DNA of 64,000 nucleotides from a virus: positions 1 through 64,000 of the IMG/VR virus record IMGVR_UViG_3300028800_000092. One strand, written 5' to 3'. Shown piece after piece: positions 1 through 64,000 of this stretch. The translations under genes were made by a program, and so were the position numbers. The number at the start of each line of letters is the position of its first letter. Position 1 is the stretch's first letter. The notes beneath the pieces were generated by a model that was not told the DNA's origin, made no database searches, and saw only the letters and a program-made list of their open reading frames with translations.

Positions 1-55
1 TTTTGAGCGTGGGTCCCATCTACCTGTAGGGTCCCATTTGCCCCTGTTTACATGG

Positions 56-211
56 GTGTCATTTTTTCGCCTGTAAGTTATTGAAAAATGGATGTCACTT
101 TGTCACTCTATATCCTGTACTATACACCCCCCCCCTCCCCCCTCCCCCCATACGTAAGGGTGACAGACGTGACACCTAGAATCAATAGGTTACGAGCCAA
201 AAAATGACACG
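56..211. repeat. Operator-like array, left copy of an inverted repeat
   Basis: This non-coding segment carries GTGACAC-type half-sites on both sides of a C-rich tract (126-149). TGTCAC words lie at 93-98 and 101-106, and GTGACA/GTGACAC at 160-165 and 169-175, with further partial sites at 56-61 and 205-210. The adjacent sites are about 9 bp apart, roughly one helix turn. Its reverse complement matches 45724-45879 over almost the same length, including 'AGAATCAATA' and 'TTTGTCAC'. It lies upstream of the late region. It could be an operator, an origin or a transcription-control region. The sequence does not decide between these. Confidence 0.7.
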
Positions 212-241
212 AATGTGGAGGGAGATTTATTTTCATATATA

Positions 242-276
242 TGTCAGGAATACCCCCTTGGAACAGACTAATTAAT
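242..276 (+). promoter_or_regulatory. Putative phage sigma-factor promoter for the late region
   Basis: The segment reads TGTCAGGAATA, 11 variable bases, then CAGACTAATTAAT. It matches the blocks CGTCAGAAACC, 11 bases, GAGACTAATTCAAT found on the minus strand at 40990-41025 and 44484-44519 with identical spacing. The two blocks resemble -35 and -10 elements about 15-16 bp apart, as in ECF promoters, and AT-rich sequence lies upstream. It sits 23 bp before the first late gene. Recognition by the phage sigma factor at 47389-47907 is an inference. Confidence 0.55.
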
Positions 277-298
277 GTGAGAGGTGTCGTTTACCCGT

Positions 299-751
299 AT
301 GGCCCGGAACACAGAAAAGAGCTGGTTCAATTCCGCCGCGGAGTTAATTGTCCGACATGGCATGACGATTCGGCAGGCGGTGCTTGAGTTGAACCTAGAT
401 TTGACCGCCCAGGACTGCGACCGGGTATACCATACCAAGGCGTTTCAGGAGATTCTCCGGACCGAGCGGCACAGACTTAACACCGAGATCGCCAACGACC
501 CGAACCGGACCAAGACCAGTCTAATAGGTCTCGGGTACCAGCTAATCCAGAAACTCATTGAGGAAGGACAGTGGGAGAAGGCAATAGCTGGTATTGAAAA
601 GCTGGCGAAGATTGAGGGTTGGAGCGGGGCCGAGAGTCAAATCAATATCTTCCAGGGCCTGACCGCTAAAGATATCGCAGAAGAGAGGGCTCGCATTGAG
701 CAAGAAATCTCCACAATCAAGCCAACTAGTACCGACCCCCGGTACAATTAA
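299..751 (+). CDS. Putative small terminase subunit
   Basis: This 150-residue protein precedes the large terminase by two short genes, which is the usual place for the DNA-recognition subunit of the packaging motor. Residues near the N-terminus ('HGMTIRQAVLELNL') look like a helix-turn-helix. The C-terminal half has a 'LIGLGYQLIQKLIEEGQW' helix and a 'KIEGW' motif common in phage small terminases and packaging adaptors. I chose ATG 299 because GAGAGGTG lies about 12 bases upstream. A GTG at 284 is in frame but overlaps that ribosome site. The assignment rests on position and general features rather than a diagnostic motif. Confidence 0.6.
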   Translation: MARNTEKSWFNSAAELIVRHGMTIRQAVLELNLDLTAQDCDRVYHTKAFQEILRTERHRLNTEIANDPNRTKTSLIGLGYQLIQKLIEEGQWEKAIAGIEKLAKIEGWSGAESQINIFQGLTAKDIAEERARIEQEISTIKPTSTDPRYN

Positions 752-767
752 CCTTATAGGAGCAAAC

Positions 768-1028
768 GTGACATTTAATTTTGGTACCTTCAGTAAGATT
801 CTGTCTATTGGACTGGCGGGGCTGTCTGTAGTTCCCGTGCTAAGTGCAGAGTGGGGCTCCGGTGCCCACTTGCAGACCGTGTCCGATAGCATCCAGGCCG
901 CCGCACAGTTGGCTAGCGCCAGCACTACCGATAAAAACACCCAGAACGAGATTGCCGCAGCCGCTAGTGCCGCCCCCAGTCTGATTGCAGAGATCGCCGC
1001 TTTGGTAAATAGTATTAAGAAGGCTTAA
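768..1028 (+). CDS. Hypothetical protein, 86 residues
   Basis: I do not recognise this protein. It starts at GTG 768 with TAGGAG seven bases upstream. An in-frame ATG at 696 would overlap the terminase gene by 56 bases and is less likely. The N-terminus has a weakly hydrophobic stretch ('ILSIGLAGLSVVPVLSA') and the rest is alanine- and serine-rich and probably helical, ending in lysines. It may be a small virion or membrane-associated protein, but nothing in the sequence fixes a role. Confidence 0.5.
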   Translation: MTFNFGTFSKILSIGLAGLSVVPVLSAEWGSGAHLQTVSDSIQAAAQLASASTTDKNTQNEIAAAASAAPSLIAEIAALVNSIKKA

Positions 1029-1171
1029 TGCGCAGTAAGAGGGCAGTACATCTTAGTTCTAAAGTTTCTATGGAAACAGTTTCGACTGTTGCTTCCGTTA
1101 CTACGAGTTTTAGCCTTGTGCCTTGGCCCGTACTTAGTACTTTCTCACGTAATATCACGTCCACGACTTAA
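1028..1171 (+). CDS. Possible 47-residue protein
   Basis: An ORF starts at the ATG that overlaps the stop of the preceding gene (TAATG) and runs 47 codons. Its product is rich in serine, threonine and valine and has no recognisable motif. The stop-start overlap is the only support, and codon content does not distinguish it from non-coding sequence. The remaining 57 bases before the terminase contain a TATAAT at 1215-1220 but no convincing -35 element. Confidence 0.25.
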   Translation: MRSKRAVHLSSKVSMETVSTVASVTTSFSLVPWPVLSTFSRNITSTT

Positions 1172-1228
1172 AGCGGACACAACTTGGTATGTCGCCCAGA
1201 AACGTTGGGTAACGTATAATATTCATAA

Positions 1229-2791
1229 ATGACTCTACTGGCCCAAACGCTAGCCGCTCTTCCAAACGAGGAACGGCTAGCGGCCCTGAACCTCCTGGAA
1301 AAGAAGCGTCGAGAACAGAACTTCATTAAGTACTGGACGGCGACCAAGGCGCAGGAGCCCCTGTTCCCCAAGTTCACTAAGGACATTAAGGTATTTGGGC
1401 TACTGGGAGGCAACCGGTCAGGGAAAACGGAGGTTGGGGCGTTCATCGCTGCGGCCTGGGCCCTAGGAAAAGACTACTTCAAGGACGAGCCGGCTTGGGA
1501 GTTCGTAAAGGACCTGCCGATTCCGAGCCCGCCGGTAACTGTATGGGTCGTGGGCCTGGACTTCCCTACACTTAGGGATGTGATCTGGGGTGAGAAGCTC
1601 CGCTTCGGCAAGAACCACGCGGCGCTGATACCCAAAGACCCTTCAGTTATTACCCGTACGAACGACAATGAGTTTCTGATTCACCTAGCGAACGGTTCAA
1701 AGATCATCGGCAAGAGCGCCGAGTCAGGACGTGAAAAGTTCCAGAGCGCTTCAGTTGATCTAGTCTGGATTGACGAAGAGCCAGAAGTGGAGATATTCGA
1801 CGAGTGCTTTCAGAGAACAGCCGACTGCGCCGGAAAGATACTTCTTACTCTCACGCCTCTTACTGACATTGCGAGCGGCGTCAAAACGCCGTGGGTATTT
1901 GACCTGTATCAGGACTTCAAGGCTGGCAAGAAGGACCTTGAGTTTGTTCAGTTAAGTGTATTAGATAATCCATATATTCCTCCGGAAGAGAAGGACAGGC
2001 TCAAAGAGAAATGGGCGGGGCACTTCGAAGAGAAAGCAAGACTGTACGGGGAGTTTGTTCAGAAGTCGGGGCTGGTTTATCCGATGTGGAAACCCAGCGT
2101 TCATATGATCGACCCGAGTCCGATACCCCGCCATGCTAAACGAATTGTATCTATTGACCCCGCCGCAACCGGAACTACAGCAGCCGTTGCTGCTGCGATC
2201 TACCCCAACGGGGATATCCATATATACGACGAATACTACGAACGAGACCTCGTCGTTAGCGAACACGCAAAGAACATGCTTACCCGGTTTGGCGACCGTA
2301 AGATTGATCTTTGGCTCATTGACCCCAAGTGGAGTTCACAGAGAAACGCCGATAACCACAAAAGTGGCCTCCAGCTCTATCGAGACGCCGGAATCCCCGT
2401 CCGTCCCGCTGAAGTCGGACAAGACTACGGGATGAATGAAAGTAGGGAGTACTTGAATGCCACGAGCGCGAATGATACGCGGCATCCGAGAGTCTTTGTA
2501 TTCAAAACGTGCCAGAACTTTAAGTGGGAGATCGAGCACTATACCTGGGCGTTCTTTGAAAAGGGAGATCAAAAGGGACTCAGCAAAGACAAGCCAGTCA
2601 AGAAGCACGACCACTTAATGAATGCTTTTCAATACCTCTGTGCCATGCAGCCCAGGGGACTACGTAACCAGGGCAAGGCCAGTATGGCCGATAAGATGCA
2701 AGAGGCTATGCGAAATAGCTATACGGTTCCGGGCCAAGGCGGGGACCGATTCCAGGACTTTAATAGAGGACAGACAACGTTTTTACGCTAA
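1229..2791 (+). CDS. Large terminase subunit
   Basis: This 520-residue protein is the packaging motor that drives DNA into the prohead and cuts the concatemer. The ATPase domain has a Walker A 'GGNRSGKT' at residues 60-67 and a Walker B 'VDLVWIDEEP' near 175-185. The C-terminal RNase H-like nuclease has three acidic blocks: 'SIDPA' (about 308), 'LIDPK' (about 367) and 'HDHLMNAF' (about 460). Length and order fit podovirus terminases. The preceding frame runs into this ATG and the next gene overlaps its stop (TAATG), so translation is probably coupled. Confidence 0.95.
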   Translation: MTLLAQTLAALPNEERLAALNLLEKKRREQNFIKYWTATKAQEPLFPKFTKDIKVFGLLGGNRSGKTEVGAFIAAAWALGKDYFKDEPAWEFVKDLPIPSPPVTVWVVGLDFPTLRDVIWGEKLRFGKNHAALIPKDPSVITRTNDNEFLIHLANGSKIIGKSAESGREKFQSASVDLVWIDEEPEVEIFDECFQRTADCAGKILLTLTPLTDIASGVKTPWVFDLYQDFKAGKKDLEFVQLSVLDNPYIPPEEKDRLKEKWAGHFEEKARLYGEFVQKSGLVYPMWKPSVHMIDPSPIPRHAKRIVSIDPAATGTTAAVAAAIYPNGDIHIYDEYYERDLVVSEHAKNMLTRFGDRKIDLWLIDPKWSSQRNADNHKSGLQLYRDAGIPVRPAEVGQDYGMNESREYLNATSANDTRHPRVFVFKTCQNFKWEIEHYTWAFFEKGDQKGLSKDKPVKKHDHLMNAFQYLCAMQPRGLRNQGKASMADKMQEAMRNSYTVPGQGGDRFQDFNRGQTTFLR

Positions 2792-3006
2792 TGGATAAAA
2801 GCACAGTAGAAGCATTACGCCAGTATCGCGAAGCAAAAGAGAAGTGGGACGAACAGAACCAAGGTAGTACCCAAGGACAAGGGGCTATCGGTGGTGGCTT
2901 TATAGGCCAATGGCCTCCCCAGCAACCTTGTCCTAATTGTGGGCGCTGTCCGACCTACGGTCGTGGGGGCTATGCGCAGCCGTACTACGGACCTTATTAC
3001 TATTAA
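2791..3006 (+). CDS. Small Gly/Tyr/Pro-rich protein with a Cys cluster
   Basis: This 71-residue protein starts at an ATG overlapping the terminase stop. It has a charged helical N-terminus, a glycine- and glutamine-rich middle, a 'CPNCGRC' cluster that may bind metal, and a tyrosine-rich tail ending 'PYYGPYYY'. Proteins with such low-complexity tails occur in late phage regions, but I cannot assign a function. Confidence 0.6.
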   Translation: MDKSTVEALRQYREAKEKWDEQNQGSTQGQGAIGGGFIGQWPPQQPCPNCGRCPTYGRGGYAQPYYGPYYY

Positions 3007-3021
3007 TTGTGTGAGGGCACA

Positions 3022-3807
3022 GTGGAACCAGTTAAGATAGAGGTACAGCTCGATGAGCTGCGTAAAAAGCACCTGTTCATTGCAACGCCGGCGTATAGTG
3101 GCGGGATGCACTGTTCATATGTACAGAGTTTATTGGACCTACAGCGAACGCTGTTAACATACGGTATTCCCCATACCATACAGTTCATGTTCAATGAGAG
3201 TTTAATCAGTAGGGCCCGTAATAAGTTGGCGGAGCTCTTCCTGAAGTCCGAGGCCACGCACCTTCTGTTCATTGATGCGGACATAGAGTTCGACCCGAAT
3301 GATGTGCTGCTACTTCTGCACTTCGACAAGGACCTAATCGGCGGGGCCTATCCACTTAAGACCATTAATTGGGAAGGCGTCAAGAAGGCTATCGCCAAGA
3401 ACCCGGACATTAGCGCCGCGGAGCTAGTGAACCAAGGCGCACAGTGGAGCACGCATCCATTTGAAGGCCGCATGACCATGCCGGCCGTGACGCCTATAGA
3501 GGTTCAGGAACTAGCCACCGGGTTCATGCTGATTTCCCGTAAGGTCTTCGAGACCCTGAAGCCGCATGTACCGACCTATACCCCGCCCTCGAACGATGCG
3601 CATTACCCGAATCCGGCGCATGACTACTTCTTCGTAGGGGTATGCAACGACCGGTACGAGAGCGAGGACTACAGTTTCTGCCGTCGTTGGCGCGAACTTG
3701 ACGGTCAAGTATGGCTCTGCCCCTGGATTAAGCTGAACCACTTCGGTTCATATGGCTTCCGGGGCGATATGATTTCTCTAGCGAATAACCTGGGCGAGAT
3801 TAGCTAG
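3022..3807 (+). CDS. Glycosyltransferase-like protein (GT-A fold)
   Basis: The protein resembles phage GT-A glycosyltransferases. It opens with a nucleotide-sugar-binding strand ('LFIATPAYSGGMHCSYV'), contains a metal-binding DxD in 'LLFIDADIEF', and later has 'ATGFMLISRKVF' and 'SEDYSFCRRW', the usual acceptor-side blocks. GTG 3022 is preferred because GAGGG lies four bases upstream. A TTG at 3007 is in frame. It sits between the terminase and the head genes, so it may modify a virion protein or be packaged. The sugar and acceptor are unknown. Confidence 0.75.
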   Translation: MEPVKIEVQLDELRKKHLFIATPAYSGGMHCSYVQSLLDLQRTLLTYGIPHTIQFMFNESLISRARNKLAELFLKSEATHLLFIDADIEFDPNDVLLLLHFDKDLIGGAYPLKTINWEGVKKAIAKNPDISAAELVNQGAQWSTHPFEGRMTMPAVTPIEVQELATGFMLISRKVFETLKPHVPTYTPPSNDAHYPNPAHDYFFVGVCNDRYESEDYSFCRRWRELDGQVWLCPWIKLNHFGSYGFRGDMISLANNLGEIS

Positions 3808-3847
3808 GAACCTGTAATACAAATAACAAGAAAGAAAGGTAAACACC

Positions 3848-4195
3848 TTGAGTATCAATGCTGTAAATATTACCTATACTACTAGCGCCCCGGTTGCCGG
3901 CGGCTCTACTATTCTCGCCTTCGGCGGGAGCTCGCTCCTGGAGTTCTCGTACGTAGGTACCGCTACAGTCACCGGTGACGGTTCGACCACTAGCGCAACT
4001 ATTAACTTGATTGATGGCACGAACGTGCTGCCCTGGGTTCCGACTGGCCTCATCCTCCAACGAACCGGCGGCAACGCTGCGAACTCCATTGTGAGCTACG
4101 TGAGTTCCGTGACCAACGCCGCCGCGACCGTGACCTTTAGCGCCGCGCCCGGTAACAACGCTTCAGTGAACTATCTCGTACTCGTGCTTAAGTAA
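3848..4195 (+). CDS. Putative small virion protein, beta-rich
   Basis: This 115-residue protein begins at TTG 3848 behind an AGAAAGG ribosome site. The sequence alternates short hydrophobic strands with Gly, Ser, Thr and Asn, with no charged helices, as in head-decoration or fibre proteins. Its composition resembles the gene product at 4399-5067. The family is not identified. Its place before the portal suggests a head-associated role. Confidence 0.6.
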   Translation: MSINAVNITYTTSAPVAGGSTILAFGGSSLLEFSYVGTATVTGDGSTTSATINLIDGTNVLPWVPTGLILQRTGGNAANSIVSYVSSVTNAAATVTFSAAPGNNASVNYLVLVLK

Positions 4196-4214
4196 GAAGT
4201 AAGGGGGCAAACCT

Positions 4215-4418
4215 ATGGAGAACAGTTGTCATGGCGAGCATCGGCTCTTCGTCGCGGAAGTAATCGGCGTCGAGTCCGAAGGCAAGGTGACCGTAGTGCT
4301 GGTCTGTACAGCCTGTGGTAGAGTCCAGTTCACCGATCATCAGGTCGCCACTCCAGGTTCAAGTCTCAGGCTACTTAGACAAGAAAGAGAGATACCCAAT
4401 GGCCCTCTTCAAGGGTGA
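4215..4418 (+). CDS. Small zinc-ribbon-like protein
   Basis: A 67-residue protein with 'CHGEH' near the start and 'CTACG' in the middle, a spacing that suggests a zinc ribbon. ATG 4215 follows AGGGGGCAAACCT. The 3' end overlaps the start of the next gene by 20 bases. No specific function is visible. Confidence 0.6.
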   Translation: MENSCHGEHRLFVAEVIGVESEGKVTVVLVCTACGRVQFTDHQVATPGSSLRLLRQEREIPNGPLQG

Positions 4419-5067
4419 AGCACTACCTGAAGTAAAAGATATTTCATTTAGCAGGCGTACTGCGCCGACTGTCTCGAACCCGAACGCTATCGTTTGGCTC
4501 GACCAGGTGCAGGGTTCCCTGCTCGGCGTAGTCGCCCAGACAAACGTAGCGCCGGAGCTCCTGTGCTACCAGAACACTACTCCAGTTAACTGTACAAATA
4601 CCGCTAACGTGACTACATTAATGACCGCGCCTATTAACATTAATTTAGTTAATGCCGTAGGTAAGGTCCTGAAGGTTCATGCGGCGGGATACTACAATAC
4701 CGGTACGCCGACTGGCGGTCCTACTGCGCTGACGTTTGTCGTGGCTATGGGCGGTACGAACGTACTTTCGTATACGACTGCGGCTACTACGAACTCAGCG
4801 ACTACGATGCCCTGGCAGATTAATGGAACTGTGGACGTTGTGAACAACGGTGTTAATGCTAATGTAGAAGCCCATGCGGCCTTGGCCATTACGCTCGGCA
4901 CCAATGCGAACGCTGCCACGACTACGTACCTCGACAGCAATAACGCCGTCGTAGGAACCATTAACTTGCAGGCTAACGCAAATGTAGCGCTCATTGTCTC
5001 GCAGGCACATACGGACGCCACCACGTCCATTGTCCAGCGCATCATGACTGTAACGGTAGCAAACTAA
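4399..5067 (+). CDS. Putative virion surface (decoration or fibre) protein
   Basis: The frame is open from 4315, but ATG 4399 after AAGAAAGAGAG is the better start and gives 222 residues. The protein is rich in Thr, Asn, Ala and Val with regular beta-strand periodicity and almost no charged residues after the first 30. This is typical of phage surface proteins. It probably forms a head decoration or short fibre. No family motif is recognised. Confidence 0.65.
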   Translation: MALFKGEALPEVKDISFSRRTAPTVSNPNAIVWLDQVQGSLLGVVAQTNVAPELLCYQNTTPVNCTNTANVTTLMTAPININLVNAVGKVLKVHAAGYYNTGTPTGGPTALTFVVAMGGTNVLSYTTAATTNSATTMPWQINGTVDVVNNGVNANVEAHAALAITLGTNANAATTTYLDSNNAVVGTINLQANANVALIVSQAHTDATTSIVQRIMTVTVAN

Positions 5068-5068
5068 T

Positions 5069-5350
5069 ATGAGCGACTACAAAATAATGAACCCCGGCAA
5101 GCCGGATGAAAACACTCCTGCGAACCCGTGCACTGAAGTTCCTGGAACCCAGTGGCGGGTCGGAACGGTAGAACCTGACCGTTCCGTGCAGGAGGTCTGT
5201 TTTCACGACGAGGGGCAGCACGATGAGATCACGACCATCGACTGCTCCCGGTACGGAAGCGATTATGAACCGAGGCCCCTGTTGCCTCGGCGAAGCGATA
5301 TGCCCCCTGTGGGACCGTACCCTAGCCCCAGTCGTCCGGGAAGTAAGTAA
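5069..5350 (+). CDS. Hypothetical protein, 93 residues
   Basis: The gene starts two bases after the preceding stop (TAATATG). The product is acidic in the middle and proline- and arginine-rich at the C-terminus ('PLLPRRSDMPPVGPYPSP'), so it is probably disordered. Three cysteines are scattered and form no clear metal site. It belongs to the late operon by position only. Confidence 0.6.
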   Translation: MSDYKIMNPGKPDENTPANPCTEVPGTQWRVGTVEPDRSVQEVCFHDEGQHDEITTIDCSRYGSDYEPRPLLPRRSDMPPVGPYPSPSRPGSK

Positions 5351-5365
5351 CAATGGAGGGTGACC

Positions 5366-5731
5366 ATGATTGCAGGCGTGGCTCTGACCCTTCTGTTGAC
5401 CGCGTTCGATGGGTACATAAGCTATAGGCGGATAAAGGCCTACGGGAAACTAGCGGAAGTTAATATGCTAGTCCGGCAGGTAATTACAGACTTCGGTCTG
5501 GCCGCGGGGCTCACAGTTGGAGCCCTATATAACTTATGTATCCTCGGAGCATTACTGTACTTTAAGCTCCCGAGCGCCATCTGGTTCTGGTGCGGAACCA
5601 AGTTCGGGCTCTGCTTGATGCAATTAAAGAGTATGCAAATGGAGTCATTTGTAGAGAGGGTGCTCGCTGCTGCAAAGCAGCGGCAAGCTAACAAGGTTAC
5701 TGGCCCGATGGTGTCGCCCTCCACCCAGTAA
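5366..5731 (+). CDS. Small membrane protein
   Basis: ATG 5366 follows GGAGGG by five bases. A GTG at 5360 is also in frame. The 121-residue product has a hydrophobic N-terminal segment ('IAGVALTLLLTAF') and two more in the middle ('LAAGLTVGALYNLCILGALLYF' region and 'AIWFWCGTKFGLCL'), then a basic, soluble tail. This topology would fit a holin-like or other inner-membrane phage protein. No lysis enzyme is adjacent, so the role is open. Confidence 0.6.
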   Translation: MIAGVALTLLLTAFDGYISYRRIKAYGKLAEVNMLVRQVITDFGLAAGLTVGALYNLCILGALLYFKLPSAIWFWCGTKFGLCLMQLKSMQMESFVERVLAAAKQRQANKVTGPMVSPSTQ

Positions 5732-5783
5732 CTAGTCAGTGTAGTACACTAAGGCTAGTTACTAAGGGCCAGTACAAGTTCAT

Positions 5784-6077
5784 ATGGATACATTACAAGA
5801 AGTTCTAGGGAAAGTCGCCTCCGGCGAGACGCCGCTTTATTGCGCGAAGCACTTTTATACCCCGAGCCGGGTCTCTAACCCCACTAAAGGTTGTAGCGAT
5901 TGTTGGCGGGTCTTCTATTGGACCCTATATGCCAAGACCCCCCCGGACGACCGCGAGGACTTCGTAGAGGGCATGGATATGGTAGTTCATAAAATGCTCG
6001 AACATGAACGTACCGGGACCTGGGATTTCAAGCCCGAATTAAATATAGAAAGTATAGAGCTCGAAAATGGCAACTAG
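5784..6077 (+). CDS. Small protein with a possible Cys/His metal site
   Basis: A 97-residue protein with 'YCAKHF' followed by 'GCSDCW', four potential zinc ligands with an 18-residue spacer, then an acidic helical C-terminus. It starts at ATG 5784 with no strong ribosome site and overlaps the next gene by 11 bases. Function is unknown. Confidence 0.6.
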   Translation: MDTLQEVLGKVASGETPLYCAKHFYTPSRVSNPTKGCSDCWRVFYWTLYAKTPPDDREDFVEGMDMVVHKMLEHERTGTWDFKPELNIESIELENGN

Positions 6078-6414
6078 TATCTTTAAATTAACCCCCAGCG
6101 CACCCGTAAAGGCCCTCGACGCTGCTTCGGGTAATAGCGTACTTAGTAGTATTTTCACCTGCCCGAAGTCCGTAGCCGGTAGTCCGTATACAATTACATG
6201 GCAAATTACCGCCACGGGTTCTCCAATGTCCGTGAGCACTAGCCTATTGGCTAGTCTCGATGGCGTTAATTTCGAGGAAGTGGACTCCAGTACTACAGAG
6301 GAGATTCGAGTGCTTGCGGCCTTTCCGGCCGCGTTCTATCAGATTGAACTTGATTCGATTACCGGTGGGACGATGCCTACAGTTACCGTATGGCTTATGG
6401 TTACAAATATTTAA
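6067..6414 (+). CDS. Putative small virion protein, beta-sandwich-like
   Basis: This 115-residue protein overlaps the previous gene by 11 bases. It has repeated short strands and the phrases 'TITWQITATG' and 'SLLASLDGVNF', which recall phage proteins that describe a beta-sandwich head or tail accessory subunit. It is probably structural. No family is named. Confidence 0.6.
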   Translation: MATSIFKLTPSAPVKALDAASGNSVLSSIFTCPKSVAGSPYTITWQITATGSPMSVSTSLLASLDGVNFEEVDSSTTEEIRVLAAFPAAFYQIELDSITGGTMPTVTVWLMVTNI

Positions 6415-6429
6415 AGGAGATTACATTAA

Positions 6430-6654
6430 ATGTCTGGACTTCTCGGAGCAGTAAACGATCAGGTTGCGCTTTGTGGGACCGATTCAGGAGTAACTGTAGA
6501 GGCTGCAGCGGACCTACTTGGCTATGTGGCACAGAACTACGGGTCCGATGAGGCCCTAATTGGCAAGGCCGCGGACGTAAACACTAAGGTCAATACAGTA
6601 GACCAGGACCTGGCGCTCTTGACCACTGATGTAGCGCTTCCCCCTAAGCCGTAA
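6430..6654 (+). CDS. Hypothetical small late protein
   Basis: The gene is preceded by AAAGGAG with good spacing. The 74-residue acidic product is mostly helical and has no Cys or membrane segment apart from one cysteine at 15. It lies directly before the portal gene and might be a minor head component. The sequence gives no more. Confidence 0.6.
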   Translation: MSGLLGAVNDQVALCGTDSGVTVEAAADLLGYVAQNYGSDEALIGKAADVNTKVNTVDQDLALLTTDVALPPKP

Positions 6655-6678
6655 ATGTAGTAGAGGGCACACTTTTAA

Positions 6679-8754
6679 ATGTTAGATCAAATGACAACTA
6701 ATGCCGGGAAGCCGTCGGGGATGACCCCTGACAACCCGGTACTGAATAAGGTCATCGACGCGCTGCGGCGTATGCGGTACTTTAGGCGTCAGTACGACCA
6801 GCGACGCGCGTACTTTTACCGGCAGTATCTGGGTCAACGCGACCAGCGGTACTTCCCGGATAATGTAACGCCTAGGGCAAATACGTTTGTTCCGTACCCG
6901 CTTAGTAACGTAGAGACTACGGTTTCTCGTGTTGATGACGCGTTCTTTTCGTTCGACCCCTGGTTCGAATGCAAGCCCCGCTCGGCTATGGACGACCCTG
7001 CCGCTGAGAACATGGGGCTCGTTTTGCATGATAGGTTAAAGAAGGCCGGCTTCAAGGGGATGTTCGAGGCGCTCGTACGTAACATTAATATATACGGCCA
7101 CTCGGGGATGAAGGTAGACTGGGACTGGGACTACGACATTGTTACCTATGCGCAACCGCAGTTTGCGATAGGCCCTGACGGGCAGCCGCTAATGCAGCCG
7201 CAGATGACACCTCAAGGGCTACAGATGGCACCGGTGATTACGGGGTATCTGCCTGCCCAGAAGAAGGTGCCACGCAATCGGCCGAAGTTTATACCTATAG
7301 ATGTATATGATCTATTAATTGACCCTGACGGTGGTATCATCGCGCACTTGACAGAGAAGACCCTGGGGCAAATAATGCGCGAGCAGGAGAACAGTACCCA
7401 AGCGGCAATGGAGGACCCGAGCGGAGCCAAGCAACCGCTCTACCTAGACGAGGGCCTACAGCAGCTAGTTCAGAGAGTCCAGACGGCCGAGCCCAAGGAC
7501 CCGATGAATGTAGTGATAAGGCTGGCTGAGGTCTGGGACGACTATGCGCAGACGCAGACGATCTTAACGTTCGGAGAAGACAGTGAAGCAATTTCGTGGA
7601 AGGACCTTCGCGCCAGTTATCGCGCGACCAGTTATTCCCCGTTCAAACGTAAGGTATACGCCGGGGAGGCTATCCTCCTTTATCACGGCCGTAATCCTTT
7701 CGCTCATGGACGAAACCCTATTCTCCACACTTCCTTTATAAAGATTCCAAATGAAATCTACGGCCTAGGAAACATTGAACTTATCTCCGACTTGACTGAA
7801 GCCTACAATAGCTTCACGAACATGATTTCGGATAACTGGAACCTGGGTATTAACCGGCGCTATGCGTACGACATGAGCATGGACATTGACCATGATTCAT
7901 TGAATAACTTTAATACGCCGGGTGGCAAGGTCGCTGTGAACGGTGACCCGACCAAGACGATTTTCCCGTTGCCGTTCTTTACCCCGCAGGCGGGCGACTA
8001 TACGATACTTGAAGTCTACAAGGGCATGATTGAAATGACTTCGGGGATATCTGACTTCTATGCCAAGGGTATAGGGAGTCCAACCAATAACAAGACCAGT
8101 ACCGGCATTAGTTCAGTTATCAATGAAAGTAACTACAGGTTCAAGCTGTTCATTAGGAACCTGGAACTAGATGTCCTTCAGCCTCTCTTGGTCATGTGCG
8201 CTAGCATGATTCAGCAGTATGTGGCCGACCCGATAGAGGTTCAGATTACAGGGAACCAACCGGCGATTCCCAAGTTCACTCAGTTGAGTCCCGAGGACTT
8301 GATTGGTACCTTTGAGTTCGAGCTCGTCGCCGCTAACTATGCAAGTAACAAGGTAGTGCGGCAGAGAACGCTCTTGGAGTTCGTCCAGCTCATGGGCCAG
8401 AGCCCCTACATTAACCAGTATGAGGGCATCAAGGAACTCGCGAAGGTATTCGAAATCCGGAACATTAATAGACTCCTGTACACGCAGGAGCAGGTCCAGC
8501 AAATGCAACAGGCCCAGCAGGCCCAGCAAATCGAAATGATGATCTTTGAGCATATGCTGAACACCGAAGGTAAAGCGCGCTTGACTCAGAGCAAACCGAT
8601 GCCGACTGGTGGGGGCCAAGGTAAAGGCGGCGGACCCAAGACGTACAAGGTTCAGCCGATATCTGGAGCTGGCCTTGAGGGACACATCCGTGAATTCGCA
8701 CAAGCACACGGGGCCCGAGCAATGGGCCTCGATAAACTAGCAGATGAGGGCTAA
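6679..8754 (+). CDS. Portal (head-tail connector) protein
   Basis: At 691 residues this matches podovirus portals that form the dodecameric ring through which DNA enters and leaves. The N-terminal half has 'YPLSNVETTVSRVDDAFF' and 'GHSGMKVDWDWDYD', the middle has 'GRNPILHTSFIKIPNEIYG' and 'SDLTEAYNSF', and the C-terminal part has a glutamine-rich helix ('QQMQQAQQAQQ'). These are standard features of the family. It follows the terminase by several small genes and precedes scaffold and capsid. Confidence 0.9.
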   Translation: MLDQMTTNAGKPSGMTPDNPVLNKVIDALRRMRYFRRQYDQRRAYFYRQYLGQRDQRYFPDNVTPRANTFVPYPLSNVETTVSRVDDAFFSFDPWFECKPRSAMDDPAAENMGLVLHDRLKKAGFKGMFEALVRNINIYGHSGMKVDWDWDYDIVTYAQPQFAIGPDGQPLMQPQMTPQGLQMAPVITGYLPAQKKVPRNRPKFIPIDVYDLLIDPDGGIIAHLTEKTLGQIMREQENSTQAAMEDPSGAKQPLYLDEGLQQLVQRVQTAEPKDPMNVVIRLAEVWDDYAQTQTILTFGEDSEAISWKDLRASYRATSYSPFKRKVYAGEAILLYHGRNPFAHGRNPILHTSFIKIPNEIYGLGNIELISDLTEAYNSFTNMISDNWNLGINRRYAYDMSMDIDHDSLNNFNTPGGKVAVNGDPTKTIFPLPFFTPQAGDYTILEVYKGMIEMTSGISDFYAKGIGSPTNNKTSTGISSVINESNYRFKLFIRNLELDVLQPLLVMCASMIQQYVADPIEVQITGNQPAIPKFTQLSPEDLIGTFEFELVAANYASNKVVRQRTLLEFVQLMGQSPYINQYEGIKELAKVFEIRNINRLLYTQEQVQQMQQAQQAQQIEMMIFEHMLNTEGKARLTQSKPMPTGGGQGKGGGPKTYKVQPISGAGLEGHIREFAQAHGARAMGLDKLADEG

Positions 8755-9099
8755 ATGAATAACGTGATTGAAGTTAGCGGTTCTCCGACTCCACTACCTG
8801 AATTGACCCCGGACTTGAAGGACTCCCTTCGGAGCCTACAGTTTCATCCGGGATTTGTGTATCTCTTGACCCGGTTGCGCCTAGAGCGCGCACAACTTCG
8901 CAAATGCCTAGAGCAGGGGTATCAGCTAGAGCACGGGGCGCTACGTCATCTCCAGGCCGGGGTACATTATACCGGTTACATTGAGGACACTCTGCTGTCC
9001 CTGACCGCTACCCCCGCTCCTCCGAAGCGCGACGCTACACTGAATGAACTCGAACTCTTCAATAAGGTACGTGAAAACCTTGAACTCGTCGGAGCGTAA
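8755..9099 (+). CDS. Hypothetical protein between portal and phosphatase
   Basis: The gene begins immediately after the portal stop (TAAATG). The 114-residue product is helical, with a leucine-rich centre ('FVYLLTRLRLERAQLRKCL') and an acidic C-terminus. It overlaps the next gene by 29 bases if that gene starts at 9071. It may be a small connector or scaffold-associated protein, but this is position-based. Confidence 0.6.
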   Translation: MNNVIEVSGSPTPLPELTPDLKDSLRSLQFHPGFVYLLTRLRLERAQLRKCLEQGYQLEHGALRHLQAGVHYTGYIEDTLLSLTATPAPPKRDATLNELELFNKVRENLELVGA

Positions 9100-9721
9100 T
9101 TTAATATTCGTCGTCAGGCACGGCGAGACGGACCTTAATGCGAAGGGCGCTTTCCGCGGGAAGAGTAATGTCCCCCTGAACGCCAAGGGTCTTGAGCAAG
9201 CGCACGAAGTCGCCGAGAAGCTAGTCACGTTAGCGTCTCACGCCCCGTTCGCCGAGGCTATAGCCTCTGACCGCAAGCGGGCCACCGAGACGGCCGAGAT
9301 CGTTTGTGAAGCTCTCGATATGCCGTACGACGTTACATCTAAGCTCCGCGCCTGGGATGTAGGAACCTTTTCCGGAAAGCCAAAGAATGCCGAAAACAGA
9401 AAACTACTTCAGCAGTTCATTGACCATCCCGATAGACCCATCCCTATGGGAGAATCCCTTAATGCCTTTAAGGCTAGAGTCCGTCCAGTCATTAGAGAGA
9501 GCCTACGCACCGCAAGCCTGGCCGGCCAGCCCGTACTTATCATCGCCCACTCCAGTATCGTCCACGAAGTCGGAAGCATGTTTCACGGAGACGATGGAGC
9601 GGTTCTAGTTGAACCGGGCGGGATAGCCCTAGTTTTCCGAGGCCCTGACAACAAGGTCTCAGCGCGGGCTCTGTTCCGCGCGAAGCAGCCGACCCCTGAT
9701 CGGGCCGACACCATTTCGTAA
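9071..9721 (+). CDS. Histidine phosphatase (phosphoglycerate-mutase superfamily)
   Basis: The catalytic signature is complete: 'RHGET' near residue 17 supplies the nucleophilic histidine, 'SDRKRATETAE' supplies the second arginine, and 'LIIAHSSIVHEV' supplies the later histidine. These enzymes remove phosphate from small molecules or proteins. I prefer GTG 9071, with ATAAGG just upstream, giving 216 residues. ATG 9044 is in frame but deeper in the previous gene. A histidine phosphatase between portal and scaffold is unusual for a phage. Possible roles include dephosphorylating a host signal or a nucleotide, but the substrate is unknown. Confidence 0.85.
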   Translation: MKTLNSSERNLIFVVRHGETDLNAKGAFRGKSNVPLNAKGLEQAHEVAEKLVTLASHAPFAEAIASDRKRATETAEIVCEALDMPYDVTSKLRAWDVGTFSGKPKNAENRKLLQQFIDHPDRPIPMGESLNAFKARVRPVIRESLRTASLAGQPVLIIAHSSIVHEVGSMFHGDDGAVLVEPGGIALVFRGPDNKVSARALFRAKQPTPDRADTIS

Positions 9722-9763
9722 CACCCCTACACAATAGGGTATTTCCACACAATGGAGCAATGA

Positions 9764-10633
9764 ATGCCACAACCATACGCAGGCGGCCAGGCACTAGATA
9801 TGTCTGATGCCCCCGGTGGTGACTTCTCCCTCGATGATCTGTTTCCGCCCGAGGGACCTGACACTTCGCCACAAGCACAAGCGGAACCCGCAGCCCCTAG
9901 TCCTGAGCCACAAGCCCAGCCCGTTCCTGTAGAGGAGGAGTTCTTTCTTAAGACCCCCACCGGTACAGTGTACAAGACCAAGGAGGATGCAATTAAAGGT
10001 ATTGCACATAAGGATACCTTAATCGCCGAATACAACCGAAACAAACCTGTAGCCACTCCTACTCCGACCCCCGCAGGACCGATCAATTACGCTCAGGACC
10101 CTAACAAGTTCTGGGACGATATGGCCGACGCTCAGACTAAAGGAGACAAGCTCGCGTTCGCGCGGACCCTCCAGCAGTTCATGAGCGACAATTTTGCGCC
10201 TTATGTACCCGCCGTACAATACGGTGTCGTACAGAAAGCGTTCGAAACTGTGTCCAACGAGCTTCCGGACTTCCGGACCTTCCATGCTTCAGAGGACTAC
10301 AAGAACTCTGTCGAAGCATCCCCGGTCTTGAAGCAAGCCATTGAAATGGCGGAGAATAATGTACAGGCCTCTGGTCAATTACCGGAGCTGTACAAACTCG
10401 CCTACATGCTCAACCTCGGTCGTAAGTCGGCTGAAGTCGCGCGGACGGCCCAAGCGCCAGTTCGCGAACCCCAAGCCGTTAGACCCACTACTACTCCGGG
10501 CACTATGTCCCGAGAACCTATAGCCAACGCAGGCGCACCCGACATCACCACAAGTGAAGGCCGAAAGGCGATCATCGAGCGCGCGAAGCAGGCTGGTCTC
10601 ATGGACCAGACCTGGAGTAAACTAGGTTTCTAA
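9764..10633 (+). CDS. Putative scaffolding protein
   Basis: This 289-residue protein sits directly before the capsid gene, the normal place for scaffold. It has a long acidic, proline-rich, probably disordered N-terminus (residues 20-60), a short conserved-looking 'FFLKTPTGTVYKTKEDAI' block, and a helical C-terminal half ending in basic residues. These are general features of podovirus scaffolds, which guide prohead assembly and leave. No motif proves it. Confidence 0.75.
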   Translation: MPQPYAGGQALDMSDAPGGDFSLDDLFPPEGPDTSPQAQAEPAAPSPEPQAQPVPVEEEFFLKTPTGTVYKTKEDAIKGIAHKDTLIAEYNRNKPVATPTPTPAGPINYAQDPNKFWDDMADAQTKGDKLAFARTLQQFMSDNFAPYVPAVQYGVVQKAFETVSNELPDFRTFHASEDYKNSVEASPVLKQAIEMAENNVQASGQLPELYKLAYMLNLGRKSAEVARTAQAPVREPQAVRPTTTPGTMSREPIANAGAPDITTSEGRKAIIERAKQAGLMDQTWSKLGF

Positions 10634-10663
10634 ATGCTTGGTATCTCACTTAAAGGAACTGTA

Positions 10664-11677
10664 ATGTTCTCCAAATTTGTTGATTTGCTCATTACTGTCC
10701 TCGGGTGGGGTGCCGATGTTGTAACTGTGACGACTGGTTCCGCCGGTAACGCCGGTTCCACCGCCGCCGAACTGATTACGTATATGTCAGCTCGTCTGCT
10801 CGAAGTCGCTGAGTTCAACACCATCTTGGACCAGTTCGGTGATAAGCACCCGCTGCCGTCCAACTCTTCGAAGACTATCCGCTTTGTCCGTGAAGAGAAA
10901 CTTACCGTGGCATCCACTCCGACGCAGTTGACCGAAGGCATTCCTCCGGACGCTGTAGGACTTACCCTCAACCAGTTCGAAGCTACGACCGAACAGTACG
11001 GCTCTGTTGTGCGCCTGTCTGATTTGGCCGAGATCACCGCTCGCCATAACATCATCGAACGTACGATTATGATTCTTGGCTTGCAGGCTGCGGAAACGTA
11101 CGATCAGATCGTGTTTAACGTTCTGAACGCCGCGACCACGAACTATTACCCGAATAACAAAGTGTCCGATGCGACCATCACGCCCGCAGACAAGGTCTCG
11201 TACCTTGACCTGATTGAGCTGGATGCGAAGCTTCAGGGCAAAGGTGGACGGCCTTTTGAAGGTGGGGAGTATGTATTTGTGAACGCCCCGCAGGTGTTTG
11301 CTAGCTTGCTGGCGGACCCCGACTTTAAGACCAGTAACCAGTTCCGCGCGCCTGAGAAGATTTGGCGTGGCGAGGTTGGTACCCTGGGTGGCTTCCGTGT
11401 TATTCGTACCAACAGCCCGGCGTTTGCCGCGACTGCGCAGGTCAGCCCTGCGGGTTCGGCCAGCAAGGTGTATAGCTCGTATGCTATTGCCCGCTTTGCC
11501 TACCAGATCAGCGACTTGCAGAACCTGCGGGTTTATGTAGTTGCTCCTGGCGGTCAGATCGACCCCTTGCAGCAGAGCCGTAAGATCGGCTGGAAGTTCG
11601 CTTTCAAGTCGATTATCACTAACCAGGACTGGATTATCCGCGTTCGTAGCGCTGGTAACGACAGCACTGCCAACTAA
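10664..11677 (+). CDS. Major capsid protein (N4 gp56-like)
   Basis: The product of about 337 residues has the features of the N4-gp56 capsid family: a hydrophobic N-terminus, the 'VREEKLTVASTPTQLTEGI' arm, 'IMILGLQAAETYDQIV' in the spine helix and 'TLGGFRVIRTNSPAF' in the A-domain. ATG 10664 is preceded by AAAGGA with correct spacing. ATG 10634 directly follows the scaffold stop and would add ten residues. It should form the icosahedral shell with the portal at one vertex. Confidence 0.88.
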   Translation: MFSKFVDLLITVLGWGADVVTVTTGSAGNAGSTAAELITYMSARLLEVAEFNTILDQFGDKHPLPSNSSKTIRFVREEKLTVASTPTQLTEGIPPDAVGLTLNQFEATTEQYGSVVRLSDLAEITARHNIIERTIMILGLQAAETYDQIVFNVLNAATTNYYPNNKVSDATITPADKVSYLDLIELDAKLQGKGGRPFEGGEYVFVNAPQVFASLLADPDFKTSNQFRAPEKIWRGEVGTLGGFRVIRTNSPAFAATAQVSPAGSASKVYSSYAIARFAYQISDLQNLRVYVVAPGGQIDPLQQSRKIGWKFAFKSIITNQDWIIRVRSAGNDSTAN

Positions 11678-11701
11678 TTCCCCTAAGAAAGGAGAATTCC
11701 T

Positions 11702-11911
11702 ATGCCTCATTCTTTTGAGCAGGACCGCGAAAGCCATCGCATCCATCACATGCACATCCCCCAGGGACATGCACACATGGATGAAAAGACCCAGAAAATG
11801 GGTCGAAGCCCGATGAGCGGTCAGTTGCCTATGGCCAACGGATTGGAAAATCCGACCACGGACGGCGCTCCTACTGGTGAAGGAACCCTTGGCGGGGGTT
11901 CCGGTTACTAA
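11702..11911 (+). CDS. Small His-rich protein
   Basis: A 69-residue protein preceded by AAGAAAGGAG. The first third has many histidines ('HRIHHMHIPQGHAHM') and the rest is Gly-, Pro- and Ser-rich and probably disordered. It directly follows the capsid gene. A metal-binding or minor capsid role is possible but not shown. Confidence 0.6.
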   Translation: MPHSFEQDRESHRIHHMHIPQGHAHMDEKTQKMGRSPMSGQLPMANGLENPTTDGAPTGEGTLGGGSGY

Positions 11912-11922
11912 ACCTTAACCTT

Positions 11923-11945
11923 GGAGGGGGCTAGAAACCCCCTCC
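11923..11945 (+). terminator. Stem-loop after the capsid genes
   Basis: GGAGGGGG and CCCCCTCC form a perfect 8-bp GC stem around a 7-base loop. No T-run follows (ATTAACTT), so it may only attenuate transcription or protect the abundant capsid mRNA from 3' decay. Confidence 0.5.
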
Positions 11946-11965
11946 ATTAACTTACAGAGGATACC

Positions 11966-12358
11966 ATGCCAGTAGCAGAAGCTAAGACTTTGGAACAGAA
12001 GCAGTTCGATAAACGTAATGCTAAGACCGTTTGGCAGAGCGACAAGAAGGACTGGGAGTATGTAACCGTTCCGGCCCAGAACGCCTTGGGCGAGACCCAT
12101 TCACCTATTGTCATTAATGAACACGAGTTCGGCCCGAAGATTACACGGAACGAAAACGGAGAGGTCATTAAGATCGAGGACGGGAAGTACCTGGTTCCTC
12201 CGGAGGCCGCGATTACCATTCGCGAGCGCTGTCAGGTGTACGCGAAGGAATGCGTGCGCATCCTTCAGCCCAAGCGCGACTTTAAGTCCGAGCAGCTTGT
12301 GTCCCGGTTCGGAGCCGCTCGTGCCCAGGGCGTCAGTACCGAGGCTGTTGCAGAGTAA
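11966..12358 (+). CDS. Hypothetical late protein, 130 residues
   Basis: This hydrophilic protein begins after ACAGAGG and has alternating charged residues, a central 'EHEFGPKITRNENGEV' segment and a helical C-terminal region ('REIRCQVYAKECV'-like). Its position after the capsid fits a head-completion or minor head protein. I do not recognise a family. Confidence 0.6.
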   Translation: MPVAEAKTLEQKQFDKRNAKTVWQSDKKDWEYVTVPAQNALGETHSPIVINEHEFGPKITRNENGEVIKIEDGKYLVPPEAAITIRERCQVYAKECVRILQPKRDFKSEQLVSRFGAARAQGVSTEAVAE

Positions 12359-12362
12359 CTAA

Positions 12363-12548
12363 ATGGCTAACTTTATCCTACAAAACAAAGTCGCACTGGC
12401 GCTCGGGGGCTATGCCCTGTTTTCTATTATGGTAACCGCGTTACCTGAAAAGAAAGCGGACCTAGACATGTATACCTATTGGCGACAGGTAGGACAGGCC
12501 GTTGCTGGAGCTTTGAGCGCCAAGCTCGGGAGCAAGAATGTTCCGTAA
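12363..12548 (+). CDS. Small single-pass membrane protein
   Basis: A 61-residue protein with a hydrophobic N-terminal segment ('ALALGGYALFSIMVTAL') and a second weaker one ('QAVAGALSAKLG'). It ends by overlapping the next start by 11 bases. Its size would allow a holin-like function, but none is proven. Confidence 0.55.
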   Translation: MANFILQNKVALALGGYALFSIMVTALPEKKADLDMYTYWRQVGQAVAGALSAKLGSKNVP

Positions 12549-14607
12549 ATTACTGTTAACAATGGGGTTGCTGGGAGCGCTTGCGCTCCCTGGATTGGCC
12601 CAGACGAATATTCGAACCGGTGACGACGCACCGGTGCTGGACTCCGGTGGACATCCTGTGTCGAACGCGCTCCTCACGGTGTGCACGAACGATACCCCTG
12701 CCGGTCAGTGCGTCGGCCAGGCTAATGTCTCGAACCAGATTCAGTTGTACACGGGCCCGAGCGGGGGTACATGTAGTTCGCCCAATACAAATTGCCAGCC
12801 AATCACTACGGACTTTAATGGAGACTGGCATACATATTTGCCCGCGGGCACGTACCAGAGATGTACTCAGGCCCGAGGGGTTCTGGCCTGTTTCAATGAC
12901 TGGACCATCGGAGCCTCCGGAGGGGGCGGCGGCGGAGGTCTATGTCCGTCTGGTGCGGCTGGCGATGTCCAGTTCACGAACGGAACCGATTGCGTTGTGG
13001 ATACCGGTATCTTTACCCACAATGGTACGACCCATACAACTAGTACCGCGACCCTAGATGCTAGCAACTCTATTAACGTATCGGGCTCGGTCGCTGGAGA
13101 GTACGATCTTCAGGACGGTCCGGCCAATACGTTCCAGGGCTCTAACTGGATTGGGTTCATGGCACCTACGAGCGGGACCGGAGCGAGGTACATATTCCCC
13201 GGAACCGCGACAACTACAGGCTACGTACTGATTGCCGGGACCGTATCTGGTACCGACGTGCCGTTAACGTTTGTACCTGTGACTTCTTTGGCTGTAGCGA
13301 TTTCGTGCGAAAACGTACCTACATTAATGGGCTGTAACGCGCCTAGTCCGGCGACTACGAACGACGTTACATATACGCTCTACCCGGCGACCGACGACTA
13401 CGTCTTTAAGGTCCCGCCCCCGTACACGTATGGTTCAAGTATCCTTCGGCAGACCTGTGCGGTAACTAACCTCGGTTCGCCGCCGACTAGTAACTGTGTA
13501 TGTACTTACGCCCTAGATACGATGGCGGGAACACTTACGCTTGGTTGCACCATTCCACATCTGTACCCTGGCGACTCGATTCTCGCTAGCTCCGGTATGG
13601 AGGGTGGCTTCGGGTACACTCCTTCGTACACGTACTCGGACTCGCAGGGATACACGTACACCGCCCTCGACAACGAAGGCGCGAGCGACGGAACCTCTGG
13701 TGCCAACGACGCCATTGCTATTAATGTAGCGGGCGACGTTTCAGATACCGTTCAGATTCAATATACTGGCGTAACCGCCGATCACTTCTCGGAACTAGAC
13801 ATTATGGTTATCCGGGGAGTTACGGGCGTTGACTCGCATCACGGGGCTATAGCCAGTAGCGCTTCGGCGGCCTTTGGGGCCATAACCACGAGCCATACCC
13901 AAACCGCCATCGTAGCCATGTCCTACGAAAACACCTTCGGGAACCCCGGATGCTCCTACGCCGCGGGAACCAATTTCCAAATGCTCGATCAGGACGCCGT
14001 GACGAACGGCAGCTTTGGCAACGAGGCCATTGTTAAGACCACTACGGTCTCTGGGTTCACACCTACTATGACCCGTAATGGTTGTTCTGGAAATATTGAC
14101 GCAGGCGTTGCGCTTGATGTAGCGCTCATATACACTGGCGTTAGCTCCGGTTCAGATATTCCCTGGCTCCAACGATTCAGGTACAGTACCCTTGTTACGG
14201 GCGGGGACTTTGACCCCCTCGGCGCGGGAGACCTGCTGTACTCTGCCGATGGCCAGCGGGTAACTACGCTCTCGCTTGGTACGGGACTCAGTGTCTCCGC
14301 CGGGCAGCTCGTAGCCTCCGGTAGCATTGTAGCTTCAGGTACCTCCACTATGGGTACCAGCGCGATATCCTCCGGGGCCTGCGCGACGACTGTAACCACT
14401 ACAGCGACAGGTGCCGCCACTACCAGCAAGATCGTCGCGACTCCGAGCGTGGACCCTCAGACTAAGACCGGGTACGCCGTAAGCGCGTCTGGTTCACTGT
14501 CTGTGTACGCCTATCCTACTAGTAACGCCGTGCACTTCGAGGTCTGTAACGGAACCGGAAGCACTATTACTCCCGCCGCAATTACATTTAACTGGGCGGT
14601 ACTTTAA
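12538..14607 (+). CDS. Secreted-type tail or surface protein with a signal peptide
   Basis: This 689-residue protein opens with a typical Sec signal peptide ('FRKLLLTMGLLGALALPGLA' then Q), which is unusual for a virion protein. Next come a Cys-rich region, a glycine run near 130 and long beta-rich Thr/Ser/Gly sequence similar to phage fibres or bacterial surface proteins. It overlaps the preceding gene by 11 bases and the next by one, so it belongs to the late operon. It may be a tail fibre or a protein exported to the infected-cell surface. Confidence 0.65.
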   Translation: MFRKLLLTMGLLGALALPGLAQTNIRTGDDAPVLDSGGHPVSNALLTVCTNDTPAGQCVGQANVSNQIQLYTGPSGGTCSSPNTNCQPITTDFNGDWHTYLPAGTYQRCTQARGVLACFNDWTIGASGGGGGGGLCPSGAAGDVQFTNGTDCVVDTGIFTHNGTTHTTSTATLDASNSINVSGSVAGEYDLQDGPANTFQGSNWIGFMAPTSGTGARYIFPGTATTTGYVLIAGTVSGTDVPLTFVPVTSLAVAISCENVPTLMGCNAPSPATTNDVTYTLYPATDDYVFKVPPPYTYGSSILRQTCAVTNLGSPPTSNCVCTYALDTMAGTLTLGCTIPHLYPGDSILASSGMEGGFGYTPSYTYSDSQGYTYTALDNEGASDGTSGANDAIAINVAGDVSDTVQIQYTGVTADHFSELDIMVIRGVTGVDSHHGAIASSASAAFGAITTSHTQTAIVAMSYENTFGNPGCSYAAGTNFQMLDQDAVTNGSFGNEAIVKTTTVSGFTPTMTRNGCSGNIDAGVALDVALIYTGVSSGSDIPWLQRFRYSTLVTGGDFDPLGAGDLLYSADGQRVTTLSLGTGLSVSAGQLVASGSIVASGTSTMGTSAISSGACATTVTTTATGAATTSKIVATPSVDPQTKTGYAVSASGSLSVYAYPTSNAVHFEVCNGTGSTITPAAITFNWAVL

Positions 14608-15176
14608 TGAAGAAGTTCCTATATAGCCTCTTGTTCTGGGGCGCTTTGGCTCACGCGCAGCTTGTAATGCCTATCATGGGACCGGCCGCAGTACCTGTAG
14701 CTGGCGGCGGAACTTGTGGGCATACTAACATCGAACTGGGCAATAGCGGTTCCTTTTATGGAGCTAACTTTGCCATTGCTCTGGCCGCCTGTACGCCTAC
14801 ACAAAACGAAACCGTTACAGATATTCAGGTATACATTAACTCTTGTGGCGGGTGTGGTGCTACGTGGAACGCGGCCATTTATGATTCTGATGGTGGCTCT
14901 GGCGCAGCGGGCAGTATGCTCTGTCAAGCCGTACCGTTAACAAGTGAAACGGCGGCTGCTTGGAACCCAATCGTTCCTGTAACTTGTCCGACGCTATCTA
15001 GCGGGCATACGTATTGGTTGGTTTTCAATACCGGGAGTGGCTCCGTAAACGCCGCTATGCAGAATAGTAGCGGAAATCAATGGTACAAGGCGCAGACGTG
15101 TTGTACGTTCTTGAACTTCTCTAGTCCAGATAACTTCACCGGAACAGGCTCTATTTACGTAGATGTAACACCTTAA
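14607..15176 (+). CDS. Secreted beta-sandwich-like protein
   Basis: The ATG overlaps the previous stop (TAATG). The first 18 residues ('MKKFLYSLLFWGALAHAQ') form a signal peptide. The mature part has eight cysteines and phrases such as 'TVTDIQVYINSCGGCGATW' and 'GHTYWLVFNTGSGSVNAAM', which look like a carbohydrate-binding or jelly-roll domain. It probably works with its two neighbours that also carry signal peptides. The ligand is unknown. Confidence 0.6.
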   Translation: MKKFLYSLLFWGALAHAQLVMPIMGPAAVPVAGGGTCGHTNIELGNSGSFYGANFAIALAACTPTQNETVTDIQVYINSCGGCGATWNAAIYDSDGGSGAAGSMLCQAVPLTSETAAAWNPIVPVTCPTLSSGHTYWLVFNTGSGSVNAAMQNSSGNQWYKAQTCCTFLNFSSPDNFTGTGSIYVDVTP

Positions 15177-15219
15177 CCTCTGGCACGCGGCAGCAGTCCT
15201 AGGCCGTATAGGAGCATAC

Positions 15220-15543
15220 TTGGCTGATCTTTCTGGTTTGGTAGACCTGAATCGTACCGACACGGGGGCAACTATCGCAACCATTTCTGTTACCGACAAT
15301 GGCGACGGAACAGCCACTGGGAGTATTGTGAGCGGAACGTTTTCCAATACGACCGTACCTATTCAAGCGCACTATCGAGGGTCCACGGATGGGATTAGCT
15401 ACTTGCCCGGCGACAGTAACATCGTCACCGAAGAGCTGCTTCCGCCTCCGGCGAATGTAGCGGTAGCGCTGTTGATTACCCCCAATCCGCAAGCAACTAA
15501 TGGCAACCAGACGTATCTGGTTACTGTAACTCCCGCGAGCTAA
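15220..15543 (+). CDS. Putative head or tail accessory protein
   Basis: TTG 15220 follows AGGAGCATAC, giving 107 residues. The sequence has a phage beta-sandwich pattern: 'ATISVTDNGDGTATG', 'YRGSTDGISYLPGDSNIVTEEL', 'LLITPNPQATNGNQTYLVTV'. A minor structural role before the tail adaptor is likely by position. Confidence 0.6.
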   Translation: MADLSGLVDLNRTDTGATIATISVTDNGDGTATGSIVSGTFSNTTVPIQAHYRGSTDGISYLPGDSNIVTEELLPPPANVAVALLITPNPQATNGNQTYLVTVTPAS

Positions 15544-15548
15544 AACTC

Positions 15549-16754
15549 ATGCCCGTCATCTCAGGCCCAACGCCGATTAATACAACGACCGCTCAAGACA
15601 TTATTGACGGTTGTACGCAAGACGTACGTCAGGTTCTAAGCTCTGGGGACACCGGTTCCCAGAACATTGTGCTGGATTATATCAATCGTGTAGTGTTTCA
15701 AATACTACGCAACAGCGCTTGGGACTTCATGATCTCCCCGACACAGAGTTTTATTACCCAGACTGGTGTCAACGATTACTGGATTGGCTACCAGGCTGGC
15801 AACGTGCTAGGGAGCTTTGACACGGGCTTGGGCCTGAATGACGTGAGGGCCATCAAGGAAGACGAAGTATTTGACCGGACGAACTTCAATAAGTTGTTCA
15901 AGGTTCGCTCTAGCCCCTTAGCCGCTAGTCTAGAGTTCCCAGACGGTTCAGCTCGTCCCGGTCGCCCGAAGCAGTGGGCCTATGACCCGGTCGATGCGCC
16001 GTATGTGTTGAAGATTTATCCGGCTCCAGATAACCAGAGTACGTATCAGCCGGTCCCCGATACGCCGATCTGTGTAGCGATTACGACTGCGGGGAGTCTG
16101 CCAGCGCGGTTCTACTACGTGAACGCCACATTCACGGACAGTTTTGGCAACGAGAGCTCTGCCAGTTTTGAGAACAAGGTATTCGTCCCGGCGAATATGC
16201 TACTTACGGTTCAGCCGCCCCAGCCCCCGGCCTTTGCGGGCTCTCTCGAAACCACCATGTATCAAGGCGGTTCAAGTACGGGCGTTCGCTACGACCGGTA
16301 TAACATCTATGCCTCGACCACGAGCAGCAATGAAACGTTTCAGACGGGACCCATCTCGACCAACAGTTCCTGGACCGAGCCCACGAGCGGCATCACTACG
16401 ACCGGTCCTATCTTCCCTACTACCAATAACTTAGAGCCCGTGGACGGGTACCTAATTCAATTCAAGTATTACAGGGACAGGCTGCGCCTGACGACCTACG
16501 ATCAGGTTATTCAGGTCCCTGATGACTACCGTGACGTAGTCATCGCCGGCGTGAACGGTTACATCAACGAATACCTCCGCCGGCCTGCCGATGCCCAGCG
16601 CTGGATGCAACTGTTCCAGATGGGCCTTGTCACCATGCGCCGCGACCAGAACATGTATCCGAAGTACAACTTCATTCGTACCGACCCGGCGACCATTAAC
16701 ACGAACTACCCGGCGGTTGAAGTCACCGACCCCAGCATCACGAGGACTAACTAA
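15549..16754 (+). CDS. Putative tail adaptor (connector) protein
   Basis: This 401-residue protein lies between the small head proteins and the tail nozzle. The N-terminal domain has 'TAQDIIDGCTQDVRQVL' and 'LDYINRVVFQILRNSAWDFM', the helical pattern of podovirus adaptors (tail tubular A-like). A central insertion (about 170-285) resembles a fibronectin-like domain ('PARFYYVNATFTDSFGNESSA'). The C-terminal helices ('YRDVVIAGVNGYINEYL') would complete the ring. The role is inferred from fold-like features and gene order. Confidence 0.7.
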   Translation: MPVISGPTPINTTTAQDIIDGCTQDVRQVLSSGDTGSQNIVLDYINRVVFQILRNSAWDFMISPTQSFITQTGVNDYWIGYQAGNVLGSFDTGLGLNDVRAIKEDEVFDRTNFNKLFKVRSSPLAASLEFPDGSARPGRPKQWAYDPVDAPYVLKIYPAPDNQSTYQPVPDTPICVAITTAGSLPARFYYVNATFTDSFGNESSASFENKVFVPANMLLTVQPPQPPAFAGSLETTMYQGGSSTGVRYDRYNIYASTTSSNETFQTGPISTNSSWTEPTSGITTTGPIFPTTNNLEPVDGYLIQFKYYRDRLRLTTYDQVIQVPDDYRDVVIAGVNGYINEYLRRPADAQRWMQLFQMGLVTMRRDQNMYPKYNFIRTDPATINTNYPAVEVTDPSITRTN

Positions 16755-19700
16755 GTGTTTAAGAAACTACTACTTGCAGCCACGGCCCTGTTGGCCCTGA
16801 GCGCCCCGAGCTGGGCCACCACGTGCCTGAACGGTTCGAACGGAACCAACGGCTCCGGTGGCAGCGCTCCGGGTGTGCCATGTATCACGAGCGTGACGCC
16901 GTTCTATAGTGGCGACCCAACGGCCGTACAGGTGTGTGCGCAGACGAGTGGCTCTGCGGATTTTCTCGTAGAGTTCTACTACACGGTGAACAGCTATGAT
17001 GCCCCGGACGCAAATAGGTTCTACTACGACCCGACTATGGCGACTAGTCACTGTGGTGTCGTGCGAGGTTTGTTGCCTGGAGCTAAGACGTACGCTGTAG
17101 GTGTAGCGTCCTGCGGCGGGGCCAGTCTCGGAGCAGGCACTCCACCCTTTACATGTAAGCGCACGGACCCGAATTACAGTACCAGTCCCTGGGGTAACGG
17201 GAACTCGAACGGACTCACGTTCACGACTCCGACGCCTAGTGGCCCTACATTTTCCTGGAACTCCTGGTTCGCGCAGGGGCCCGAGAACATATATCAAGGC
17301 TCCTCTGGCCAAGCGGCCATTTCGAATCAATGGGTTAGCGGGTGTTCCTCTGGGGCCACGGGCTGTTCAAGTAGCCCGAACCCTGCATATATCTTTCTGT
17401 CTAATGCGACCCTCGACGGTCAGCCCTGTACACACGGACTACCGGTCGAGCCCTGCGGTACCACGGGCGCTAGCATTCAATTCGCTCAGAGCAACTCCGA
17501 GAACCAGAGCGCGTCTACAGGTAACTACGATACACCTATTGCGTCCAGTGGTCCCTTTGCGGGGTACCCATTCTGTTCAAATAGTACTCAGGTCATGAAC
17601 TGCTTCGGCGAGGGCGTGAACTTCATTAGAGTCGCGGTAGGTTCAAGTATGGCCCCTGGGGCGCACAGCCTGGTCGCTACGTTGCAGCCTACGAACTCTA
17701 GCCAAGGCACCGGCGGCTTTAATCCCCAGACCATTACATTTAACTTCACGGTGCTAGCAACGCCGACGTTCTCAGTGACCACGCCAGGTTCGTTCCCCTC
17801 TATTACTGGGTTCTCGAATTACTGGAAGTACCTTGCGAGCGCGGGCGTAGTTGACGCCTTGCAGCTCATTAATGAAGAGCAGGCACTACCTGGCCAGTAC
17901 GTTAACGACAACATGTCTAGCTCCCTGACCGTGGGCCCCTACGGACTCTGGAACTATGACGGTGCCAGAGTGGCCTTTGGCGTAGCCGACGAGCTCTCTT
18001 GTACCGGTACCAACTGCGGGAACGTGGCCTTTCAAGCCAGTCATGGCTACAGCCTTGGCGATGAGATATGTTCAAATGGAGCAGGTGGTTGCGCCGGAGC
18101 CACTACCTGCGAGCTAGTGACCACTACGGCCGGAACTAGTAGCTCCAGTGTTTCCTGTCCTGCTGTCGGTAACACAGTTACTAGCGGTACCGCTCACTTC
18201 ACGAACATCGGCAACGGGGCCTTTTGGCTCGGAGTCGCCGAACGTATCTATGACCAGTACAGCGACTGGCAACTGTTTCACGATCACTACACCACCGACG
18301 AGGAGTGGAACCGGTTCACCGACGGCGACTCTATGCACTGCTTTCGGACCGAGGTATCCTGCGGAGCTGCGTCCCCCGAGACCCGCGCTGTCGAGTTTCA
18401 CCTCTATCCGTTCTTTAGTCCCTCCGGTGGCTGGGCCAATACCCCCCAGCGAATCATATGGAATTACGTTCAAACGGAACGCGACACGATGCGCGACCGG
18501 GAATATGAAATCCCGGCTCTATATAACTATTGGGTCATGTCCGGAACGTATCCCGCCGACCGAGGGGTCGATGAACTTACACCTAGAATTGATTCTGAAA
18601 TAGGTCAAATAGAAGAGGTTATTAACTACAATCCGCTTGACGGGCATCCATATAACCCCGCGTGCTGCATCGGGTCCCCGAGCTTTGATATGGGCCTGGT
18701 AGCAGAGTCCCTTATACATTTCTGGGAAGTTCAGAACTACGAACATGTAACCCCGGACGCTCGTATTCCTGTAGAGGTCAAGAAGCTAGCGGACTGGGCC
18801 TACAGTAATGAATGGAACCTGACCGGTTCAGATTATAACTTCCCCTATACGCTCTGGCTATACCCTTACGGTTCCCAGATGTACAACTACGAACAGTCGA
18901 ACCTGGACATGCTTATGGGGCCTGTGTATACCTGGCTCTGGACGGTCTATGGCTCCTCTTGCACCCTGCCTACTTCAGGCGCTAGTTGTCTCACCGTGGG
19001 TGACTTGATGTTCCAGAAGGCCTTCGCAAACACTTGTGGCTCTAGTTGTTCCAAAGAGTTTGTACAGATATATAAATGGACGGCCGATTATATCGGCTGG
19101 CGCAGCAACCGGTTCCCCGGAACGGACAGCTCCATTCTCCCGAGCCAGAATCCCTTTAAGGCCGCCGCCACGCCTATCGAACCGTACCCGCAGAGCCAGT
19201 ATGCTAGTAACGTAAATGTAGCAAACGTTACAGGCACTACCGCTCAAATCACCTGGTACAACACTCAAGCCGTTACAAACACGAAAGTAGCGCTCTGCAC
19301 ATCGCACTTGGACGGGACCTGCGGTTCGCCTATATTAACCACCTGCGGCGCTAACTCACACGTTTCAGGTTCAGACAACCTCTTCCTAAATCAATGCACC
19401 GCCACAGGACTAAACCCGAGCACCGGATATTACCTCGCCGTAGGTGGCACCAACGCCAACGGTACCGCAATGTCCAGCTACGATATCCTATATGGCGGAG
19501 GCAGCGGACAATGCTACGATAGCTCCGGGTGCAGCAATAGCTTTTGTAACTCCGACCCGCACGAATATGCAGTGTGCACTGGGACTAGCGGGGCCTTGTC
19601 TATTACGACCGCTAGCCTGCCTGCGGGCCAGAACGGCGTTGCCTACAGTCAAACGATCTCAGCCTCTGGCGGAACTCCGCCGTACACCTGGTGCGTCGTT

Positions 19701-20237
19701 GAGAGCCCAAGTCTATGTGACCTAGGCGGTCCGGGTTCTGCACTACCTCCAGGCTTGCGACTAACGGTCTCTTGTTGTAGTACGGCTACGTTAGCTGGTA
19801 CCCCGACCACGAATGGAACCTACGCATTCACTATACGTGTAGTTGATAATGTAGGTGCAATGGCTACGCATCCGTATTCTATAACGATCTCGAATCCAGC
19901 CATTGGCATCACGAGCCCGCTCTTTATCCCTGCGGGGCAGGTCGGTGTCACGTACGGGCCTGTCACGTTTCGCGCGACTGGGGGAACCGGGACCGGTTAC
20001 ATGTATACATGTACCGCTTCCTGTATTACGGGCTTGACCTTGAACAGTAGCACCGGCGTTCTCACGGGCCGGCCTACGGCCCCTGGGACCTATAGCCCTG
20101 TGATTCATGTAGTGGACTCTGGTTCAAATAGCGCGGACCATACATATAACAATGTAGTTATAGCCCCTCCCATTAACCACTTCCGGTTCACGCAGAGTGG
20201 TGGAGGGCGTGTGTCAGGGGGAGCGGTGATTCACTAA
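16755..20237 (+). CDS. Large secreted-type protein with putative Ig repeats
   Basis: At 1160 residues this is the second largest product. It begins at GTG 16755, one base after the adaptor stop, and has a signal peptide ('FKKLLLAATALLALSAPSWA' then T). A Cys-rich region follows. Residues about 350-800 contain a Trp-, Tyr- and Asp-rich helical region that may be enzymatic. A fibronectin-like domain lies near 820-900. At the C-terminus are two putative Ig repeats, starting 'LPAGQNGVAYSQTISASGG' and 'IPAGQVGVTYGPVTFRATGG'. Such repeats are frequent in acidobacterial secreted proteins. It could be a tailspike or a host-derived surface protein. Confidence 0.65.
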   Translation: MFKKLLLAATALLALSAPSWATTCLNGSNGTNGSGGSAPGVPCITSVTPFYSGDPTAVQVCAQTSGSADFLVEFYYTVNSYDAPDANRFYYDPTMATSHCGVVRGLLPGAKTYAVGVASCGGASLGAGTPPFTCKRTDPNYSTSPWGNGNSNGLTFTTPTPSGPTFSWNSWFAQGPENIYQGSSGQAAISNQWVSGCSSGATGCSSSPNPAYIFLSNATLDGQPCTHGLPVEPCGTTGASIQFAQSNSENQSASTGNYDTPIASSGPFAGYPFCSNSTQVMNCFGEGVNFIRVAVGSSMAPGAHSLVATLQPTNSSQGTGGFNPQTITFNFTVLATPTFSVTTPGSFPSITGFSNYWKYLASAGVVDALQLINEEQALPGQYVNDNMSSSLTVGPYGLWNYDGARVAFGVADELSCTGTNCGNVAFQASHGYSLGDEICSNGAGGCAGATTCELVTTTAGTSSSSVSCPAVGNTVTSGTAHFTNIGNGAFWLGVAERIYDQYSDWQLFHDHYTTDEEWNRFTDGDSMHCFRTEVSCGAASPETRAVEFHLYPFFSPSGGWANTPQRIIWNYVQTERDTMRDREYEIPALYNYWVMSGTYPADRGVDELTPRIDSEIGQIEEVINYNPLDGHPYNPACCIGSPSFDMGLVAESLIHFWEVQNYEHVTPDARIPVEVKKLADWAYSNEWNLTGSDYNFPYTLWLYPYGSQMYNYEQSNLDMLMGPVYTWLWTVYGSSCTLPTSGASCLTVGDLMFQKAFANTCGSSCSKEFVQIYKWTADYIGWRSNRFPGTDSSILPSQNPFKAAATPIEPYPQSQYASNVNVANVTGTTAQITWYNTQAVTNTKVALCTSHLDGTCGSPILTTCGANSHVSGSDNLFLNQCTATGLNPSTGYYLAVGGTNANGTAMSSYDILYGGGSGQCYDSSGCSNSFCNSDPHEYAVCTGTSGALSITTASLPAGQNGVAYSQTISASGGTPPYTWCVVESPSLCDLGGPGSALPPGLRLTVSCCSTATLAGTPTTNGTYAFTIRVVDNVGAMATHPYSITISNPAIGITSPLFIPAGQVGVTYGPVTFRATGGTGTGYMYTCTASCITGLTLNSSTGVLTGRPTAPGTYSPVIHVVDSGSNSADHTYNNVVIAPPINHFRFTQSGGGRVSGGAVIH

Positions 20238-22312
20238 TGGCCTGGTACGATACCCCAATTCGCCCGTACGACCCGGTCATTGAATACGACCGGGACACGG
20301 GGAGCATTCGATACTATAGGGACAACTTCTCCGGTAACGGGCAGAACTCGTTCGTCCAAGCCCCCGCGCAGCCACAGGACATCTTCGAAGCCCTCGTGAA
20401 CTGTATGCCAATTATGCGGGGCACCCTAGACAAGCGCCGTGGGTACACGTACATTAATACATTGCCCGCCGCAGCTCAGCACAGCTTCGAGTACCAAAGC
20501 GACTCGCTATTCGTGCGACGGCTGCTCTGGTCTCAGCAGGATGACGGAAGCGCCGGGGTGAACATAACCGCGACCAACGAAGACGGTTCTACGTTCATTT
20601 CAAATCTATTTGCCCTTGGGGCCTATAGTTCTATGCTATACACTCCTCCCCATTGCGTCTGTTCCCGCGACTACGAATACATTAACATTCCGGTTGCCCG
20701 CGGAAACACTAGCAACCCGAACGTGTGCTTGAAATGGAACGGCCACAGCTTCACGGATATCTCGAACTGGGGCATGGCGGCTCCGCCTGACGCAGCCGGA
20801 ATCACTAGTACCTCTAGCTCCGGAGCCATTACATTAATTTATGGCCGGAACTATTTTATTACATACAACAACAGTTTCACGGGGCACTACTCGGACCTGA
20901 GCCCGGTCTCGGCGAGCACGGGGCCATTGACCGCAAAGGAAGTGGTACTTGATTTGTCCGGGGATTCTACACCAGCCGACTCCCAGGTCACGGACTTGAT
21001 TATCCTTGCGACAGCGGACGGGGGCGACGAGACGTTACTGTACTTCGTTGCCTCCGTACCGAAGGGCACTACTACATATACCGACAATACCGACGAGCCT
21101 ACGTTACTCGCGAACCCTGTCTATCAAGAGACAGACTCCTTTGGGAACAATTTCGGTGTGGCGGACAATACCCCGCCCCCTCAATTAACGGGTAGCCTTA
21201 CGGTTACCTACCCATTGGTTCATAATGGTCGTCTGTTCCTGGCCGGGAACCAAAGTATCTTCTTCAGTAAGGCGCTCGCGGACTTGACTACAAGTACCGG
21301 CGTCATCGCTGGAAAATGGGAAGAGTCCTGGCCCGCTTCGTATGTAATGACCGTGTCAAGCGAGGCCGAGTTCATTACGGGGCTCCTCTCTGACGGCGTG
21401 AGCCTGTACATCGGTACGAATCAGCATATACGCCGGGTGACAGGCGACGGTCCTACGGGTACCAACCCCTTCGTTCTCCCGCAGGTCATCTTCAATAACG
21501 TAGGCGTCGTGAACCAGGAAGTCTGGCAGAAGGTTTACCAACAGGGACAACCTGTAGGCTGTATGTGGCTGACGCCGAATCTACGTGTTATTGGTTCAGA
21601 CTTCAGTACATATAGGGACCTGGGCACGCCCGTACAGGACATCTTAAACACCATCAATACCGCCGTGTTCACGGACGCTACCCCCGGCGTTTGCTTCGCT
21701 GGCTACTTCGGCGACGAGAGCTATGACATTTACTTGCTAGCGGTTCCGACCGGAGACAGTACCGTAGCCAATACGGTATTAATGTATGACCTTCGGAATA
21801 ACCAGTGGCACACCTGGTCCCTAGCGAACGGCGTCGAGGTCCCCACTACGTTCCTATACAACCTGGCCCAGAATGGAACTACGAACTGGTACTTTAACAC
21901 GAGCGACCATAGCCTATACCGCTTTGACGAAACTACACAGTTCGACCGGAACTTGACCGCGAATCCTATTCCTGTCGCCGCTACCGTAGTCTCCGCCTGG
22001 ATGCACATGGGTATGCCCGTGGACCGCAAGTGGTTAAACGAAATAGAGGTCCTTAGCGCGGACCCGAACTTAAAGGTCACTGTAGACGGCGCTAGTACTA
22101 CAGATGACTTTAACTTTCCCTTTCTATTGAAAGGGAACAGTCCATTAATTTTGAGTCCCTTCGGAACCTACAAGGTCTTCCTTGCGGTTACAGAAGCGCC
22201 CGCGAAATTCAGGTACTACCGTTTCACGTTCTTCTCCGAGACTGTTGACCTATTAAACACTAGCTTCCTCGGTGGCTACAATATTGAAGCCATACCGATT
22301 CATAAACTCTAA
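20237..22312 (+). CDS. Putative tail nozzle (tail tubular B-like) protein
   Basis: The start overlaps the preceding stop (TAATG). The 691-residue protein has the beta-propeller-like pattern of podovirus nozzles, with 'MPIMRGTLDKRRGYTYIN' near residue 55, repeated 'YDL' and 'YNL' strands, 'NNQWHTWSL' and a C-terminal 'LNTSFLGGYNIEAIPI'. Size and order after the adaptor support the call. It would form the distal tail tube. Confidence 0.72.
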   Translation: MAWYDTPIRPYDPVIEYDRDTGSIRYYRDNFSGNGQNSFVQAPAQPQDIFEALVNCMPIMRGTLDKRRGYTYINTLPAAAQHSFEYQSDSLFVRRLLWSQQDDGSAGVNITATNEDGSTFISNLFALGAYSSMLYTPPHCVCSRDYEYINIPVARGNTSNPNVCLKWNGHSFTDISNWGMAAPPDAAGITSTSSSGAITLIYGRNYFITYNNSFTGHYSDLSPVSASTGPLTAKEVVLDLSGDSTPADSQVTDLIILATADGGDETLLYFVASVPKGTTTYTDNTDEPTLLANPVYQETDSFGNNFGVADNTPPPQLTGSLTVTYPLVHNGRLFLAGNQSIFFSKALADLTTSTGVIAGKWEESWPASYVMTVSSEAEFITGLLSDGVSLYIGTNQHIRRVTGDGPTGTNPFVLPQVIFNNVGVVNQEVWQKVYQQGQPVGCMWLTPNLRVIGSDFSTYRDLGTPVQDILNTINTAVFTDATPGVCFAGYFGDESYDIYLLAVPTGDSTVANTVLMYDLRNNQWHTWSLANGVEVPTTFLYNLAQNGTTNWYFNTSDHSLYRFDETTQFDRNLTANPIPVAATVVSAWMHMGMPVDRKWLNEIEVLSADPNLKVTVDGASTTDDFNFPFLLKGNSPLILSPFGTYKVFLAVTEAPAKFRYYRFTFFSETVDLLNTSFLGGYNIEAIPIHKL

Positions 22313-22842
22313 TGCCTCTTTCAATTCCAGCCGACGGTGACGCTAATGGAATGCTTAGTACGCTTCGGACCACGCTTGAGCGTTGGGCCCGAAGGTCTGA
22401 AGCACGTATTGGCTTGGCGGAAACCCGCAACAAGGGGCAGCAAACACAGCTTGAAGGTCTAATCAATCCCGTTCGACAACTGGGCGCTTCGGCAATAGCC
22501 TCGGGTGTTCAGAGTTACTGTAACGGAACGCCCGCAGATGCGGGGTTCTATACGCTCCCGTCCGGGCTCATAGTTCAATGGGGGTCCTACGTTTCCGGCG
22601 GTTCACAGACCGGTAACGGCGACGAGATACCTTTTCCTACCGCGTACCTACACGCCGTGCTCTCCATTCAAGTAACTGAATCCCACGCTGGAACCAATTG
22701 GCCCTTGGGGGCTCCGGCTATCCATGCTGCAAGTTTTAGCTCCACCCCGCTTACGTCTTGGTTACATTACTGCGATACTTGGGACGCCGGTACCTGGACG
22801 CCTGCGGGTAATTCATACTCCTGGATTTCCCTTGGATTCTAA
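22312..22842 (+). CDS. Tail fibre tip protein (gp53-like C-terminal domain)
   Basis: This 176-residue protein has a short coiled N-terminus ('STLRTTLERWARRSEARIG') that could trimerise or attach to the tail. The C-terminal domain has 'YTLPSGLIVQWGSY', 'EIPFPTAYLHAVLSIQVT' and terminal 'SYSWISLGF', the marks of phage gp53-like fibre C-terminal domains. It is likely to contact the receptor. TAATG overlap links it to the nozzle gene. Confidence 0.75.
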   Translation: MPLSIPADGDANGMLSTLRTTLERWARRSEARIGLAETRNKGQQTQLEGLINPVRQLGASAIASGVQSYCNGTPADAGFYTLPSGLIVQWGSYVSGGSQTGNGDEIPFPTAYLHAVLSIQVTESHAGTNWPLGAPAIHAASFSSTPLTSWLHYCDTWDAGTWTPAGNSYSWISLGF

Positions 22843-23090
22843 TGATTATCAATGAACTACTAAATAGCCCCGTAAGCTACGGCCTTGTTGCCGGATTGAT
22901 CTTGTATATTTACAAGCGCTTTCGCAGTGCCGACATACAAAGCGTTTTTATTCACGACGTGGCAACTAACCATTTGCCGCATATTCAAAGTGCACTGGAG
23001 CTTATCGCCAAAGCAATTGGTGTTGAGCTACCAGCTTCGCCGCCTATTCGGTTCATTTCAACGAAGGACTTCACAGATAAAGAGGGATAA
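22842..23090 (+). CDS. Small membrane protein, possible holin
   Basis: An 82-residue protein with one membrane segment ('VSYGLVAGLILYIY') near the N-terminus and a soluble, amphipathic C-terminal region. It overlaps the fibre gene by one base. The size and topology would fit a single-pass holin, but no endolysin is adjacent. Confidence 0.55.
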   Translation: MIINELLNSPVSYGLVAGLILYIYKRFRSADIQSVFIHDVATNHLPHIQSALELIAKAIGVELPASPPIRFISTKDFTDKEG

Positions 23091-23093
23091 GCA

Positions 23094-23453
23094 ATGCATA
23101 CAATTAGACTCGCTACAACGGAAGAAGTAGAAGCGCTCAAGGACCATTCGGATTTACAGTTCGCGCAGGCAGTGTATAGCTTCGGTTCAGGTAGGGCGAC
23201 GTATAGGTTAGCCCCGGAGGTAGACCCCGTAGACTACGGGTCCCTTAGCAACTCCGAGAAGCGGGCATTTATGACCCTACTTGAAGGCCACATGCGGCTC
23301 TCGGGGCTACAAGCATACTACTTTAACGTTCCAGCTAATGAAGAGTTCGCGCAGTATAGGAAAGTAGTTGAAACATGGGGGGCGCAGAAAGTTTCGTTGG
23401 AGCCGGAATTCCGGTACAAGAAGAGCCTTAATGTCAACCAAACAGCAGACTAA
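23094..23453 (+). CDS. Hypothetical protein next to the ejection proteins
   Basis: This 119-residue protein has a compact alpha/beta pattern with 'ATTEEVEAL' at the start and 'RKVVETWGAQKVSLEPEF' near the end, which slightly recalls the C-terminal part of GNAT acetyltransferases often found beside podovirus internal proteins. No acetyl-CoA motif is visible, so I leave it unassigned. It overlaps the next gene by 23 bases. Confidence 0.55.
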   Translation: MHTIRLATTEEVEALKDHSDLQFAQAVYSFGSGRATYRLAPEVDPVDYGSLSNSEKRAFMTLLEGHMRLSGLQAYYFNVPANEEFAQYRKVVETWGAQKVSLEPEFRYKKSLNVNQTAD

Positions 23454-24099
23454 TAGCACTGAGAGTAATCAACTGCAGTTCAATCCCCAGTCTCTGGGGA
23501 CCTATGGTTCCTTGCAAGGGAACATAGGCAATACGTTGAACCAGTTCATGCAGAACCCGCTTACGAGTTCGTTCTTTAATCAGCGCGTGGGGATGGGGAA
23601 TAAGCAGATTTCCCAGATGCAGGCGGGGAATATGCAAAGTTTCCTGCAGAACTTTAAGAACCAGGGGTTCACCGGTGCAGCGCCTAGCGCGTTTCTACAG
23701 AGTAACTTGGCCAATATGGCCCGTGGCACCAGCGCTCTGAAGAGCAATAACTTCATGAGCCAGCTCTTTAATGCGAATCAGATGCAGCTCGGAGCGACAG
23801 GTCTGGCGCAGAGCTATCAGCCACTGTTCACGGGGAGTAATAGTCAAGGCCAGAGTACACAGATGACTAGCGGTACAGGTACTTGGCTGCCACAGTTGCT
23901 GGGGAGTCTTGGCGGGGCTGCGTTGGGCGGATTGACTGGGGGCCTGTTTGGCGGCGGCTCTAGTAGCGGTGGCTTTCAACCTAGTGATATAAATAGCCTC
24001 CCTACGAATCAATCTGGTATGGCCGGAACCGTACCTGGTATGTTCTCTTCCGTAGGCCCCAGCCCTACCATGAACCCCTTTATATTCGGACAAGGATAA
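23431..24099 (+). CDS. Putative internal virion (ejection) protein
   Basis: ATG 23431 gives 222 residues; the frame is open further upstream inside the previous gene. The protein is rich in Gln, Asn, Ser and Met, has helices with small residues, and a glycine-zipper-like hydrophobic stretch ('LGGAALGGLTGGLFGG') at about 165-180. These features fit small podovirus ejection proteins (T7 gp14-like in role) that enter the host envelope. Confidence 0.65.
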   Translation: MSTKQQTNSTESNQLQFNPQSLGTYGSLQGNIGNTLNQFMQNPLTSSFFNQRVGMGNKQISQMQAGNMQSFLQNFKNQGFTGAAPSAFLQSNLANMARGTSALKSNNFMSQLFNANQMQLGATGLAQSYQPLFTGSNSQGQSTQMTSGTGTWLPQLLGSLGGAALGGLTGGLFGGGSSSGGFQPSDINSLPTNQSGMAGTVPGMFSSVGPSPTMNPFIFGQG

Positions 24100-24102
24100 C
24101 GT

Positions 24103-25530
24103 ATGGCCGGTGAAATGTACAATGCAGGTCTGGGCGGGTTGCCATTCGGTGGTATGTTAATGGACCCGCAACAGGCTATTCAGATACCGCAATCTCGACA
24201 GCTATCTGCACGGAGCCTACAGGGTATGCGCGAGTTCTCGCTCTCGCAGCGGCTGGCCCACCCCTTTGGCATGTTTCAAAGAGGGGGCGGAGTGCCTCGT
24301 GGAGCCTACGGTCGTGGCATGGGTCCGATGGACCTGTCCACTGGCGTGGACCCCAGCACCATGAACGTGCAGATGTTGAATAATCTGTTGGGGCAGTACG
24401 GCCAGAGCCTACCTGAGAACCCCCGACAGAACGCGTTTCTGCCTGACACGGGTTTCTTCGGGAACCATCCGCGGCTTGCGGGGGCCCTCGAAGGCGCGGT
24501 GTTCGGCGGAGCTAATACCGGCCCAGCGTCTACCGTTGGCGAGGGGATTAGCAACGCGCTACGTGGTATGCTTTCAGGTAATGCGGAACGTTCACGGGTT
24601 ATTAACCAACAGTTCACAGCCCCGTTCGCTATGGCTCAACAGGTACAGAACTTGCGGCGCGGGCTTCATGAAGATGAGGCTACAGTGCAGCGGGCACGGC
24701 TTGAAGGTGCACAGGCGGATTACTACGGCAATAAGGAAAGTATCGAACGGGACCGTATCACGTCGCAAGAGACCATCGCCGCTAATAAGGCGCAAGCTGC
24801 TGCTGCTGCTGCACAAGGCCGTTACTTCATGCAGCAGAGTAAGATGGACGACGGGCACGCTTCTGTCTTCCGTGAACTTGGCTATGACCCGTTCCCGACT
24901 GATGCGAACGGTAGCATTACAAGTCCGCCCAAGGAACAGTGGGCCGCCGTCAACCAACTTATTCAGGACCGGAACGTAGGTAAGGCGAGCGCCGGAGCCA
25001 GAGTCTCGGCTGCCGCCGCGGGTGACCGCCAACAGGCTAACTTCGACCACTCCGACGAAGCGAAGGCCCTTGACGGTTCGTACCTAAAGGCCACTACTCC
25101 TCTCGATGAACGTATTTCGGCCCTAGAGTCCGCGGGTATGCCCCACTCTATCAAGGACGCCAAGGACCCCCGGAACTGGGATACATATAACACTAAAATA
25201 TACGGCGATGCCCGTGGCAAGTGGGAACAGCAGAACGGCGTCTCGAACCCGCAGCCTATGCCCGGACGGACTCCTAAACGTGGCTCTCCGCGTTCCTCGG
25301 CCCCTCCCAAAAAGGGCTCTGCCGCTGACGCGGTGAACAACTTTTTGAATAGTAACGCCCCTCAGCAAGCGGCTCCGGCTGGTTCTCCCACATCCCAAAT
25401 GTACATGCAACCGAACCAAATCCCGCAGCAAGCCATGCCGTTTGGCTTCGTTCCGGGTATGCTGGCGAACTTTATCGCCGCGGGAGGGAACGCTCCGTCG
25501 TTCATTTCCCCTAACATGACCAAGCCGTAA
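24103..25530 (+). CDS. Putative internal virion (ejection) protein
   Basis: This 475-residue protein lies between the small and the giant ejection proteins. It has a Gly/Met-rich start, a long helical coiled region with Ala and Gln runs ('ANKAQAAAAAAQGRYFMQQ' near 230), and a disordered proline-rich C-terminal third. Its position matches the middle internal virion protein of podoviruses. No enzymatic motif is seen. Confidence 0.65.
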   Translation: MAGEMYNAGLGGLPFGGMLMDPQQAIQIPQSRQLSARSLQGMREFSLSQRLAHPFGMFQRGGGVPRGAYGRGMGPMDLSTGVDPSTMNVQMLNNLLGQYGQSLPENPRQNAFLPDTGFFGNHPRLAGALEGAVFGGANTGPASTVGEGISNALRGMLSGNAERSRVINQQFTAPFAMAQQVQNLRRGLHEDEATVQRARLEGAQADYYGNKESIERDRITSQETIAANKAQAAAAAAQGRYFMQQSKMDDGHASVFRELGYDPFPTDANGSITSPPKEQWAAVNQLIQDRNVGKASAGARVSAAAAGDRQQANFDHSDEAKALDGSYLKATTPLDERISALESAGMPHSIKDAKDPRNWDTYNTKIYGDARGKWEQQNGVSNPQPMPGRTPKRGSPRSSAPPKKGSAADAVNNFLNSNAPQQAAPAGSPTSQMYMQPNQIPQQAMPFGFVPGMLANFIAAGGNAPSFISPNMTKP

Positions 25531-25539
25531 CGAGGTTCG

Positions 25540-28500
25540 ATGGCTATTACTCCGCCGCAGTTCCCGAATGATACGGACCCCAATGAGGTAATGAGCCTCT
25601 GGGACCAGATTTCCAAGCACCAGAAGTTTACCTCTCTGGGGCCGCAGGAGCAGTCTGCCTTCAGGCAGCAGTTCTTTCGACAGAACGTTCTAGGTAACAA
25701 CGCGTTTAAGCAGTACGGCCGCGAGAAGCCCCAAGACATGGAGAATTTTTCGCGAGCCTTTTTTGCGCCCGAAACGCAAGCTATCGCCAAGATGGCAGGG
25801 CGCGCACAGGCTGTACAGGACCTGTACCCGCAGACGTTCGCAGAGCACTTTACGAAGTCGCCGATTCCTATGGCGCTAAATGCCGCGGGACTCCCGACCT
25901 CTATGGATATCCCTGAAGAGCACTACATTGCCAGGGGTGTCGCGCACGTAGCGGAAAATTTATTGACGCCGGTTAACACGGCATTAGGTGCTGCCACTGC
26001 TGGAGCGGGCGGCGTTCTAGGCGAAGGCGGGACCCTATTCGGTCAGAGCGTAAAGGGTCTAGGCCTTAGCGCTCGCGCTGTTCGTGGTGTACAAGCTGCG
26101 GCTAGCACGGGCTTCGCGGCCCAGATGGGCGAAGGGACCATTGAGAGCGCGGAGCAAATCAAGGCACTACATAGACTCGCTAGTCAGGCGGAAGCCGCTG
26201 GCGACCATGAAGCTGCGGGGCATTATCGTAACCTTCGTAACCAAGCCATCGTAGAGGGCACGGCGAACCTGGGCATGTTCGCAGCCTCTGCGAAGCACGG
26301 GTACACGGAGGGCAAGAGCGCGTATCTGGACAACCCGACGTTTGAGGAGGCTCAGAAGCTCCGGAACCTAGGGTACGCGGACCCGAACAACTTCTCCGTG
26401 AATGACGCCGCTCGGGCTATCAAGGGACGCTTTGTGACCCCTTATGCCCCAGCTCCTGCGGAGTACCCTGAACCGACCAAGGCCCAGAAGGCTACGGACC
26501 AGCTAGGAACTCTGTCTCAGATCGAGACGGCCCTGAACCAGGTCACAGGCACCGGTACCATGAAGCGCGTTGAGCTGCGCAAGATGGAGAAGCTCCTAGG
26601 ACTAGATGAACTCAAGTACCATAACTTAACCGACGACCAGCAGCAGGCGCTCCAGAGCATCGAGCCCGGCGCTCGTACGGACTTGATGTTCAACATGTTC
26701 GTGCGCGACAGGATTGGTGAACGGCTCAAGGGGCTCCGCGACGAGGCCATTAAGCGTGCTACGCCTGAGACCCCGACGCCTAGCCCGGCTGGAACCATTC
26801 ACGCTACTCAGCTAGAAGATGTGGCCCAGACCGTAGGTAAGGGCGCTGCTGTAGACCTCCTGAAGAAGGCGGTCAAAGACCGTACGGACTTGGCTCCTGA
26901 CCAGCAGGCGGAGCTGTACATTCGTGCGCTGGCTACGTATATCCTGACTCCCGAGGGCGAAGGCGCTAGCCCCCTCGACGCAGCTACTAAATTAATCAAT
27001 GAAAAGTCACAGATCAACCCTCAAGATACCAAGACCGAAGCCGGTACTCCACCCGTCGGAGCGGCCACGGCGGCTCCCCAACAGCCTCTTGCACAGGGGC
27101 CGGAAAAAGTAAACACGCCTGTAACCACGGACCTGAATCCGGCGGATGAGCTCGCGGCCAAGAAGGCTATCTCGGACGCTATACGTGCGAACGCGTCCCT
27201 GACTGGCCCCCAGCGTATGTCGCTGGCTAAGCAGTACATTAACCGGTACCGGGACCTGGTTCACTCTGGTCACGAGAACCCGCTCGGAGAAGTTATGCGC
27301 CACCTGAACCCGAAAGAGTTCGGGATGCCGGCATTGAACTTCCGGTCTAAGGCCGAGGAGCTAGCGCGTAACGAACCGCGGATACCTGAGAAAGCGTCCG
27401 GGGACCAGATGCTGCGGAGCTTAGTGAATGCGGGCGTGAGCCCCGAGGAAATTAAATGGACCGGCCTCGATACCTTCCTACGTGAAAAGGGGAAGACTTC
27501 AAAGAGCGAGGTCGCGGAGTACCTAGCCAATAATCGAGTTACTATAGAGGAGATTAGCAAAAGCGAGACTAACGCTCAAACCCCGTTGGCACAAGAATAC
27601 GCGCGACATAGGGAGCGAGCCGGAGCATTAGCAGCGCACTTATATACCGCTATAAACGACATAGACCAGCAAATTAACCACGAGGAGTACGGACCGGCAC
27701 ACGCTGCTAAGTGGCGTTTGCGTATAGAAAACCATATGGAGTTCCGAGAGCCGGACTCTGACTTCGCGTCTCTCACAGAGCTTCCACGAAACGTTGCTCC
27801 GCGCTCGTTAACTTTGCATAAGTTATTGCTAGAAGTCGCTGATGCCCAAAAAGAACTAAAGGAACACGACGCTTGGATACAAGCCAATGCCGGCGATGTA
27901 TTTACCGATTTGCCTACCTACGAACAATACACCCTCCCCGGCGGAAGTAACTATAGGGAAGTGTTGTTTCAGAGACCTATGTCCGAAGCTGCGGTGCGAG
28001 TGGACTCGGCCAATAGAGCTGGACGGCCCGGTGCGCCCGAAGACATTGACGAATGGAAGGGTGTCTACCGTGGCCCCCACTTCAACGAGCTCAACGTGCT
28101 TGCGCATGTACGCCTGAAGGACCGGGTTACCCCTGACGGGAAGAAGGTATTGTTTGTAGAGGAAGTGCAGAGTGATTGGCACCAACACGGGAAAGGTTCC
28201 GGATATGCTGTACCCGGAGCTTTAGACGCCGCTACAGAAGAGCTTCACTCTAAACGGAACGAAATTGCAAAACATTGGAATGGCGCAAAACAATATATCT
28301 CTGAGCTTCCCGATTTACTTCGTACGGCTTTAGAGCGAATTACGGGCACGCAATTTAGGCCTGAGAGTGGCTTTGAGCCCGCTCGTACACGTACGGCTTT
28401 AGGACTATTAGAACACCCTTCAGAATTGCGCGCAACAGCTTACCATAAAAAGATAGGGAGTCTAGATCATATATCCGATACGGACATGGCCCATTTTGCG

Positions 28501-31500
28501 GACGGTCTTCGTTCTTATGTAGAGCGCGCAAATGATGCAACTGATCTCGAACAAGAATTAGAAAGCAAATTTTATAGGTTACAAGGTGCTCCGCCTGACG
28601 CCCCCTTCAAGTCCAACTGGCACGAACTCGTAATGCGGCGGGTACTCCAAATGGCCACCGAAGGCGGGTACGATAAAGTTGCGTGGACTACAGGAGAGCA
28701 ACAGGCTGCACGTTACGGTGAACATATACAGGGCGAAGCCCATGGATTCCTATATGATACAGTAATCCCCCAGTACTTAAATAAGTTTGGGAAACGGTTT
28801 GGGGCACGCGTAGGCACTACCGATATTGAAACCCGACCCGGTGTAATGGCTCCCAAGCCTGAGGGCGGCTTTGCCTATGAAGGCAATGAAACCGCTAAGG
28901 TGCACTCCCTCGACATCACTCCCGAACTCCGTGCTGCCCCACAGGTCAAGCGCCCTTACACCTTCGGTATGCCCTCCCGCGAAACTCGCTTCGAGCAGCA
29001 CCGGGAGATAAGCCAGGTCCTCGAACGTGCCGCCCAGAAGTCCGTCGAAACCTCCGGCATGGACCTTCACTACGAGGGCTCTATGGACGGCCTCACTTAC
29101 TATACAGACCCCGTCACTGGCTCTACGCTTGCCCAAGAGCACCGCGAGGCTGCGTCTGGCCCCGAGTCCGTTCGGGCGCATGTACTAGAGAGCCGCGCCA
29201 AGTTCGAACGCTACGCGGCCGCCAAGGCCAAGGGGGCGTCAGCGATGCCGGAACGTTGGATTGATCGCATCCCCGGCACCCTTCGCCCCATCCTAAAGCG
29301 TATGCCGGGTCTCACGAACGCCCTGTTCGATATGACCCCGGACCGCGCCATTCGTATCCTCGCGGCGAACGTGAACCCGGCCCTCCGTGACGCTATGCTC
29401 GTTGCCAAGACGGACCTCTTCGCTGGCACCTATGACTCTATGCGCGAGCTCGGTCTCTATAAGCCTATGAACGAAACGAGCCGGGCGGCTATCAAGGTTC
29501 GCGCTCGTGGGAAACTAGAGCGCTGGCTACTGAACAATGAACTCACAATGGACCAAGTGGCTGCCCACGAGTTTGGGCACCGGCTATTTGATAAGTATGG
29601 CCCAACCCTACGTAGCGGATTGAACCTCTACAAGTTCTACCCCAAGGCCGTTGATGAAGTAGTTAAATTATACGGTGACCGTTGGGACGGGCTCACAGAG
29701 TATGAACGCCAGCACGAACGGTTCGCGAACGCCTTCGCACATTACTATATGGGACTAGAGGGGGATTCCGCCGGTTTCGCCCGTGCTCTCAACAACTTAC
29801 CGACCTCTGTACGTGCAACAGCTATGGCCCTTGAAGGCCAGGGTTCTATGTTCGAGTCCCCGCACGGAGCCTACAGGCTCTCAGACCTTCAGTACCGTAG
29901 CGCTATCGGTATCCCCAACATGGGTATGCCGCCCCGGAACCCCATCGCCTCCCTCGGCCGGGCCCTGTCTGACGAAGAAGTCGCGAAGGTAACCGGCCGC
30001 AAGTACACCGGCGAGCTCCGTCGTGACAAGGTCGCCCTTGATTACCAGCTCCGCGGCTGGATTAAGAAGTTCTCCGGCTACGGTCTCAACGACTATCTGA
30101 ACTTCATGGATATAGCTGATGACCGAACGGGACAAACGTCCCTAGCGGCTATGGCCCCCGAAGACCGTAACATCGTCTCCCAGCTCCGAGACATGGTCAA
30201 GGAACGCCGGGATATCATTGAACAGCAGGGCTATGCAGACACTACGAACTGGGTCAATGAATACTGGCCACGCCTGTTCAAGGGCCAAACAGGTAACACC
30301 GCGCTCGCCCGTATCATGGGAACCCGAGCTCCCCTCGCTGGCTCCAAGCGCTTCATGAAAGCGACCTCGCATCCGACTGCCCGCGAAGCGGTTCTCAACG
30401 GTGCCGAGCCGATCACGTACAACCCCGTCGAGCACATGCTCGCTACGCTGTACGAGATGGACAAGTACATTAAAGCGAATGAATGGAAGCTGGAGCTCAA
30501 GGACAAGGGAGTCACGGAGTGGTATAAAGGTTCCACCCCTGGCCGACACCAAGGCGTCCCCGCCGACTGGGTCCGAATCAATGACTCTATATTCAACCCG
30601 TGGCGCAAGACGGCGTCAGGGGAGCTCGCTCCCGCAGGCGCTTGGTACGCCCACAAGGACGCGGCCAAGATCATTAACAACTACCTGGCCCCCGGCCTCC
30701 GGGGCAACCGGGTCTTCGACGCCGTCCGGGAATACGGTAACACGTTGAATCAAGCCCAGTTAGCCTGGTCCGGATTCCACTTGGCGTTCGAGGCCATCAA
30801 CACTTCAATGAACGACCTAGCGCTTGGAATGGACAAGACGTTCCATTTATCCGGTGGCCAGACCCTCGATGGCCTCAAGCTCATGGGCCGGGCCTTTATA
30901 CCTCTGGCCTCCTTTGCCCACCAGTACCGGCTCGGCGACCTCATCAAGTCCGAGTACCGTGACGCGGGCTCGAACCCGCACTTAACTAACTTAACGAACT
31001 GGCTCTCCGAAGCGGGCGGTGCTGTCGAGCAGGACCCCTTCTGGCGTCAGGACGGCATCAAGCAAATGAAGCGGGCTTGGAAGGACGCTAACTTCTCTAC
31101 AGGCAAGGGCGTAGCTAGCTACGCGAGCCTGTTCCCCAAGGCCTTCAAGGCATTCAATGAAGGCTCCAGCTACCTAGTCATGGACCATATCGTCCCGCGC
31201 CTCAAGGCCGGTGCCTTCGCTGATCTCGCTAGCGCGAAGCTACGTGATCTAGATGCCCGTGGTATCACGGACCGGACCTACATTGCCCAAGAGATGGACA
31301 AGGTCTGGGACTCTATTGATAACCGCATGGGACAGCTTGTCTATGACAACCTGCACTGGAACCGGACCGTCAAGGACCTGGCGATGCTCTCTGTTCGTAG
31401 CGTCGGCTGGAACATCGGTACGTTCCGGGAGGCTGTGGGCACTACAGGTAACCCCGGCGCACTTCTTGACACGTTACAGTTCCTCCGCGGTAAGGGGGCC

Positions 31501-32379
31501 TTTACCCCGAAGATGGCCTACATGGTCGCGCTACCGATCATCGCCGGTTACTACGGTGCCATGTATCAAACGCTCCGTACCGGCCAGTGGCCCCAAAAGC
31601 CCCTTGACTACTTCTACCCCCAGACCGGTGAAGCCGCTGTCGGTGGTAAGCCAGAACGCGTCGCAGTCCCCAGCTACATGAAAGACGTGTTCAGCTATGA
31701 GCACAGTGTCACTGGCACCCTCGTGAACAAGCTGCACCCGGCTATCCAGCAAATGTACCAACTCTGGACAAACAAGGACTTCTACGGGACCGAGATCGTG
31801 CATCCTGGCGATTCCTTCTTCGATAAACGTATGGCACAAGTCAAGTATCTTGGGCGGCAGTTGGCCCCTGGCTCCCTGGCGTTCGAGAACTACCAGCGAC
31901 GTAAGGAGGCCACGGGCTCCGCCTTCGAAGGCGGCTTCGAGTCATTCATGGGAATCACCCCGGCCCCTGCCTACGTGGGTTCGACGCCCGCCGAGGACCT
32001 CGCCTACCAGCTCACATATCACAGTAACGTACAGACCCCGGCGCAAGCCGAGCACTACCACAACGTGGATAAGATCAGGAACCTATATGCTACCGGTAAG
32101 CTAAAGGATGAAGAGCTCGACTCGGCCCTGGAGAAAGGCCTCATCACAGGCAAGGACCTGAACCGAATCGTGGAGGAGTCCAACGAGTCTCCATTAGTCC
32201 GCCACTTCAAGAGCCCAACCATCACCCTCCCCGATGCCCTGAACATCTATCGCATCTCCAACGAGCAGGAGCGCGTAGAGCTCCAGCCCTACATGTACAA
32301 GAAACTAAACTCTTTAGAAAAGTACCCCGAGCCACAGCAGGAGGAACTAGAGAAAGAGTTCGAGGAGCTAGTTAAATGA
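25540..32379 (+). CDS. Giant polyvalent ejection protein with a zincin motif
   Basis: At 2279 residues this is the largest gene. The N-terminal third is helical. Near residue 873 is 'FVEEVQSDWHQ' and near 1048 'AWTTGEQQAARYG', blocks seen in large polyvalent phage proteins. At about 1343-1347 is 'HEFGH', followed about 55 residues later by 'ERFANAFAHYYMG', a zinc metallopeptidase arrangement. The C-terminal 800 residues are long helices with several amphipathic stretches. It is probably packaged and injected, where the peptidase could act on envelope or host proteins, or mature other virion proteins. The function is inferred. Confidence 0.8.
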   Translation: MAITPPQFPNDTDPNEVMSLWDQISKHQKFTSLGPQEQSAFRQQFFRQNVLGNNAFKQYGREKPQDMENFSRAFFAPETQAIAKMAGRAQAVQDLYPQTFAEHFTKSPIPMALNAAGLPTSMDIPEEHYIARGVAHVAENLLTPVNTALGAATAGAGGVLGEGGTLFGQSVKGLGLSARAVRGVQAAASTGFAAQMGEGTIESAEQIKALHRLASQAEAAGDHEAAGHYRNLRNQAIVEGTANLGMFAASAKHGYTEGKSAYLDNPTFEEAQKLRNLGYADPNNFSVNDAARAIKGRFVTPYAPAPAEYPEPTKAQKATDQLGTLSQIETALNQVTGTGTMKRVELRKMEKLLGLDELKYHNLTDDQQQALQSIEPGARTDLMFNMFVRDRIGERLKGLRDEAIKRATPETPTPSPAGTIHATQLEDVAQTVGKGAAVDLLKKAVKDRTDLAPDQQAELYIRALATYILTPEGEGASPLDAATKLINEKSQINPQDTKTEAGTPPVGAATAAPQQPLAQGPEKVNTPVTTDLNPADELAAKKAISDAIRANASLTGPQRMSLAKQYINRYRDLVHSGHENPLGEVMRHLNPKEFGMPALNFRSKAEELARNEPRIPEKASGDQMLRSLVNAGVSPEEIKWTGLDTFLREKGKTSKSEVAEYLANNRVTIEEISKSETNAQTPLAQEYARHRERAGALAAHLYTAINDIDQQINHEEYGPAHAAKWRLRIENHMEFREPDSDFASLTELPRNVAPRSLTLHKLLLEVADAQKELKEHDAWIQANAGDVFTDLPTYEQYTLPGGSNYREVLFQRPMSEAAVRVDSANRAGRPGAPEDIDEWKGVYRGPHFNELNVLAHVRLKDRVTPDGKKVLFVEEVQSDWHQHGKGSGYAVPGALDAATEELHSKRNEIAKHWNGAKQYISELPDLLRTALERITGTQFRPESGFEPARTRTALGLLEHPSELRATAYHKKIGSLDHISDTDMAHFADGLRSYVERANDATDLEQELESKFYRLQGAPPDAPFKSNWHELVMRRVLQMATEGGYDKVAWTTGEQQAARYGEHIQGEAHGFLYDTVIPQYLNKFGKRFGARVGTTDIETRPGVMAPKPEGGFAYEGNETAKVHSLDITPELRAAPQVKRPYTFGMPSRETRFEQHREISQVLERAAQKSVETSGMDLHYEGSMDGLTYYTDPVTGSTLAQEHREAASGPESVRAHVLESRAKFERYAAAKAKGASAMPERWIDRIPGTLRPILKRMPGLTNALFDMTPDRAIRILAANVNPALRDAMLVAKTDLFAGTYDSMRELGLYKPMNETSRAAIKVRARGKLERWLLNNELTMDQVAAHEFGHRLFDKYGPTLRSGLNLYKFYPKAVDEVVKLYGDRWDGLTEYERQHERFANAFAHYYMGLEGDSAGFARALNNLPTSVRATAMALEGQGSMFESPHGAYRLSDLQYRSAIGIPNMGMPPRNPIASLGRALSDEEVAKVTGRKYTGELRRDKVALDYQLRGWIKKFSGYGLNDYLNFMDIADDRTGQTSLAAMAPEDRNIVSQLRDMVKERRDIIEQQGYADTTNWVNEYWPRLFKGQTGNTALARIMGTRAPLAGSKRFMKATSHPTAREAVLNGAEPITYNPVEHMLATLYEMDKYIKANEWKLELKDKGVTEWYKGSTPGRHQGVPADWVRINDSIFNPWRKTASGELAPAGAWYAHKDAAKIINNYLAPGLRGNRVFDAVREYGNTLNQAQLAWSGFHLAFEAINTSMNDLALGMDKTFHLSGGQTLDGLKLMGRAFIPLASFAHQYRLGDLIKSEYRDAGSNPHLTNLTNWLSEAGGAVEQDPFWRQDGIKQMKRAWKDANFSTGKGVASYASLFPKAFKAFNEGSSYLVMDHIVPRLKAGAFADLASAKLRDLDARGITDRTYIAQEMDKVWDSIDNRMGQLVYDNLHWNRTVKDLAMLSVRSVGWNIGTFREAVGTTGNPGALLDTLQFLRGKGAFTPKMAYMVALPIIAGYYGAMYQTLRTGQWPQKPLDYFYPQTGEAAVGGKPERVAVPSYMKDVFSYEHSVTGTLVNKLHPAIQQMYQLWTNKDFYGTEIVHPGDSFFDKRMAQVKYLGRQLAPGSLAFENYQRRKEATGSAFEGGFESFMGITPAPAYVGSTPAEDLAYQLTYHSNVQTPAQAEHYHNVDKIRNLYATGKLKDEELDSALEKGLITGKDLNRIVEESNESPLVRHFKSPTITLPDALNIYRISNEQERVELQPYMYKKLNSLEKYPEPQQEELEKEFEELVK

Positions 32380-33089
32380 AACACCGCGACACTGTCATAT
32401 ACAAATACCGCAAGTCCTTCGAGGACTATACACATAATACCGCCACCGTCCGGACCTACAGACTCTACTGTGCCTGCCTAGCGCGGTTCTTCGCGCTGTT
32501 CTGGTTCCGGGCAGAGCCGGACCACGTCACTAGTTTCGACGTGAAGGACTACATCATTCGCCGTCAGCGCCAAGGTCGAGCCAACAGTACCATTAACTAT
32601 GAGCTCTCCGTGCTCAGATGCTTCTGGAACTGGTTAATGGAGCACGACGTGGCGAGCGCTAACCCGTTTGCTAGTGTCATACTTGACACAGTGCCTACAA
32701 ACCACACCCCTGTCACGGAGGATACATATAGAGCTATACTTGAATCCTGCGAGTTACCTGTAGAGCGGCTCCTCATTACCTTAATGGCCGCGACGCCATT
32801 GAACGGGACCGAGCTGTCCGCTCTTGACTGGAGCGATATAGACCTACAGTCTAGCACTATATTAGTCCGAGACAAGTACATCCCCCTACGCCCGCAGGAG
32901 GTTACATTCCTCCGTGAATTCAAATCCTTCGGTCGCGTGTTCGCGGAGTATGCGAACAATCAACGTATGCTACTGGCCAAGTTCCGGCGCATTACGCAGC
33001 GCGCCGGATTCATAGGCGTAACCCAGAAGGCCCTCAAGGATGGTTACGTACGTATGTTATTCCGAGCGGGAGAGACCGTAACCGTCTAA
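32376..33089 (+). CDS. Degenerate tyrosine-recombinase-like protein
   Basis: ATGA overlap links this 237-residue protein to the ejection gene. The N-terminal part resembles a core-binding domain ('YTHNTATVRTYRLYCACLAR', 'NSTINYELSVLRCFWNWL'). The start of the catalytic domain is recognisable ('LMAATPLNGTELSALDWSDI'), but the usual catalytic arginine position reads Asn, and I find neither the His-x-x-Arg box nor a catalytic Tyr. It is shorter than true integrases. It probably lacks recombinase activity and may only bind DNA. Confidence 0.65.
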   Translation: MKHRDTVIYKYRKSFEDYTHNTATVRTYRLYCACLARFFALFWFRAEPDHVTSFDVKDYIIRRQRQGRANSTINYELSVLRCFWNWLMEHDVASANPFASVILDTVPTNHTPVTEDTYRAILESCELPVERLLITLMAATPLNGTELSALDWSDIDLQSSTILVRDKYIPLRPQEVTFLREFKSFGRVFAEYANNQRMLLAKFRRITQRAGFIGVTQKALKDGYVRMLFRAGETVTV

Positions 33090-33109
33090 GTGAACCCCAG
33101 AAACACGAA

Positions 33110-33138
33110 AGCCCTACCGTGATTGGTAGGGCTTTTTT
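33110..33138 (+). terminator. Rho-independent terminator at the convergent junction
   Basis: AGCCCTACC, a six-base loop and GGTAGGGCT form a perfect 9-bp stem followed by six T residues. It ends the plus-strand late region. The minus-strand units run towards it from the other side. On that strand the run after the stem is only TTT, so it is weaker there. Confidence 0.9.
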
Positions 33139-33157
33139 GTGCGTTCAGGTTGGCTAT

Positions 33158-33664
33158 TTATTTGGCTATATGCGCTAGCACCTTAGCTCGCATATACTCT
33201 AATCCTACATCGTCTCCTGTTATAGAGAGATTAGGATTCGCGGCGCGTCTAAATGTACTGTCCAACGCCCGCGCTTCATCTTCGGTTTGTACTCGAAGTT
33301 CTTGTGTATAGGGTGCAACACGCTCAATAAATACATTATATGTAGAGAACTCGTGCTCTAGTTCGAATATAACTTTGTTGAGCGCCCAAGAGTAGTCTTT
33401 ACCACAACCGTAGATTAGACCAGCGGCAAGGGGTTGGTCTGCTATAGCATAATCAACCTTGCCCTCCAATCGCTTAATCCAATCATAGTGCAACCCGGTC
33501 AAGAGCACCTGATTATCTAGGCTTCGTCCGTCGTAGATAAAGTGCCGAGCCGGTTCCCCTACAAGTTCCACAGAGTGCCCAAGGCGCTTTAGGTGGTAGT
33601 ACAGAAATGCAGCCGCGGTAGATTTACCTGCCCCCGGTCCGCCAAAGAATTGAAACAGTAACAC
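33158..33664 (-). CDS. P-loop kinase/ATPase
   Basis: This 168-residue protein has a Walker A 'GGPGAGKST' near residue 8 and 'YAIADQPLAAGLIYG' in the middle, in the style of NadR-like or deoxynucleoside-type kinases found in phages. It is the last gene of the minus-strand arm before the terminator and follows two nucleotide-related genes. A nucleotide or nucleoside kinase role is likely, but the substrate is not readable. Confidence 0.7.
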   Translation of the reverse strand: MLLFQFFGGPGAGKSTAAAFLYYHLKRLGHSVELVGEPARHFIYDGRSLDNQVLLTGLHYDWIKRLEGKVDYAIADQPLAAGLIYGCGKDYSWALNKVIFELEHEFSTYNVFIERVAPYTQELRVQTEDEARALDSTFRRAANPNLSITGDDVGLEYMRAKVLAHIAK

Positions 33665-33909
33665 TAATATACGTCTCCGTTTTCCTTGATCTTAGTGTCC
33701 TCGTACGGAGCCACTATGCGCCGGTAGAGCTCTAGCTTACAGCACTCTAAGGCACCAATGGCATCGGCGAAGGTACGATACCTAGGTTGTGGTCCAAGGT
33801 AACTTAGCACAACTTGTGTAAGACAATAGTTAAGCGCCCCCGGATTACCCGGCTCTAGGTTATCAGATATCTCTAGTGTCTTACGTTCTTCCTTCGTTAT
33901 GTACGGCAT
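33664..33909 (-). CDS. Conserved phage protein (DUF6899-like)
   Basis: This 81-residue protein has the standard pattern of a widespread small phage family: 'MPYITKEERKTL' at the start, 'NPGALNYCLTQVVLSYL', 'DAIGALECCKLELYRRIVAPYED' split in the middle, and 'IKENGDVY' at the end. Function is unknown. It overlaps its neighbours by a few bases on both sides. Confidence 0.8.
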   Translation of the reverse strand: MPYITKEERKTLEISDNLEPGNPGALNYCLTQVVLSYLGPQPRYRTFADAIGALECCKLELYRRIVAPYEDTKIKENGDVY

Positions 33910-34276
33910 CTTTCACCCTATCGTCCATCTCCGGATGCGTTCTAGTAAACTCCATTAACGTGAAGCAGCCCCAAGCGGCGTGGCACAAATGGGTCAAGCC
34001 GGACTCGGGGTCCAGGTCCTCCCCTCTCCAAAAGGCCCACAGGTGCCGCATGATCGCTGCGAAGATACGACCCCACTTGAATCCGCCCCGCCAGTTGTTG
34101 TCTGCATACTTCTGTGCCCCGAAGGTGTATACTTGAGCTAGCTGACTGAGCGGCCACTCAGGTACAAGATCGTACCTGAGTTTTCCGGTGTCGTGCTTAA
34201 TTCCCGAGGGGGTACAAGTAGTGTCGCCAGAGGATTGCAAGGGCGTCTTCTGTAGTTTCACAGTAATGGGACACAC
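33881..34276 (-). CDS. dATP/dGTP diphosphohydrolase-like protein (DUF5664-like)
   Basis: The core reads 'KHDTGKLRYDLVPEWPL', 'YTFGAQKYADNNWRGG', 'AAIMRHLWAFWRGED' and 'THLCHAAWGCFTLME', the usual features of the phage dATP/dGTP diphosphohydrolase N-terminal family. The His and Asp/Glu residues would bind metal. These proteins are thought to act on deoxynucleotides. The start is uncertain: GTG 34276 overlaps the previous gene by 80 bases, and GTG 34261 or TTG 34240 are options. Confidence 0.75.
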   Translation of the reverse strand: MCPITVKLQKTPLQSSGDTTCTPSGIKHDTGKLRYDLVPEWPLSQLAQVYTFGAQKYADNNWRGGFKWGRIFAAIMRHLWAFWRGEDLDPESGLTHLCHAAWGCFTLMEFTRTHPEMDDRVKDAVHNEGRT

Positions 34277-34661
34277 ACTCCTTTACAAAGGGATGGTTAC
34301 GCATAAGCAAATTGTCGCTACTGGCCACGGCAACTACAGGCGTATGCTTCTCCCACGCCCACGCTAGTTCCATAATTGTTCCGGTTAAGGGCCGCTCGGA
34401 GCCGAAACGCTCTAGGTGTACAAGTATCACATCCGCGGCACTAACGTCCGCGTAGTCGCGTTGAATGATATCGCGACTAGTCAACGCCGGGTCCGTGATA
34501 CCCCCGTCCTTACTGGTCTTGGCAAGGTTCTCTTTGCCGCGCATGGGTGAGAGTACCGTAGCTCGGGCTGACAGAACCGGCGCTACCTGCTCCCGCCACT
34601 TCAACGACTCCGGGTGCTCGGTACTAATGAGTCCCGCTAAATAAATACAAGGTTTACCCAC
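34197..34661 (-). CDS. Nucleoside 2-deoxyribosyltransferase-like protein
   Basis: From GTG 34661, with GGAGGG ten bases upstream, the product has 154 residues. 'CIYLAGLIS' near the start, 'RDYADVSAADVILVHLERFG' and 'TGTIMELAWAWEKHTPVVAV' match the Rossmann-like deoxyribosyltransferase family, with the catalytic-type Glu in 'MELAWA'. It would exchange bases on deoxynucleosides or cleave them. The frame is open to 34736, but that would overlap the phosphoesterase gene by 83 bases. Confidence 0.72.
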   Translation of the reverse strand: MGKPCIYLAGLISTEHPESLKWREQVAPVLSARATVLSPMRGKENLAKTSKDGGITDPALTSRDIIQRDYADVSAADVILVHLERFGSERPLTGTIMELAWAWEKHTPVVAVASSDNLLMRNHPFVKECVSHYCETTEDALAILWRHYLYPLGN

Positions 34662-35451
34662 CGTATACTTTCCCTCCGTAACTACACTTCCCGCCGATAC
34701 ATATAACGGGATATACATTAAACGTACCGTCGCCACGGAACTCTACCACTCCAAATCCATTCAACCACGCTGTAGGCTTATTGCGAAGGTAGCCGGGGTT
34801 CACGTTCCCAAGGATTGGCATACACCAGCTCTGCCACTTTTGCGTCTCATCATGCGGCAGCACCTTTGTGAAGCTCTGCGGACTATGAACGTGTCCGTAC
34901 ACTACATTCGCGCAGTAGCTCTCGACGGCCTTCTTACTATGCATTACCCCTGCTTGATTGCCGATTCCAGTAAGTGTCTCGCCGTGGATAAATGTAAGGA
35001 AGCCTTTCTTAAAAGACTTACCGCACGGGACGAACTGCCATCCTCGCTCACTAAGTTCCAACGAGCCTGGGCTATCAGAATATAGGCTCGGGCCACGTTG
35101 AATTCCATCGAGTTCCGGTTGTTCTTCGACAAGCTGTTGCTCCCAGTTGTCGTGATTGCCCTCAATCCAAACTTTCGTGATATCGCCCAATAGGCCATCC
35201 AACGGGTCAAGCACCTTCTTAACAAACTGTTCCTCTTCCTTCTTGTAGGCTCCCTTGTCCCGGAGCATCGGTTTCCCGCGAGTATGGTGGCTGATGCAGT
35301 CATTACTGAACTGGTCCCCACCGAATATGAACCCATCGACATCGTTCTGTTCAATGAACGACAGGAGCGCTTTATATGTACTCCAGTCCGTATGCGGAAA
35401 GTGCATATCGTAACAGAGGACGTACGTTTCTTGCTTCTGCTTATTTGGCAT
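34654..35451 (-). CDS. Metallophosphoesterase
   Basis: All calcineurin-like motifs are present in 265 residues: 'DMHFPH' (near 15), 'GGDQFSN' (near 45), 'EGNHDN' (near 95), 'FIHGE' (near 155) and 'GHVHSP' (near 186). Phage members are nucleases or nucleotide phosphatases. Its place between the helicase-type ATPase and nucleotide genes suggests a role in DNA metabolism. Confidence 0.82.
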   Translation of the reverse strand: MPNKQKQETYVLCYDMHFPHTDWSTYKALLSFIEQNDVDGFIFGGDQFSNDCISHHTRGKPMLRDKGAYKKEEEQFVKKVLDPLDGLLGDITKVWIEGNHDNWEQQLVEEQPELDGIQRGPSLYSDSPGSLELSERGWQFVPCGKSFKKGFLTFIHGETLTGIGNQAGVMHSKKAVESYCANVVYGHVHSPQSFTKVLPHDETQKWQSWCMPILGNVNPGYLRNKPTAWLNGFGVVEFRGDGTFNVYPVICIGGKCSYGGKVYGG

Positions 35452-35453
35452 AG

Positions 35454-36617
35454 TTATCGACCAACTCGTTGATACATACCTGAAACGAGTTTAATTTCCT
35501 TTGACATAAGTAGTGACGTTAATGCCCTCTCGACCTCTTGGGCGGGAGCGAAGTTCCGCAGCGCCCGGTGAATTGTGACGGGGTTCGTAGGTTGGTTTCC
35601 CACGGCTTCAAATACTTTAGCTAGCAACTTGCCCGCCGGGCTAAATGGAACTACTACTTCCTGGAGCCTACGGGAACTATAGTTATATAGTTCAATCGCG
35701 CACTCGATGTCCTCTTTAGTAATCGAGTTCCGCAACGACGAGATCGCCAGAAGCATCGAGAGCCGTAAGACGAATTCCCCCGCCCTGGCTGAGAACGGAC
35801 TTAAGGCACCAGTTAAAGGCATCTGCGTCTGATACCATATTGAATACGCGTCCCGTGCCGTGGGGTTGTGATACCCCATCGGGCCATGATGTAAGTCGGA
35901 AGCTAGCAGGAACGTCCGCTTCACTTCATCGCGTTGTTTCTCTATCTCTATCCATTCTTTTGCACTCAATGCGGTCTTAGGGTCCGCTACCCTTTGCCGT
36001 TTGTGGTCCTCTTTGACAATAAGGAAACGTGCCAAGAAACCACCAGTCGCAGCGCTGTCAGGTAGCTGATCTTGGAGCCATTCAACGGTGCTACCACCAG
36101 TGACAGCCACACTAGGGTTCTTAACGATAATAATGTCAGAGCTCCTAGTACGGCGTTCAACAGTAGGCTCATAATCAAGCAACTGTGTAACATACGGAAT
36201 CATTCCTTCCATGTACTTGCTGCGGGAAAAGAAGTTCGCCAGTTCGCTGGCAAAGATCATCGCGTGCGGGTCCACTGAAAGATCGTCATGCAGCTTCTCC
36301 GGCGTCGCTGCTCCGTTCACGAACTGCGGCTTGAGCTCTACAGGTAGGGAGTCCAGGAGCGGCTTCCCTATCTTGAGAATGGACGTAGACTTGCCAATAC
36401 CACTAGGTCCAATAAGAAGAAGATTAACCATTGGGAAAAGGGTATGCGCGTCTTGGTCAAACCATACCTTACGACCGAGAGCAGCACCCAACATAGACAT
36501 GCTGCTAAACAACATGTACGCGTTTGGCGGTTCTGCGGTCGGGAACGCCTCGACCCACTTTCGGAATAAAGACTCTCTAGGAACTTTTTTTACGATTCCC
36601 AGGTCTGGGTTTAGCAT
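35454..36617 (-). CDS. DUF3987-type ATPase, putative replicative helicase
   Basis: This 387-residue protein has a Walker A 'GPSGIGKST' at about 73-81 and a second acidic strand 'HAMIFASELANFF' near 125, in the pattern of DUF3987 phage proteins related to primase-helicases. The C-terminal third is a winged-helix-like region. With the polymerase upstream in the same unit, it probably unwinds DNA at the fork. No primase domain is seen in it. Confidence 0.75.
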   Translation of the reverse strand: MLNPDLGIVKKVPRESLFRKWVEAFPTAEPPNAYMLFSSMSMLGAALGRKVWFDQDAHTLFPMVNLLLIGPSGIGKSTSILKIGKPLLDSLPVELKPQFVNGAATPEKLHDDLSVDPHAMIFASELANFFSRSKYMEGMIPYVTQLLDYEPTVERRTRSSDIIIVKNPSVAVTGGSTVEWLQDQLPDSAATGGFLARFLIVKEDHKRQRVADPKTALSAKEWIEIEKQRDEVKRTFLLASDLHHGPMGYHNPTARDAYSIWYQTQMPLTGALSPFSARAGEFVLRLSMLLAISSLRNSITKEDIECAIELYNYSSRRLQEVVVPFSPAGKLLAKVFEAVGNQPTNPVTIHRALRNFAPAQEVERALTSLLMSKEIKLVSGMYQRVGR

Positions 36618-36729
36618 TACTCTCCAAGATGGCCTTTTGGAGACGGCGCAACCGTCTCCAATCGGCCTGACTTAGTATCTCAAACGGTTCGAGCTTAGTT
36701 AATAAGCACGTCGGGGGGGGCACTGGCAT
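36577..36729 (-). CDS. Possible 50-residue basic protein
   Basis: An ORF from ATG 36729 (or GTG 36723) crosses the short gap and overlaps both neighbours. The product has 'ILSQADWRRLRRLQKAIL' and a Lys/Arg-rich end, which looks like a real amphipathic helix. The start lies next to a run of eight C residues. The 10-bp palindrome TTGGAGACGG/CCGTCTCCAA (36634-36658 region) lies within it and could instead be an mRNA hairpin. Confidence 0.38.
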   Translation of the reverse strand: MPVPPPTCLLTKLEPFEILSQADWRRLRRLQKAILESNAKPRPGNRKKSS

Positions 36730-37009
36730 CAGCCTTCTGGGTCTCTAGGCTCTTCTTCGCGGCGCTCCGGGCTTCATTGAAGCGAACCGCTTCGGCCATT
36801 CTCATGTCGGCGTTCGTAGCGAGTTCCTCTACATGAAACCGTTCCGTTACATGAAACAGCCCCTTCTCGCCCTGTACTGGTCGGCGGACCAGAACGGTCA
36901 GGCCCGACAGGTCCGGGAATTCCGAGGTCTCTTTCGTGTCATCGACCCGGAGCACTACGACTGGCTCCTCTGTAGTTCGAATGAAAACAAGATCAGTTGC
37001 TTTAATCAC
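36695..37009 (-). CDS. Hypothetical protein, 104 residues
   Basis: The start overlaps the end of the next gene upstream in transcription by one base. The N-terminal half has beta strands with Val and Arg ('EPVVVLRVDDTKET', 'LTVLVRRPVQ') and the C-terminal half is a charged helix followed by an Ala/Pro tail. It lies between polymerase and helicase genes. I do not recognise it. Confidence 0.6.
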   Translation of the reverse strand: MIKATDLVFIRTTEEPVVVLRVDDTKETSEFPDLSGLTVLVRRPVQGEKGLFHVTERFHVEELATNADMRMAEAVRFNEARSAAKKSLETQKADASAPPDVLIN

Positions 37010-37155
37010 TATTTCCCTCTCTTAGGTTCATGGCATCGGCACTTACACAGCGGTTCAATAACCGTAAGCGACCGACTGTTATAGTTAAGTATACGTCCGT
37101 CACATAGTTCACAGTGCCCGTCTTCACACGGGCGGCTAATTTCTCTACTTACCAT
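37009..37155 (-). CDS. Small Cys-rich zinc-binding protein
   Basis: ATG 37155 overlaps the end of the polymerase gene by 11 bases and gives 48 residues. 'CEDGHCELC' and 'CKCRCH' supply six cysteines and one or more histidines, enough for one or two zinc sites. It may bind DNA or RNA next to the polymerase, but that is position only. Confidence 0.6.
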   Translation of the reverse strand: MVSREISRPCEDGHCELCDGRILNYNSRSLTVIEPLCKCRCHEPKRGK

Positions 37156-39622
37156 ACTCTTCACATTCCCCCCAACTAGGCCCAACCTTGATGCCGATGG
37201 GGATACTAAATCCCCCAAGCTGCGGCCACGCTTGCTCCATGACTGTCTTGACTGTATGAATCAAGTCGTCCTCGATCTCCGGAGGATATTCAAATAGCAA
37301 GCTATCGTGAACTTGAAGCAATAGTTCCGCCGGCCTCGGTAGTGGGATAACAACCTGGGCGACCCTCTGCGCAAGCTCCAGAGGCCACGCTATTCTCTCG
37401 TACATCAGGGCTATCATAGCCCTGAAGATTATATCCGCGGCGGTTGACTGCGGCAGAAACGACAGACTCTCCGTGAAGTATGAGGATGTGTAGAACCACC
37501 GCTTCCGCCCAAAGGGGGTCGTTAATACACTGTCTCTCTTTGCGCGCTCGGCGCACGAGTTCTGCCAAGTGATCGTTGCTCGGATGGCGCTTTTCCATTT
37601 GTCGTGAAGTTCCTTAGTTTCCTTTAGATCAAGGTCATTGATAAGGGCGATTTTCTTTGAGCCCTCGCCGTAGTTCGTTCCGTGAACAATGCGCTTCGCT
37701 TTAATGTAAGGGGACTCGTTGTCACTAGATTTCTCTACTTCGTCGTAGGGGACTCCCATGAAGAGGCTAGCCGCATACTTATGCTCACTGAACTTAGGGT
37801 CTCGTACGAAACGTTCAAGACGCTCGTGATCTCCTGCAAAGTAGGCGGTAAGTCGGTTTTCAATTTGAGAGTAATCGACTTCAAGTATTTTCCATCCGGC
37901 ATGGGACGGCACGTAAATGAATCGAGTTGACTCTGGGATATTCTGGAGATTAGGGTCCGAAGAACTGAGTCGTCCAGATGCGGTCCCGTGTACATTAAAG
38001 TGAGGATACATTCGTTTAACATGTACCATCTCCTCTTTGCAAAATGTGGTTACAAGTTCATCCCACCGGTTGAGCTGCTTAAGTGCCAAGATGCCACGAT
38101 TCTTGGAACGGCGGAACAACTTATCAAGCGCCACTTTACCTGTAGTGATCGCGTTGTCTTTCTTAACATCATACTGTACCTCAAGTCCAAGTTGCCACGG
38201 TTCATCTGTTCCATATAGGAACTTCTGTTTCTTTTGACTAGAGCGCCAAGGAACTACAGTTTCCTCAGCGGGCTTCATAATGAACTTGAGTGGCTTCCCC
38301 GTCTTAGGCGAAAGCGTTCCGGGAGGCGCAGGTTCGCGCTTGTTAACCGGAACGGTATGCGTTCGCATCTCAGGAGGCAGGTACTCCTCCTCTTTCGCCA
38401 TTGACAGCTTGAGCTCGCCGCGAACCTTTTCGATATTCTTAGCGTCTACCGCGAAGCCCCGCTTGTGCATACTGAGACAGATACGGGCCAGCGGGACCTG
38501 AGTAAATTTATATAGTTCTTCCAGTTGGAATTGACGGACCAGTGGCAAAAGTTGCTTGAAACTCTGGAACGTAACGTCAACGTCGCGGGCACAGTAGACT
38601 TCCTCGCTCTCACCCTTCTTGAACTTCCAGCGACCCTTGCTAGTGAACTGGCTCCCAAGGAACTCTAGGTCATGAGGGAACGTCGGGAAACATAGATGCT
38701 GAAGCAGCATCGTGTCCCAGACCTGCGCCGCAGGGTTTACCTTAACTTCATTGTCCGCAAGAACTGGGATATCAAACTGGAGTACATTGTGCCCGATGAC
38801 TGAAGTGGCATCTCGAAATATCCTCTTGAGCTCCGGGATGTAGGCTCCAGTAAACGGAACAACAAGTACGTGGTACGGCCGGTCAGATATACCGACCATC
38901 TTCACTTTCCCGGTCCAGCCCCAAGTCTCAATATCAAAACAGAACTCGGTGGCCTTGAAGTTCCGGACGGTCTCTAGTTCCGGGAACGGGTCATAGTATT
39001 CGGGCGGAGCGACTAACCCTTTACGTAAATCATTGACTACACAGGGTATTAGCTCTTGGTCCCTGGCGATGTAGGCCGGATGCAATGTAGGTATTGCAAT
39101 AGACTTTTCCCCGAGTTCAGGTACGCTAACGGGGCTTCCCCGCCATGCAAAGATACCTTCAGGTCTTTCCGCGACGAACTCAAGAGCTTTGTCCCCAATA
39201 AGATCAATTCGAGTCCAAGGAAAGCTATGCAGGACCGGATGAACGTGGGCCTTGAGGCAGTGCTGGACACTCTTTAGTCCGTCCTCTTTTGAAATATATG
39301 CGCGGGCGTCCGGGTCTGTAGGGAAATCATTGTCCGGTGGACGACACTGAATAACGTTACAGAGGGATACGTCGTCCATTCGTGCGCCCGCTTTGCTATA
39401 AAAGGTCCTAAGCCAATTACCGGAACCGCCCACGAAGGGCTCTCCGAGTAAGCTCTCTGTTTCACCTGGTGCTTCCCCTATCCCGAGTCGCTTAGTCCCC
39501 CGCATCTTCGGGGGGACAAAGTTATTGTTCGGGAACTTATCGCGCATCGGGCAGCCCGAACACGCGGAGACCTCTCCTACTTTCTTAGGAGAGGAAATTG
39601 AAACTGAAGGTTCCGTCGGCAT
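37145..39622 (-). CDS. UDG-exonuclease-DNA polymerase (family A) fusion
   Basis: The 825-residue protein joins three domains. Residues 1-215 form a family 4-type uracil-DNA glycosylase with 'GEAPGE' at 49-54, 'GEPFVGGSGNWL', 'CNVIQCRPPDN' at 88-98 and 'LHPAYI', plus C21, C24, C93 and C122 as likely [4Fe-4S] ligands. Next is a proofreading exonuclease with 'FDIETWG' (about 228), 'GHNVLQFD' and 'YCARDVD'. The polymerase has motif A 'DYSQIENR' (about 583), motif B 'KRIVHGTNYGEG' and motif C 'VHDS' (about 771). It should replicate the phage DNA. A UDG-polymerase fusion is also known in SPO1-type phages. Confidence 0.92.
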   Translation of the reverse strand: MPTEPSVSISSPKKVGEVSACSGCPMRDKFPNNNFVPPKMRGTKRLGIGEAPGETESLLGEPFVGGSGNWLRTFYSKAGARMDDVSLCNVIQCRPPDNDFPTDPDARAYISKEDGLKSVQHCLKAHVHPVLHSFPWTRIDLIGDKALEFVAERPEGIFAWRGSPVSVPELGEKSIAIPTLHPAYIARDQELIPCVVNDLRKGLVAPPEYYDPFPELETVRNFKATEFCFDIETWGWTGKVKMVGISDRPYHVLVVPFTGAYIPELKRIFRDATSVIGHNVLQFDIPVLADNEVKVNPAAQVWDTMLLQHLCFPTFPHDLEFLGSQFTSKGRWKFKKGESEEVYCARDVDVTFQSFKQLLPLVRQFQLEELYKFTQVPLARICLSMHKRGFAVDAKNIEKVRGELKLSMAKEEEYLPPEMRTHTVPVNKREPAPPGTLSPKTGKPLKFIMKPAEETVVPWRSSQKKQKFLYGTDEPWQLGLEVQYDVKKDNAITTGKVALDKLFRRSKNRGILALKQLNRWDELVTTFCKEEMVHVKRMYPHFNVHGTASGRLSSSDPNLQNIPESTRFIYVPSHAGWKILEVDYSQIENRLTAYFAGDHERLERFVRDPKFSEHKYAASLFMGVPYDEVEKSSDNESPYIKAKRIVHGTNYGEGSKKIALINDLDLKETKELHDKWKSAIRATITWQNSCAERAKRDSVLTTPFGRKRWFYTSSYFTESLSFLPQSTAADIIFRAMIALMYERIAWPLELAQRVAQVVIPLPRPAELLLQVHDSLLFEYPPEIEDDLIHTVKTVMEQAWPQLGGFSIPIGIKVGPSWGECEEYGK

Positions 39623-39713
39623 TAGTCCTTAAGCGGGAGCGCAAGCACTCCGGGCAGTACGGGTTCATGATCTTGTGCCAAGTGGACGGGGACATTTGCG
39701 TATTCGCCTTCAT
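39585..39713 (-). CDS. Possible 42-residue protein with a CPEC motif
   Basis: ATG 39713 overlaps the stop of the tiny gene upstream (TAATG). The product reads to 'YCPECLRSR' and a basic C-terminus and overlaps the first 38 bases of the polymerase gene. One Cys pair could be half a zinc site. The stop-start coupling supports it. Confidence 0.45.
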   Translation of the reverse strand: MKANTQMSPSTWHKIMNPYCPECLRSRLRTNADGTFSFNFLS

Positions 39714-39787
39714 TACTTCAAGTGTCCTCGGTGTGTAATAAACAGTATCAGTGCGGTCAGTAATAGAAACCCCCAGATCGTGTCCAA
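39713..39787 (-). CDS. Possible 24-residue membrane peptide
   Basis: TTG 39787 directly follows a TAG and the frame ends in a TAATG overlap with the next ORF. The product is one hydrophobic helix ('IWGFLLLTALILFIT') with a basic end. Such tiny membrane proteins occur in phages, but proof needs expression data. Confidence 0.35.
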   Translation of the reverse strand: MDTIWGFLLLTALILFITHRGHLK

Positions 39788-39928
39788 CTATTTGGACTTC
39801 TTCGCGTGCTCAGGAAGTTTCTTGCCCTTGCTGGCCGCGTCCCATTCGCTTACATTAACACCTTGTTTCTCTAGCTCTTTTTTATGCGCATGAAAATAGC
39901 CCGCTTGAGCCTTGGATTTATATGGCAT
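39788..39928 (-). CDS. Small conserved phage protein
   Basis: This 46-residue protein begins 'MPYKSKAQAGYFHAHKKE' and continues with 'VSEWDAASKGKKLPEHAKK', a composition and pattern I have seen in many small phage proteins that follow a 'YKSKAQ..YF' and 'EWD..SKGKKLP' form. It is basic and probably soluble. Function is unknown. Confidence 0.7.
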   Translation of the reverse strand: MPYKSKAQAGYFHAHKKELEKQGVNVSEWDAASKGKKLPEHAKKSK

Positions 39929-39932
39929 ACAT

Positions 39933-40250
39933 TTATTCCTTTAAGAACGGCACTAGCTCCGGGTTATCTCGTAGCGTCTGCAACAGCACCGGACTCATAA
40001 TGGTAATGAACTCTTCATCTGTGCCCTGCTCTAGCATCCCCGGATAGGTGCAGGCATGTAGAATCTCGTGCATTAATATCTCCGGGAGCAGGCTCTTTGA
40101 AAGCCGGGAGATTATCCAAATCTGCTGTAGGTCGGGGTCATAGAGGCCCAGACACGGCTCGCCCTTTTCATCAAGAGGCATAGCCTTCTTCGGCTTCCGA
40201 AGCACGGCGACTTCGTGCGCACCTACTTTAATTGTCTTGGGAATTGGCAT
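39933..40250 (-). CDS. Small zinc metallopeptidase-like protein
   Basis: This 105-residue protein carries 'LLPEILMHEILHACTYPG', where HEILH is a zincin motif, in a short domain like the ImmA/SprT-type phage peptidases. A third ligand may be the glutamates of 'TDEEFITIM'. It could process a host or phage protein. The short length lacks a DNA-binding part. Confidence 0.7.
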   Translation of the reverse strand: MPIPKTIKVGAHEVAVLRKPKKAMPLDEKGEPCLGLYDPDLQQIWIISRLSKSLLPEILMHEILHACTYPGMLEQGTDEEFITIMSPVLLQTLRDNPELVPFLKE

Positions 40251-40360
40251 TACCTAATCCATTCCATTGTGTGACAATGTTTACAAGCACAATAGCCACA
40301 ATCTAACTCATACCAAACATGTAAATCTAGTGCACACAATAGTTTACGCCAATAGCTCAT
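40250..40360 (-). CDS. 36-residue Cys-rich protein
   Basis: The frame ends in a TAATG overlap with the metallopeptidase start. The product contains 'CGYCACKHCH', four cysteines and a histidine, which could bind zinc, in an otherwise aromatic-rich sequence. It is too short for family assignment. Confidence 0.45.
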   Translation of the reverse strand: MSYWRKLLCALDLHVWYELDCGYCACKHCHTMEWIR

Positions 40361-40439
40361 AGAAAATTTGCCCCGATATTATGAACCCCTCGGAGCCGGG
40401 GGAGACACCTTGTGTAAGGTGTTAATTCATATAACTTGT

Positions 40440-40523
40440 GCACCCTACAGAGGCGATTACCGATCTGAACACAAGTTAGCAGCTTCGGGTCGTTCGTGCC
40501 TTGTACACGACTCTGTAGGGCGC
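40440..40523 (-). ncRNA. Putative structured RNA, 84 nt, element A
   Basis: On the minus strand the ends pair over 13 positions (12 Watson-Crick plus one G-U, which would be an A-C mismatch on the plus strand). This favours transcription with the neighbouring genes. Inside is a TCGTG/CACGA hairpin with a seven-base loop. The size is tRNA-like, but the arm order is not that of a tRNA. The 172-base gap that contains it holds no convincing ORF. Confidence 0.4.
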
Positions 40524-40532
40524 TTCTTTCTC

Positions 40533-40976
40533 TTAGGCAGCCGGAGCTACGCTAAAGAGGTTCATATTGGCCCGAGGATTCGGGTACTCGTCCGTCGGCT
40601 TGCTATGGCTCACAGTCGCTCGGAAGTGTGCACCAGCAGCCCGGTTCAGGTACTCGACCGGGTCCTCGCCTGCATTAATGTCAATGCCCAGAGCCATTTC
40701 CAAGCGCTTGAGCGCCTTGGGGCTCCAGTCATTGGGCTCGCCCTTACGGTTCAAGGAACTCGGGTCCGGATACCGGAAGAACAGCTTGCGTCCAGTGAAG
40801 TCGCCCTCGGTAACAATAGTCGCGTTCGCTTCAATGTTCCCAGGATACAGTTCACTGTACTTCGCACCGTTCAGGCTAAACGTATATTCAGCCGCGGGTA
40901 CGATCTCAGGCTGCGTATTGATATCCGAAAAGTTAATAGTCGTCCAAGTGTTGGTCATAATTTCAGTTGCTGGCAT
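40533..40976 (-). CDS. DUF669-like putative single-stranded DNA-binding protein
   Basis: This 147-residue protein has 'EYTFSLNGAKYSEL', 'GRKLFFRYPDPSSL' and 'WSPKALKRLEMALGI', the pattern of DUF669-like phage proteins that sit beside Sak4-like ATPases. Its neighbour a few genes upstream is such an ATPase. ATG 40976 follows AAGGGG. A putative sigma-dependent promoter ends 14 bases before it. Single-strand binding or annealing help is the likely role. Confidence 0.65.
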   Translation of the reverse strand: MPATEIMTNTWTTINFSDINTQPEIVPAAEYTFSLNGAKYSELYPGNIEANATIVTEGDFTGRKLFFRYPDPSSLNRKGEPNDWSPKALKRLEMALGIDINAGEDPVEYLNRAAGAHFRATVSHSKPTDEYPNPRANMNLFSVAPAA

Positions 40977-40989
40977 TTGCCCCTTTTCT

Positions 40990-41044
40990 ATTGAATTAGT
41001 CTCTAATTGGCGTTGGTTTCTGACGAAGGCTAGGAGTTTATTTT
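40990..41044 (-). promoter_or_regulatory. Putative phage sigma promoter, 55-bp repeat copy
   Basis: On the minus strand it reads AAAATAAA, 11 bases, CGTCAGAAACC, 11 bases, GAGACTAATTCAAT. The same blocks and spacings recur at 44484-44538, and the last two recur on the plus strand at 242-276. The variable spacers exclude a simple duplication. It ends 14 bases before the SSB-like gene. Confidence 0.6.
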
Positions 41045-41235
41045 CAGGCTACGGAGCACCTAGCGCTCTCCGGCCCTGCGATCAGAACTGTAGTCGCCTC
41101 CAGAGGAGACACAATAAGGTGGGTTATTAGAGTTATCCAAAGTCCCGCCTGCAGGAATCGTGCCAGAGGGGCACGTCCAGTTGCCTTTCCAAGTTGGCGG
41201 CTCTGTTCTGAGCTGTAAGGTGTCGAGTTAATCAC
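41044..41235 (-). CDS. Possible 63-residue membrane protein
   Basis: A frame from GTG 41235 has one membrane-like segment ('LWITLITHLIVSPLEATTVL'). Its ribosome site GAGAGGGG is too close to the GTG, and the 3' end runs into the promoter element, so I give it low confidence. If real it could pair with the signal-peptide protein upstream. Confidence 0.3.
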   Translation of the reverse strand: MINSTPYSSEQSRQLGKATGRAPLARFLQAGLWITLITHLIVSPLEATTVLIAGPESARCSVA

Positions 41236-41261
41236 CCCCTCTCGGGAGCGGAGGCTCGGAG

Positions 41262-41567
41262 TTACTTCTTCGGTGCCGGGCTAGGGTCCTTAGCGAGTGG
41301 TTGGTCAGCGCCGCAGGCCCAATTGGAACCAACGTAGCCGAGTGTGAACCCGTCGCCGCAGTAGGACTTCTGTAGTTGAACGAACTGCGCCTGTAGCTTA
41401 TCGCTCTGTTCCTGTAGCTTAACGGCCTTAAGTTCCATTTGGGTTAGGAGCAGCTTCTGCGCGTCCGTTAACTGTGGGGCCTTGGGGGCTACGGGACTCT
41501 TGGCCTGTCCATGTAGGGCCAAGGCTGCGAGCAGGATTGCGGGTAGGACTGTTGCTTTAATGTTCAT
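41262..41567 (-). CDS. Secreted coiled-coil protein
   Basis: This 101-residue protein starts with a signal peptide ('IKATVLPAILLAALALHGQA'). A coiled coil of Lys, Leu and Gln heptads ('MELKAVKLQEQSDKLQAQF') spans about 40-70, then 'CGDGFTLGYVGSNWACG' with two cysteines and a proline/lysine tail. It is likely periplasmic. A spanin-like or envelope-stress role is possible. No lipobox cysteine is present. Confidence 0.65.
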   Translation of the reverse strand: MNIKATVLPAILLAALALHGQAKSPVAPKAPQLTDAQKLLLTQMELKAVKLQEQSDKLQAQFVQLQKSYCGDGFTLGYVGSNWACGADQPLAKDPSPAPKK

Positions 41568-41570
41568 AGC

Positions 41571-41714
41571 TTACAGAGCCGCAGTAGTAACAGCAATTGT
41601 CATAAGCATTGAATCTTGCGCTTGCTGCAACTCTCGTTCTTCTCTCTCTTGTTTAGACTTGCGTTCTTTTTCAACGCGTGTGTGTTCGCTGTGTTCGTGG
41701 CTATCAGTAGACAT
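41571..41714 (-). CDS. Small highly charged helical protein
   Basis: A 47-residue protein that ends three bases before the next start. It has many His, Glu, Lys and Arg residues and a 'KERKSKQEREERELQQAQ' helix, then a hydrophobic tail ('MLMTIAVTTAAL'). It may bind nucleic acid or be a membrane-tethered helix. AGGAA lies about 12 bases before the ATG. Confidence 0.55.
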   Translation of the reverse strand: MSTDSHEHSEHTRVEKERKSKQEREERELQQAQDSMLMTIAVTTAAL

Positions 41715-41755
41715 ACTTAACGTAGGTTCCTGTCTTCTTTGTGAATGAACGCTTC

Positions 41756-42592
41756 TTACGCGGGGTTACTGACTTCTTTTCCTTTGAGACTGTCAATGTA
41801 TCCTTTCCGAATCTTGTTTAGCAAGTCCATGAATGTACCCTTGCCGGTCGCGGGGTCGAAGATTTCCTCTTGTTCAAGGAGCGGCTTTAAGGTTACGTTA
41901 TTCCGACATTTAGCTACCGTGCCCTTGCCATCGGACTGCGTAATGAAGTACCGCTCCGTATATCGACTCTTTGCATCGTTCTTATCTCGAAGCATAGGCC
42001 GAGTACGCAAGCGAAGCACAATATCGAACATAGCAGTAGAGCCAAGGAACATTTGCCCCGGCAGATCAGGCCCGATGATAAGCTCCGCCTGTCCGTTCTC
42101 TGGGTCTGGCTTGTCATACCTCTCCGTTGCTGTAACTATAATATGCTTGTCAGGGTTGCAGTCGATAAGTCTACCGAGGGTTCGCCGGGTGATTTCACCC
42201 ATAACACCGTAATCGTCAAGCTCGGGGACACCCTTCCTACGTTTCTCAGAGTCGCCCTGCTTTCGCGGAATAGCCAGAGCGAAATCTTTAATGAAACTCT
42301 TAACCATCGCAGAAAGAGAGTCAAGGACAAGCGTTTCTTTGTCCTTGAATATACCCCCGCCAGCGAAGGCTTCAAAGTCCGATAAACTCGTAGGAGTGAC
42401 ATAATCATATCCTGCATCGGCGATACTTAGTAGTCCGTTTCCGTGACCAGTTTCACAAGCGGCGAAGCCGGGGTTGGGGGCGGTGCCGGCCCAGGTGGTC
42501 TTGCCGCATCCGGGGAGGCTATAGACTAGAACCTTTAGCTTTAGCTTCTCCGGTTCAATGAGGGTCTTAGTGTTTTGAATCTGTAGGCTCAA
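41756..42592 (-). CDS. Sak4-like/RecA-fold AAA ATPase
   Basis: This 278-residue protein has a Walker A 'YSLPGCGKTTW' near residue 24, a Walker B-like 'KETLVLDSLSAMV' near 85, and the 'HIIVTATERYDK' sensor strand. It matches the AAA_24/Sak4 single-strand annealing or recombination ATPases of phages. The SSB-like gene downstream and RecB-like nuclease upstream support a recombination role. Confidence 0.8.
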   Translation of the reverse strand: MSLQIQNTKTLIEPEKLKLKVLVYSLPGCGKTTWAGTAPNPGFAACETGHGNGLLSIADAGYDYVTPTSLSDFEAFAGGGIFKDKETLVLDSLSAMVKSFIKDFALAIPRKQGDSEKRRKGVPELDDYGVMGEITRRTLGRLIDCNPDKHIIVTATERYDKPDPENGQAELIIGPDLPGQMFLGSTAMFDIVLRLRTRPMLRDKNDAKSRYTERYFITQSDGKGTVAKCRNNVTLKPLLEQEEIFDPATGKGTFMDLLNKIRKGYIDSLKGKEVSNPA

Positions 42593-42800
42593 TATCCTCT
42601 TCCTTTTTAGGGGCTAGTCGCTCTAGGGCAAAGTGTGCATTCGTAACTAGAGCTATTGCGTGCATGACCGCATCGTTGCAATCCTTGCCACTGTACTGTA
42701 AAGCATCCGTAGTCGCGTAAATCCCTGGCTTGCAATTCTTAATTAAGAATTGGTTAGCAATTACCGCAACAGCCGTTTGATCTACTGGTACCGGTTTCAA
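42567..42800 (-). CDS. Hypothetical helical protein, 77 residues
   Basis: It overlaps the ATPase start by 26 bases and the upstream acidic gene by an ATGA. The middle reads 'ATTDALQYSGKDCNDAVMHAIALV' in part, with an acidic C-terminus. Coupling to the ATPase suggests a related function. No motif is recognised. Confidence 0.55.
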   Translation of the reverse strand: MKPVPVDQTAVAVIANQFLIKNCKPGIYATTDALQYSGKDCNDAVMHAIALVTNAHFALERLAPKKEEDIEPTDSKH

Positions 42801-42988
42801 GCGCAGTCGTCCTCTTCTTCTTCCTCTTCAATGACCTCAGTGGACACTACTTCCCTGTCCATGATGTTCCCTTCCTCGCCGTCGTCGAGCCACTCTTCGG
42901 CTATAGACTCGGCGGCTTCGGGGCTTGTGGCGTCTACAGAGTACGCGTGGGTTACGCATTCAGTTACTTCTACGATGTAGGATTTCAT
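42797..42988 (-). CDS. Acidic DpnD/PcfM-like protein
   Basis: This 63-residue protein opens 'MKSYIVEVTECVTHAYSV' and continues 'ATSPEAAESIAEEWLDDG', the arrangement of DpnD/PcfM-like small proteins. It ends with an acidic run of Glu and Asp. Such proteins are common in phages and mobile elements and their function is unknown. Confidence 0.6.
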   Translation of the reverse strand: MKSYIVEVTECVTHAYSVDATSPEAAESIAEEWLDDGEEGNIMDREVVSTEVIEEEEEEDDCA

Positions 42989-43255
42989 TTAGGACTCCCG
43001 TGGGAAATAGCGATACTTCATTACAGTTAACCAGCAGCTAGTTTCAATGATACCGATAACGAACGGTAACTGAAACCCGAAGGAAAGGAATAGGTATCCA
43101 AAGAACGTGATACATGCAGAGGTAAAGAGCCAGATAGAACCAGTCGGAATACCTTTAGCGTTCCCATTTCGGATGGCTTGATAGGCCATCGGGAGACAAG
43201 CCGCTCCAAAGAGGGAGCCTCCAATTAGGCCAAGGGCGTCTAGTAGTTGTTTCAT
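42989..43255 (-). CDS. SemiSWEET/PQ-loop-like membrane protein
   Basis: From ATG 43255 the product has 88 residues and three membrane helices: 'LGLIGGSLFGAACLPMAYQ', 'GSIWLFTSACITFFGYLFL' and 'LPFVIGIIETSCWLTVMKY'. Length, three-helix repeat and the 'CLPMAYQAIRNGNAKGI' loop match SemiSWEET/PQ-loop half-transporters. Such proteins dimerise into sugar or amino-acid channels in bacteria. In phages they occur rarely, with unknown substrates. The start overlaps the upstream stop (ATGA). Confidence 0.62.
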   Translation of the reverse strand: MKQLLDALGLIGGSLFGAACLPMAYQAIRNGNAKGIPTGSIWLFTSACITFFGYLFLSFGFQLPFVIGIIETSCWLTVMKYRYFPRES

Positions 43256-43407
43256 ATGTGTCCGTCTTGTTCCATACGTGCAGCACACGCTTCAAGGTAA
43301 TTGCGAATTGTGTCGCCTTGATAGTCGCGTTCATACCTAAAGTTCCGTGCGAGCGCTAAGATTACTTCGGCTATTTTACGTCGGGAGGTACGGGGTGACG
43401 GGTTCAA
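43252..43407 (-). CDS. Small helical protein, 51 residues
   Basis: TTG 43407, with GAGAGAC upstream, gives a product with 'RKIAEVILALARNFRYERD' and 'TIRNYLEACAARMEQ', two amphipathic helices. It ends in an ATGA overlap with the membrane protein and overlaps the end of the nuclease gene. The coupled stop and protein-like composition support it. Confidence 0.5.
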   Translation of the reverse strand: MNPSPRTSRRKIAEVILALARNFRYERDYQGDTIRNYLEACAARMEQDGHI

Positions 43408-44188
43408 AGTATTTGTCTCTCACAATCGGCTCTAACTGAACTATCTGACATTCACCTACTACATGCGCCGCATAAGCTTCACATCTCCATCCCCCATTGT
43501 GACAATTCTTCGTGAACCTGGGGTACATTCCCTGTAGGCTCTCTAGCTCTGTGATCTTGTCTGCGATGTATATGATATCCCGAATCGCATTAGCTTGCTG
43601 AGCCTTCGTGCGTTGTAGGCTATCGCGTCGAAAGGACGGGGGCAGGCGACCAGCAGGGGAACGCCTAGTAAGTACGTCAAGGGTAATACTATCGAAAGGT
43701 TCACCGTAGATTTGCTCTGCGGCCCATTGATATAGGCCGACTTGGGCTTTAGCTGCCCAGACTTCAGGTAAGTTAGCTCTACTTGTGCGAGACTCGGTCT
43801 TATGGTCCATCAGGCCTAGGCGGCCCGATTCGTTATCTCTATAGATAACGTCCATCTTTCCGATCAGGATGTGCGGGCTAGACGGGAGGGGCACCTCAAA
43901 GTACCTCTCTACATCAACTACAGCAAACGGCTCTACAGGGTACTGCGCCTTGTAGGCTTCAAAGAGTTCTTGGGCTTCGGCTTCTACTAGAGGGTCACCC
44001 AGGGAGATATCTTCCCCGAGAACACCCGGTTCTCGTAAGGCGAAATGACCCTCTAGTAACTTGTGAATCCTTGTTCCAAACTCCAGCGCGCCCCCGGCAC
44101 CCTTTCGAGTCCAGCCGTTGATGTAGCGTTCCTGATACAATGCAGGACAGCTAGTGAAGGCCTCCGCTGCTGAGTTATCTATCTTCAA
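43376..44188 (-). CDS. RecB-like PD-(D/E)XK nuclease
   Basis: This 270-residue protein has 'AFTSCPALYQERYINGW' at the start, 'HKLLEGHF', 'ILIGKMDVIYR', 'LGLMDHKTES' and 'KAQVGLYQWA', the full order of the PDDEXK_1/Cas4-RecB nuclease family, with the Asp, Asp and Lys active site. Three cysteines near the C-terminus might hold a metal. It probably processes DNA ends for the Sak4-like ATPase. Confidence 0.82.
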   Translation of the reverse strand: MKIDNSAAEAFTSCPALYQERYINGWTRKGAGGALEFGTRIHKLLEGHFALREPGVLGEDISLGDPLVEAEAQELFEAYKAQYPVEPFAVVDVERYFEVPLPSSPHILIGKMDVIYRDNESGRLGLMDHKTESRTSRANLPEVWAAKAQVGLYQWAAEQIYGEPFDSITLDVLTRRSPAGRLPPSFRRDSLQRTKAQQANAIRDIIYIADKITELESLQGMYPRFTKNCHNGGWRCEAYAAHVVGECQIVQLEPIVRDKYFEPVTPYLPT

Positions 44189-44192
44189 CTAA

Positions 44193-44444
44193 CTAAAGAG
44201 CTTCCACGCTTTGAATACACCCTACAGGTATCGCCAGCGGGCACAACACCGCATCGTCGTCGAGGCTACTTGACACCACGACCTTCTCGGCATCCACATG
44301 AGCAAGGTAACCTATAGTGGTTACATGCCCCACGTCGGCACGTTTGGCCTGTAGGCTAGCGTAGTGCCAGCCACTCTGGAACTTACTGTCTACCCAAGTC
44401 ACCTTTACGGGGGTCTTGAGTGGTATTTCCTTTGTTATCATCAT
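44193..44444 (-). CDS. Hypothetical beta-rich protein, 83 residues
   Basis: It begins with two adjacent ATG codons and follows a putative sigma promoter that ends 40 bases before it. The sequence is a small beta domain ('TPVKVTWVDSKFQSGWHYA', 'EKVVVSSSLDDDAV'). It precedes the nuclease in the transcript. No family is recognised. Confidence 0.6.
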   Translation of the reverse strand: MMITKEIPLKTPVKVTWVDSKFQSGWHYASLQAKRADVGHVTTIGYLAHVDAEKVVVSSSLDDDAVLCPLAIPVGCIQSVEAL

Positions 44445-44483
44445 CTTTGAACTTCGGCTCTGGTGGCCGATTTACGCGGCATC

Positions 44484-44538
44484 ATTGAATTAGTCTCCCG
44501 CTAGGCGCGGTTTCTGACGCGGCGCGAAAATTTATTTT
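44484..44538 (-). promoter_or_regulatory. Putative phage sigma promoter, 55-bp repeat copy
   Basis: The minus strand reads AAAATAAA, 11 bases, CGTCAGAAACC, 11 bases, GAGACTAATTCAAT, identical in all three blocks to 40990-41044, while the spacers differ. Conservation limited to blocks with constant spacing is what a promoter recognised by one sigma factor would show. It precedes the gene at 44193-44444. Confidence 0.6.
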
Positions 44539-44564
44539 TCGGCACCGTGAACGTAAAACTTACG

Positions 44565-45107
44565 CTAATTGGCATCTTCCAGTAAATTCAACATAATACG
44601 GGCCTTGTACTTATCTGGATGCGCCACAAATTTGTCGAAGTTCACTGGGCGATAGGCGGTGTACTCCACAGCAAAGAGGCGATGAAAAGCTTTTGCCTTG
44701 TAATACGGATGCACCTCTCGTGTGAAGTTATGTAAGTGCCCATGAATGTTAATGTTACAGCCGTCCGCCAGACTCGTACTCGGTTCGTGTGTGAGCCAAC
44801 AGTTACGATACTTGAGCGCTTGGCACGCGAACGAGAACCCCTGGTCCATCCACCAGTCTGGCCCGTGCATACGGTCGTGATTCCCTAGTACGAGAATCTT
44901 TCGGCCCGGAAGCTCGGCGAGAATGTCCTTTACTTTCCGTCGGTTACCGATAGCTACATCACCTAGGTGAAGAACTAGGTCCTCTGGCTTCACTATCTCT
45001 TGCCAACGCTTGATAAGCAAGTCCGTAAAGTTCCCAGGGCGCTTGCAGTACGTAGCGATCTTATCGTGGTTAAAATGCGTGTCAGAGATCAACCAAGTGA
45101 CTTTCAT
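44565..45107 (-). CDS. Metallophosphoesterase (second)
   Basis: The 180-residue protein has 'SDTHFNH' (near 8), 'LHLGDVA' (near 46), 'LGNHD' (near 74), 'THEPS' and 'NIHGHLH' (near 120). This is the compact phage-type calcineurin-like phosphoesterase. It could act on cyclic or small nucleotides. Its length and motif spacing differ from the one at 34654-35451, so it is not a recent duplicate. Confidence 0.82.
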   Translation of the reverse strand: MKVTWLISDTHFNHDKIATYCKRPGNFTDLLIKRWQEIVKPEDLVLHLGDVAIGNRRKVKDILAELPGRKILVLGNHDRMHGPDWWMDQGFSFACQALKYRNCWLTHEPSTSLADGCNINIHGHLHNFTREVHPYYKAKAFHRLFAVEYTAYRPVNFDKFVAHPDKYKARIMLNLLEDAN

Positions 45108-45424
45108 TTCTTAAGCACCCAAACCTGCTCGGCCCACATACGTTCAAGTTCTACTTCGTCCCCACGGTCAATGGCATCCATGACAGCCTCTTCAGCCTCT
45201 ACTAGGGCCTTGGGCAGCGGGTCCCGTGTCATTCGCCTACGTCTATCAAACATAAGGAGTAACTGGTCCCCGAGAGCGGATTCAGGCTTTCGTTCGGCCT
45301 TGGGCTGGCTACGCCTTATATGATACAGACGTAGCGCTTCGGCCTCGACAAGAGCCTCTACGGCCTTCTGAGGCTCCGGGCCGAGCATCTCTAGAGCGAA
45401 GGCGGACAATTCTACGACGATCAT
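45104..45424 (-). CDS. Hypothetical helical protein, 106 residues
   Basis: ATG 45424 overlaps the stop of the upstream small gene (ATGA), so I prefer it to the open frame up to 45484. The product is helical with many Glu, Arg and Leu residues ('ALVEAEALRLYHIRRSQ', 'ALVEAEEAVMDAIDRGD'). It overlaps the phosphoesterase start by four bases. Confidence 0.58.
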   Translation of the reverse strand: MIVVELSAFALEMLGPEPQKAVEALVEAEALRLYHIRRSQPKAERKPESALGDQLLLMFDRRRRMTRDPLPKALVEAEEAVMDAIDRGDEVELERMWAEQVWVLKK

Positions 45425-45555
45425 AATAGCTTCCGGTACAGGCGTGCCATCCCCCAAGCGAACTGCACCCATGGAACGGGCCACGGGCCTTGCTTCGCTA
45501 TAGCCTGGTTACGGGTGGCCCATAGGAAACAGAAGAAGTTACACAACGTGTGCAT
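45421..45555 (-). CDS. Small aromatic-rich protein, 44 residues
   Basis: It starts directly after the preceding stop (TAAATG) and ends in an ATGA overlap. The product has many Trp, Phe and Pro residues, including 'LCNFFCFLWATRNQAIA' and 'WPVPWVQFAWGMARLYRK'. It may be membrane-peripheral. Coupling on both sides supports it. Confidence 0.5.
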   Translation of the reverse strand: MHTLCNFFCFLWATRNQAIAKQGPWPVPWVQFAWGMARLYRKLL

Positions 45556-45723
45556 TTAAGGGTTCCAATCTCCGCGTTCGATTTTATCAAGGGCATGACC
45601 AACAAGTAACACGAAACCCCCGACCATAAAGAACATCCCTGCGGCCGCGATCTTGTTCCCATACGCGGCGTAATTGAACAACCAGCCCGCAACGCCTGCG
45701 ATTCCGGCAAAGACCCATTTCAT
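45556..45723 (-). CDS. Small two-helix membrane protein
   Basis: This 55-residue protein has two membrane helices ('WVFAGIAGVAGWLFNYAA' and 'AGMFFMVGGFVLLVGHAL') and a charged end. Its ribosome site AAGGAG lies inside the right operator-like array, and a GTGACAC half-site covers the region just before ATG 45723. It is the first gene of its unit. Holin-like or other membrane roles are possible. Confidence 0.62.
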   Translation of the reverse strand: MKWVFAGIAGVAGWLFNYAAYGNKIAAAGMFFMVGGFVLLVGHALDKIERGDWNP

Positions 45724-45879
45724 GGTGTCACAATTCTCCTTGTAAGTTATTGATTCTTGGTGTCATGACTTTTCACCAATATGTACAGGGTGGGGGGGGG
45801 GGGAGTGGGTGTCTTACACATATACAGCGTGACAAAGGTGACACCTGTTTTCATGGAGTTACGGGCGAAATTGTGACAC
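45724..45879. repeat. Operator-like array, right copy of an inverted repeat
   Basis: The reverse complement of this segment matches 56-211, including half-sites (GGTGTCAC, TTTGTCAC, GTGACACC), the C-tract (here a G-tract at 45788-45809 on the plus strand) and 'AGAATCAATA'. Relative to the downstream genes it has the same orientation as the left copy. It covers the ribosome site of the first gene. An operator or origin function would both fit. Confidence 0.7.
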
Positions 45880-45885
45880 GGCCCT

Positions 45886-46056
45886 TTAACCGCCGTAGTC
45901 CAGCGTCCGGCCACCCCGAAAATATGCCTCTTGGGCTTCGCAGATTCCGTTGTAGATAAGTTCGTAAAGCTCGTCAACAGAGAGGTCCACGCTGTAAAAA
46001 ACCCCCACGGCATCCGTAGCGATACGCCGCGCAATAGTATCTGCGGAACTACTCAC
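45886..46056 (-). CDS. Hypothetical protein, 56 residues
   Basis: GTG 46056 overlaps the upstream stop (GTGA) and has GGTGAGGG upstream, so it is preferred to the open frame to 46119. The product is acidic and helical ('DLSVDELYELIYNGICEAQ'). It is the last gene of the amidoligase operon before the operator-like array. Confidence 0.58.
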   Translation of the reverse strand: MSSSADTIARRIATDAVGVFYSVDLSVDELYELIYNGICEAQEAYFRGGRTLDYGG

Positions 46057-46214
46057 GCCCTCACCGCCCCCAGGTGCGCATCGGGCACGGTAGGCTTCGG
46101 ACGCACCACTGGCGCACAATCACACGGCGTCTCTATGTCGTAGAACTGATGGCACTTGGAGCAGACTTCGAGTCGTCCTTTCCAATTAACGGGAATTCCA
46201 GCAGTGATTCGCAT
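46053..46214 (-). CDS. Small zinc-ribbon protein
   Basis: From ATG 46214, with GAGGAGGGG 13 bases upstream, the product has 53 residues including 'VCSKCHQFYDIETPCDC', a four-cysteine cluster. It overlaps the upstream gene by 82 bases in another frame, so one of the two starts may be wrong. The GTGA coupling to the next gene supports it. Confidence 0.5.
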   Translation of the reverse strand: MRITAGIPVNWKGRLEVCSKCHQFYDIETPCDCAPVVRPKPTVPDAHLGAVRA

Positions 46215-46429
46215 GGTTGTGGGCGGTCCCCTCCTCGGGACTTGGGCTTGTGGCCGATGTGGTAATGGAGTCCGTACGGACACTTGTAGACCTGTAGGGG
46301 CCTAGTGGGCCGAGTGTCATGCTCGGCTGTGGCCTTGAGGATAGTCTCCGCGTGGGACAATGTAGAGTACTGGCGCTTACGGAAGCAGCAGGTTCGAAAG
46401 TGCCAATACTTGTGTTTGGGGGAGATCAT
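46133..46429 (-). CDS. Basic protein with a phage zinc-type motif
   Basis: The 98-residue product starts at an ATG overlapping the upstream stop (ATGA). It has 'RTCCFRKRQYSTLSHAE' and 'LQVYKCPYGLHYHIGHK', the C-terminal pattern of small phage proteins with a Cys/His site. It is basic and may bind nucleic acid. Function is unknown. Confidence 0.6.
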   Translation of the reverse strand: MISPKHKYWHFRTCCFRKRQYSTLSHAETILKATAEHDTRPTRPLQVYKCPYGLHYHIGHKPKSRGGDRPQPCESLLEFPLIGKDDSKSAPSAISSTT

Positions 46430-46590
46430 ATACCTGCACCGGACTCGTTTAGGAGACACTCGGCATAGCCGGCGTCGTGGCCTTGACAGTACCCGTCGTC
46501 AAAAATCGCTTGGACTAACGCCTTTATTTCCTCAGCGGACCTACGAGTAAGTATCGCTTCAGCAATAGCGTTCCATGCCTCTTTGTTCAC
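46426..46590 (-). CDS. Small acidic helical protein, 54 residues
   Basis: GTG 46590 overlaps the amidoligase stop (GTGA) and the frame ends in ATGA with the next gene. The product has 'AIAEAILTRRSAEEIKALV' and 'YCQGHDAGYAECLL'. Overlap at both ends supports expression. No family is recognised. Confidence 0.55.
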   Translation of the reverse strand: MNKEAWNAIAEAILTRRSAEEIKALVQAIFDDGYCQGHDAGYAECLLNESGAGI

Positions 46591-47405
46591 ATCAACACCT
46601 TCCACGCTTCACGAAAGTCTACATCAACCGGAAACTGAACGCTCTTGACACCTACACCTAGAACCCGCTCCGAAACCCGCTTCGCATTAACGTCGTCCCC
46701 GAAGTACTCGAATATACGGCGGAGACGCATGTAGCCTGGCCGGAGACCAAGGGCATCAAGGGCCGCTTGTGGGTCAACAGCGCAGAGCTTGGCACCTGTG
46801 AGGCATAGGAACGTAGTCTTGGGATGAAAGAGCCAAGAGGCCATTGTACGATACTCAGTACGAAAAGGGGGCTGCGGTAGGTAGCCCCCTGCTCCTGGTA
46901 CACGTACATCTCCAAACCTCCCATACCCGTGCATCTCGCCCCGACGGTGCTCAGACTCTTCGCGGGGGAGAATATCCAGCGTCTCTAGACACTTAGTGAA
47001 CTTGTCAAGCGCCTTGACACGGAGGTTATGTTGCGTGGAAAACACACGCATGTCATCGTGTTCATAGGGCGTCAAGTCCAGATGCACATGCCCCCCGATG
47101 GGCATTTGGCGGTACATGCGATTTGGGTTAATTAACGCTCGTGCTTGCCATTTAGGGAGAGCTCCCGCTCGTAGCTTTCCGATACCCTCCGCTTGAAGCG
47201 GCTCCGAGAGAATAATGCGCTTGAGTCGTAATGTCAACGTCCGGGTGTCCTTACTCGGCTCCGGGTGCAGCTCAGCCACATCCCCTCCGTGGTCAATGCC
47301 TATAGGGCCATCGTGGTCCATTGGCAAGACCAGTAGCGCTCCCGCCTTATCGTAGGCCACGAACTCCGGGTCACAACCGACTAGAAATTTATTTAACAGC
47401 GCCAA
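46587..47405 (-). CDS. COOH-NH2 (amido)ligase, phiEco32 type 2-like, copy 1
   Basis: This 272-residue enzyme has the marks of the glutamine-synthetase-like ligases described in phiEco32-like phages: 'GCDPEF' at 10-15, 'VAELHPEP' at 43-50, 'GGHVHLD' at 104-110 and 'FRTEYRTMASWL' further on. Acidic and His residues in these blocks should bind ATP-Mg. The family is predicted to join a carboxylate to an amine with ATP. TTG 47405 follows GAGGGAA and overlaps the sigma gene by 17 bases. Confidence 0.8.
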   Translation of the reverse strand: MALLNKFLVGCDPEFVAYDKAGALLVLPMDHDGPIGIDHGGDVAELHPEPSKDTRTLTLRLKRIILSEPLQAEGIGKLRAGALPKWQARALINPNRMYRQMPIGGHVHLDLTPYEHDDMRVFSTQHNLRVKALDKFTKCLETLDILPREESEHRRGEMHGYGRFGDVRVPGAGGYLPQPPFRTEYRTMASWLFHPKTTFLCLTGAKLCAVDPQAALDALGLRPGYMRLRRIFEYFGDDVNAKRVSERVLGVGVKSVQFPVDVDFREAWKVLM

Positions 47406-47907
47406 GTAATTCCCTCACTTTCGAGCGCATACGCGATAACCGCTGGTACACGGTGTCTATATTAATCCCGAGCCTCTCTGCGATGTCCTGCGCCGTATAG
47501 CCACAGACAACGGAGTCGAACAGGTCCCGGTCATAGTCCGAGAGCTGTTTACGTATGTCGTCCGTCAAGAGCCCGAGTTCAAGTTCATTCCAGTTCAAGG
47601 CCGGAGCATCTACTTCAAGCTGATCGGTAACGGAGTCCTGTTGCTCTCGGTACGCGTCACGGACCTTGTTCATAACGAGCGCATGGTACCAAGTGCGGAA
47701 CTTGCTCAGACCCGTCCAGGCTATAGGGTGCAGGAGTACATATACCGCGCAATTGTTCGCAATGTCCTGTGTCTTCTCGTAGCCGAGGCTCGAATAACAT
47801 AGGTTCTTTGCGTAGACCCGGAGTTCAGATACGAGCCGCCGTTCAATGTCCGGTGTACGTTCATCGCGCCAGGCTATAAAGAGGGCGTCCTCTAATTGTT
47901 CGGGCAC
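47389..47907 (-). CDS. ECF-like phage sigma factor
   Basis: This 172-residue protein has a sigma region 2 at about 20-80 ('YEKTQDIANNCAVYVLL', 'KFRTWYHALVMNKVRDAY') and a region 4 helix-turn-helix at about 120-165 ('AQDIAERLGINIDTVYQRL'), with no region 1.1 or 3. It should redirect host RNA polymerase to phage promoters, as the phiEco32 sigma does. It lies inside the amidoligase operon, after a zinc-ribbon protein. The likely target motif is at 242-276, 40990-41044 and 44484-44538. Confidence 0.85.
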   Translation of the reverse strand: MPEQLEDALFIAWRDERTPDIERRLVSELRVYAKNLCYSSLGYEKTQDIANNCAVYVLLHPIAWTGLSKFRTWYHALVMNKVRDAYREQQDSVTDQLEVDAPALNWNELELGLLTDDIRKQLSDYDRDLFDSVVCGYTAQDIAERLGINIDTVYQRLSRMRSKVRELLGAVK

Positions 47908-48369
47908 TTATGTCTCCTCTTCATATAGCATAGTGAGTATTGGCTCGTCCTCTTCGGCTGTAGAGACTACGTCTTCATTGAGTTCGTAGTCTTCAAGGTC
48001 AAGGTCGATCTCCCCGCGTGCGAGGCACATACAACAAATGTTTTCATATGAATCGCTAGCGCAAGAGAGACATATATCCTTGCCGCAAACAGGGCACTTT
48101 AGCTCTGCATGGTGCTCGCAGCCGGGAGTGCTACAGAAGGCCTTGTCGCCTTTAACAATGACTTTAGCGTCAAGGATAAGGGCGTCTTGCTCCGCTTCGA
48201 GACACTCCGGGCAAGCGAATTGGGTCAAGGGCATATCGTCACGGGCGATTTCTGTAGGAGTAATAACGGTTCCGTGATACCCGCAGTGAAACTTTTTGGT
48301 CCGAGGGTGATACTCTACGAACTCGGTGCCAGGGAGGATTATAGAGGGTTTTACGGGAAAGTAGGTCAT
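47908..48369 (-). CDS. Multi-zinc-ribbon protein next to sigma
   Basis: This 153-residue protein has 'FACPECLEAEQ', 'FCSTPGCEHHAELKCPVCGK' in parts, and 'ICLSCAS', 'ICCMC', a cross-brace-like set of cysteines and histidines, then an acidic C-terminus. Its stop lies directly before the sigma start. A role as a sigma partner or anti-sigma is possible by position alone. Confidence 0.65.
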   Translation of the reverse strand: MTYFPVKPSIILPGTEFVEYHPRTKKFHCGYHGTVITPTEIARDDMPLTQFACPECLEAEQDALILDAKVIVKGDKAFCSTPGCEHHAELKCPVCGKDICLSCASDSYENICCMCLARGEIDLDLEDYELNEDVVSTAEEDEPILTMLYEEET

Positions 48370-48965
48370 TATAGACCATCCTCGTCACCGGGGTTATTCC
48401 AAGGCCAATTGTTAGGAGCGGGGGCCGGGTCATATTGAACGGCGAAGTCTGCGAGGCCTTGTGCCTGCGCTTGATATGGCACAAAAGGCGGCTCTGGTGC
48501 GTTTCCTTGAGCCATATTACCCGCGTTATAAAGGACCCTTCGAGCCCGTTCTACTTGTGCCGCCACATTCCTATCTCTTTGAGGGCGATAAGCAAGGGGA
48601 GGATAGTCCCCGGCTATGACTCTACGTACGAGGGGCATGTTCAATTTCAAGTGTGCGTGCTTCGGTTTCTTGTGCGCTCCACGTAGAACGCCAAGTGCAC
48701 TTCGCTTCGCTAGGTATCGGCTACGGTTCCTATGGGTCCCACGGGGCTCTATATAAATAGAGAGCCGGGCGGGGCCGTTTAAGCGCATTTGCTCCGCGTA
48801 CGTCTTACAGGCTTTGAACGTGGATACGATACGTTCCTTCATGGTAGCGCCATTGCTGGCAGCTATACCGTAGTCTAGCCGAAATTGCTTGAGCCGGGTC
48901 TTGGCGAAGGAGCCAAGATAGATTTGACCGTTAAGGTATTCGAGAACGTATCGTGTTTTGGTCAT
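48369..48965 (-). CDS. Basic protein with a Pro/Ala/Gln-rich tail
   Basis: This 198-residue protein has a basic N-terminal two-thirds ('RSRYLAKRSALGVLRGAHKK') that may bind nucleic acid and a low-complexity tail with Pro, Ala, Gln and Trp. The stop overlaps the next start (TAATG). I find no family. Confidence 0.58.
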   Translation of the reverse strand: MTKTRYVLEYLNGQIYLGSFAKTRLKQFRLDYGIAASNGATMKERIVSTFKACKTYAEQMRLNGPARLSIYIEPRGTHRNRSRYLAKRSALGVLRGAHKKPKHAHLKLNMPLVRRVIAGDYPPLAYRPQRDRNVAAQVERARRVLYNAGNMAQGNAPEPPFVPYQAQAQGLADFAVQYDPAPAPNNWPWNNPGDEDGL

Positions 48966-49217
48966 TTATTTGATTCCAGCGGCCCTCTCGCGTGGGGCGG
49001 GTTGGTTGCGCTCTGGATGATGCCAGCAGGGCTTAACGTCGTCGCAGTTCTTGTCGAGGTAATCCTTGAAGCAGGGGTTGCAAAGCACCACTGTTCCTGT
49101 ATTAGTAGTTTCGCCCCCACAATGACGACAGTGGTTCATTGGTGGGGCGGGTTGGGGGCTAGGAAGGGCCCGCCCATTGCCATCTACATCGTTTCCGTCC
49201 ACATCCTTGTATGCCAC
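48966..49217 (-). CDS. Small zinc-ribbon protein
   Basis: GTG 49217 overlaps the ATP-grasp stop by one base (TAGTG), with GAGGGG upstream. The 83-residue product has 'HCRHCGGETTNTG', 'LCNPCFKDYL' and 'CWHH', a likely zinc ribbon of phage type. It is coupled to the ligase but its role is unknown. Confidence 0.62.
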   Translation of the reverse strand: MAYKDVDGNDVDGNGRALPSPQPAPPMNHCRHCGGETTNTGTVVLCNPCFKDYLDKNCDDVKPCWHHPERNQPAPRERAAGIK

Positions 49218-49960
49218 TACTGTCCCTTCCCCTCTCCGTTCCTCTTTGGATACCCGTTTCTTACCCACTTCGCTATGCTATCAGCAAGTCCCGTAAGCCC
49301 TTGTCTAGGACCTTCAACACCTGGAGCGGTGTTGACCTCAAGGACGTAATAAGCTCCATCAAATCCTTGAAGGATATCTGCTGCCCCGAAATCGAGTCCA
49401 AGCGCATCCACTGCCTTAGCACCGATTGCACGTAGGGCCTCCGGAGTTCCCGGAGCAATGTCAAAGGCGAAGCCGTTGTCGTAATTGGCACCAACTCGCT
49501 TGCCAAGTTGTTCGGGATGCTTAAGGACTTTTTCATAGACTGCCTTTACCGTTCTCCTGAACGCCCAGACACGATACTCTCGCTGACGTGGAATGTACTG
49601 CGTGAAGAAATCTGACTGACGTTGACGCGCAGGCCATTCCACGTCTTTGCCCAGTATAGGTACAATGTCTTTTCCCCCGACATGGTGAAACTTCCTTCCC
49701 AAGAGCGGGAACTTAAGATTCTCTCCAGTCCTTGAGAAAGGAGGGACGCTAATTCCTTTTTCTCGCAGTCGCTCAAGTTGCGCATACTTGTTTAGCTCTC
49801 CTGCCCGTGCGTTTAGGCACGGGAGCTGACTGTGAATACGTACGCCATAGGAAACTACGGCATCTTCTTGGCCATCGCGGGCCAGTTTGAGGCCACGTTC
49901 AATGAGAAGGTCACGGAGTAAACGGCCTGTGGGGCCAGCGGCAGCGGTGAATTTAATCAT
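49217..49960 (-). CDS. ATP-grasp carboxylate-amine ligase
   Basis: This 247-residue protein has the ATP-grasp order: an N-terminal Rossmann-like part, 'LLGRKFHHVGGKDI' (about 85-100), 'FFTQYIPRQREYRVWAF' (about 137-153), and the C-terminal 'ADILQGFDGAYYVLEVNTA' whose Glu and Asn bind Mg-ATP. RimK-like enzymes of this class add amino acids to peptides or proteins. It lies between a GATase and amidoligases, so it probably works in the same pathway. Confidence 0.82.
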   Translation of the reverse strand: MIKFTAAAGPTGRLLRDLLIERGLKLARDGQEDAVVSYGVRIHSQLPCLNARAGELNKYAQLERLREKGISVPPFSRTGENLKFPLLGRKFHHVGGKDIVPILGKDVEWPARQRQSDFFTQYIPRQREYRVWAFRRTVKAVYEKVLKHPEQLGKRVGANYDNGFAFDIAPGTPEALRAIGAKAVDALGLDFGAADILQGFDGAYYVLEVNTAPGVEGPRQGLTGLADSIAKWVRNGYPKRNGEGKGQ

Positions 49961-50102
49961 AGATATCTGGATATGCCTCTTCTACATCTTCCAACGCCCG
50001 TAGGACAGGAGTGTCAATGTAGTTACAGTTGTCGTTAAGGGCGCTTGCGAGTGTCTTAAGTAACCGAAAGGCTTTAGTGTATCGACCCTCTGCTTCAGCC
50101 AT
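49953..50102 (-). CDS. Small helical protein, 49 residues
   Basis: ATG 50102 gives a product with 'YTKAFRLLKTLASALND' and 'PVLRALEDVEEAYPDIYD'. Its stop overlaps the ATP-grasp start by eight bases. Translational coupling is likely. Function unknown. Confidence 0.55.
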   Translation of the reverse strand: MAEAEGRYTKAFRLLKTLASALNDNCNYIDTPVLRALEDVEEAYPDIYD

Positions 50103-50111
50103 AAAGTTCTT

Positions 50112-50297
50112 TCAGTGTAGCTTTACCCACTGTTGCGCACGTTTCCAAACGCACGTTCGGTCATATACAATGGTGTCCGGCTCATCGCTCCCTTTCCCAC
50201 AACATTCACAGTGGTATTCGTACCCAAGAGCAAAGTCGTTGTGACTAATGGGGTGACAAACAGCTAGATCAGAAACTATGTTTGCTGCTTCGTTCAT
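50112..50297 (-). CDS. Small Cys/His protein, 61 residues
   Basis: The start overlaps the GATase stop (ATGA). 'YHCECCGKGSDEPDTIV' and 'CHPISHND' give a possible zinc site. The C-terminus ends in 'WKRAQQWVKLH'. It lies between the GATase and ATP-grasp genes. Function unknown. Confidence 0.6.
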   Translation of the reverse strand: MNEAANIVSDLAVCHPISHNDFALGYEYHCECCGKGSDEPDTIVYDRTCVWKRAQQWVKLH

Positions 50298-51292
50298 GCC
50301 CGTGCTTCCACGTGGCTAGTTTTAATGATTCCCTCTGGTTGAACTCCGAGCGGCTCTCCACAATGTGGACACTCCAGTTCATAAGTCTCGAACTCTTTCA
50401 TGGCATCGGGGATACGAACTGCCCGCTTGCACTTAGAGTTCAGGCAGAGCAGATGCTCAGGTAGTGCCTCCGTCTTCCACTTCTCACGGCCACGGCGGTA
50501 AATGTTATGCTGGTCATATATCGGCGCAGTGAAATGTGTATTGAACTCTAGGGCCTCATGCCACTCAAGCCCATTGTCTCCAATGATATGCGCCGAGTGA
50601 TTCGTCATGGTACTGAAGCCGACGTTCGGGATGTTCGGTTGGAACAGCATCTCATGCCATTTATACACAGGCCGTAGCGTTTGATGCAGGAACTGTTTCG
50701 TACTCGCGAAGCAGAACAGGTCAAGTTCTGGCACGGAGGCCCAGACCATAGGGTTCCCAGACCGGGCGAGTAGCAACTTACCGGGCTGCTCGACAGACAG
50801 AGCGGCGATGGCCCCGGAGCCCTTTAGCTTCCGAAGTTGCGCAATACCGTCCTTGGAGAGGGTACTGTCGTCAAGGAGCGCACGGATGATATCTGAATCC
50901 ACGGCCCCTTCACGTTCCAGTTTCAGTTCCCGGAACAGGATATAGTCGTTTTCGATCTTCCCATTGTGTACAACTACAGTTTTCCCCGTGAACAACGGAT
51001 GGTTGTTACGGTTGTCCTCCGGGTCGCCTTGGGTAGCAGCTCGGGCATGGAGTAGCACTGTCTGCGCCTGCTCCAAGTGGTCCGCCAGGAACTCATCGAA
51101 GCGCTTTTGAATGACAAGCTGCCACGCAGGCATGGGCTCTTTCATTACATATATTTCCCCGTTCGGGTACTGGAGAGCTATGCCGGCTGCGTTAGTACCA
51201 CGCTTCTGAAGCCCACAGAGCATGGTCTTTACATGAGTTGGAGTGATCGGAGGGGCCTCTCCGAAACGTCGAAAACCACCGATGCCACACAT
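50294..51292 (-). CDS. Class II glutamine amidotransferase with a zinc ribbon
   Basis: The 332-residue protein starts 'MCGIGGF', where Cys2 is the N-terminal nucleophile. The GATase II marks follow: 'LLHARAATQG' (about 82), 'NNHPLF' (about 98), 'VVVHNGKIEN' (about 107) and 'VDSDIIRALL'. It should release ammonia from glutamine. The C-terminal part has a zinc ribbon ('CLNSKCKRAV', 'LECPHCGEPLG') in place of a synthetase domain, so the ammonia acceptor is on a partner such as the amidoligases or ATP-grasp. Confidence 0.85.
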   Translation of the reverse strand: MCGIGGFRRFGEAPPITPTHVKTMLCGLQKRGTNAAGIALQYPNGEIYVMKEPMPAWQLVIQKRFDEFLADHLEQAQTVLLHARAATQGDPEDNRNNHPLFTGKTVVVHNGKIENDYILFRELKLEREGAVDSDIIRALLDDSTLSKDGIAQLRKLKGSGAIAALSVEQPGKLLLARSGNPMVWASVPELDLFCFASTKQFLHQTLRPVYKWHEMLFQPNIPNVGFSTMTNHSAHIIGDNGLEWHEALEFNTHFTAPIYDQHNIYRRGREKWKTEALPEHLLCLNSKCKRAVRIPDAMKEFETYELECPHCGEPLGVQPEGIIKTSHVEARA

Positions 51293-51447
51293 TACTTTGA
51301 ACGCTCCTTAACCTTTGCCATGTAGGCAGAGTAGTTTTCATGGACAGCCTTTTTATATACACGCTTTGCCGACTTACGGTTACGCATGTAGTACACGGCC
51401 TCCGTGACTTCGTCCCATACGACTACCAACCACTTAGCGTTCTTCAT
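51292..51447 (-). CDS. Small basic protein, 51 residues
   Basis: The stop overlaps the GATase start (TAATG) and the start overlaps the upstream stop (ATGA). The product is a beta strand followed by basic helices ('YYMRNRKSAKRVYKKAV'). It may be a nucleic-acid binder or a partner of the GATase. No family known. Confidence 0.58.
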   Translation of the reverse strand: MKNAKWLVVVWDEVTEAVYYMRNRKSAKRVYKKAVHENYSAYMAKVKERSK

Positions 51448-51635
51448 ATTTGCCACCAACGCTTTCTGAGCGGGACCTTGACTACAGCCTTAGATTTCGC
51501 TTGCATGGCCTTTCCGTATCCGTCCGTGAACTCTATTACCGTTGAAATGGTAACCTTTGTACCGGGCTTTACCGATACGTCCGCCATGATTTCATTATGT
51601 AAAGCGGCCGAACCCAATACTTCATTAAGTGTCAC
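51444..51635 (-). CDS. Small hypothetical protein, 63 residues
   Basis: GTG 51635 overlaps the amidoligase stop (GTGA) and the frame ends ATGA with the next. The sequence has short strands and a basic end ('VVKVPLRKRWWQI'). Coupling in the operon suggests a common pathway. The role is unknown. Confidence 0.58.
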   Translation of the reverse strand: MTLNEVLGSAALHNEIMADVSVKPGTKVTISTVIEFTDGYGKAMQAKSKAVVKVPLRKRWWQI

Positions 51636-53119
51636 GCAAAAATCTCCTCTCGACCTACATACGTATGCTTACACGCTACGGCCTCTTGCTTCATCTTCCC
51701 GAGCGCCGCTTGCCACTCTTTGTACGACTCCAGTTTCACGTCCTTGATCTTCCAGACCGGGAACATGCCACTACCGATCATTAACTCTATGACCTGTTTA
51801 TGGTTTCCCTGATTGTTAACCGCAATCCCGTTCCAATCCCCGCCTACATATATAGAGTCCTTCGGGACCCGCTCGCGCCAATCTTGCGGCAGGAGATTCG
51901 CCCACTGACGACCTATGGCTATTAGATACGGGTCCTCTAAATGCTTCCCTGTTACATGAAACCCGCCACCATACGTGCACAGGTCACAGACGATTTCACC
52001 TATGCCCTTGATACCACGGGTCTCTACAGTGTCAAGTAAAGATACATAGCCCTTCGGGAGTTCCGTAGGTGTCCAAGTAGCGGGGCGAAGCGCACCTACA
52101 GCTAAAGGTGCTCCGTGAGCCAAGTGCTCCCATAGCTCCGTTAACGTATCTTTATGGCCAGTAATGGCCCCCGGAACCACTGTAACCTGTGGTGCGTGCG
52201 GCCGCTTCCCGTCCATGCCCCATCGAGGCCGAAAGTCGCCCCCTATATGCTTCGGCATCCCTAGGCGTTGAAGGGCACCATATGCCAGCAAGGCATCATC
52301 GTCTAACCCTCGGTAATACCTGAGTAGGTTAGTAACATGGGTGCAACCTTCAACGCCACGAGCATGGTAGAATAACTCCGGGTCATACACCGCGATCTTA
52401 GACAGAACTAGGTGTAAATACGCTATCCACGGGCTATCCAACCAACTTGGGAACGTGCGATATTCGTAACCGTAGGGTTGGGGACGAACGTCCCCAGGGC
52501 GACCGTACCTTTGATTATGGGCATCTCCAGCCCTGCGCATGTCCATTTCATGGGCCGGGTACATACCGCTCTTTTCAAGGGATTCCGCTAAGCTATCAAG
52601 GCCCTTGACTTCATTGTTGTACATGACCTTGTTCCGACGGCCTAGGTGAACATGACCGCCAAGGCCATCTTCTTGCAAGTACGGCCCGCAGACCCAATTA
52701 TATGCGTTTGTCTCTGGGACTGTAGCCGACATCCAGCGGAACGTGTCAAGGATACTGGCCAAGACGGCGAGAGAGTTCTTGTTCGGAGCGGGGCGAATCT
52801 CTACGAGTCGTCCATTGTTGTCGGCTCCATAGGCACGCCCAGCCTTCATTTTGAAGAGGTTCGCGTCTATACGGCGACCGTTCAGAAGCTCTGTGAATAT
52901 GAACTCCGGGTCCGCGCCAAGCATAAAGTGGTTGATGAGTCGGGGGATAGCCCGGTATTCCTGTAACTTAGGCTCTCGGTAGAACCGCCCCAGCCAAGAG
53001 CGAACTTCACTGTCTGTGACTTGCCAACCGAGGGGGTACAGTTTCTGTAGGTCTCGAAAGTCCTTGATTCCATTGAGAACGATGTCCCGGTAGAACCCGC
53101 GCTTGCGTTCTGAGTTCAC
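51632..53119 (-). CDS. COOH-NH2 (amido)ligase, phiEco32 type 2-like, copy 2
   Basis: From GTG 53119, which overlaps the upstream stop, the product has 495 residues, the longest of three paralogues. 'GADPEF' at 68-73, 'LVEIRPAP' at 105-112, 'LGGHVHLG' at 153-160 and 'YEYRTFPSWL' mark the catalytic domain. About 60 residues precede it and a C-terminal half of about 200 residues lacks the motifs and might bind the substrate. The enzyme should use ATP to form an amide bond. Confidence 0.82.
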   Translation of the reverse strand: MNSERKRGFYRDIVLNGIKDFRDLQKLYPLGWQVTDSEVRSWLGRFYREPKLQEYRAIPRLINHFMLGADPEFIFTELLNGRRIDANLFKMKAGRAYGADNNGRLVEIRPAPNKNSLAVLASILDTFRWMSATVPETNAYNWVCGPYLQEDGLGGHVHLGRRNKVMYNNEVKGLDSLAESLEKSGMYPAHEMDMRRAGDAHNQRYGRPGDVRPQPYGYEYRTFPSWLDSPWIAYLHLVLSKIAVYDPELFYHARGVEGCTHVTNLLRYYRGLDDDALLAYGALQRLGMPKHIGGDFRPRWGMDGKRPHAPQVTVVPGAITGHKDTLTELWEHLAHGAPLAVGALRPATWTPTELPKGYVSLLDTVETRGIKGIGEIVCDLCTYGGGFHVTGKHLEDPYLIAIGRQWANLLPQDWRERVPKDSIYVGGDWNGIAVNNQGNHKQVIELMIGSGMFPVWKIKDVKLESYKEWQAALGKMKQEAVACKHTYVGREEIFA

Positions 53120-53631
53120 AGTACCAATGCCTCCGCCTCGACCCATTTCTTGTACGGCAGCACGTGCTCGGCCATTTTGACCTTCTCAAGCCCAGAGTAC
53201 ACAAAATGCTTCTTTCCCTTGAGTGTCACATGCTTTAGGTAATGCTTTACATTTAACCAGCGCCACGGGTCAAGTAAGCTCCCGTAGGCATAGTAGTACC
53301 GGAGCGCGTTCGTATCTGCGTAGCCACGGAAGTTTATAGCGTAGGCCTTTGGAAGTATGGCAAAGAACTCCCGAAGCATATTCTTCCGGTCAATTTCCTT
53401 GACAAGGACACTCCGAACCGTATTATCCTCTGTCCAAGCGTGCCGGATTTTCTTGAACACTGTAGCGTTCGGCTTGCCAAAGTAGAGCCAAGCCTTCTTT
53501 TTTCCTTGATACGTAATTGCTACCAGCACCCGAGTCGGGTACTTCCCTGCAAAGGGCGCTACTTTCACTGGGTGCTCGCCCGGCAGTCGCATGGGGAGCT
53601 TGTTCGCGCCAACCAACGTGTACTTTCTCAC
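53116..53631 (-). CDS. Hypothetical protein of the amidoligase operon
   Basis: This 171-residue basic protein overlaps both neighbours (GTGA each side). It has 'VLVAITYQGKKKAWLYFGK' and a Tyr-rich centre ('ALRYYYAYGSLLDPWRW'). It is possibly an alpha/beta fold. Its fixed position between two operon enzymes suggests a partner role. No motif identified. Confidence 0.6.
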   Translation of the reverse strand: MRKYTLVGANKLPMRLPGEHPVKVAPFAGKYPTRVLVAITYQGKKKAWLYFGKPNATVFKKIRHAWTEDNTVRSVLVKEIDRKNMLREFFAILPKAYAINFRGYADTNALRYYYAYGSLLDPWRWLNVKHYLKHVTLKGKKHFVYSGLEKVKMAEHVLPYKKWVEAEALVL

Positions 53632-54269
53632 CTGAAATCCCTCTCTGTAAACGAAGCACGCATAACTATGCGCTCTTCCTTTGGACCGATAATGAAATCA
53701 AGGTCCTTGTAGCTCGCTTCAATAGCGAACTTCCACGTCCATTCACAGTTCTCTGAACCGCAGAGCGGCAACCCCCACTTATGCTTCGCGGTCACTACAT
53801 GACACACAATGCAGCGTCGGAGCTTCGATAGCTCCTTGTACGCTAACTGTAACCGTCGTGCGCAAGAACGATCTGCGAACGTGCTTCCGAGCGCTTCGAG
53901 CTTGTGTATCCGTCGCTGCTCGGGACTGTAAACAGTTTGTAAACAGAACCTACAAACTGCGATAGTACCTTGTGGATTTGGGCTTCCTTGCCAATAGCTG
54001 TATTCGGTGGCCGCTAAATTACCTGCCGGTACGCCCCTCTGAAAGTAGGCGGGAAGTGTCTGGGGAAGCAGGGGTTGTTCCAATGAACGATTGTACCGCA
54101 TCCACTCCCGATTCTGTCGGTAGCGGTCAGATATCGGAACCAGTCCCGTCATCATGATTGGGGGCTTAGGCTCAGCCCAGAGCACTAGCTTGTCACGCCT
54201 GTTGCCCGCGGGCTGCCAAATATTGGCTAGGAACCAACCGGGGGGAGTTACATATACAGGCTCAGGCAC
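53628..54269 (-). CDS. Putative zinc-binding protein, 213 residues
   Basis: GTG 54269 overlaps the upstream stop. The C-terminal half has 'VCRFCLQTVY' and 'RRCIVCHVV' with 'LCGSENCEW', three Cys pairs that probably bind zinc, after an N-terminal proline-rich region. It may bind DNA or RNA. No family is recognised. Confidence 0.6.
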   Translation of the reverse strand: MPEPVYVTPPGWFLANIWQPAGNRRDKLVLWAEPKPPIMMTGLVPISDRYRQNREWMRYNRSLEQPLLPQTLPAYFQRGVPAGNLAATEYSYWQGSPNPQGTIAVCRFCLQTVYSPEQRRIHKLEALGSTFADRSCARRLQLAYKELSKLRRCIVCHVVTAKHKWGLPLCGSENCEWTWKFAIEASYKDLDFIIGPKEERIVMRASFTERDFR

Positions 54270-54420
54270 GTCGTTCCCTCATTATCTGTACGAGATATCG
54301 ACGGTTATCATAGGCAAGGGGTACCGAGTCAAAAGCACCCTCAGCTTGTTTGAGAGTGTCGAACCACTCTACAATATGCTCAGAGCCGTTGTCTGTGATG
54401 ACCGCCCAGTTCTCGTCCAT
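54262..54420 (-). CDS. Small protein, 52 residues, first of the coupled operon
   Basis: ATG 54420 has a strong ribosome site (AAAGGAAGGAG). The product is alpha/beta ('WAVITDNGSEHIVEWFDT', 'YLVQIMRERRA') and resembles small phage proteins in general form. Its stop overlaps the next start. It appears to be the first gene of the operon that continues to 45886. Confidence 0.6.
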   Translation of the reverse strand: MDENWAVITDNGSEHIVEWFDTLKQAEGAFDSVPLAYDNRRYLVQIMRERRA

Positions 54421-54454
54421 ACATTTACTCCTTCCTTTCAAATGGAAATCCCTC

Positions 54455-54484
54455 TATCCGGGGCCTATGTGAGCACCCCGGATA
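54455..54484 (-). promoter_or_regulatory. Stem-loop upstream of the coupled operon
   Basis: TATCCGGGG and CCCCGGATA form a perfect 9-bp stem around a 12-base loop, about 35 bases before the first gene of the operon. The absence of a T-run argues against a complete terminator on this strand. It may attenuate transcription or stabilise the mRNA 5' end. The 170 bases to its right hold only ORFs of 22 codons or fewer. Confidence 0.45.
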
Positions 54485-54649
54485 TGCACATCTCTGTGAA
54501 ACGCTAGAGCCAACCTGAACATGTCGGATAGCGTAGGGTGAGTGGCAGGATATTTTAACGGACAAATGACAAGTGGTTACACAGAAACCTGTGGGCCTAG
54601 ACACAAGCCCCCGTGCAGCATAGTCATCCCTGCCCCCTCGCAGTTAGGT

Positions 54650-54796
54650 CTACGAATAGACGCCCTGCTTGGCCGGACGCCGATACTTTGGCGTCAATGT
54701 GTGTACTGAACCCAGTTGATGTTGTCGAACGTCGGCTAAGGACGCAAACTTACGTTTACACCCGTTGCACGCTACCTTCTTGGCCTTCTGCGCCAT
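54650..54796 (-). CDS. Small C2H2-like zinc-finger protein
   Basis: The start overlaps the upstream stop (TAATG). The 48-residue product has 'ACNGCKRKFASLADVRQH' followed shortly by 'VH', a C2H2 finger arrangement, with a basic N-terminus and C-terminus. Single-finger proteins of this type can bind DNA, RNA or protein in phages. It is rare to see a C2H2 finger this clear. Confidence 0.65.
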   Translation of the reverse strand: MAQKAKKVACNGCKRKFASLADVRQHQLGSVHTLTPKYRRPAKQGVYS

Positions 54797-55122
54797 TACG
54801 TGGCCTTCTTGACGCCGACGCCCCAGAGGGTGATTTCATATTCGGCCTCGCCCTTGGTCTTGTCAGCGTGCTGTCCGGGCATGGTGCAGAGTGGCACAAA
54901 GCCCCGCTGCTCCAGTTCCCTGATAGCCAATGTTTGGTACGGCACAGTTGTGGCAAAGACAGGCAGCTTCTCTTTCGTGAACGCACTCGTACGTTCCTTA
55001 ATCGAAAGCGCCATGTCATATGCCTGTTTGCGTGTTACCCCGTCCTTGGCGACGGCGGGCTCAGACAAATTCCCCATAATGAGCGCGCCACAACAGAACG
55101 GGAAGAGGGACATATTTGGCAT
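54796..55122 (-). CDS. FPxCC-type protein, paralogue 1
   Basis: ATG 55122 behind AAGGAAGGAG gives 108 residues. The N-terminus 'LFPFCCGALIMGNL', the central Ala/Lys-rich helix and the C-terminal 'FVPLCTMPGQHADKT' and 'EITLWGVGV' resemble the product at 58700-59161 ('FPSCCSISIL', 'ATFQTCHGDYNCTLWGFRV'). The two are probably paralogues. The conserved Cys pair and Trp suggest a fold of its own. Function unknown. Confidence 0.62.
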   Translation of the reverse strand: MPNMSLFPFCCGALIMGNLSEPAVAKDGVTRKQAYDMALSIKERTSAFTKEKLPVFATTVPYQTLAIRELEQRGFVPLCTMPGQHADKTKGEAEYEITLWGVGVKKAT

Positions 55123-55330
55123 ACGTGTACTCCTTCCTTGAATTGATTTCTCTCCAGTTTTAAGCGACCACGTTGTCACTTGCGCTGAGCGCACAGTTCG
55201 TACCTGTACCAGTAACCGAAGGTATCTCTCCTCCGCGATTCCGGTTTCTAGCTCTGCCCTCGTAGGCTATGCGAGAACTTTCAATTACACTTGGTTGAGT
55301 GTGCTAGAGTTTTCTGGAGAGAATTGCATA

Positions 55331-55401
55331 GGAGACACCCAGAGCAGTTGAATCCAAACACGGCGAGTTTTGCCGCTTGCTGCGATCCTTAGGGTGTCTC
55401 C
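55331..55401. ncRNA. Putative structured RNA, 71 nt, element B
   Basis: GGAGACACCC and GGGTGTCTCC pair perfectly over 10 bp and enclose a CGGC/GCCG hairpin with a seven-base loop. The size is tRNA-like, but there is no T-arm consensus. It lies in a 540-base gene-free stretch (55123-55661) with the tRNA-like sequence at 55437-55507. Strand is not decided because the terminal stem is perfect on both. The rest of the gap shows no convincing ORF. Confidence 0.4.
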
Positions 55402-55436
55402 CGATAATATAGACCATCGCTGGAACCCGACTTCAA

Positions 55437-55507
55437 GCACGATGACGGATTTGAACCGCCGACCTTTACCCTAACGAGTAATGCTCTGCCATCTGAGCTA
55501 ATCTGCC
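55437..55507 (-). tRNA. tRNA-like gene, degenerate
   Basis: The minus strand has a good D-arm (GCTC, loop AGATGGCA, GAGC) preceded by TA, a T-arm GGCGG, loop TTCAAAT, CCGTC, and a TTAC/GTAA anticodon stem around an eight-base loop (TCGTTAGG). The acceptor pairs at only four of seven positions and no CCA is encoded. I cannot assign an anticodon with confidence. It could be a decayed tRNA or a non-decoding tRNA-like RNA. Confidence 0.45.
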
Positions 55508-55661
55508 GTCCATCAGTTATGCCTTCAATGAATTCCCGATACTCTAGGAACTCTCCAGCGTTCCAGCAATGGCCCTCGTGGCCTACCTTCTCCGAATGGA
55601 TGCATGTACTTGGATAAGAAATACAGTCTTCCGTATACGGTACTCGGCTTGGCCTTGAGCT

Positions 55662-55892
55662 TTACGAATCGAACTTAACTTCGCAGGTCAGCCTGTTTTC
55701 GACTACAATTTCGCCGACTTTCTTTACGAGTACGTAAGTGCGCTCGAAGTCGTCCCCCTGATCCCGATAGTCGTCCGTAGCCGCTTGTTTGGCCCTCTCC
55801 AAGGTGGTGCGCTCACCGTTTCCGACAAGTTCGTCGTTGCTCTCGTCAATCACGTAAAACGGCCCTGTTACTGTTGTCTTTGCTATTGCCAT
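55662..55892 (-). CDS. Small protein, 76 residues
   Basis: This product has 'TGPFYVIDESNDELVGNGER' in parts, a helical centre and C-terminal strands. It has the appearance of a small alpha/beta phage protein. It lies between two gene-poor segments. Function unknown. ATG 55892 follows AAAGAGAGGG. Confidence 0.6.
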   Translation of the reverse strand: MAIAKTTVTGPFYVIDESNDELVGNGERTTLERAKQAATDDYRDQGDDFERTYVLVKKVGEIVVENRLTCEVKFDS

Positions 55893-56008
55893 AACTGTAA
55901 CCCTCTCTTTTTCTCTGCGTTACTGGCGCAGCCCAGAACTGGTGGAGACTAGCGAGAGCGACTCGCAGAGGCTCACGTTCGCACGCACCCTATTCGTCCC
56001 CAAACTTC

Positions 56009-56088
56009 CCCCACCCTAGGACTTGCACCTAGGCACTCTCATTGTATGTACAGCAAGAGGCCGCTCTCAACGCCAGAGGGCGATGGGC
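56009..56088 (-). tRNA. tRNA-like sequence, weak
   Basis: The minus strand has a T-arm-like CTAGG, loop TGCAAGT, CCTAG, and possible acceptor strands GCCCATC and GGTGGGG that pair at six of seven positions. The D-arm and the anticodon stem are poor and the middle could hold GTA in its loop. I treat it as a decayed or chance tRNA-like sequence. The surrounding gap (55893-56150) shows no convincing gene. Confidence 0.25.
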
Positions 56089-56150
56089 TGGTTACCAATT
56101 ACTATCCATGAGCGGTTTTCTACGTAGCCTAGTGGGGTTTTTACTACACC

Positions 56151-56228
56151 TCACAAAGCGAGGTTAGCGCTTCTCCAAGCAAGAATGTACACAATTAGTA
56201 GGGCCGCCCCGAGAGCTACTCCTGCCAT
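56151..56228 (-). CDS. Possible 25-residue membrane peptide
   Basis: ATG 56228 lies within the end of the upstream gene. The product is a single hydrophobic helix ('GVALGAALLIVYILAW') with a polar end. No ribosome site is clear. Similar tiny membrane peptides occur in other phages. Confidence 0.35.
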   Translation of the reverse strand: MAGVALGAALLIVYILAWRSANLAL

Positions 56229-56389
56229 TGCGTCTGCTCGTAGGCCCGATGCGCCCGACTCGGATGGTACAGTGTCGCCAAGCGCCCCATGACCTGTAGC
56301 ATAGAGGCTGCACTAAATGGTACATCAGCGGCCTCTCGAATCAATCTGTCCTCTGCTGCCATCTCTGGCGTCAGTTCCTGTTCTCTCAT
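56216..56389 (-). CDS. Small helical protein, 57 residues
   Basis: AAGGAG stands seven bases before ATG 56389, so I prefer it to the open frame to 56575, which crosses another gene. The product has 'TPEMAAEDRLIREAADV' and 'MLQVMGRLATLYHPSRAH'. Function unknown. Confidence 0.55.
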   Translation of the reverse strand: MREQELTPEMAAEDRLIREAADVPFSAASMLQVMGRLATLYHPSRAHRAYEQTQWQE

Positions 56390-56429
56390 GAAGTAACTCC
56401 TTAACTTGTTTCTCAAGGAGCGTGACCCG

Positions 56430-56519
56430 CTACTCAAGTTGTCTAGCTGTTTGACCTGCAACAGCCGCAGCCCATTCGGCTCGCCGTACCTTCTTACGCG
56501 CGTTCCAATCCGTTGCCAT
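56430..56519 (-). CDS. Very small basic protein, 29 residues
   Basis: GGAGGGG stands well placed before ATG 56519. The product 'MATDWNARKKVRRAEW' followed by an Ala-rich helix looks like a real basic peptide. It precedes the 57-residue gene by 40 bases. Confidence 0.45.
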   Translation of the reverse strand: MATDWNARKKVRRAEWAAAVAGQTARQLE

Positions 56520-56689
56520 AAATGAATCCCCTCCGTTCCACCCATCGCAAAGCGTGTCCGATTCAACCGTATCACGTAAAGTTAGTCCATCCCGGCCACG
56601 GTACGTAGTTAAACGGGATTCCCGTAAAAGCAATCACCCCTAGAGGCACCGTGCTTCCAAGACTTTCTATCTCTACATGCTACAACGAA

Positions 56690-56905
56690 TTACAGGAACA
56701 ACCAAACGCCCTCTTTCAAGATCGCCCTGGCCCATAGGGCCACAAGCCACTCCTGTAATCCTAGTCGAATGTGTTTCGCTTCGTTAGATGAAACGGAGGG
56801 AAACTTATTGAAAATTAACTGTAAGTGCGCCAGTGCCGGAGTTCTCTTGAAGCAACCGTAACCGAACCGGTTGCTCAGGCTGCGTTCCTCCGCCGTAAAT
56901 TTCAA
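56690..56905 (-). CDS. Possible alternative 71-residue protein
   Basis: A frame from TTG 56905 overlaps the upstream stop (TTGA). The C-terminal part ('HIRLGLQEWLVALWARAIL') looks like an amphipathic helix. It overlaps the gene at 56805-56912 in another frame, so probably only one of the two is translated. Its ribosome site is farther away, so it is the weaker of the two. Confidence 0.3.
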   Translation of the reverse strand: MKFTAEERSLSNRFGYGCFKRTPALAHLQLIFNKFPSVSSNEAKHIRLGLQEWLVALWARAILKEGVWLFL

Positions 56906-56912
56906 TTTTCAC
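56805..56912 (-). CDS. Small phage protein, 35 residues
   Basis: GTG 56912 has AGGAG five bases upstream and gives 'MKIEIYGGGTQPEQPVRLRL', then a short strand-rich end. The 'PVRLRL' element with alternating hydrophobic residues resembles small phage proteins of this kind. It overlaps the end of the zinc-binding gene by 11 bases. Confidence 0.5.
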   Translation of the reverse strand: MKIEIYGGGTQPEQPVRLRLLQENSGTGALTVNFQ

Positions 56913-57387
56913 GTTTCTCTCCTAATCTTGATACGTCCCCCGGAATCCAACGCCCTTCTTCATAACTCCAGTGCCCTTGCGGGCCTCTCTGGGGGTACTC
57001 TTGAAATGTTGTCCAAGCCTCGTCATCCCAACCCTTACGTGCAGTTACGTTCTTCGCCTTGGAACCAACCTTCCGTGCTTCCTGCGTCTGCGCTATGAAG
57101 CACTCTTTCCTCCCGCAATAGCGTACATTGCTCTTGAAGAAGAACGCTGGACGGCCGCAATGTGTACACGCGGCCAGTACTACGAAGCCCCGCCCCAAGC
57201 ACAACGGACAACAGTCATCTTGTCCCTGTAGCTTCGAATTCACGCGCCCACCGTCTACACATATCGGACAAGGGGCGGTTTCGGGGGCATATATTGCTAT
57301 AACCCCCTTCTTGCCCTTCTTTGTCTTGCTCTTTATGAACCGTAGAGCACGAATCCGAGCACTCCGAAGCACGTATGGCTCTCGCAT
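56902..57387 (-). CDS. Zinc-finger protein, DnaJ-like cysteine repeats
   Basis: ATG 57387 overlaps the amidoligase stop (TAATG) and gives 161 residues. It has 'APCPICVDGGRVNSK', 'CCPLCLGRGF', 'CTHCGRPAFFF' and 'YCGRKEC', four Cys pairs in the style of DnaJ-type central domains. It may bind proteins or nucleic acid. The coupling to amidoligase 3 suggests a partner. Confidence 0.68.
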   Translation of the reverse strand: MREPYVLRSARIRALRFIKSKTKKGKKGVIAIYAPETAPCPICVDGGRVNSKLQGQDDCCPLCLGRGFVVLAACTHCGRPAFFFKSNVRYCGRKECFIAQTQEARKVGSKAKNVTARKGWDDEAWTTFQEYPQRGPQGHWSYEEGRWIPGDVSRLGEKREN

Positions 57388-58703
57388 TACGGTTTCATGA
57401 CCTCCGTGCCACGAACCATCCAATGGTTACTACCGTTCACAGGCTGTAAGTTTTTCTCCGGGTCTGCGAAGGCCTTGGCCGGGATACCCTCGAACATGGC
57501 TTGTAGGGCAGCCTGTCGAGCGATCTTGGACCTCTCAGATGTTCCATTGTTCGGGAACATCCAAAGTAACAGCCCCTCAATCATCGGCATATTGCGCCCA
57601 AGTATACTGTGCGCCATGCTCACGTTCGCCGTGTTGATGGTCTCTTCGACTTCCATGTCTGTGGTTAGCCACGAGTCAAAGTACCCCTGCAAGTACATGT
57701 ACAGACTCGCTCTCGCGAGGTCTAGTGTCAAGTATCCCACAGTCGAATTCAAACACCACTGATTCGAGAGCACACGATACTCAAGGCCGTAGCTAGTCTT
57801 TCTATATTCCCCGGCCTTCCCATACAGTGTCCTGCGCTTTGGGTTGTCCACATGCTGAAACATGCCCACGGACATGATACCGAGTATCGCGTCCACGGCC
57901 TTCACTATGTCTGCCGCGTTGCTGTCTGTGATTCCCTTGTGCCCGAAGTGAATATGGCCCCCTGCGGGCCTCATGTTAATGGAATACGGGTCAATGACCG
58001 GCTCCCATTCATGTCCGTAGGCGTTCAGGCTCGGCTTGCAACCGAACTGTACGTATTCCTGCGGGTACTTGATAAGCTGCTCGGTCGGCACTTCAATGAC
58101 CGATCTACTTGAAAGCCGTGCCTGTGGCCGGAGCTTTCGGACTTCACGGAGCGTTCCTAGAAGCGCCTGCTCGATGCCATAGACTACGACATCCAAGCAC
58201 ATAGCTGTGTCTTTGAACCGCGCTTCTGCCTGTAGGCCGTCCCAGTACGCAGACGAATGTAGCATCGCAGGAGTCAAGCTCCCGTCCCGAAGGGTAGCCG
58301 ACAGCTCTATAGGTGCTTCCTTACTCGGTAGCACAGTCCATGCGGGAATTATAGTCCCGCCCTCTTCAAGGAAGAACTCGGGGTCAGAGCCAATCGTTAC
58401 ACTTTCGTGTTGAAGGAGCAACGCCAGATTCTTAGTCCGTAGCGTATCCTTCTCTGTCTCTGTAAGCTCCCGAACATCCCGCTCATTGGTATCGAGTGGC
58501 TTATGGTACCGTGACCCTTTGCTGGAAGGGGGCACAATGCCCCCGCCAGTCCAAGGAAACACCAGCCCATTCGGTATCTGAACGAACTGCCGGTAATCTG
58601 TCCCACGGGGGCTCGCGTGACACTGCGTCGCGCACATGCCCATGTAGTCCAGGTGCTCTACGAGCGGTTCGCTCGCTTCCTTGAGCATCCAAGCTCTGTT
58701 CAC
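57387..58703 (-). CDS. COOH-NH2 (amido)ligase, phiEco32 type 2-like, copy 3
   Basis: This 438-residue protein has 'GSDPEF' at 105-110, 'LQAEARFKD' at 157-165, 'AGGHIHFG' at 247-254 and 'LEYRVLSNQW' further on, the same blocks as copies 1 and 2. About 100 residues precede the first block. It lies about 4.3 kb upstream of the operon with the other copies. Identity among the three is low outside the blocks, so they probably use different substrates. Confidence 0.82.
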   Translation of the reverse strand: MNRAWMLKEASEPLVEHLDYMGMCATQCHASPRGTDYRQFVQIPNGLVFPWTGGGIVPPSSKGSRYHKPLDTNERDVRELTETEKDTLRTKNLALLLQHESVTIGSDPEFFLEEGGTIIPAWTVLPSKEAPIELSATLRDGSLTPAMLHSSAYWDGLQAEARFKDTAMCLDVVVYGIEQALLGTLREVRKLRPQARLSSRSVIEVPTEQLIKYPQEYVQFGCKPSLNAYGHEWEPVIDPYSINMRPAGGHIHFGHKGITDSNAADIVKAVDAILGIMSVGMFQHVDNPKRRTLYGKAGEYRKTSYGLEYRVLSNQWCLNSTVGYLTLDLARASLYMYLQGYFDSWLTTDMEVEETINTANVSMAHSILGRNMPMIEGLLLWMFPNNGTSERSKIARQAALQAMFEGIPAKAFADPEKNLQPVNGSNHWMVRGTEVMKP

Positions 58704-59161
58704 TTTTTCACCGCTTTCTTGCCTACTTTTACGTGAACTTCCGGTTCAACTCGAAAGCCCCAAAGTGTACAATTGTAGTCCCCGTGACACGTCTGGAACG
58801 TGGCCAGTTTAATCCAGCCGGTCTTTGCGAGGGCTTCGGCTACATTTTCCTGCATGTCCGTAGTCACCGCAAGGCTCGCTACGGCATTAGCCCACAGGTA
58901 TCCCTGCGTATCCTTGGCATCTTCGCCCCGAGCCGCTTGGAACTTCTGAAGTGAGTCAAGGATACTCTCATCCGCGGTGAACTTGTTCTGCATATTGGGC
59001 TTCACAACCCATCTGTCCCCGCGTGCTTGCGCGGCTTCATAGGCTTTCATGGCACGCTTGTAGCCCTCTTCGTCCACTTCGTAGTGCCCGTCGACTCCCC
59101 AAAAGCCACTCAGAATACTAATCGAACAACAACTCGGAAACTGCTGTAACTGCCAAGCCAA
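58700..59161 (-). CDS. FPxCC-type protein, paralogue 2
   Basis: TTG 59161 follows AAGGAG and gives 153 residues. It has 'FPSCCSISILSGFWGVDG' at the N-terminus, a charged helical centre and 'LATFQTCHGDYNCTLWGFRV' at the C-terminus, like the product at 54796-55122. It overlaps amidoligase 3 (GTGA). Being coupled to the ligase makes it a candidate partner or substrate, but this is not shown. Confidence 0.65.
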   Translation of the reverse strand: MAWQLQQFPSCCSISILSGFWGVDGHYEVDEEGYKRAMKAYEAAQARGDRWVVKPNMQNKFTADESILDSLQKFQAARGEDAKDTQGYLWANAVASLAVTTDMQENVAEALAKTGWIKLATFQTCHGDYNCTLWGFRVEPEVHVKVGKKAVKK

Positions 59162-59162
59162 G

Positions 59163-59450
59163 TTAAACTCCTTCCGCGATGGCCCTATTGTGTTCCTCTA
59201 GAGCCTCATCTTCGCGCTCGCGGAGTATTAGTGCAGTCAATCGGAGCCAATTCTGGTACCGATTTCGCGTAGCGTCGAGTTCGGAGCGGAGCTTATTGAA
59301 TTGAAAGCCGTCGATTTTGCGCTCAATGAGCATTAGGCGTAGCAGATGTTCGATTTGGCTTATGAGAGCGTCCTTCTCCTCGAAGGTTGCACGGGAGATA
59401 GGGCGGAACTTGGGGCCGCTTCGCTGGCGGTCAACAAGGGTGCTTATCAT
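59163..59450 (-). CDS. Helical protein, 95 residues
   Basis: This product is almost all helix, with 'EKDALISQIEHLLRLML' and 'NWLRLTALILRERED', so it may be a coiled coil. It overlaps the upstream gene (ATGA). No family is known. Confidence 0.6.
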   Translation of the reverse strand: MISTLVDRQRSGPKFRPISRATFEEKDALISQIEHLLRLMLIERKIDGFQFNKLRSELDATRNRYQNWLRLTALILREREDEALEEHNRAIAEGV

Positions 59451-59659
59451 AAGAACCCCTTGTCAACGTCTATCATGAAGGCGGCAATTCCAATAGACCC
59501 CGCTGGCACATATCGGCCTTGGACGCCTTCGTACATATAGGGTGCGGTTGCCTGTGGGCAACATAGTGGGTCTACACACACTAAGACAGGGAGCTTGTCA
59601 TCTACTCCCGATAGCGCGGCCTTTAACTCTCCAACTGTCAACCCGTTCCAGCGTTTCAC
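59447..59659 (-). CDS. Small alpha/beta protein, 70 residues
   Basis: GTG 59659, with ACGGAGG eight bases upstream, is preferred to ATG 59716. The product has 'LTVGELKAALSGVDDKLPVL' in parts and a Cys pair 'DPLCCPQ', the general pattern of small phage proteins with a 'VGELKAAL..VDD.LPV' form. Function unknown. Confidence 0.6.
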   Translation of the reverse strand: MKRWNGLTVGELKAALSGVDDKLPVLVCVDPLCCPQATAPYMYEGVQGRYVPAGSIGIAAFMIDVDKGFL

Positions 59660-59729
59660 GTGACTAACCTCCGTACCCAATAAATGGCCTTGGGTACCCA
59701 ATAGTATCGAAGCCAAATGAAGCGGGTTT

Positions 59730-59939
59730 TCATAGAACTCCAGCCTTCAAGTCCGCTGCCGCCATGTGCAAGTTTTCCCAGCCCGCCTCGATCATGCGGT
59801 CAGTTATGTGCGTAGCATAGTAGCTATCTCGCACGGCGTTAATGTTCTTCTCTGTAACAGGGACGCCCGCTTCTTCGGGCGCGAGCTTGATATCCTCTTT
59901 CGTCCAGTACGTTTCCCCGAACTTCTCGTCCTTTGTCAC
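59730..59939 (-). CDS. Hypothetical protein, 69 residues
   Basis: GTG 59939 overlaps the upstream stop (GTGA). It has 'YWTKEDIKLAPEEAGV', 'VTEKNINAVRDSYYAT' and a helical end. The composition suggests a small soluble alpha protein. It is probably translated with the HTH-like gene before it. Confidence 0.6.
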   Translation of the reverse strand: MTKDEKFGETYWTKEDIKLAPEEAGVPVTEKNINAVRDSYYATHITDRMIEAGWENLHMAAADLKAGVL

Positions 59940-60082
59940 TCGCCGCCCCCGTTCAGGTATGCTACATACTCGGCCACGTACTCCCGTACCAGGCCGAGCC
60001 GCGTCGCAATACCGTTCAGGCTCTCGTCCTCATGGTACAGAACTTGAATGGCCCTCTTCTGTTCGTCTGTCAAGTAGTTCAT
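59936..60082 (-). CDS. Small helix-turn-helix-like protein
   Basis: ATG 60082 behind AGGAGG gives 48 residues. 'TDEQKRAIQVLYHEDE' and 'NGIATRLGLVREYVAEYVA' have the spacing of an HTH. It could be a small regulator. It follows the 10-bp hairpin at 60107-60135. Confidence 0.58.
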   Translation of the reverse strand: MNYLTDEQKRAIQVLYHEDESLNGIATRLGLVREYVAEYVAYLNGGGE

Positions 60083-60106
60083 GAATCCTCCTGTTAAGCA
60101 AACTAG

Positions 60107-60135
60107 TAGCTACACACACATATATTGTGTAGCTA
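60107..60135 (-). promoter_or_regulatory. 10-bp stem-loop between two small genes
   Basis: TAGCTACACA and TGTGTAGCTA pair perfectly around a nine-base AT-rich loop. No T-run follows in the transcription direction, so it may be an operator, an mRNA-stability hairpin or a weak pause site before the HTH-like gene. Confidence 0.45.
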
Positions 60136-60140
60136 GTGGC

Positions 60141-60287
60141 TTACTTGTGAAAGAGTGCCCACACATTAAGGCAAACGCAGGCCCCCATAAGGGCCGCGAA
60201 CGTGTACGCGTGAGTACGTAAGAACCACACCCCAAGTACGCTACAGTATACTAGCGCACCAGCCGCTATTACTTTCGCAAGGGTCAT
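60141..60287 (-). CDS. Two-helix membrane protein, 48 residues
   Basis: AAAGGAAAGGAG lies before ATG 60287. The product has two membrane helices ('VIAAGALVYCSVLGVWFL' and 'FAALMGACVCLNVWALF'). It lies after the terminator at 60315-60347 in transcription order, so it begins a separate transcript or relies on read-through. Confidence 0.6.
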   Translation of the reverse strand: MTLAKVIAAGALVYCSVLGVWFLRTHAYTFAALMGACVCLNVWALFHK

Positions 60288-60314
60288 ACTCTTTTACTCC
60301 TTTCCTTTCAATAC

Positions 60315-60347
60315 GAAAAGCCCCACGACCCTTTCGGGAGGTGGGGC
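60315..60347 (-). terminator. Rho-independent terminator
   Basis: On the minus strand GCCCCAC and GTGGGGC pair with a 14-base loop that itself contains CCC/GGG, followed by TTTTC. It lies about 50 bases after the gene at 60396-60632. Confidence 0.7.
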
Positions 60348-60395
60348 ATCTCTACTGCTACGGCTGTCGATCTGGCCGGTGTCGCTATGTGTTAA

Positions 60396-60632
60396 CTACT
60401 CCTGCTCGATCTGTTCCTGCTCACCCTCCGGCAGAGCCTTCTGCTCTTCCGTAGCCAGGCTCGGTTCGTCCTGTTCCGGCTGTGCCGCTTCCGTCGCCAG
60501 AGCGGGCTGTTCCTCTTCGATGCGGCCCTCATTGATAGCAAGCGCTTCGTTGTGGGCTTCCGCTACATCCGTGACAACTCCCTCAGTAGCGGGAGCGGCG
60601 TCAGCGGCGTTCACGTTCGTTTCGTCGTTCAT
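60396..60632 (-). CDS. Acidic Ala/Glu/Gln-rich protein
   Basis: ATG 60632 follows GAGAGGAAA, giving 78 residues. The product is strongly acidic and low-complexity ('PALATEAAQPEQDEPSLATE') and probably disordered. A terminator follows it, so it could be abundantly expressed. It might inhibit a host DNA-binding protein by mimicry, which is speculation. Confidence 0.6.
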   Translation of the reverse strand: MNDETNVNAADAAPATEGVVTDVAEAHNEALAINEGRIEEEQPALATEAAQPEQDEPSLATEEQKALPEGEQEQIEQE

Positions 60633-60700
60633 TTGGTATTTCCTCTCTGTTTGTTGAATTTGACCTATGTGGCGCATAGGGGCTCTTCGGAGGTGAAAGG

Positions 60701-60880
60701 TTAAACCTTCTCTACGTCGTACTTCGGACGGACGCGAGAGGTGATCTTGGCGACGTAGCCACCGGACTTGGCGGTTTTCTTCTCAGCAGCCTTCTTGCTC
60801 TTGTGGAGTCTTGATCTGCTAATGTAATGCTCGCCGTCGTCGTCTTTTTCCAGAACAAGCGATACAAACAGTTTCTTCAA
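60701..60880 (-). CDS. Small basic protein, 59 residues
   Basis: TTG 60880 with GGGAGG upstream. The N-terminus is a strand ('LKKLFVSLVLEKDDDG'-like) and the rest is Lys/Arg-rich ('RLHKSKKAAEKKTAKSGG'). It is likely to bind nucleic acid. It precedes the acidic gene and forms a charge pair with it. Confidence 0.58.
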   Translation of the reverse strand: MKKLFVSLVLEKDDDGEHYISRSRLHKSKKAAEKKTAKSGGYVAKITSRVRPKYDVEKV

Positions 60881-60955
60881 CTGTAACCTCCCTTCTCAAG
60901 AATGGTGGAGGATTCGCAGACATATTCGCTTAGGTTGGTGTTTGGTTACCGTTCT

Positions 60956-61179
60956 TTAACCGGGGCAGTCCCCCACGACCACGGTAATGCTTCCAATGGG
61001 CTTGATATGAAACAGCCCGCTAGATTCACATGCCCTCTCCCACTCCGTACCCTTCACGTGGTCTTGGACACCGCGATTCAGGTACGCCAGAGACGTGGTA
61101 GTAACAAGAGCATGGAACCTAGCGCGGTGTTCCGCAACTACTTCGAGTTTTCCCTATAATGAACTACAAATCGCGCCAC
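60956..61179 (-). pseudogene. Split small ORF, -1 frameshift or decayed gene
   Basis: GTG 61179 opens a 13-codon frame ending at 61138. The -1 frame from 61153 to 60956 continues with a clearly protein-like sequence ('VVAEHRARFHALVTTTSLAY', 'GLFHIKPIGSITVVVGD') but has no start codon near its beginning. The frames meet at GGGAAAAC. Either a base is lost, or translation shifts frame there. A 6-bp hairpin (61175-61190) surrounds the GTG. Confidence 0.4.
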
Positions 61180-61327
61180 TTTCTAGTGGCTCCCTACTGA
61201 CCAGGCGGATTGTTCATAGAGAGGCTCCTTATGCAAGGCTAAAGTTTAAGAGGGGGCCACCCAACAGGAGTGAAAAGCGGCCCCCGGCGCGGCACCGTAA
61301 AAGCTCTACACAAACAGGGCCGCGAAC

Positions 61328-61465
61328 TTACAAATAATGCAACTCTTTGTACCCGCACCTCTTGCAGGCACGCATCTGACCCAACCTGAAGGTTTTGCTG
61401 TCCTCCCACTTAGTCCAGTTATGCCCGAACCAAGCGCAGAGCCACAGCAACAGGGAAACTTTCAT
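61328..61465 (-). CDS. Small zinc-type phage protein, 45 residues
   Basis: The start overlaps the upstream stop (ATGA). The product has 'HNWTKWEDSKTFRLGQMR' and 'ACKRCGYKELHYL', the form of many small phage proteins with one Cys pair and a conserved Trp-rich N-terminus. It is probably zinc-binding with a second Cys in 'LCAW'. Confidence 0.65.
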   Translation of the reverse strand: MKVSLLLWLCAWFGHNWTKWEDSKTFRLGQMRACKRCGYKELHYL

Positions 61466-61647
61466 TGAACTGGCCCTACAGGCAAATGCTCGTAGTCCAG
61501 CACGCGCTTCAGGACAATAGCGGCCGCGTCACCAGTAATCGGGAGAAATCCCCTCCCCTTAGTGAAGAACTGCACGCTACTGTTCCTTGGATTGGCGCTT
61601 GGTCGGAACTGCAACCGAACGCCCTTGGGAAGATCGTACTGTTTCAT
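61462..61647 (-). CDS. Small protein, 61 residues
   Basis: ATG 61647 with GGAGG upstream is preferred to the open frame to 61671. The product starts 'MKQYDLPKGVRLQFRPS', has a strand-rich middle and ends with a helix ('AAAIVLKRVLDYEHLPV'). It is coupled to the next gene. An ORF of 42 codons from 61705 in another frame overlaps it and is less likely. Confidence 0.6.
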   Translation of the reverse strand: MKQYDLPKGVRLQFRPSANPRNSSVQFFTKGRGFLPITGDAAAIVLKRVLDYEHLPVGPVQ

Positions 61648-61766
61648 GTAGCCTCCGAGCAGGGGACTCAAGTAGTCCCACTGCCGTCTTACTTCTTTTG
61701 GTCATAGGTAAGTACTCTAACCCCTGCCCAAAACTCCGGGCCTAACATGGACAGGGGCTACAACAC

Positions 61767-61934
61767 TTACGAGACGAACTCGCTCTTTCCGTCCCAGCCC
61801 TGAATGGCGCGCTTGAAGCCCGCCTTCTCTTCGTCCGAGCACGACACCCACAGCGTAGCCAGTTCCGGCATAGTTACGGGGTTCGCAGGAGTCCCGAAGA
61901 ACTGCTGCAATGCGTGCAACTCACTTCCTTGCAT
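61767..61934 (-). CDS. Small acidic protein, 55 residues
   Basis: GGGAGG stands before ATG 61934. The product has 'LHALQQFFGTPANPVTMPEL' in parts and 'WVSCSDEEKAGFKRAI'. It looks like a small alpha protein of phage type. Function unknown. Confidence 0.6.
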   Translation of the reverse strand: MQGSELHALQQFFGTPANPVTMPELATLWVSCSDEEKAGFKRAIQGWDGKSEFVS

Positions 61935-61938
61935 GTTG

Positions 61939-62106
61939 TTACCTCCCTATTTCTACAGCCTGCGTCTTTTCCAGCTCCTGCTGCATCCAAATGCAGTCCT
62001 CTACAGTTACCCGCTGCCGAATCGCAAACAACCACTCGGCTTCGCATTGGTTACTACAAAACACGCACAACTCCGGTATCTCCCGTACGCACCACAGACA
62101 GTGCAT
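61939..62106 (-). CDS. Small zinc-ribbon protein, 55 residues
   Basis: ATG 62106 lies three bases after the upstream stop. It has 'MHCLWCVREIPELCVFCS' and 'QCEAEWL', four or more cysteines in a zinc-ribbon arrangement, then an acidic helix ('DCIWMQQELEKTQAV'). The open frame to 62166 is less likely. Confidence 0.62.
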   Translation of the reverse strand: MHCLWCVREIPELCVFCSNQCEAEWLFAIRQRVTVEDCIWMQQELEKTQAVEIGR

Positions 62107-62108
62107 AG

Positions 62109-62327
62109 CTACGCCGCCTTCCGGTAATGCGGAGCCTGTGCCAGTACCGCGAACTCCCCGGTACATACATGGCTATTCACACAGACGGTTCGTACCCGGA
62201 CGTTGCCCCGGAGTGTAACGAGTCTCCAGAGTCCCCCGCAGGTACTCCCGTCCACATTCTTCTGGCGACACTGCTTCTTAGCCAGTCGCCAAACCGTCCG
62301 TATCTGAGTTTTCTTTGTTGCTGCCAT
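62109..62327 (-). CDS. Basic Cys-containing protein, 72 residues
   Basis: ATG 62327 overlaps the macrodomain gene by 50 bases. The product has 'KKQCRQKNVDGSTCGGLW' and 'RTVCVNSHVCTG', four cysteines that may form a zinc site, and is rich in Arg and Lys. It is probably nucleic-acid-binding. Confidence 0.55.
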   Translation of the reverse strand: MAATKKTQIRTVWRLAKKQCRQKNVDGSTCGGLWRLVTLRGNVRVRTVCVNSHVCTGEFAVLAQAPHYRKAA

Positions 62328-62772
62328 TGCTGGCCTCCTGTTTCTCGAACGTAATCACATACACCGAATCCGGTAACTTCTCCAGTAACGGTTTCACATC
62401 CTTCCAATCTAGTTTCCCGTTCCCTACTCCGGGCCGCGGCAGAATCCAAATTAGTCTCGGATTCGCCTCTATGAACCTTTGTAATTCCTGAACGGAGCGA
62501 GCTATTAGCTCCAAGTCCGCTCTCTCGAACCACTGATGCTTCACAGGGAACATTAACACACCTACAAACAACCACTCTACATGATTCCCGCGATGCATAA
62601 GCCTGTCGCCGAGCTTAGCGGCGATTCCCGGAAAGCGCTGTGTAGCCTCTAAAGCATTCCCACGGCCCATTACACCCTCACCATTGGCTTTAACTGTGCC
62701 ATTGGTAGTTAGACAAATAACGGTGTTATGATACCCGTGAAAGTCCCAGAGGTTTCCAGTAATTTCCTTCAT
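62278..62772 (-). CDS. Macrodomain protein (ADP-ribose binding)
   Basis: This 164-residue protein has the phage macrodomain pattern: 'TGNLWDFHGYHNTVIC', 'GVMGRGNALEATQRFPGIA', 'LFVGVLMFPVKHQW', 'LIWILPRPGVGNGKLDWKDV' and a last strand 'SVYVITFEK'. The glycine-rich loop after 'GVMGRGNA' and 'RPGVGNG' would bind ADP-ribose. It may remove ADP-ribose from phage or host proteins, or clear a related metabolite, and could be a counter-defence function. Confidence 0.78.
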   Translation of the reverse strand: MKEITGNLWDFHGYHNTVICLTTNGTVKANGEGVMGRGNALEATQRFPGIAAKLGDRLMHRGNHVEWLFVGVLMFPVKHQWFERADLELIARSVQELQRFIEANPRLIWILPRPGVGNGKLDWKDVKPLLEKLPDSVYVITFEKQEASNGSNKENSDTDGLATG

Positions 62773-62782
62773 ATATGTTCTC

Positions 62783-62867
62783 TAATAGCCCTAACTTACA
62801 GGCCACTCACGACTTGCGGATTCAGGCGCATAGCCGTCGTGTGAAACTGTACTGGCTAGGGCTATTA
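62783..62867. ncRNA. Putative structured RNA, 85 nt, element C
   Basis: TAATAGCCCTA and TAGGGCTATTA pair perfectly over 11 bp, and CACGAC/GTCGTG forms an inner 6-bp stem around further short stems. The segment is free of ORFs and is tRNA-sized but lacks the T-arm. It is the first of three such elements in the 377-base gap before 63150. Confidence 0.4.
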
Positions 62868-62922
62868 CAAAATAGGAAACGGTGCCCCCAAAGGCGAAGC
62901 ACCGTGCCCTTCTGTACGTGAT

Positions 62923-63004
62923 AGGGGCACTCCCCAAGTAGGCAGCACGTGACCCCTACAGGACATAAGGAAGTGCCCTGAACGGATTGGACAATAGTGC
63001 CCCT
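62923..63004. ncRNA. Putative structured RNA, 82 nt, element D
   Basis: AGGGGCACT and AGTGCCCCT pair over 9 bp. An alternative inner pairing (GTAGG with CCTAC) exists inside. It lies between elements C and E. Just to its left ACGGTGC and GCACCGT form another hairpin (62878-62904 region). Confidence 0.3.
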
Positions 63005-63075
63005 GACCTTGCACTTGCCCAGTTACGTGACTGTTCTAGAGTTAACGTAGGCTATTTGGGGAGGAACTCGTGAAG

Positions 63076-63141
63076 GGGCGTAGCTGCGGAACGTGGTCTA
63101 ATTGACATTGCCTTGCGTCCAAATCGGCTTATGCTACGCCC
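63076..63141. ncRNA. Putative structured RNA, 66 nt, element E
   Basis: GGGCGTAGC and GCTACGCCC pair perfectly over 9 bp with an outer possible G-T pair. It ends nine bases before the gene at 63150, so on the minus strand it would follow that gene and could act as a 3' structure. Confidence 0.3.
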
Positions 63142-63149
63142 TAGTTGAA

Positions 63150-63482
63150 CTACGCCGCAATCCCTTCCGACGGAATCACGGACATCGTATCGACGCTGCC
63201 TAGGTACATGGCATGAATCTCACCTTCCGTCATCCAGTGAACCATGCCCGTGTGAATGTGCTCTGCCAGCCAGTTCATGTACTTGACCAGCTCGCCCTTG
63301 GTACTCTGCGGTTTCATCGGCTTGCCGTCGAAGGTAGCTGGCCGATTCGGTGTAGCATCCACTTGCAGGATTCGCAGCAATAGGCTACGAACCTTCTTGA
63401 ACTTCGCTACGTCGTGCTCCTGTAGGCTCTCGACCAGAGTGCCTTCCAGTTGCCGTTGTGCAGATTGCATACCTGCTTCCAT
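63150..63482 (-). CDS. Hypothetical helical protein, 110 residues
   Basis: GGAGAAGCCT precedes ATG 63482. The product is helical with 'AKFKKVRSLLLRILQVD', a middle 'NRPATFDGKPMKPQST' loop and a C-terminal 'YMNWLAEHIHTGMVHWM'. It is followed by the structured segments. No family is recognised. Confidence 0.6.
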   Translation of the reverse strand: MEAGMQSAQRQLEGTLVESLQEHDVAKFKKVRSLLLRILQVDATPNRPATFDGKPMKPQSTKGELVKYMNWLAEHIHTGMVHWMTEGEIHAMYLGSVDTMSVIPSEGIAA

Positions 63483-63624
63483 AGGCTTCTCCTGTTGCTC
63501 TGAATACGGCTTACCTATTGCTAGGCTCTCGGATTGCCGCTAGACCCCCGGTCTAGGCTTAACGTCCTTAGGCATCGTAGTCTGAATTGCTAAGGAATAA
63601 CTATTCCCACATAACAGACTAATC

Positions 63625-63647
63625 ACTGGGGAGACTTGCTCCCCAGT
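63625..63647 (-). terminator. GC-rich stem-loop after the last small gene
   Basis: ACTGGGGAG and CTCCCCAGT form a perfect 9-bp stem with a five-base loop. It follows the gene at 63658-63849. No T-run follows (GATTAG), so it is an incomplete terminator or an mRNA-protecting hairpin. Confidence 0.5.
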
Positions 63648-63657
63648 CAATAGCGTG

Positions 63658-63849
63658 CTACCTGAGCATATGCCCAACGGGCTTCAATTCCCGCATCCCA
63701 CAAGGCGTCCCAAGGAACGGGGCCAACAACGCCCCTTGAAATATCCGTACTGCTGTGGCCTTTGGGAAAGCCTGCCCTTCCACTAGGCGCTTCCACGTCC
63801 CATTTTCTTGCTTCTCGAATAGACCATAAAGTTGCTTACGTTGTTTCAT
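63658..63849 (-). CDS. Small phage protein, 63 residues
   Basis: AGGAGACC stands before ATG 63849. The product has 'YGLFEKQENGTWKRLVEG', 'AFPKATAVRIFQGALLA' and a C-terminal Gly/Met-rich end. It has the general 'W.RL...AFP...AVR.FQ..LL' form of a small phage family. Function unknown. Confidence 0.65.
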   Translation of the reverse strand: MKQRKQLYGLFEKQENGTWKRLVEGQAFPKATAVRIFQGALLAPFLGTPCGMRELKPVGHMLR

Positions 63850-63879
63850 GGTATAGGTCTCCTGTTACCTATAGGGCCT

Positions 63880-63922
63880 GTGTCCATTTTCGGACACTCT
63901 CGAAACCCGCAAAACGCGGGTT
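63880..63922 (-). promoter_or_regulatory. Two stem-loops in the leader at the right edge
   Basis: GTGTCC/GGACAC (63880-63897) and AACCCGC/GCGGGTT (63904-63922) are perfect 6- and 7-bp stems. They lie 30 to 75 bases upstream of the last gene on the minus strand. The second could end an upstream transcript, but no T-run follows it. Beyond 63922 I see only short repeats of TGCGCC. Confidence 0.4.
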
Positions 63923-64000
63923 CAACCTGTGCGCCAGATGCGCCGCAATTGCGCCACGATTCGATTCTAGCGCGTTTCGACTCGCCCGACGTGGTTTGGC

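What the first reader, a model, noticed from the sequence alone, without database searches (positions are those of the whole stretch)
45886..58703. Amidoligase, GATase and ATP-grasp modification system in one phage
The sequence shows three glutamine-synthetase-like ligases (57387-58703, 51632-53119, 46587-47405), a class II glutamine amidotransferase (50294-51292) and an ATP-grasp ligase (49217-49960). All share DPEF, GGH(V/I)H and (L/E)YR motifs or the matching family motifs. Related sets are predicted in phiEco32-like phages to make peptide or amide modifications. Here there are three divergent ligase copies, a GATase fused to a zinc ribbon, and many coupled small proteins that could be partners or substrates. 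The product and substrate are unknown, which is what makes this the best candidate for an undescribed system.
Basis: partly seen in the sequence, partly recalled or inferred. Interest (0 to 1): 0.85.

Follow-up and report, generated by a model that had tools for sequence, protein, structure and literature searches.

The report
Three-ligase variant of phage amidoligase cassette
This virus carries a conserved operon of enzymes that join carboxylic acids to amines, a reworked version of a cassette already described in several groups of bacterial viruses whose product has never been identified; its job is most likely to alter a cell-envelope building block or similar molecule during infection.

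Summary
Three PF14395 (COOH-NH2) ligases, a GlmS-type class II glutamine amidotransferase (GATase) and a RimK/Ddl-like ATP-grasp ligase lie on one strand of a 65.7-kb virus record. Catalytic motifs are conserved across relatives.

The novelty claim is only partly right. The kind of cassette is known: LUZ24-, phiEco32- and Zobellviridae-type phages carry one PF14395 ligase, one Amidoligase_2 (PF12224) ligase, a GATase and an ATP-grasp, published as a hypothetical "peptidoglycan modification cassette". Its product is unproven.

What differs is a lineage-specific variant. Amidoligase_2 is absent from all 11 records of this lineage searched whole and present in all 10 comparison phages. Its place beside the GATase is taken by LigB, a divergent PF14395 ligase that also gave rise to LigC; LigA is the orthologue of the known ligase. 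A GATase search made without using the ligases recovered the same operon: LigA, two Zn-binding proteins, LigB and GATase co-occur in order in all 22 contigs, ATP-grasp in 21, LigC in 14.

Best reading: GATase plus LigB is a glutamine-dependent amidoligase; LigA, LigC and ATP-grasp add further amide bonds to a soluble carboxylate, most likely an envelope precursor. The enzymology is inferred, the substrate unproven.

The parts
57387..58703 (-). LigA: PF14395 GS/GCS-like ligase, orthologue of the single COOH-NH2 ligase of known phages; N-terminal extension
   Evidence: PF14395 8e-11, phrog_3815 9e-33; clade with Lig1 100/100; invariant D107-P-E109, E160, GGH250, R290/R301, E308-Y-R310 in 10 sequences
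51632..53146 (-). LigB: divergent PF14395 ligase with an extra C-terminal region; sits next to the GATase where other phages have Amidoligase_2 (internal start at 53119)
   Evidence: PF14395 9e-21; invariant D79-P-E81, E116-x-R118, GGH165-x-H167, R221, E228-Y-R230; AF2 model pLDDT 80.5, nearest solved fold YbdK
46587..47405 (-). LigC: shorter duplicate of LigB (PF14395)
   Evidence: PF14395 3e-13; {LigB,LigC} 100/100, LigC 99/99 and placed inside LigB; motifs conserved in 8 sequences; present in 14 of 22 contigs
50294..51292 (-). Class II glutamine amidotransferase (GlmS-type glutaminase) with C-terminal 4-Cys cluster
   Evidence: PF13522 9e-13; PDB profile match to GlmS 2e-23; MCGI start, HARAAT, NNHP, HNG and DSD motifs
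49217..49960 (-). ATP-grasp ligase, RimK/LysX/Ddl-like
   Evidence: phrog_2599 4e-21; AF2 pLDDT 88.4; Foldseek DdlB 1e-13, ArgX-LysW 3e-13, RimK 7e-13; invariant E128-x-R130, D195, E208-x-N210
56902..57423 (-). Zn1: DnaJ-like zinc-finger protein, overlaps the end of LigA; always follows LigA
   Evidence: Seven Cys and one Pro invariant in 10 loci; present in all 22 contigs
53628..54269 (-). Zn2: Cys/His-rich protein a short way upstream of LigB
   Evidence: C/H/W/G positions invariant in 10 loci; present in all 22 contigs
53116..53631 (-). Protein X, translationally coupled between Zn2 and LigB
   Evidence: 4-bp overlaps on both sides; homologues in 6 other lineage loci, L018-L023
58700..59161 (-). 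Short PxCC protein (GNAT-remnant-like), upstream of LigA
   Evidence: HMM family; weak two-way match to GNATs
54796..55194 (-). Second short PxCC (GNAT-remnant-like) protein
   Evidence: HMM family
47389..47907 (-). Sigma-70-like factor, overlapping the start of LigC
   Evidence: PF08281 6e-7; adjacent to LigC in L018-L023; a sigma-factor gene is annotated near the cassette in Zobellviridae too
51292..51635 (-). Two small ORFs (51444-51635 and 51292-51459) coupled between LigB and GATase
   Evidence: ORF overlaps of 4, 16 and 1 bp; not conserved in relatives

Best explanation
This is a lineage-specific variant of the phage amidoligase / GATase / ATP-grasp cassette. The GATase hydrolyses glutamine and passes ammonia to LigB, which activates a carboxylate with ATP and converts it to an amide. 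LigA (GCS/GS-like, orthologue of the canonical phage ligase), LigC (a LigB duplicate) and the RimK/Ddl-like ATP-grasp enzyme add amino acids or amines through further amide or isopeptide bonds. GNAT-type proteins and, in some relatives, gamma-glutamyl cyclotransferase may cap or edit the product. The genes lie next to replication genes and the enzymes look soluble, so they probably act in the cytoplasm during takeover. The likeliest substrate is a peptidoglycan or other envelope precursor, the hypothesis already published for this cassette. Shown: families, conserved motifs, operon and co-occurrence, absence of Amidoligase_2 and LigB in its place. Inferred: LigB-GATase coupling (about 0.7). 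Weakly supported: envelope substrate (about 0.35).
For: Families and motifs. Folds: ATP-grasp = DdlB/ArgX/RimK; LigB = YbdK-type carboxylate-amine ligase, then GS, PafA, GmaS. Order LigA-Zn1-Zn2-LigB-GATase conserved in all 22 contigs of the lineage, 18 of them found by GATase alone. PF12224 0/11 here versus 10/10 in known phages; PF14395 2-3 copies versus 0-1. Of 62 GATase loci outside the lineage, 37 hold Amidoligase_2 and in 31 it is the only ligase seen in the held DNA; Arthrobacter phage Wheelbite also shows just that pair in the stretch fetched. So the minimal unit is GATase + one GS-fold ligase, and LigB now fills that place. Translational coupling. Published peptidoglycan hypothesis.
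Against: No biochemical evidence for any member was found in the held library. Nothing in the sequence points directly at an envelope substrate. The host is unknown. Sequence-level comparison with YbdK gave no significant match, so catalytic assignment rests on motif order and a distant fold match (TM-score to target 0.43). LigC is absent from 8 of 22 contigs (about 3 of them cut near the end of the cassette), so it is not essential. Ammonia transfer between GATase and LigB was not tested structurally.
Confidence: 0.45

Rival explanations
1. Protein-modifying system: the ATP-grasp (RimK-like) and the GS-fold ligases attach amino acids or amide groups to a host or phage protein such as a ribosomal or RNA polymerase subunit, in the way RimK and PafA modify proteins.
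For: ATP-grasp fold neighbours include RimK and ArgX/LysX-LysW, which act on proteins. PafA-Pup ligase is among LigB fold matches. Zn1 and Zn2 are invariant partners that could be adaptors or targets. A sigma-like gene is coupled to LigC.
Against: DdlB and other small-molecule ligases match equally well. No conserved acceptor tail in Zn1 or Zn2. GATase and gamma-glutamyl cyclotransferase fit small peptides better (inference).
Confidence: 0.25
2. Auxiliary nitrogen or amino-acid metabolism: the enzymes raise nitrogen assimilation for phage growth.
For: Proposed for a planctomycete phage carrying amidoligase, GATase, a 'glutathione synthase' and GGCT genes (PMC10945688).
Against: GATase plus several ATP-using ligases consume glutamine and ATP rather than fix nitrogen (established chemistry of the families). 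The cassette is conserved as a gene set in phages of many hosts.
Confidence: 0.1
3. Nucleotide or DNA hypermodification, or synthesis of a soluble anti-host or anti-defence peptide.
For: The cassette lies beside DNA replication genes. ATP-grasp enzymes that mature ribosomal peptides (PsnB, CdnC) are among the fold neighbours.
Against: No dNMP-modifying enzyme was recognised among the large ORFs that were scanned. No conserved short precursor peptide was found in the cassettes.
Confidence: 0.12

Closest known systems
Phage 'peptidoglycan modification cassette' of RIO-1/PSA-HP1, phiEco32, LUZ24, tf, PA11 and CW02 (PMC5498523, citing Hardies 2013; source of the idea Iyer et al. 2009, not held here)
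   Same: PF14395 ligase, second GS-fold ligase, class II GATase, RimK-like ATP-grasp, often GGCT; same strand, next to replication genes
   Different: Those have one PF14395 and one PF12224 ligase. Here there are three PF14395 ligases and no PF12224, with Zn1 and Zn2 always present and no C26 hydrolase found
Zobellviridae cassettes (Klebsiella phage Klyazma, Pseudomonas phage O4, Salinivibrio phage CW02)
   Same: Lig1, GATase and ATP-grasp homologous to LigA, GATase and ATP-grasp here; a sigma-factor gene nearby
   Different: Different order (GATase before Lig1), Amidoligase_2 present, X protein unrelated
Minimal Amidoligase_2 + GATase pairs (Arthrobacter phage Wheelbite and many IMG/VR contigs)
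   Same: GATase next to one GS-fold ligase
   Different: Ligase is PF12224-type and no ATP-grasp is seen in the held DNA
YbdK / GCS2 carboxylate-amine ligases
   Same: Nearest solved fold of LigB; by eye, collinear E-x-E, E, HVH, R, ExR type motifs
   Different: No significant sequence similarity; LigB has an extra C-terminal region of unknown fold

Membership tests
PF14395 COOH-NH2 ligase | Profile match above gathering score | tested here: met
   Three ORFs at 50, 74.7 and 42.1 bits against a cut-off of 25
PF14395 COOH-NH2 ligase | Conserved acidic, His and Arg active-site-type motifs (DPE, E, GGHxH, R, EYR) | tested here: met
   Invariant in 8-10 homologues per ligase
GS/GCS carboxylate-amine ligase fold | Structural match to a solved member | tested here: met
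   LigB model to YbdK, E 1.7e-4, prob 1.00, TM-score to target 0.43; LigA and LigC not modelled
Class II glutamine amidotransferase | N-terminal catalytic Cys and GlmS-type glutamine site motifs | tested here: met
   MCGI start, HxRxxT, NNHP, HNG, DSD; GlmS profile 2e-23
ATP-grasp ligase | Fold and Mg-binding E-x-N / D residues | tested here: met
   Foldseek 1e-13 to DdlB; E208-x-N210 and D195 invariant
phiEco32/LUZ24-type cassette | PF14395 ligase + GATase + ATP-grasp in one gene cluster | tested here: met
   All present, order conserved within the lineage
phiEco32/LUZ24-type cassette | Amidoligase_2 (PF12224) as second ligase | tested here: not met
   0 of 11 lineage records, 10 of 10 comparison phages; replaced by LigB
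phiEco32/LUZ24-type cassette | GGCT (PF06094) | tested here: not met
   Absent from the window record; present in 6 of 11 lineage records and 7 of 10 comparison phages
Peptidoglycan-modifying function | Enzymes change muropeptide or precursor chemistry | not testable with these tools
   Needs infection or enzyme assay

The most novel reading that the evidence does not exclude
LigB, LigC, Zn1 and Zn2, with the short PxCC GNAT-remnant proteins as binding or carrier partners, form a pathway chemically distinct from the phiEco32-type cassette and make a product of a new kind, with Zn1 or Zn2 acting as a carrier or acceptor protein much as LysW does for LysX/ArgX.
Probability: 0.12. Interest if true: 0.75.

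Novelty: new variant of a known kind. Interest (0 to 1): 0.5.

Why it matters
Amide-ligase cassettes occur in phages of many hosts, and their product has stayed unknown since they were noticed in 2009. A lineage in which Amidoligase_2 has been swapped for a divergent PF14395 ligase while the GATase and ATP-grasp are kept shows which parts are interchangeable. It predicts that the GATase works with whichever GS-fold ligase sits next to it, so a two-protein assay (GATase + LigB, or GATase + Amidoligase_2) would test the first step.

Tried and rejected
Single-protein searches of viral contigs with GATase or ATP-grasp found nothing; alignments were needed. Amidoligase_2 as the hidden family of LigB or LigC: rejected (hhalign probabilities 0.2-3.3; PF12224 absent). 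Window protein X as homologue of the ~190-aa protein between the two ligases of known phages: rejected. GATase C-terminal cluster or Zn1/Zn2 as LysW-like carriers: only E 0.04 for one GATase tail, and no conserved terminal Glu. Small precursor peptides: none conserved in more than 3 of 14 loci; a first, more sensitive script timed out. Direct profile alignment to YbdK: no significant match. Host assignment: the genome-contig scan gave only two distant Paenibacillus chromosomal relatives.

Full report
1. Observation. The window is most of a 65,702-base IMG/VR virus record. Pfam and PHROGs assign LigA (57387-58703), LigB (51632-53146) and LigC (46587-47405) to PF14395, the GATase to PF13522, and the ATP-grasp to a RimK-like family. 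The DPE..GGHxH..EYR motifs belong to the three ligases; the GATase and ATP-grasp have their own motifs.

2. Operon. From 59161 down to about 46133 the genes are mostly coupled by short overlaps: 4 bp between Zn2, X, LigB and the next small ORF, 1 bp into the GATase, 17 bp between the sigma-like gene and LigC. There is one long gap between Zn1 and the second PxCC ORF.

3. Relatives. A LigB search found L004, and a pair alignment found nine more contigs. Most are 58-68 kb, with some shorter pieces and one of 125.6 kb. A second search used only the GATase alignment and returned 80 loci; the best 18 belong to the same lineage. A third LigB scan added two more contigs. In all 22 contigs, two of them nearly identical, LigA, Zn1, Zn2, LigB and GATase occur in that order on one strand. 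ATP-grasp follows in 21; the exception is a contig whose held DNA ends just after the GATase. LigC is present in 14.

4. Catalytic residues. Across 10 homologues LigA keeps D107-P-E109, E160, GGH250, R290, R301 and E308-Y-R310. LigB keeps D79-P-E81, E116-x-R118, GGH165-x-H167, R221 and E228-Y-R230. LigC keeps the matching set in 8 sequences. The ATP-grasp keeps E128-x-R130, D195 and E208-x-N210. The GATase keeps its N-terminal Cys and GlmS-type glutamine-site motifs; in a few rows the ORF start chosen by the script lies before or after the true one, so the invariance of the first residues is read from the motif, not from the row start.

5. Folds. The ATP-grasp model (pLDDT 88.4) matches DdlB, ArgX-LysW, RimK and PsnB. 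The LigB model (pLDDT 80.5, weak at the C-terminal end) matches YbdK best, then bifunctional glutathione synthetase, glutamine synthetase, PafA-Pup ligase and gamma-glutamylmethylamide synthetase. LigA and LigB profiles found no ligase relative in the PDB by sequence.

6. Comparison with known cassettes. Ten comparison phages carry Amidoligase_2 (PF12224) in 10 of 10 and PF14395 at most once. The 11 lineage records carry PF14395 two or three times and PF12224 never (four hits in some records are one ORF split in two). In the tree, LigA and the known ligase form one clade (100/100), and LigB and LigC another (100/100), with LigC placed inside LigB. Two contigs without LigC branch first within LigB, with modest support. 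LigB and LigC are not disguised Amidoligase_2. Elsewhere the minimal unit is GATase plus Amidoligase_2 (31 of 62 loci outside the lineage; Arthrobacter Wheelbite). LigB therefore appears to have replaced Amidoligase_2 as the GATase's partner. This is inference from gene order, not biochemistry.

7. Extra partners. Zn1 is DnaJ-zinc-finger-like and Zn2 is Cys/His-rich; both are in every contig. A family of GNATs with a PxCC motif, plus short proteins with the same motif that lack the acetyl-CoA loop, is scattered in the cassette. The link between short and full forms is significant for some members (5.9e-10 for one) and weak for others, so it is a lead. No conserved short peptide was found that would suit a precursor.

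8. Literature. The cassette has been described as a seven-gene 'peptidoglycan modification cassette' thought to block superinfection (PMC5498523; echoed in PMC10580990, and PMC11318856). Others propose nitrogen metabolism (PMC10945688). The primary source, Iyer et al. 2009, is not held. No experiment on the product was found in the held library.

9. Verdict. Observation confirmed. Interpretation partly supported: it is a new variant of a known, functionally unproven cassette, not an undescribed system. Most likely mechanism: glutamine-dependent amidation by GATase + LigB, followed or preceded by other ligations, on a cytoplasmic carboxylate, with an envelope precursor the best single guess.

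Noticed in passing
window 37145-39622: DNA polymerase A carries an N-terminal uracil-DNA-glycosylase-superfamily domain (PF03167, 1e-11) ahead of its exonuclease and polymerase domains.
   Followed up: no
window 9044-9721: A histidine-phosphatase-like protein (VVRHGETDLN motif) is encoded between the portal (6679-8754) and capsid (10634-11677) genes; by eye only, not searched.
   Followed up: no
L057, L081, L082: Virus contigs, two of them larger than 140 kb, hold another variant: two GATases, two LigC-like ligases and an ATP-grasp within about 9 kb.
   Followed up: partly
L029 9437-10864 and L030: Paenibacillus chromosomes encode a PF14395 ligase; in L029 it matches the whole family (276 bits) and lies between what looks by eye like a cotE-like spore-coat gene and mutS/mutL.
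   Followed up: partly
L016 7584-9005: Yersinia phage GN1 encodes a RimK ATP-grasp fused to a putative Zn-protease domain (PF05618), annotated as a structural protein.
   Followed up: no
L011 6988-7875 and 8849-9856: Stenotrophomonas phage StenR_269 has two related proteins (E 3e-20 to each other) beside its cassette, one annotated L-glutamine synthetase; no Pfam match for the one scanned (8849-9856) and no link to the other ligases was found.
   Followed up: partly
L004 16329-17285: An RNA ligase (PF09414, 6e-13) lies directly before LigC in the 125.6-kb relative.
   Followed up: no
L013 11465-13351 and L014 14235-16091: ATP-grasp proteins of Slicky01 and Proteus phage 3H10_20 have about 350 extra C-terminal residues with no Pfam match.
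   Followed up: no
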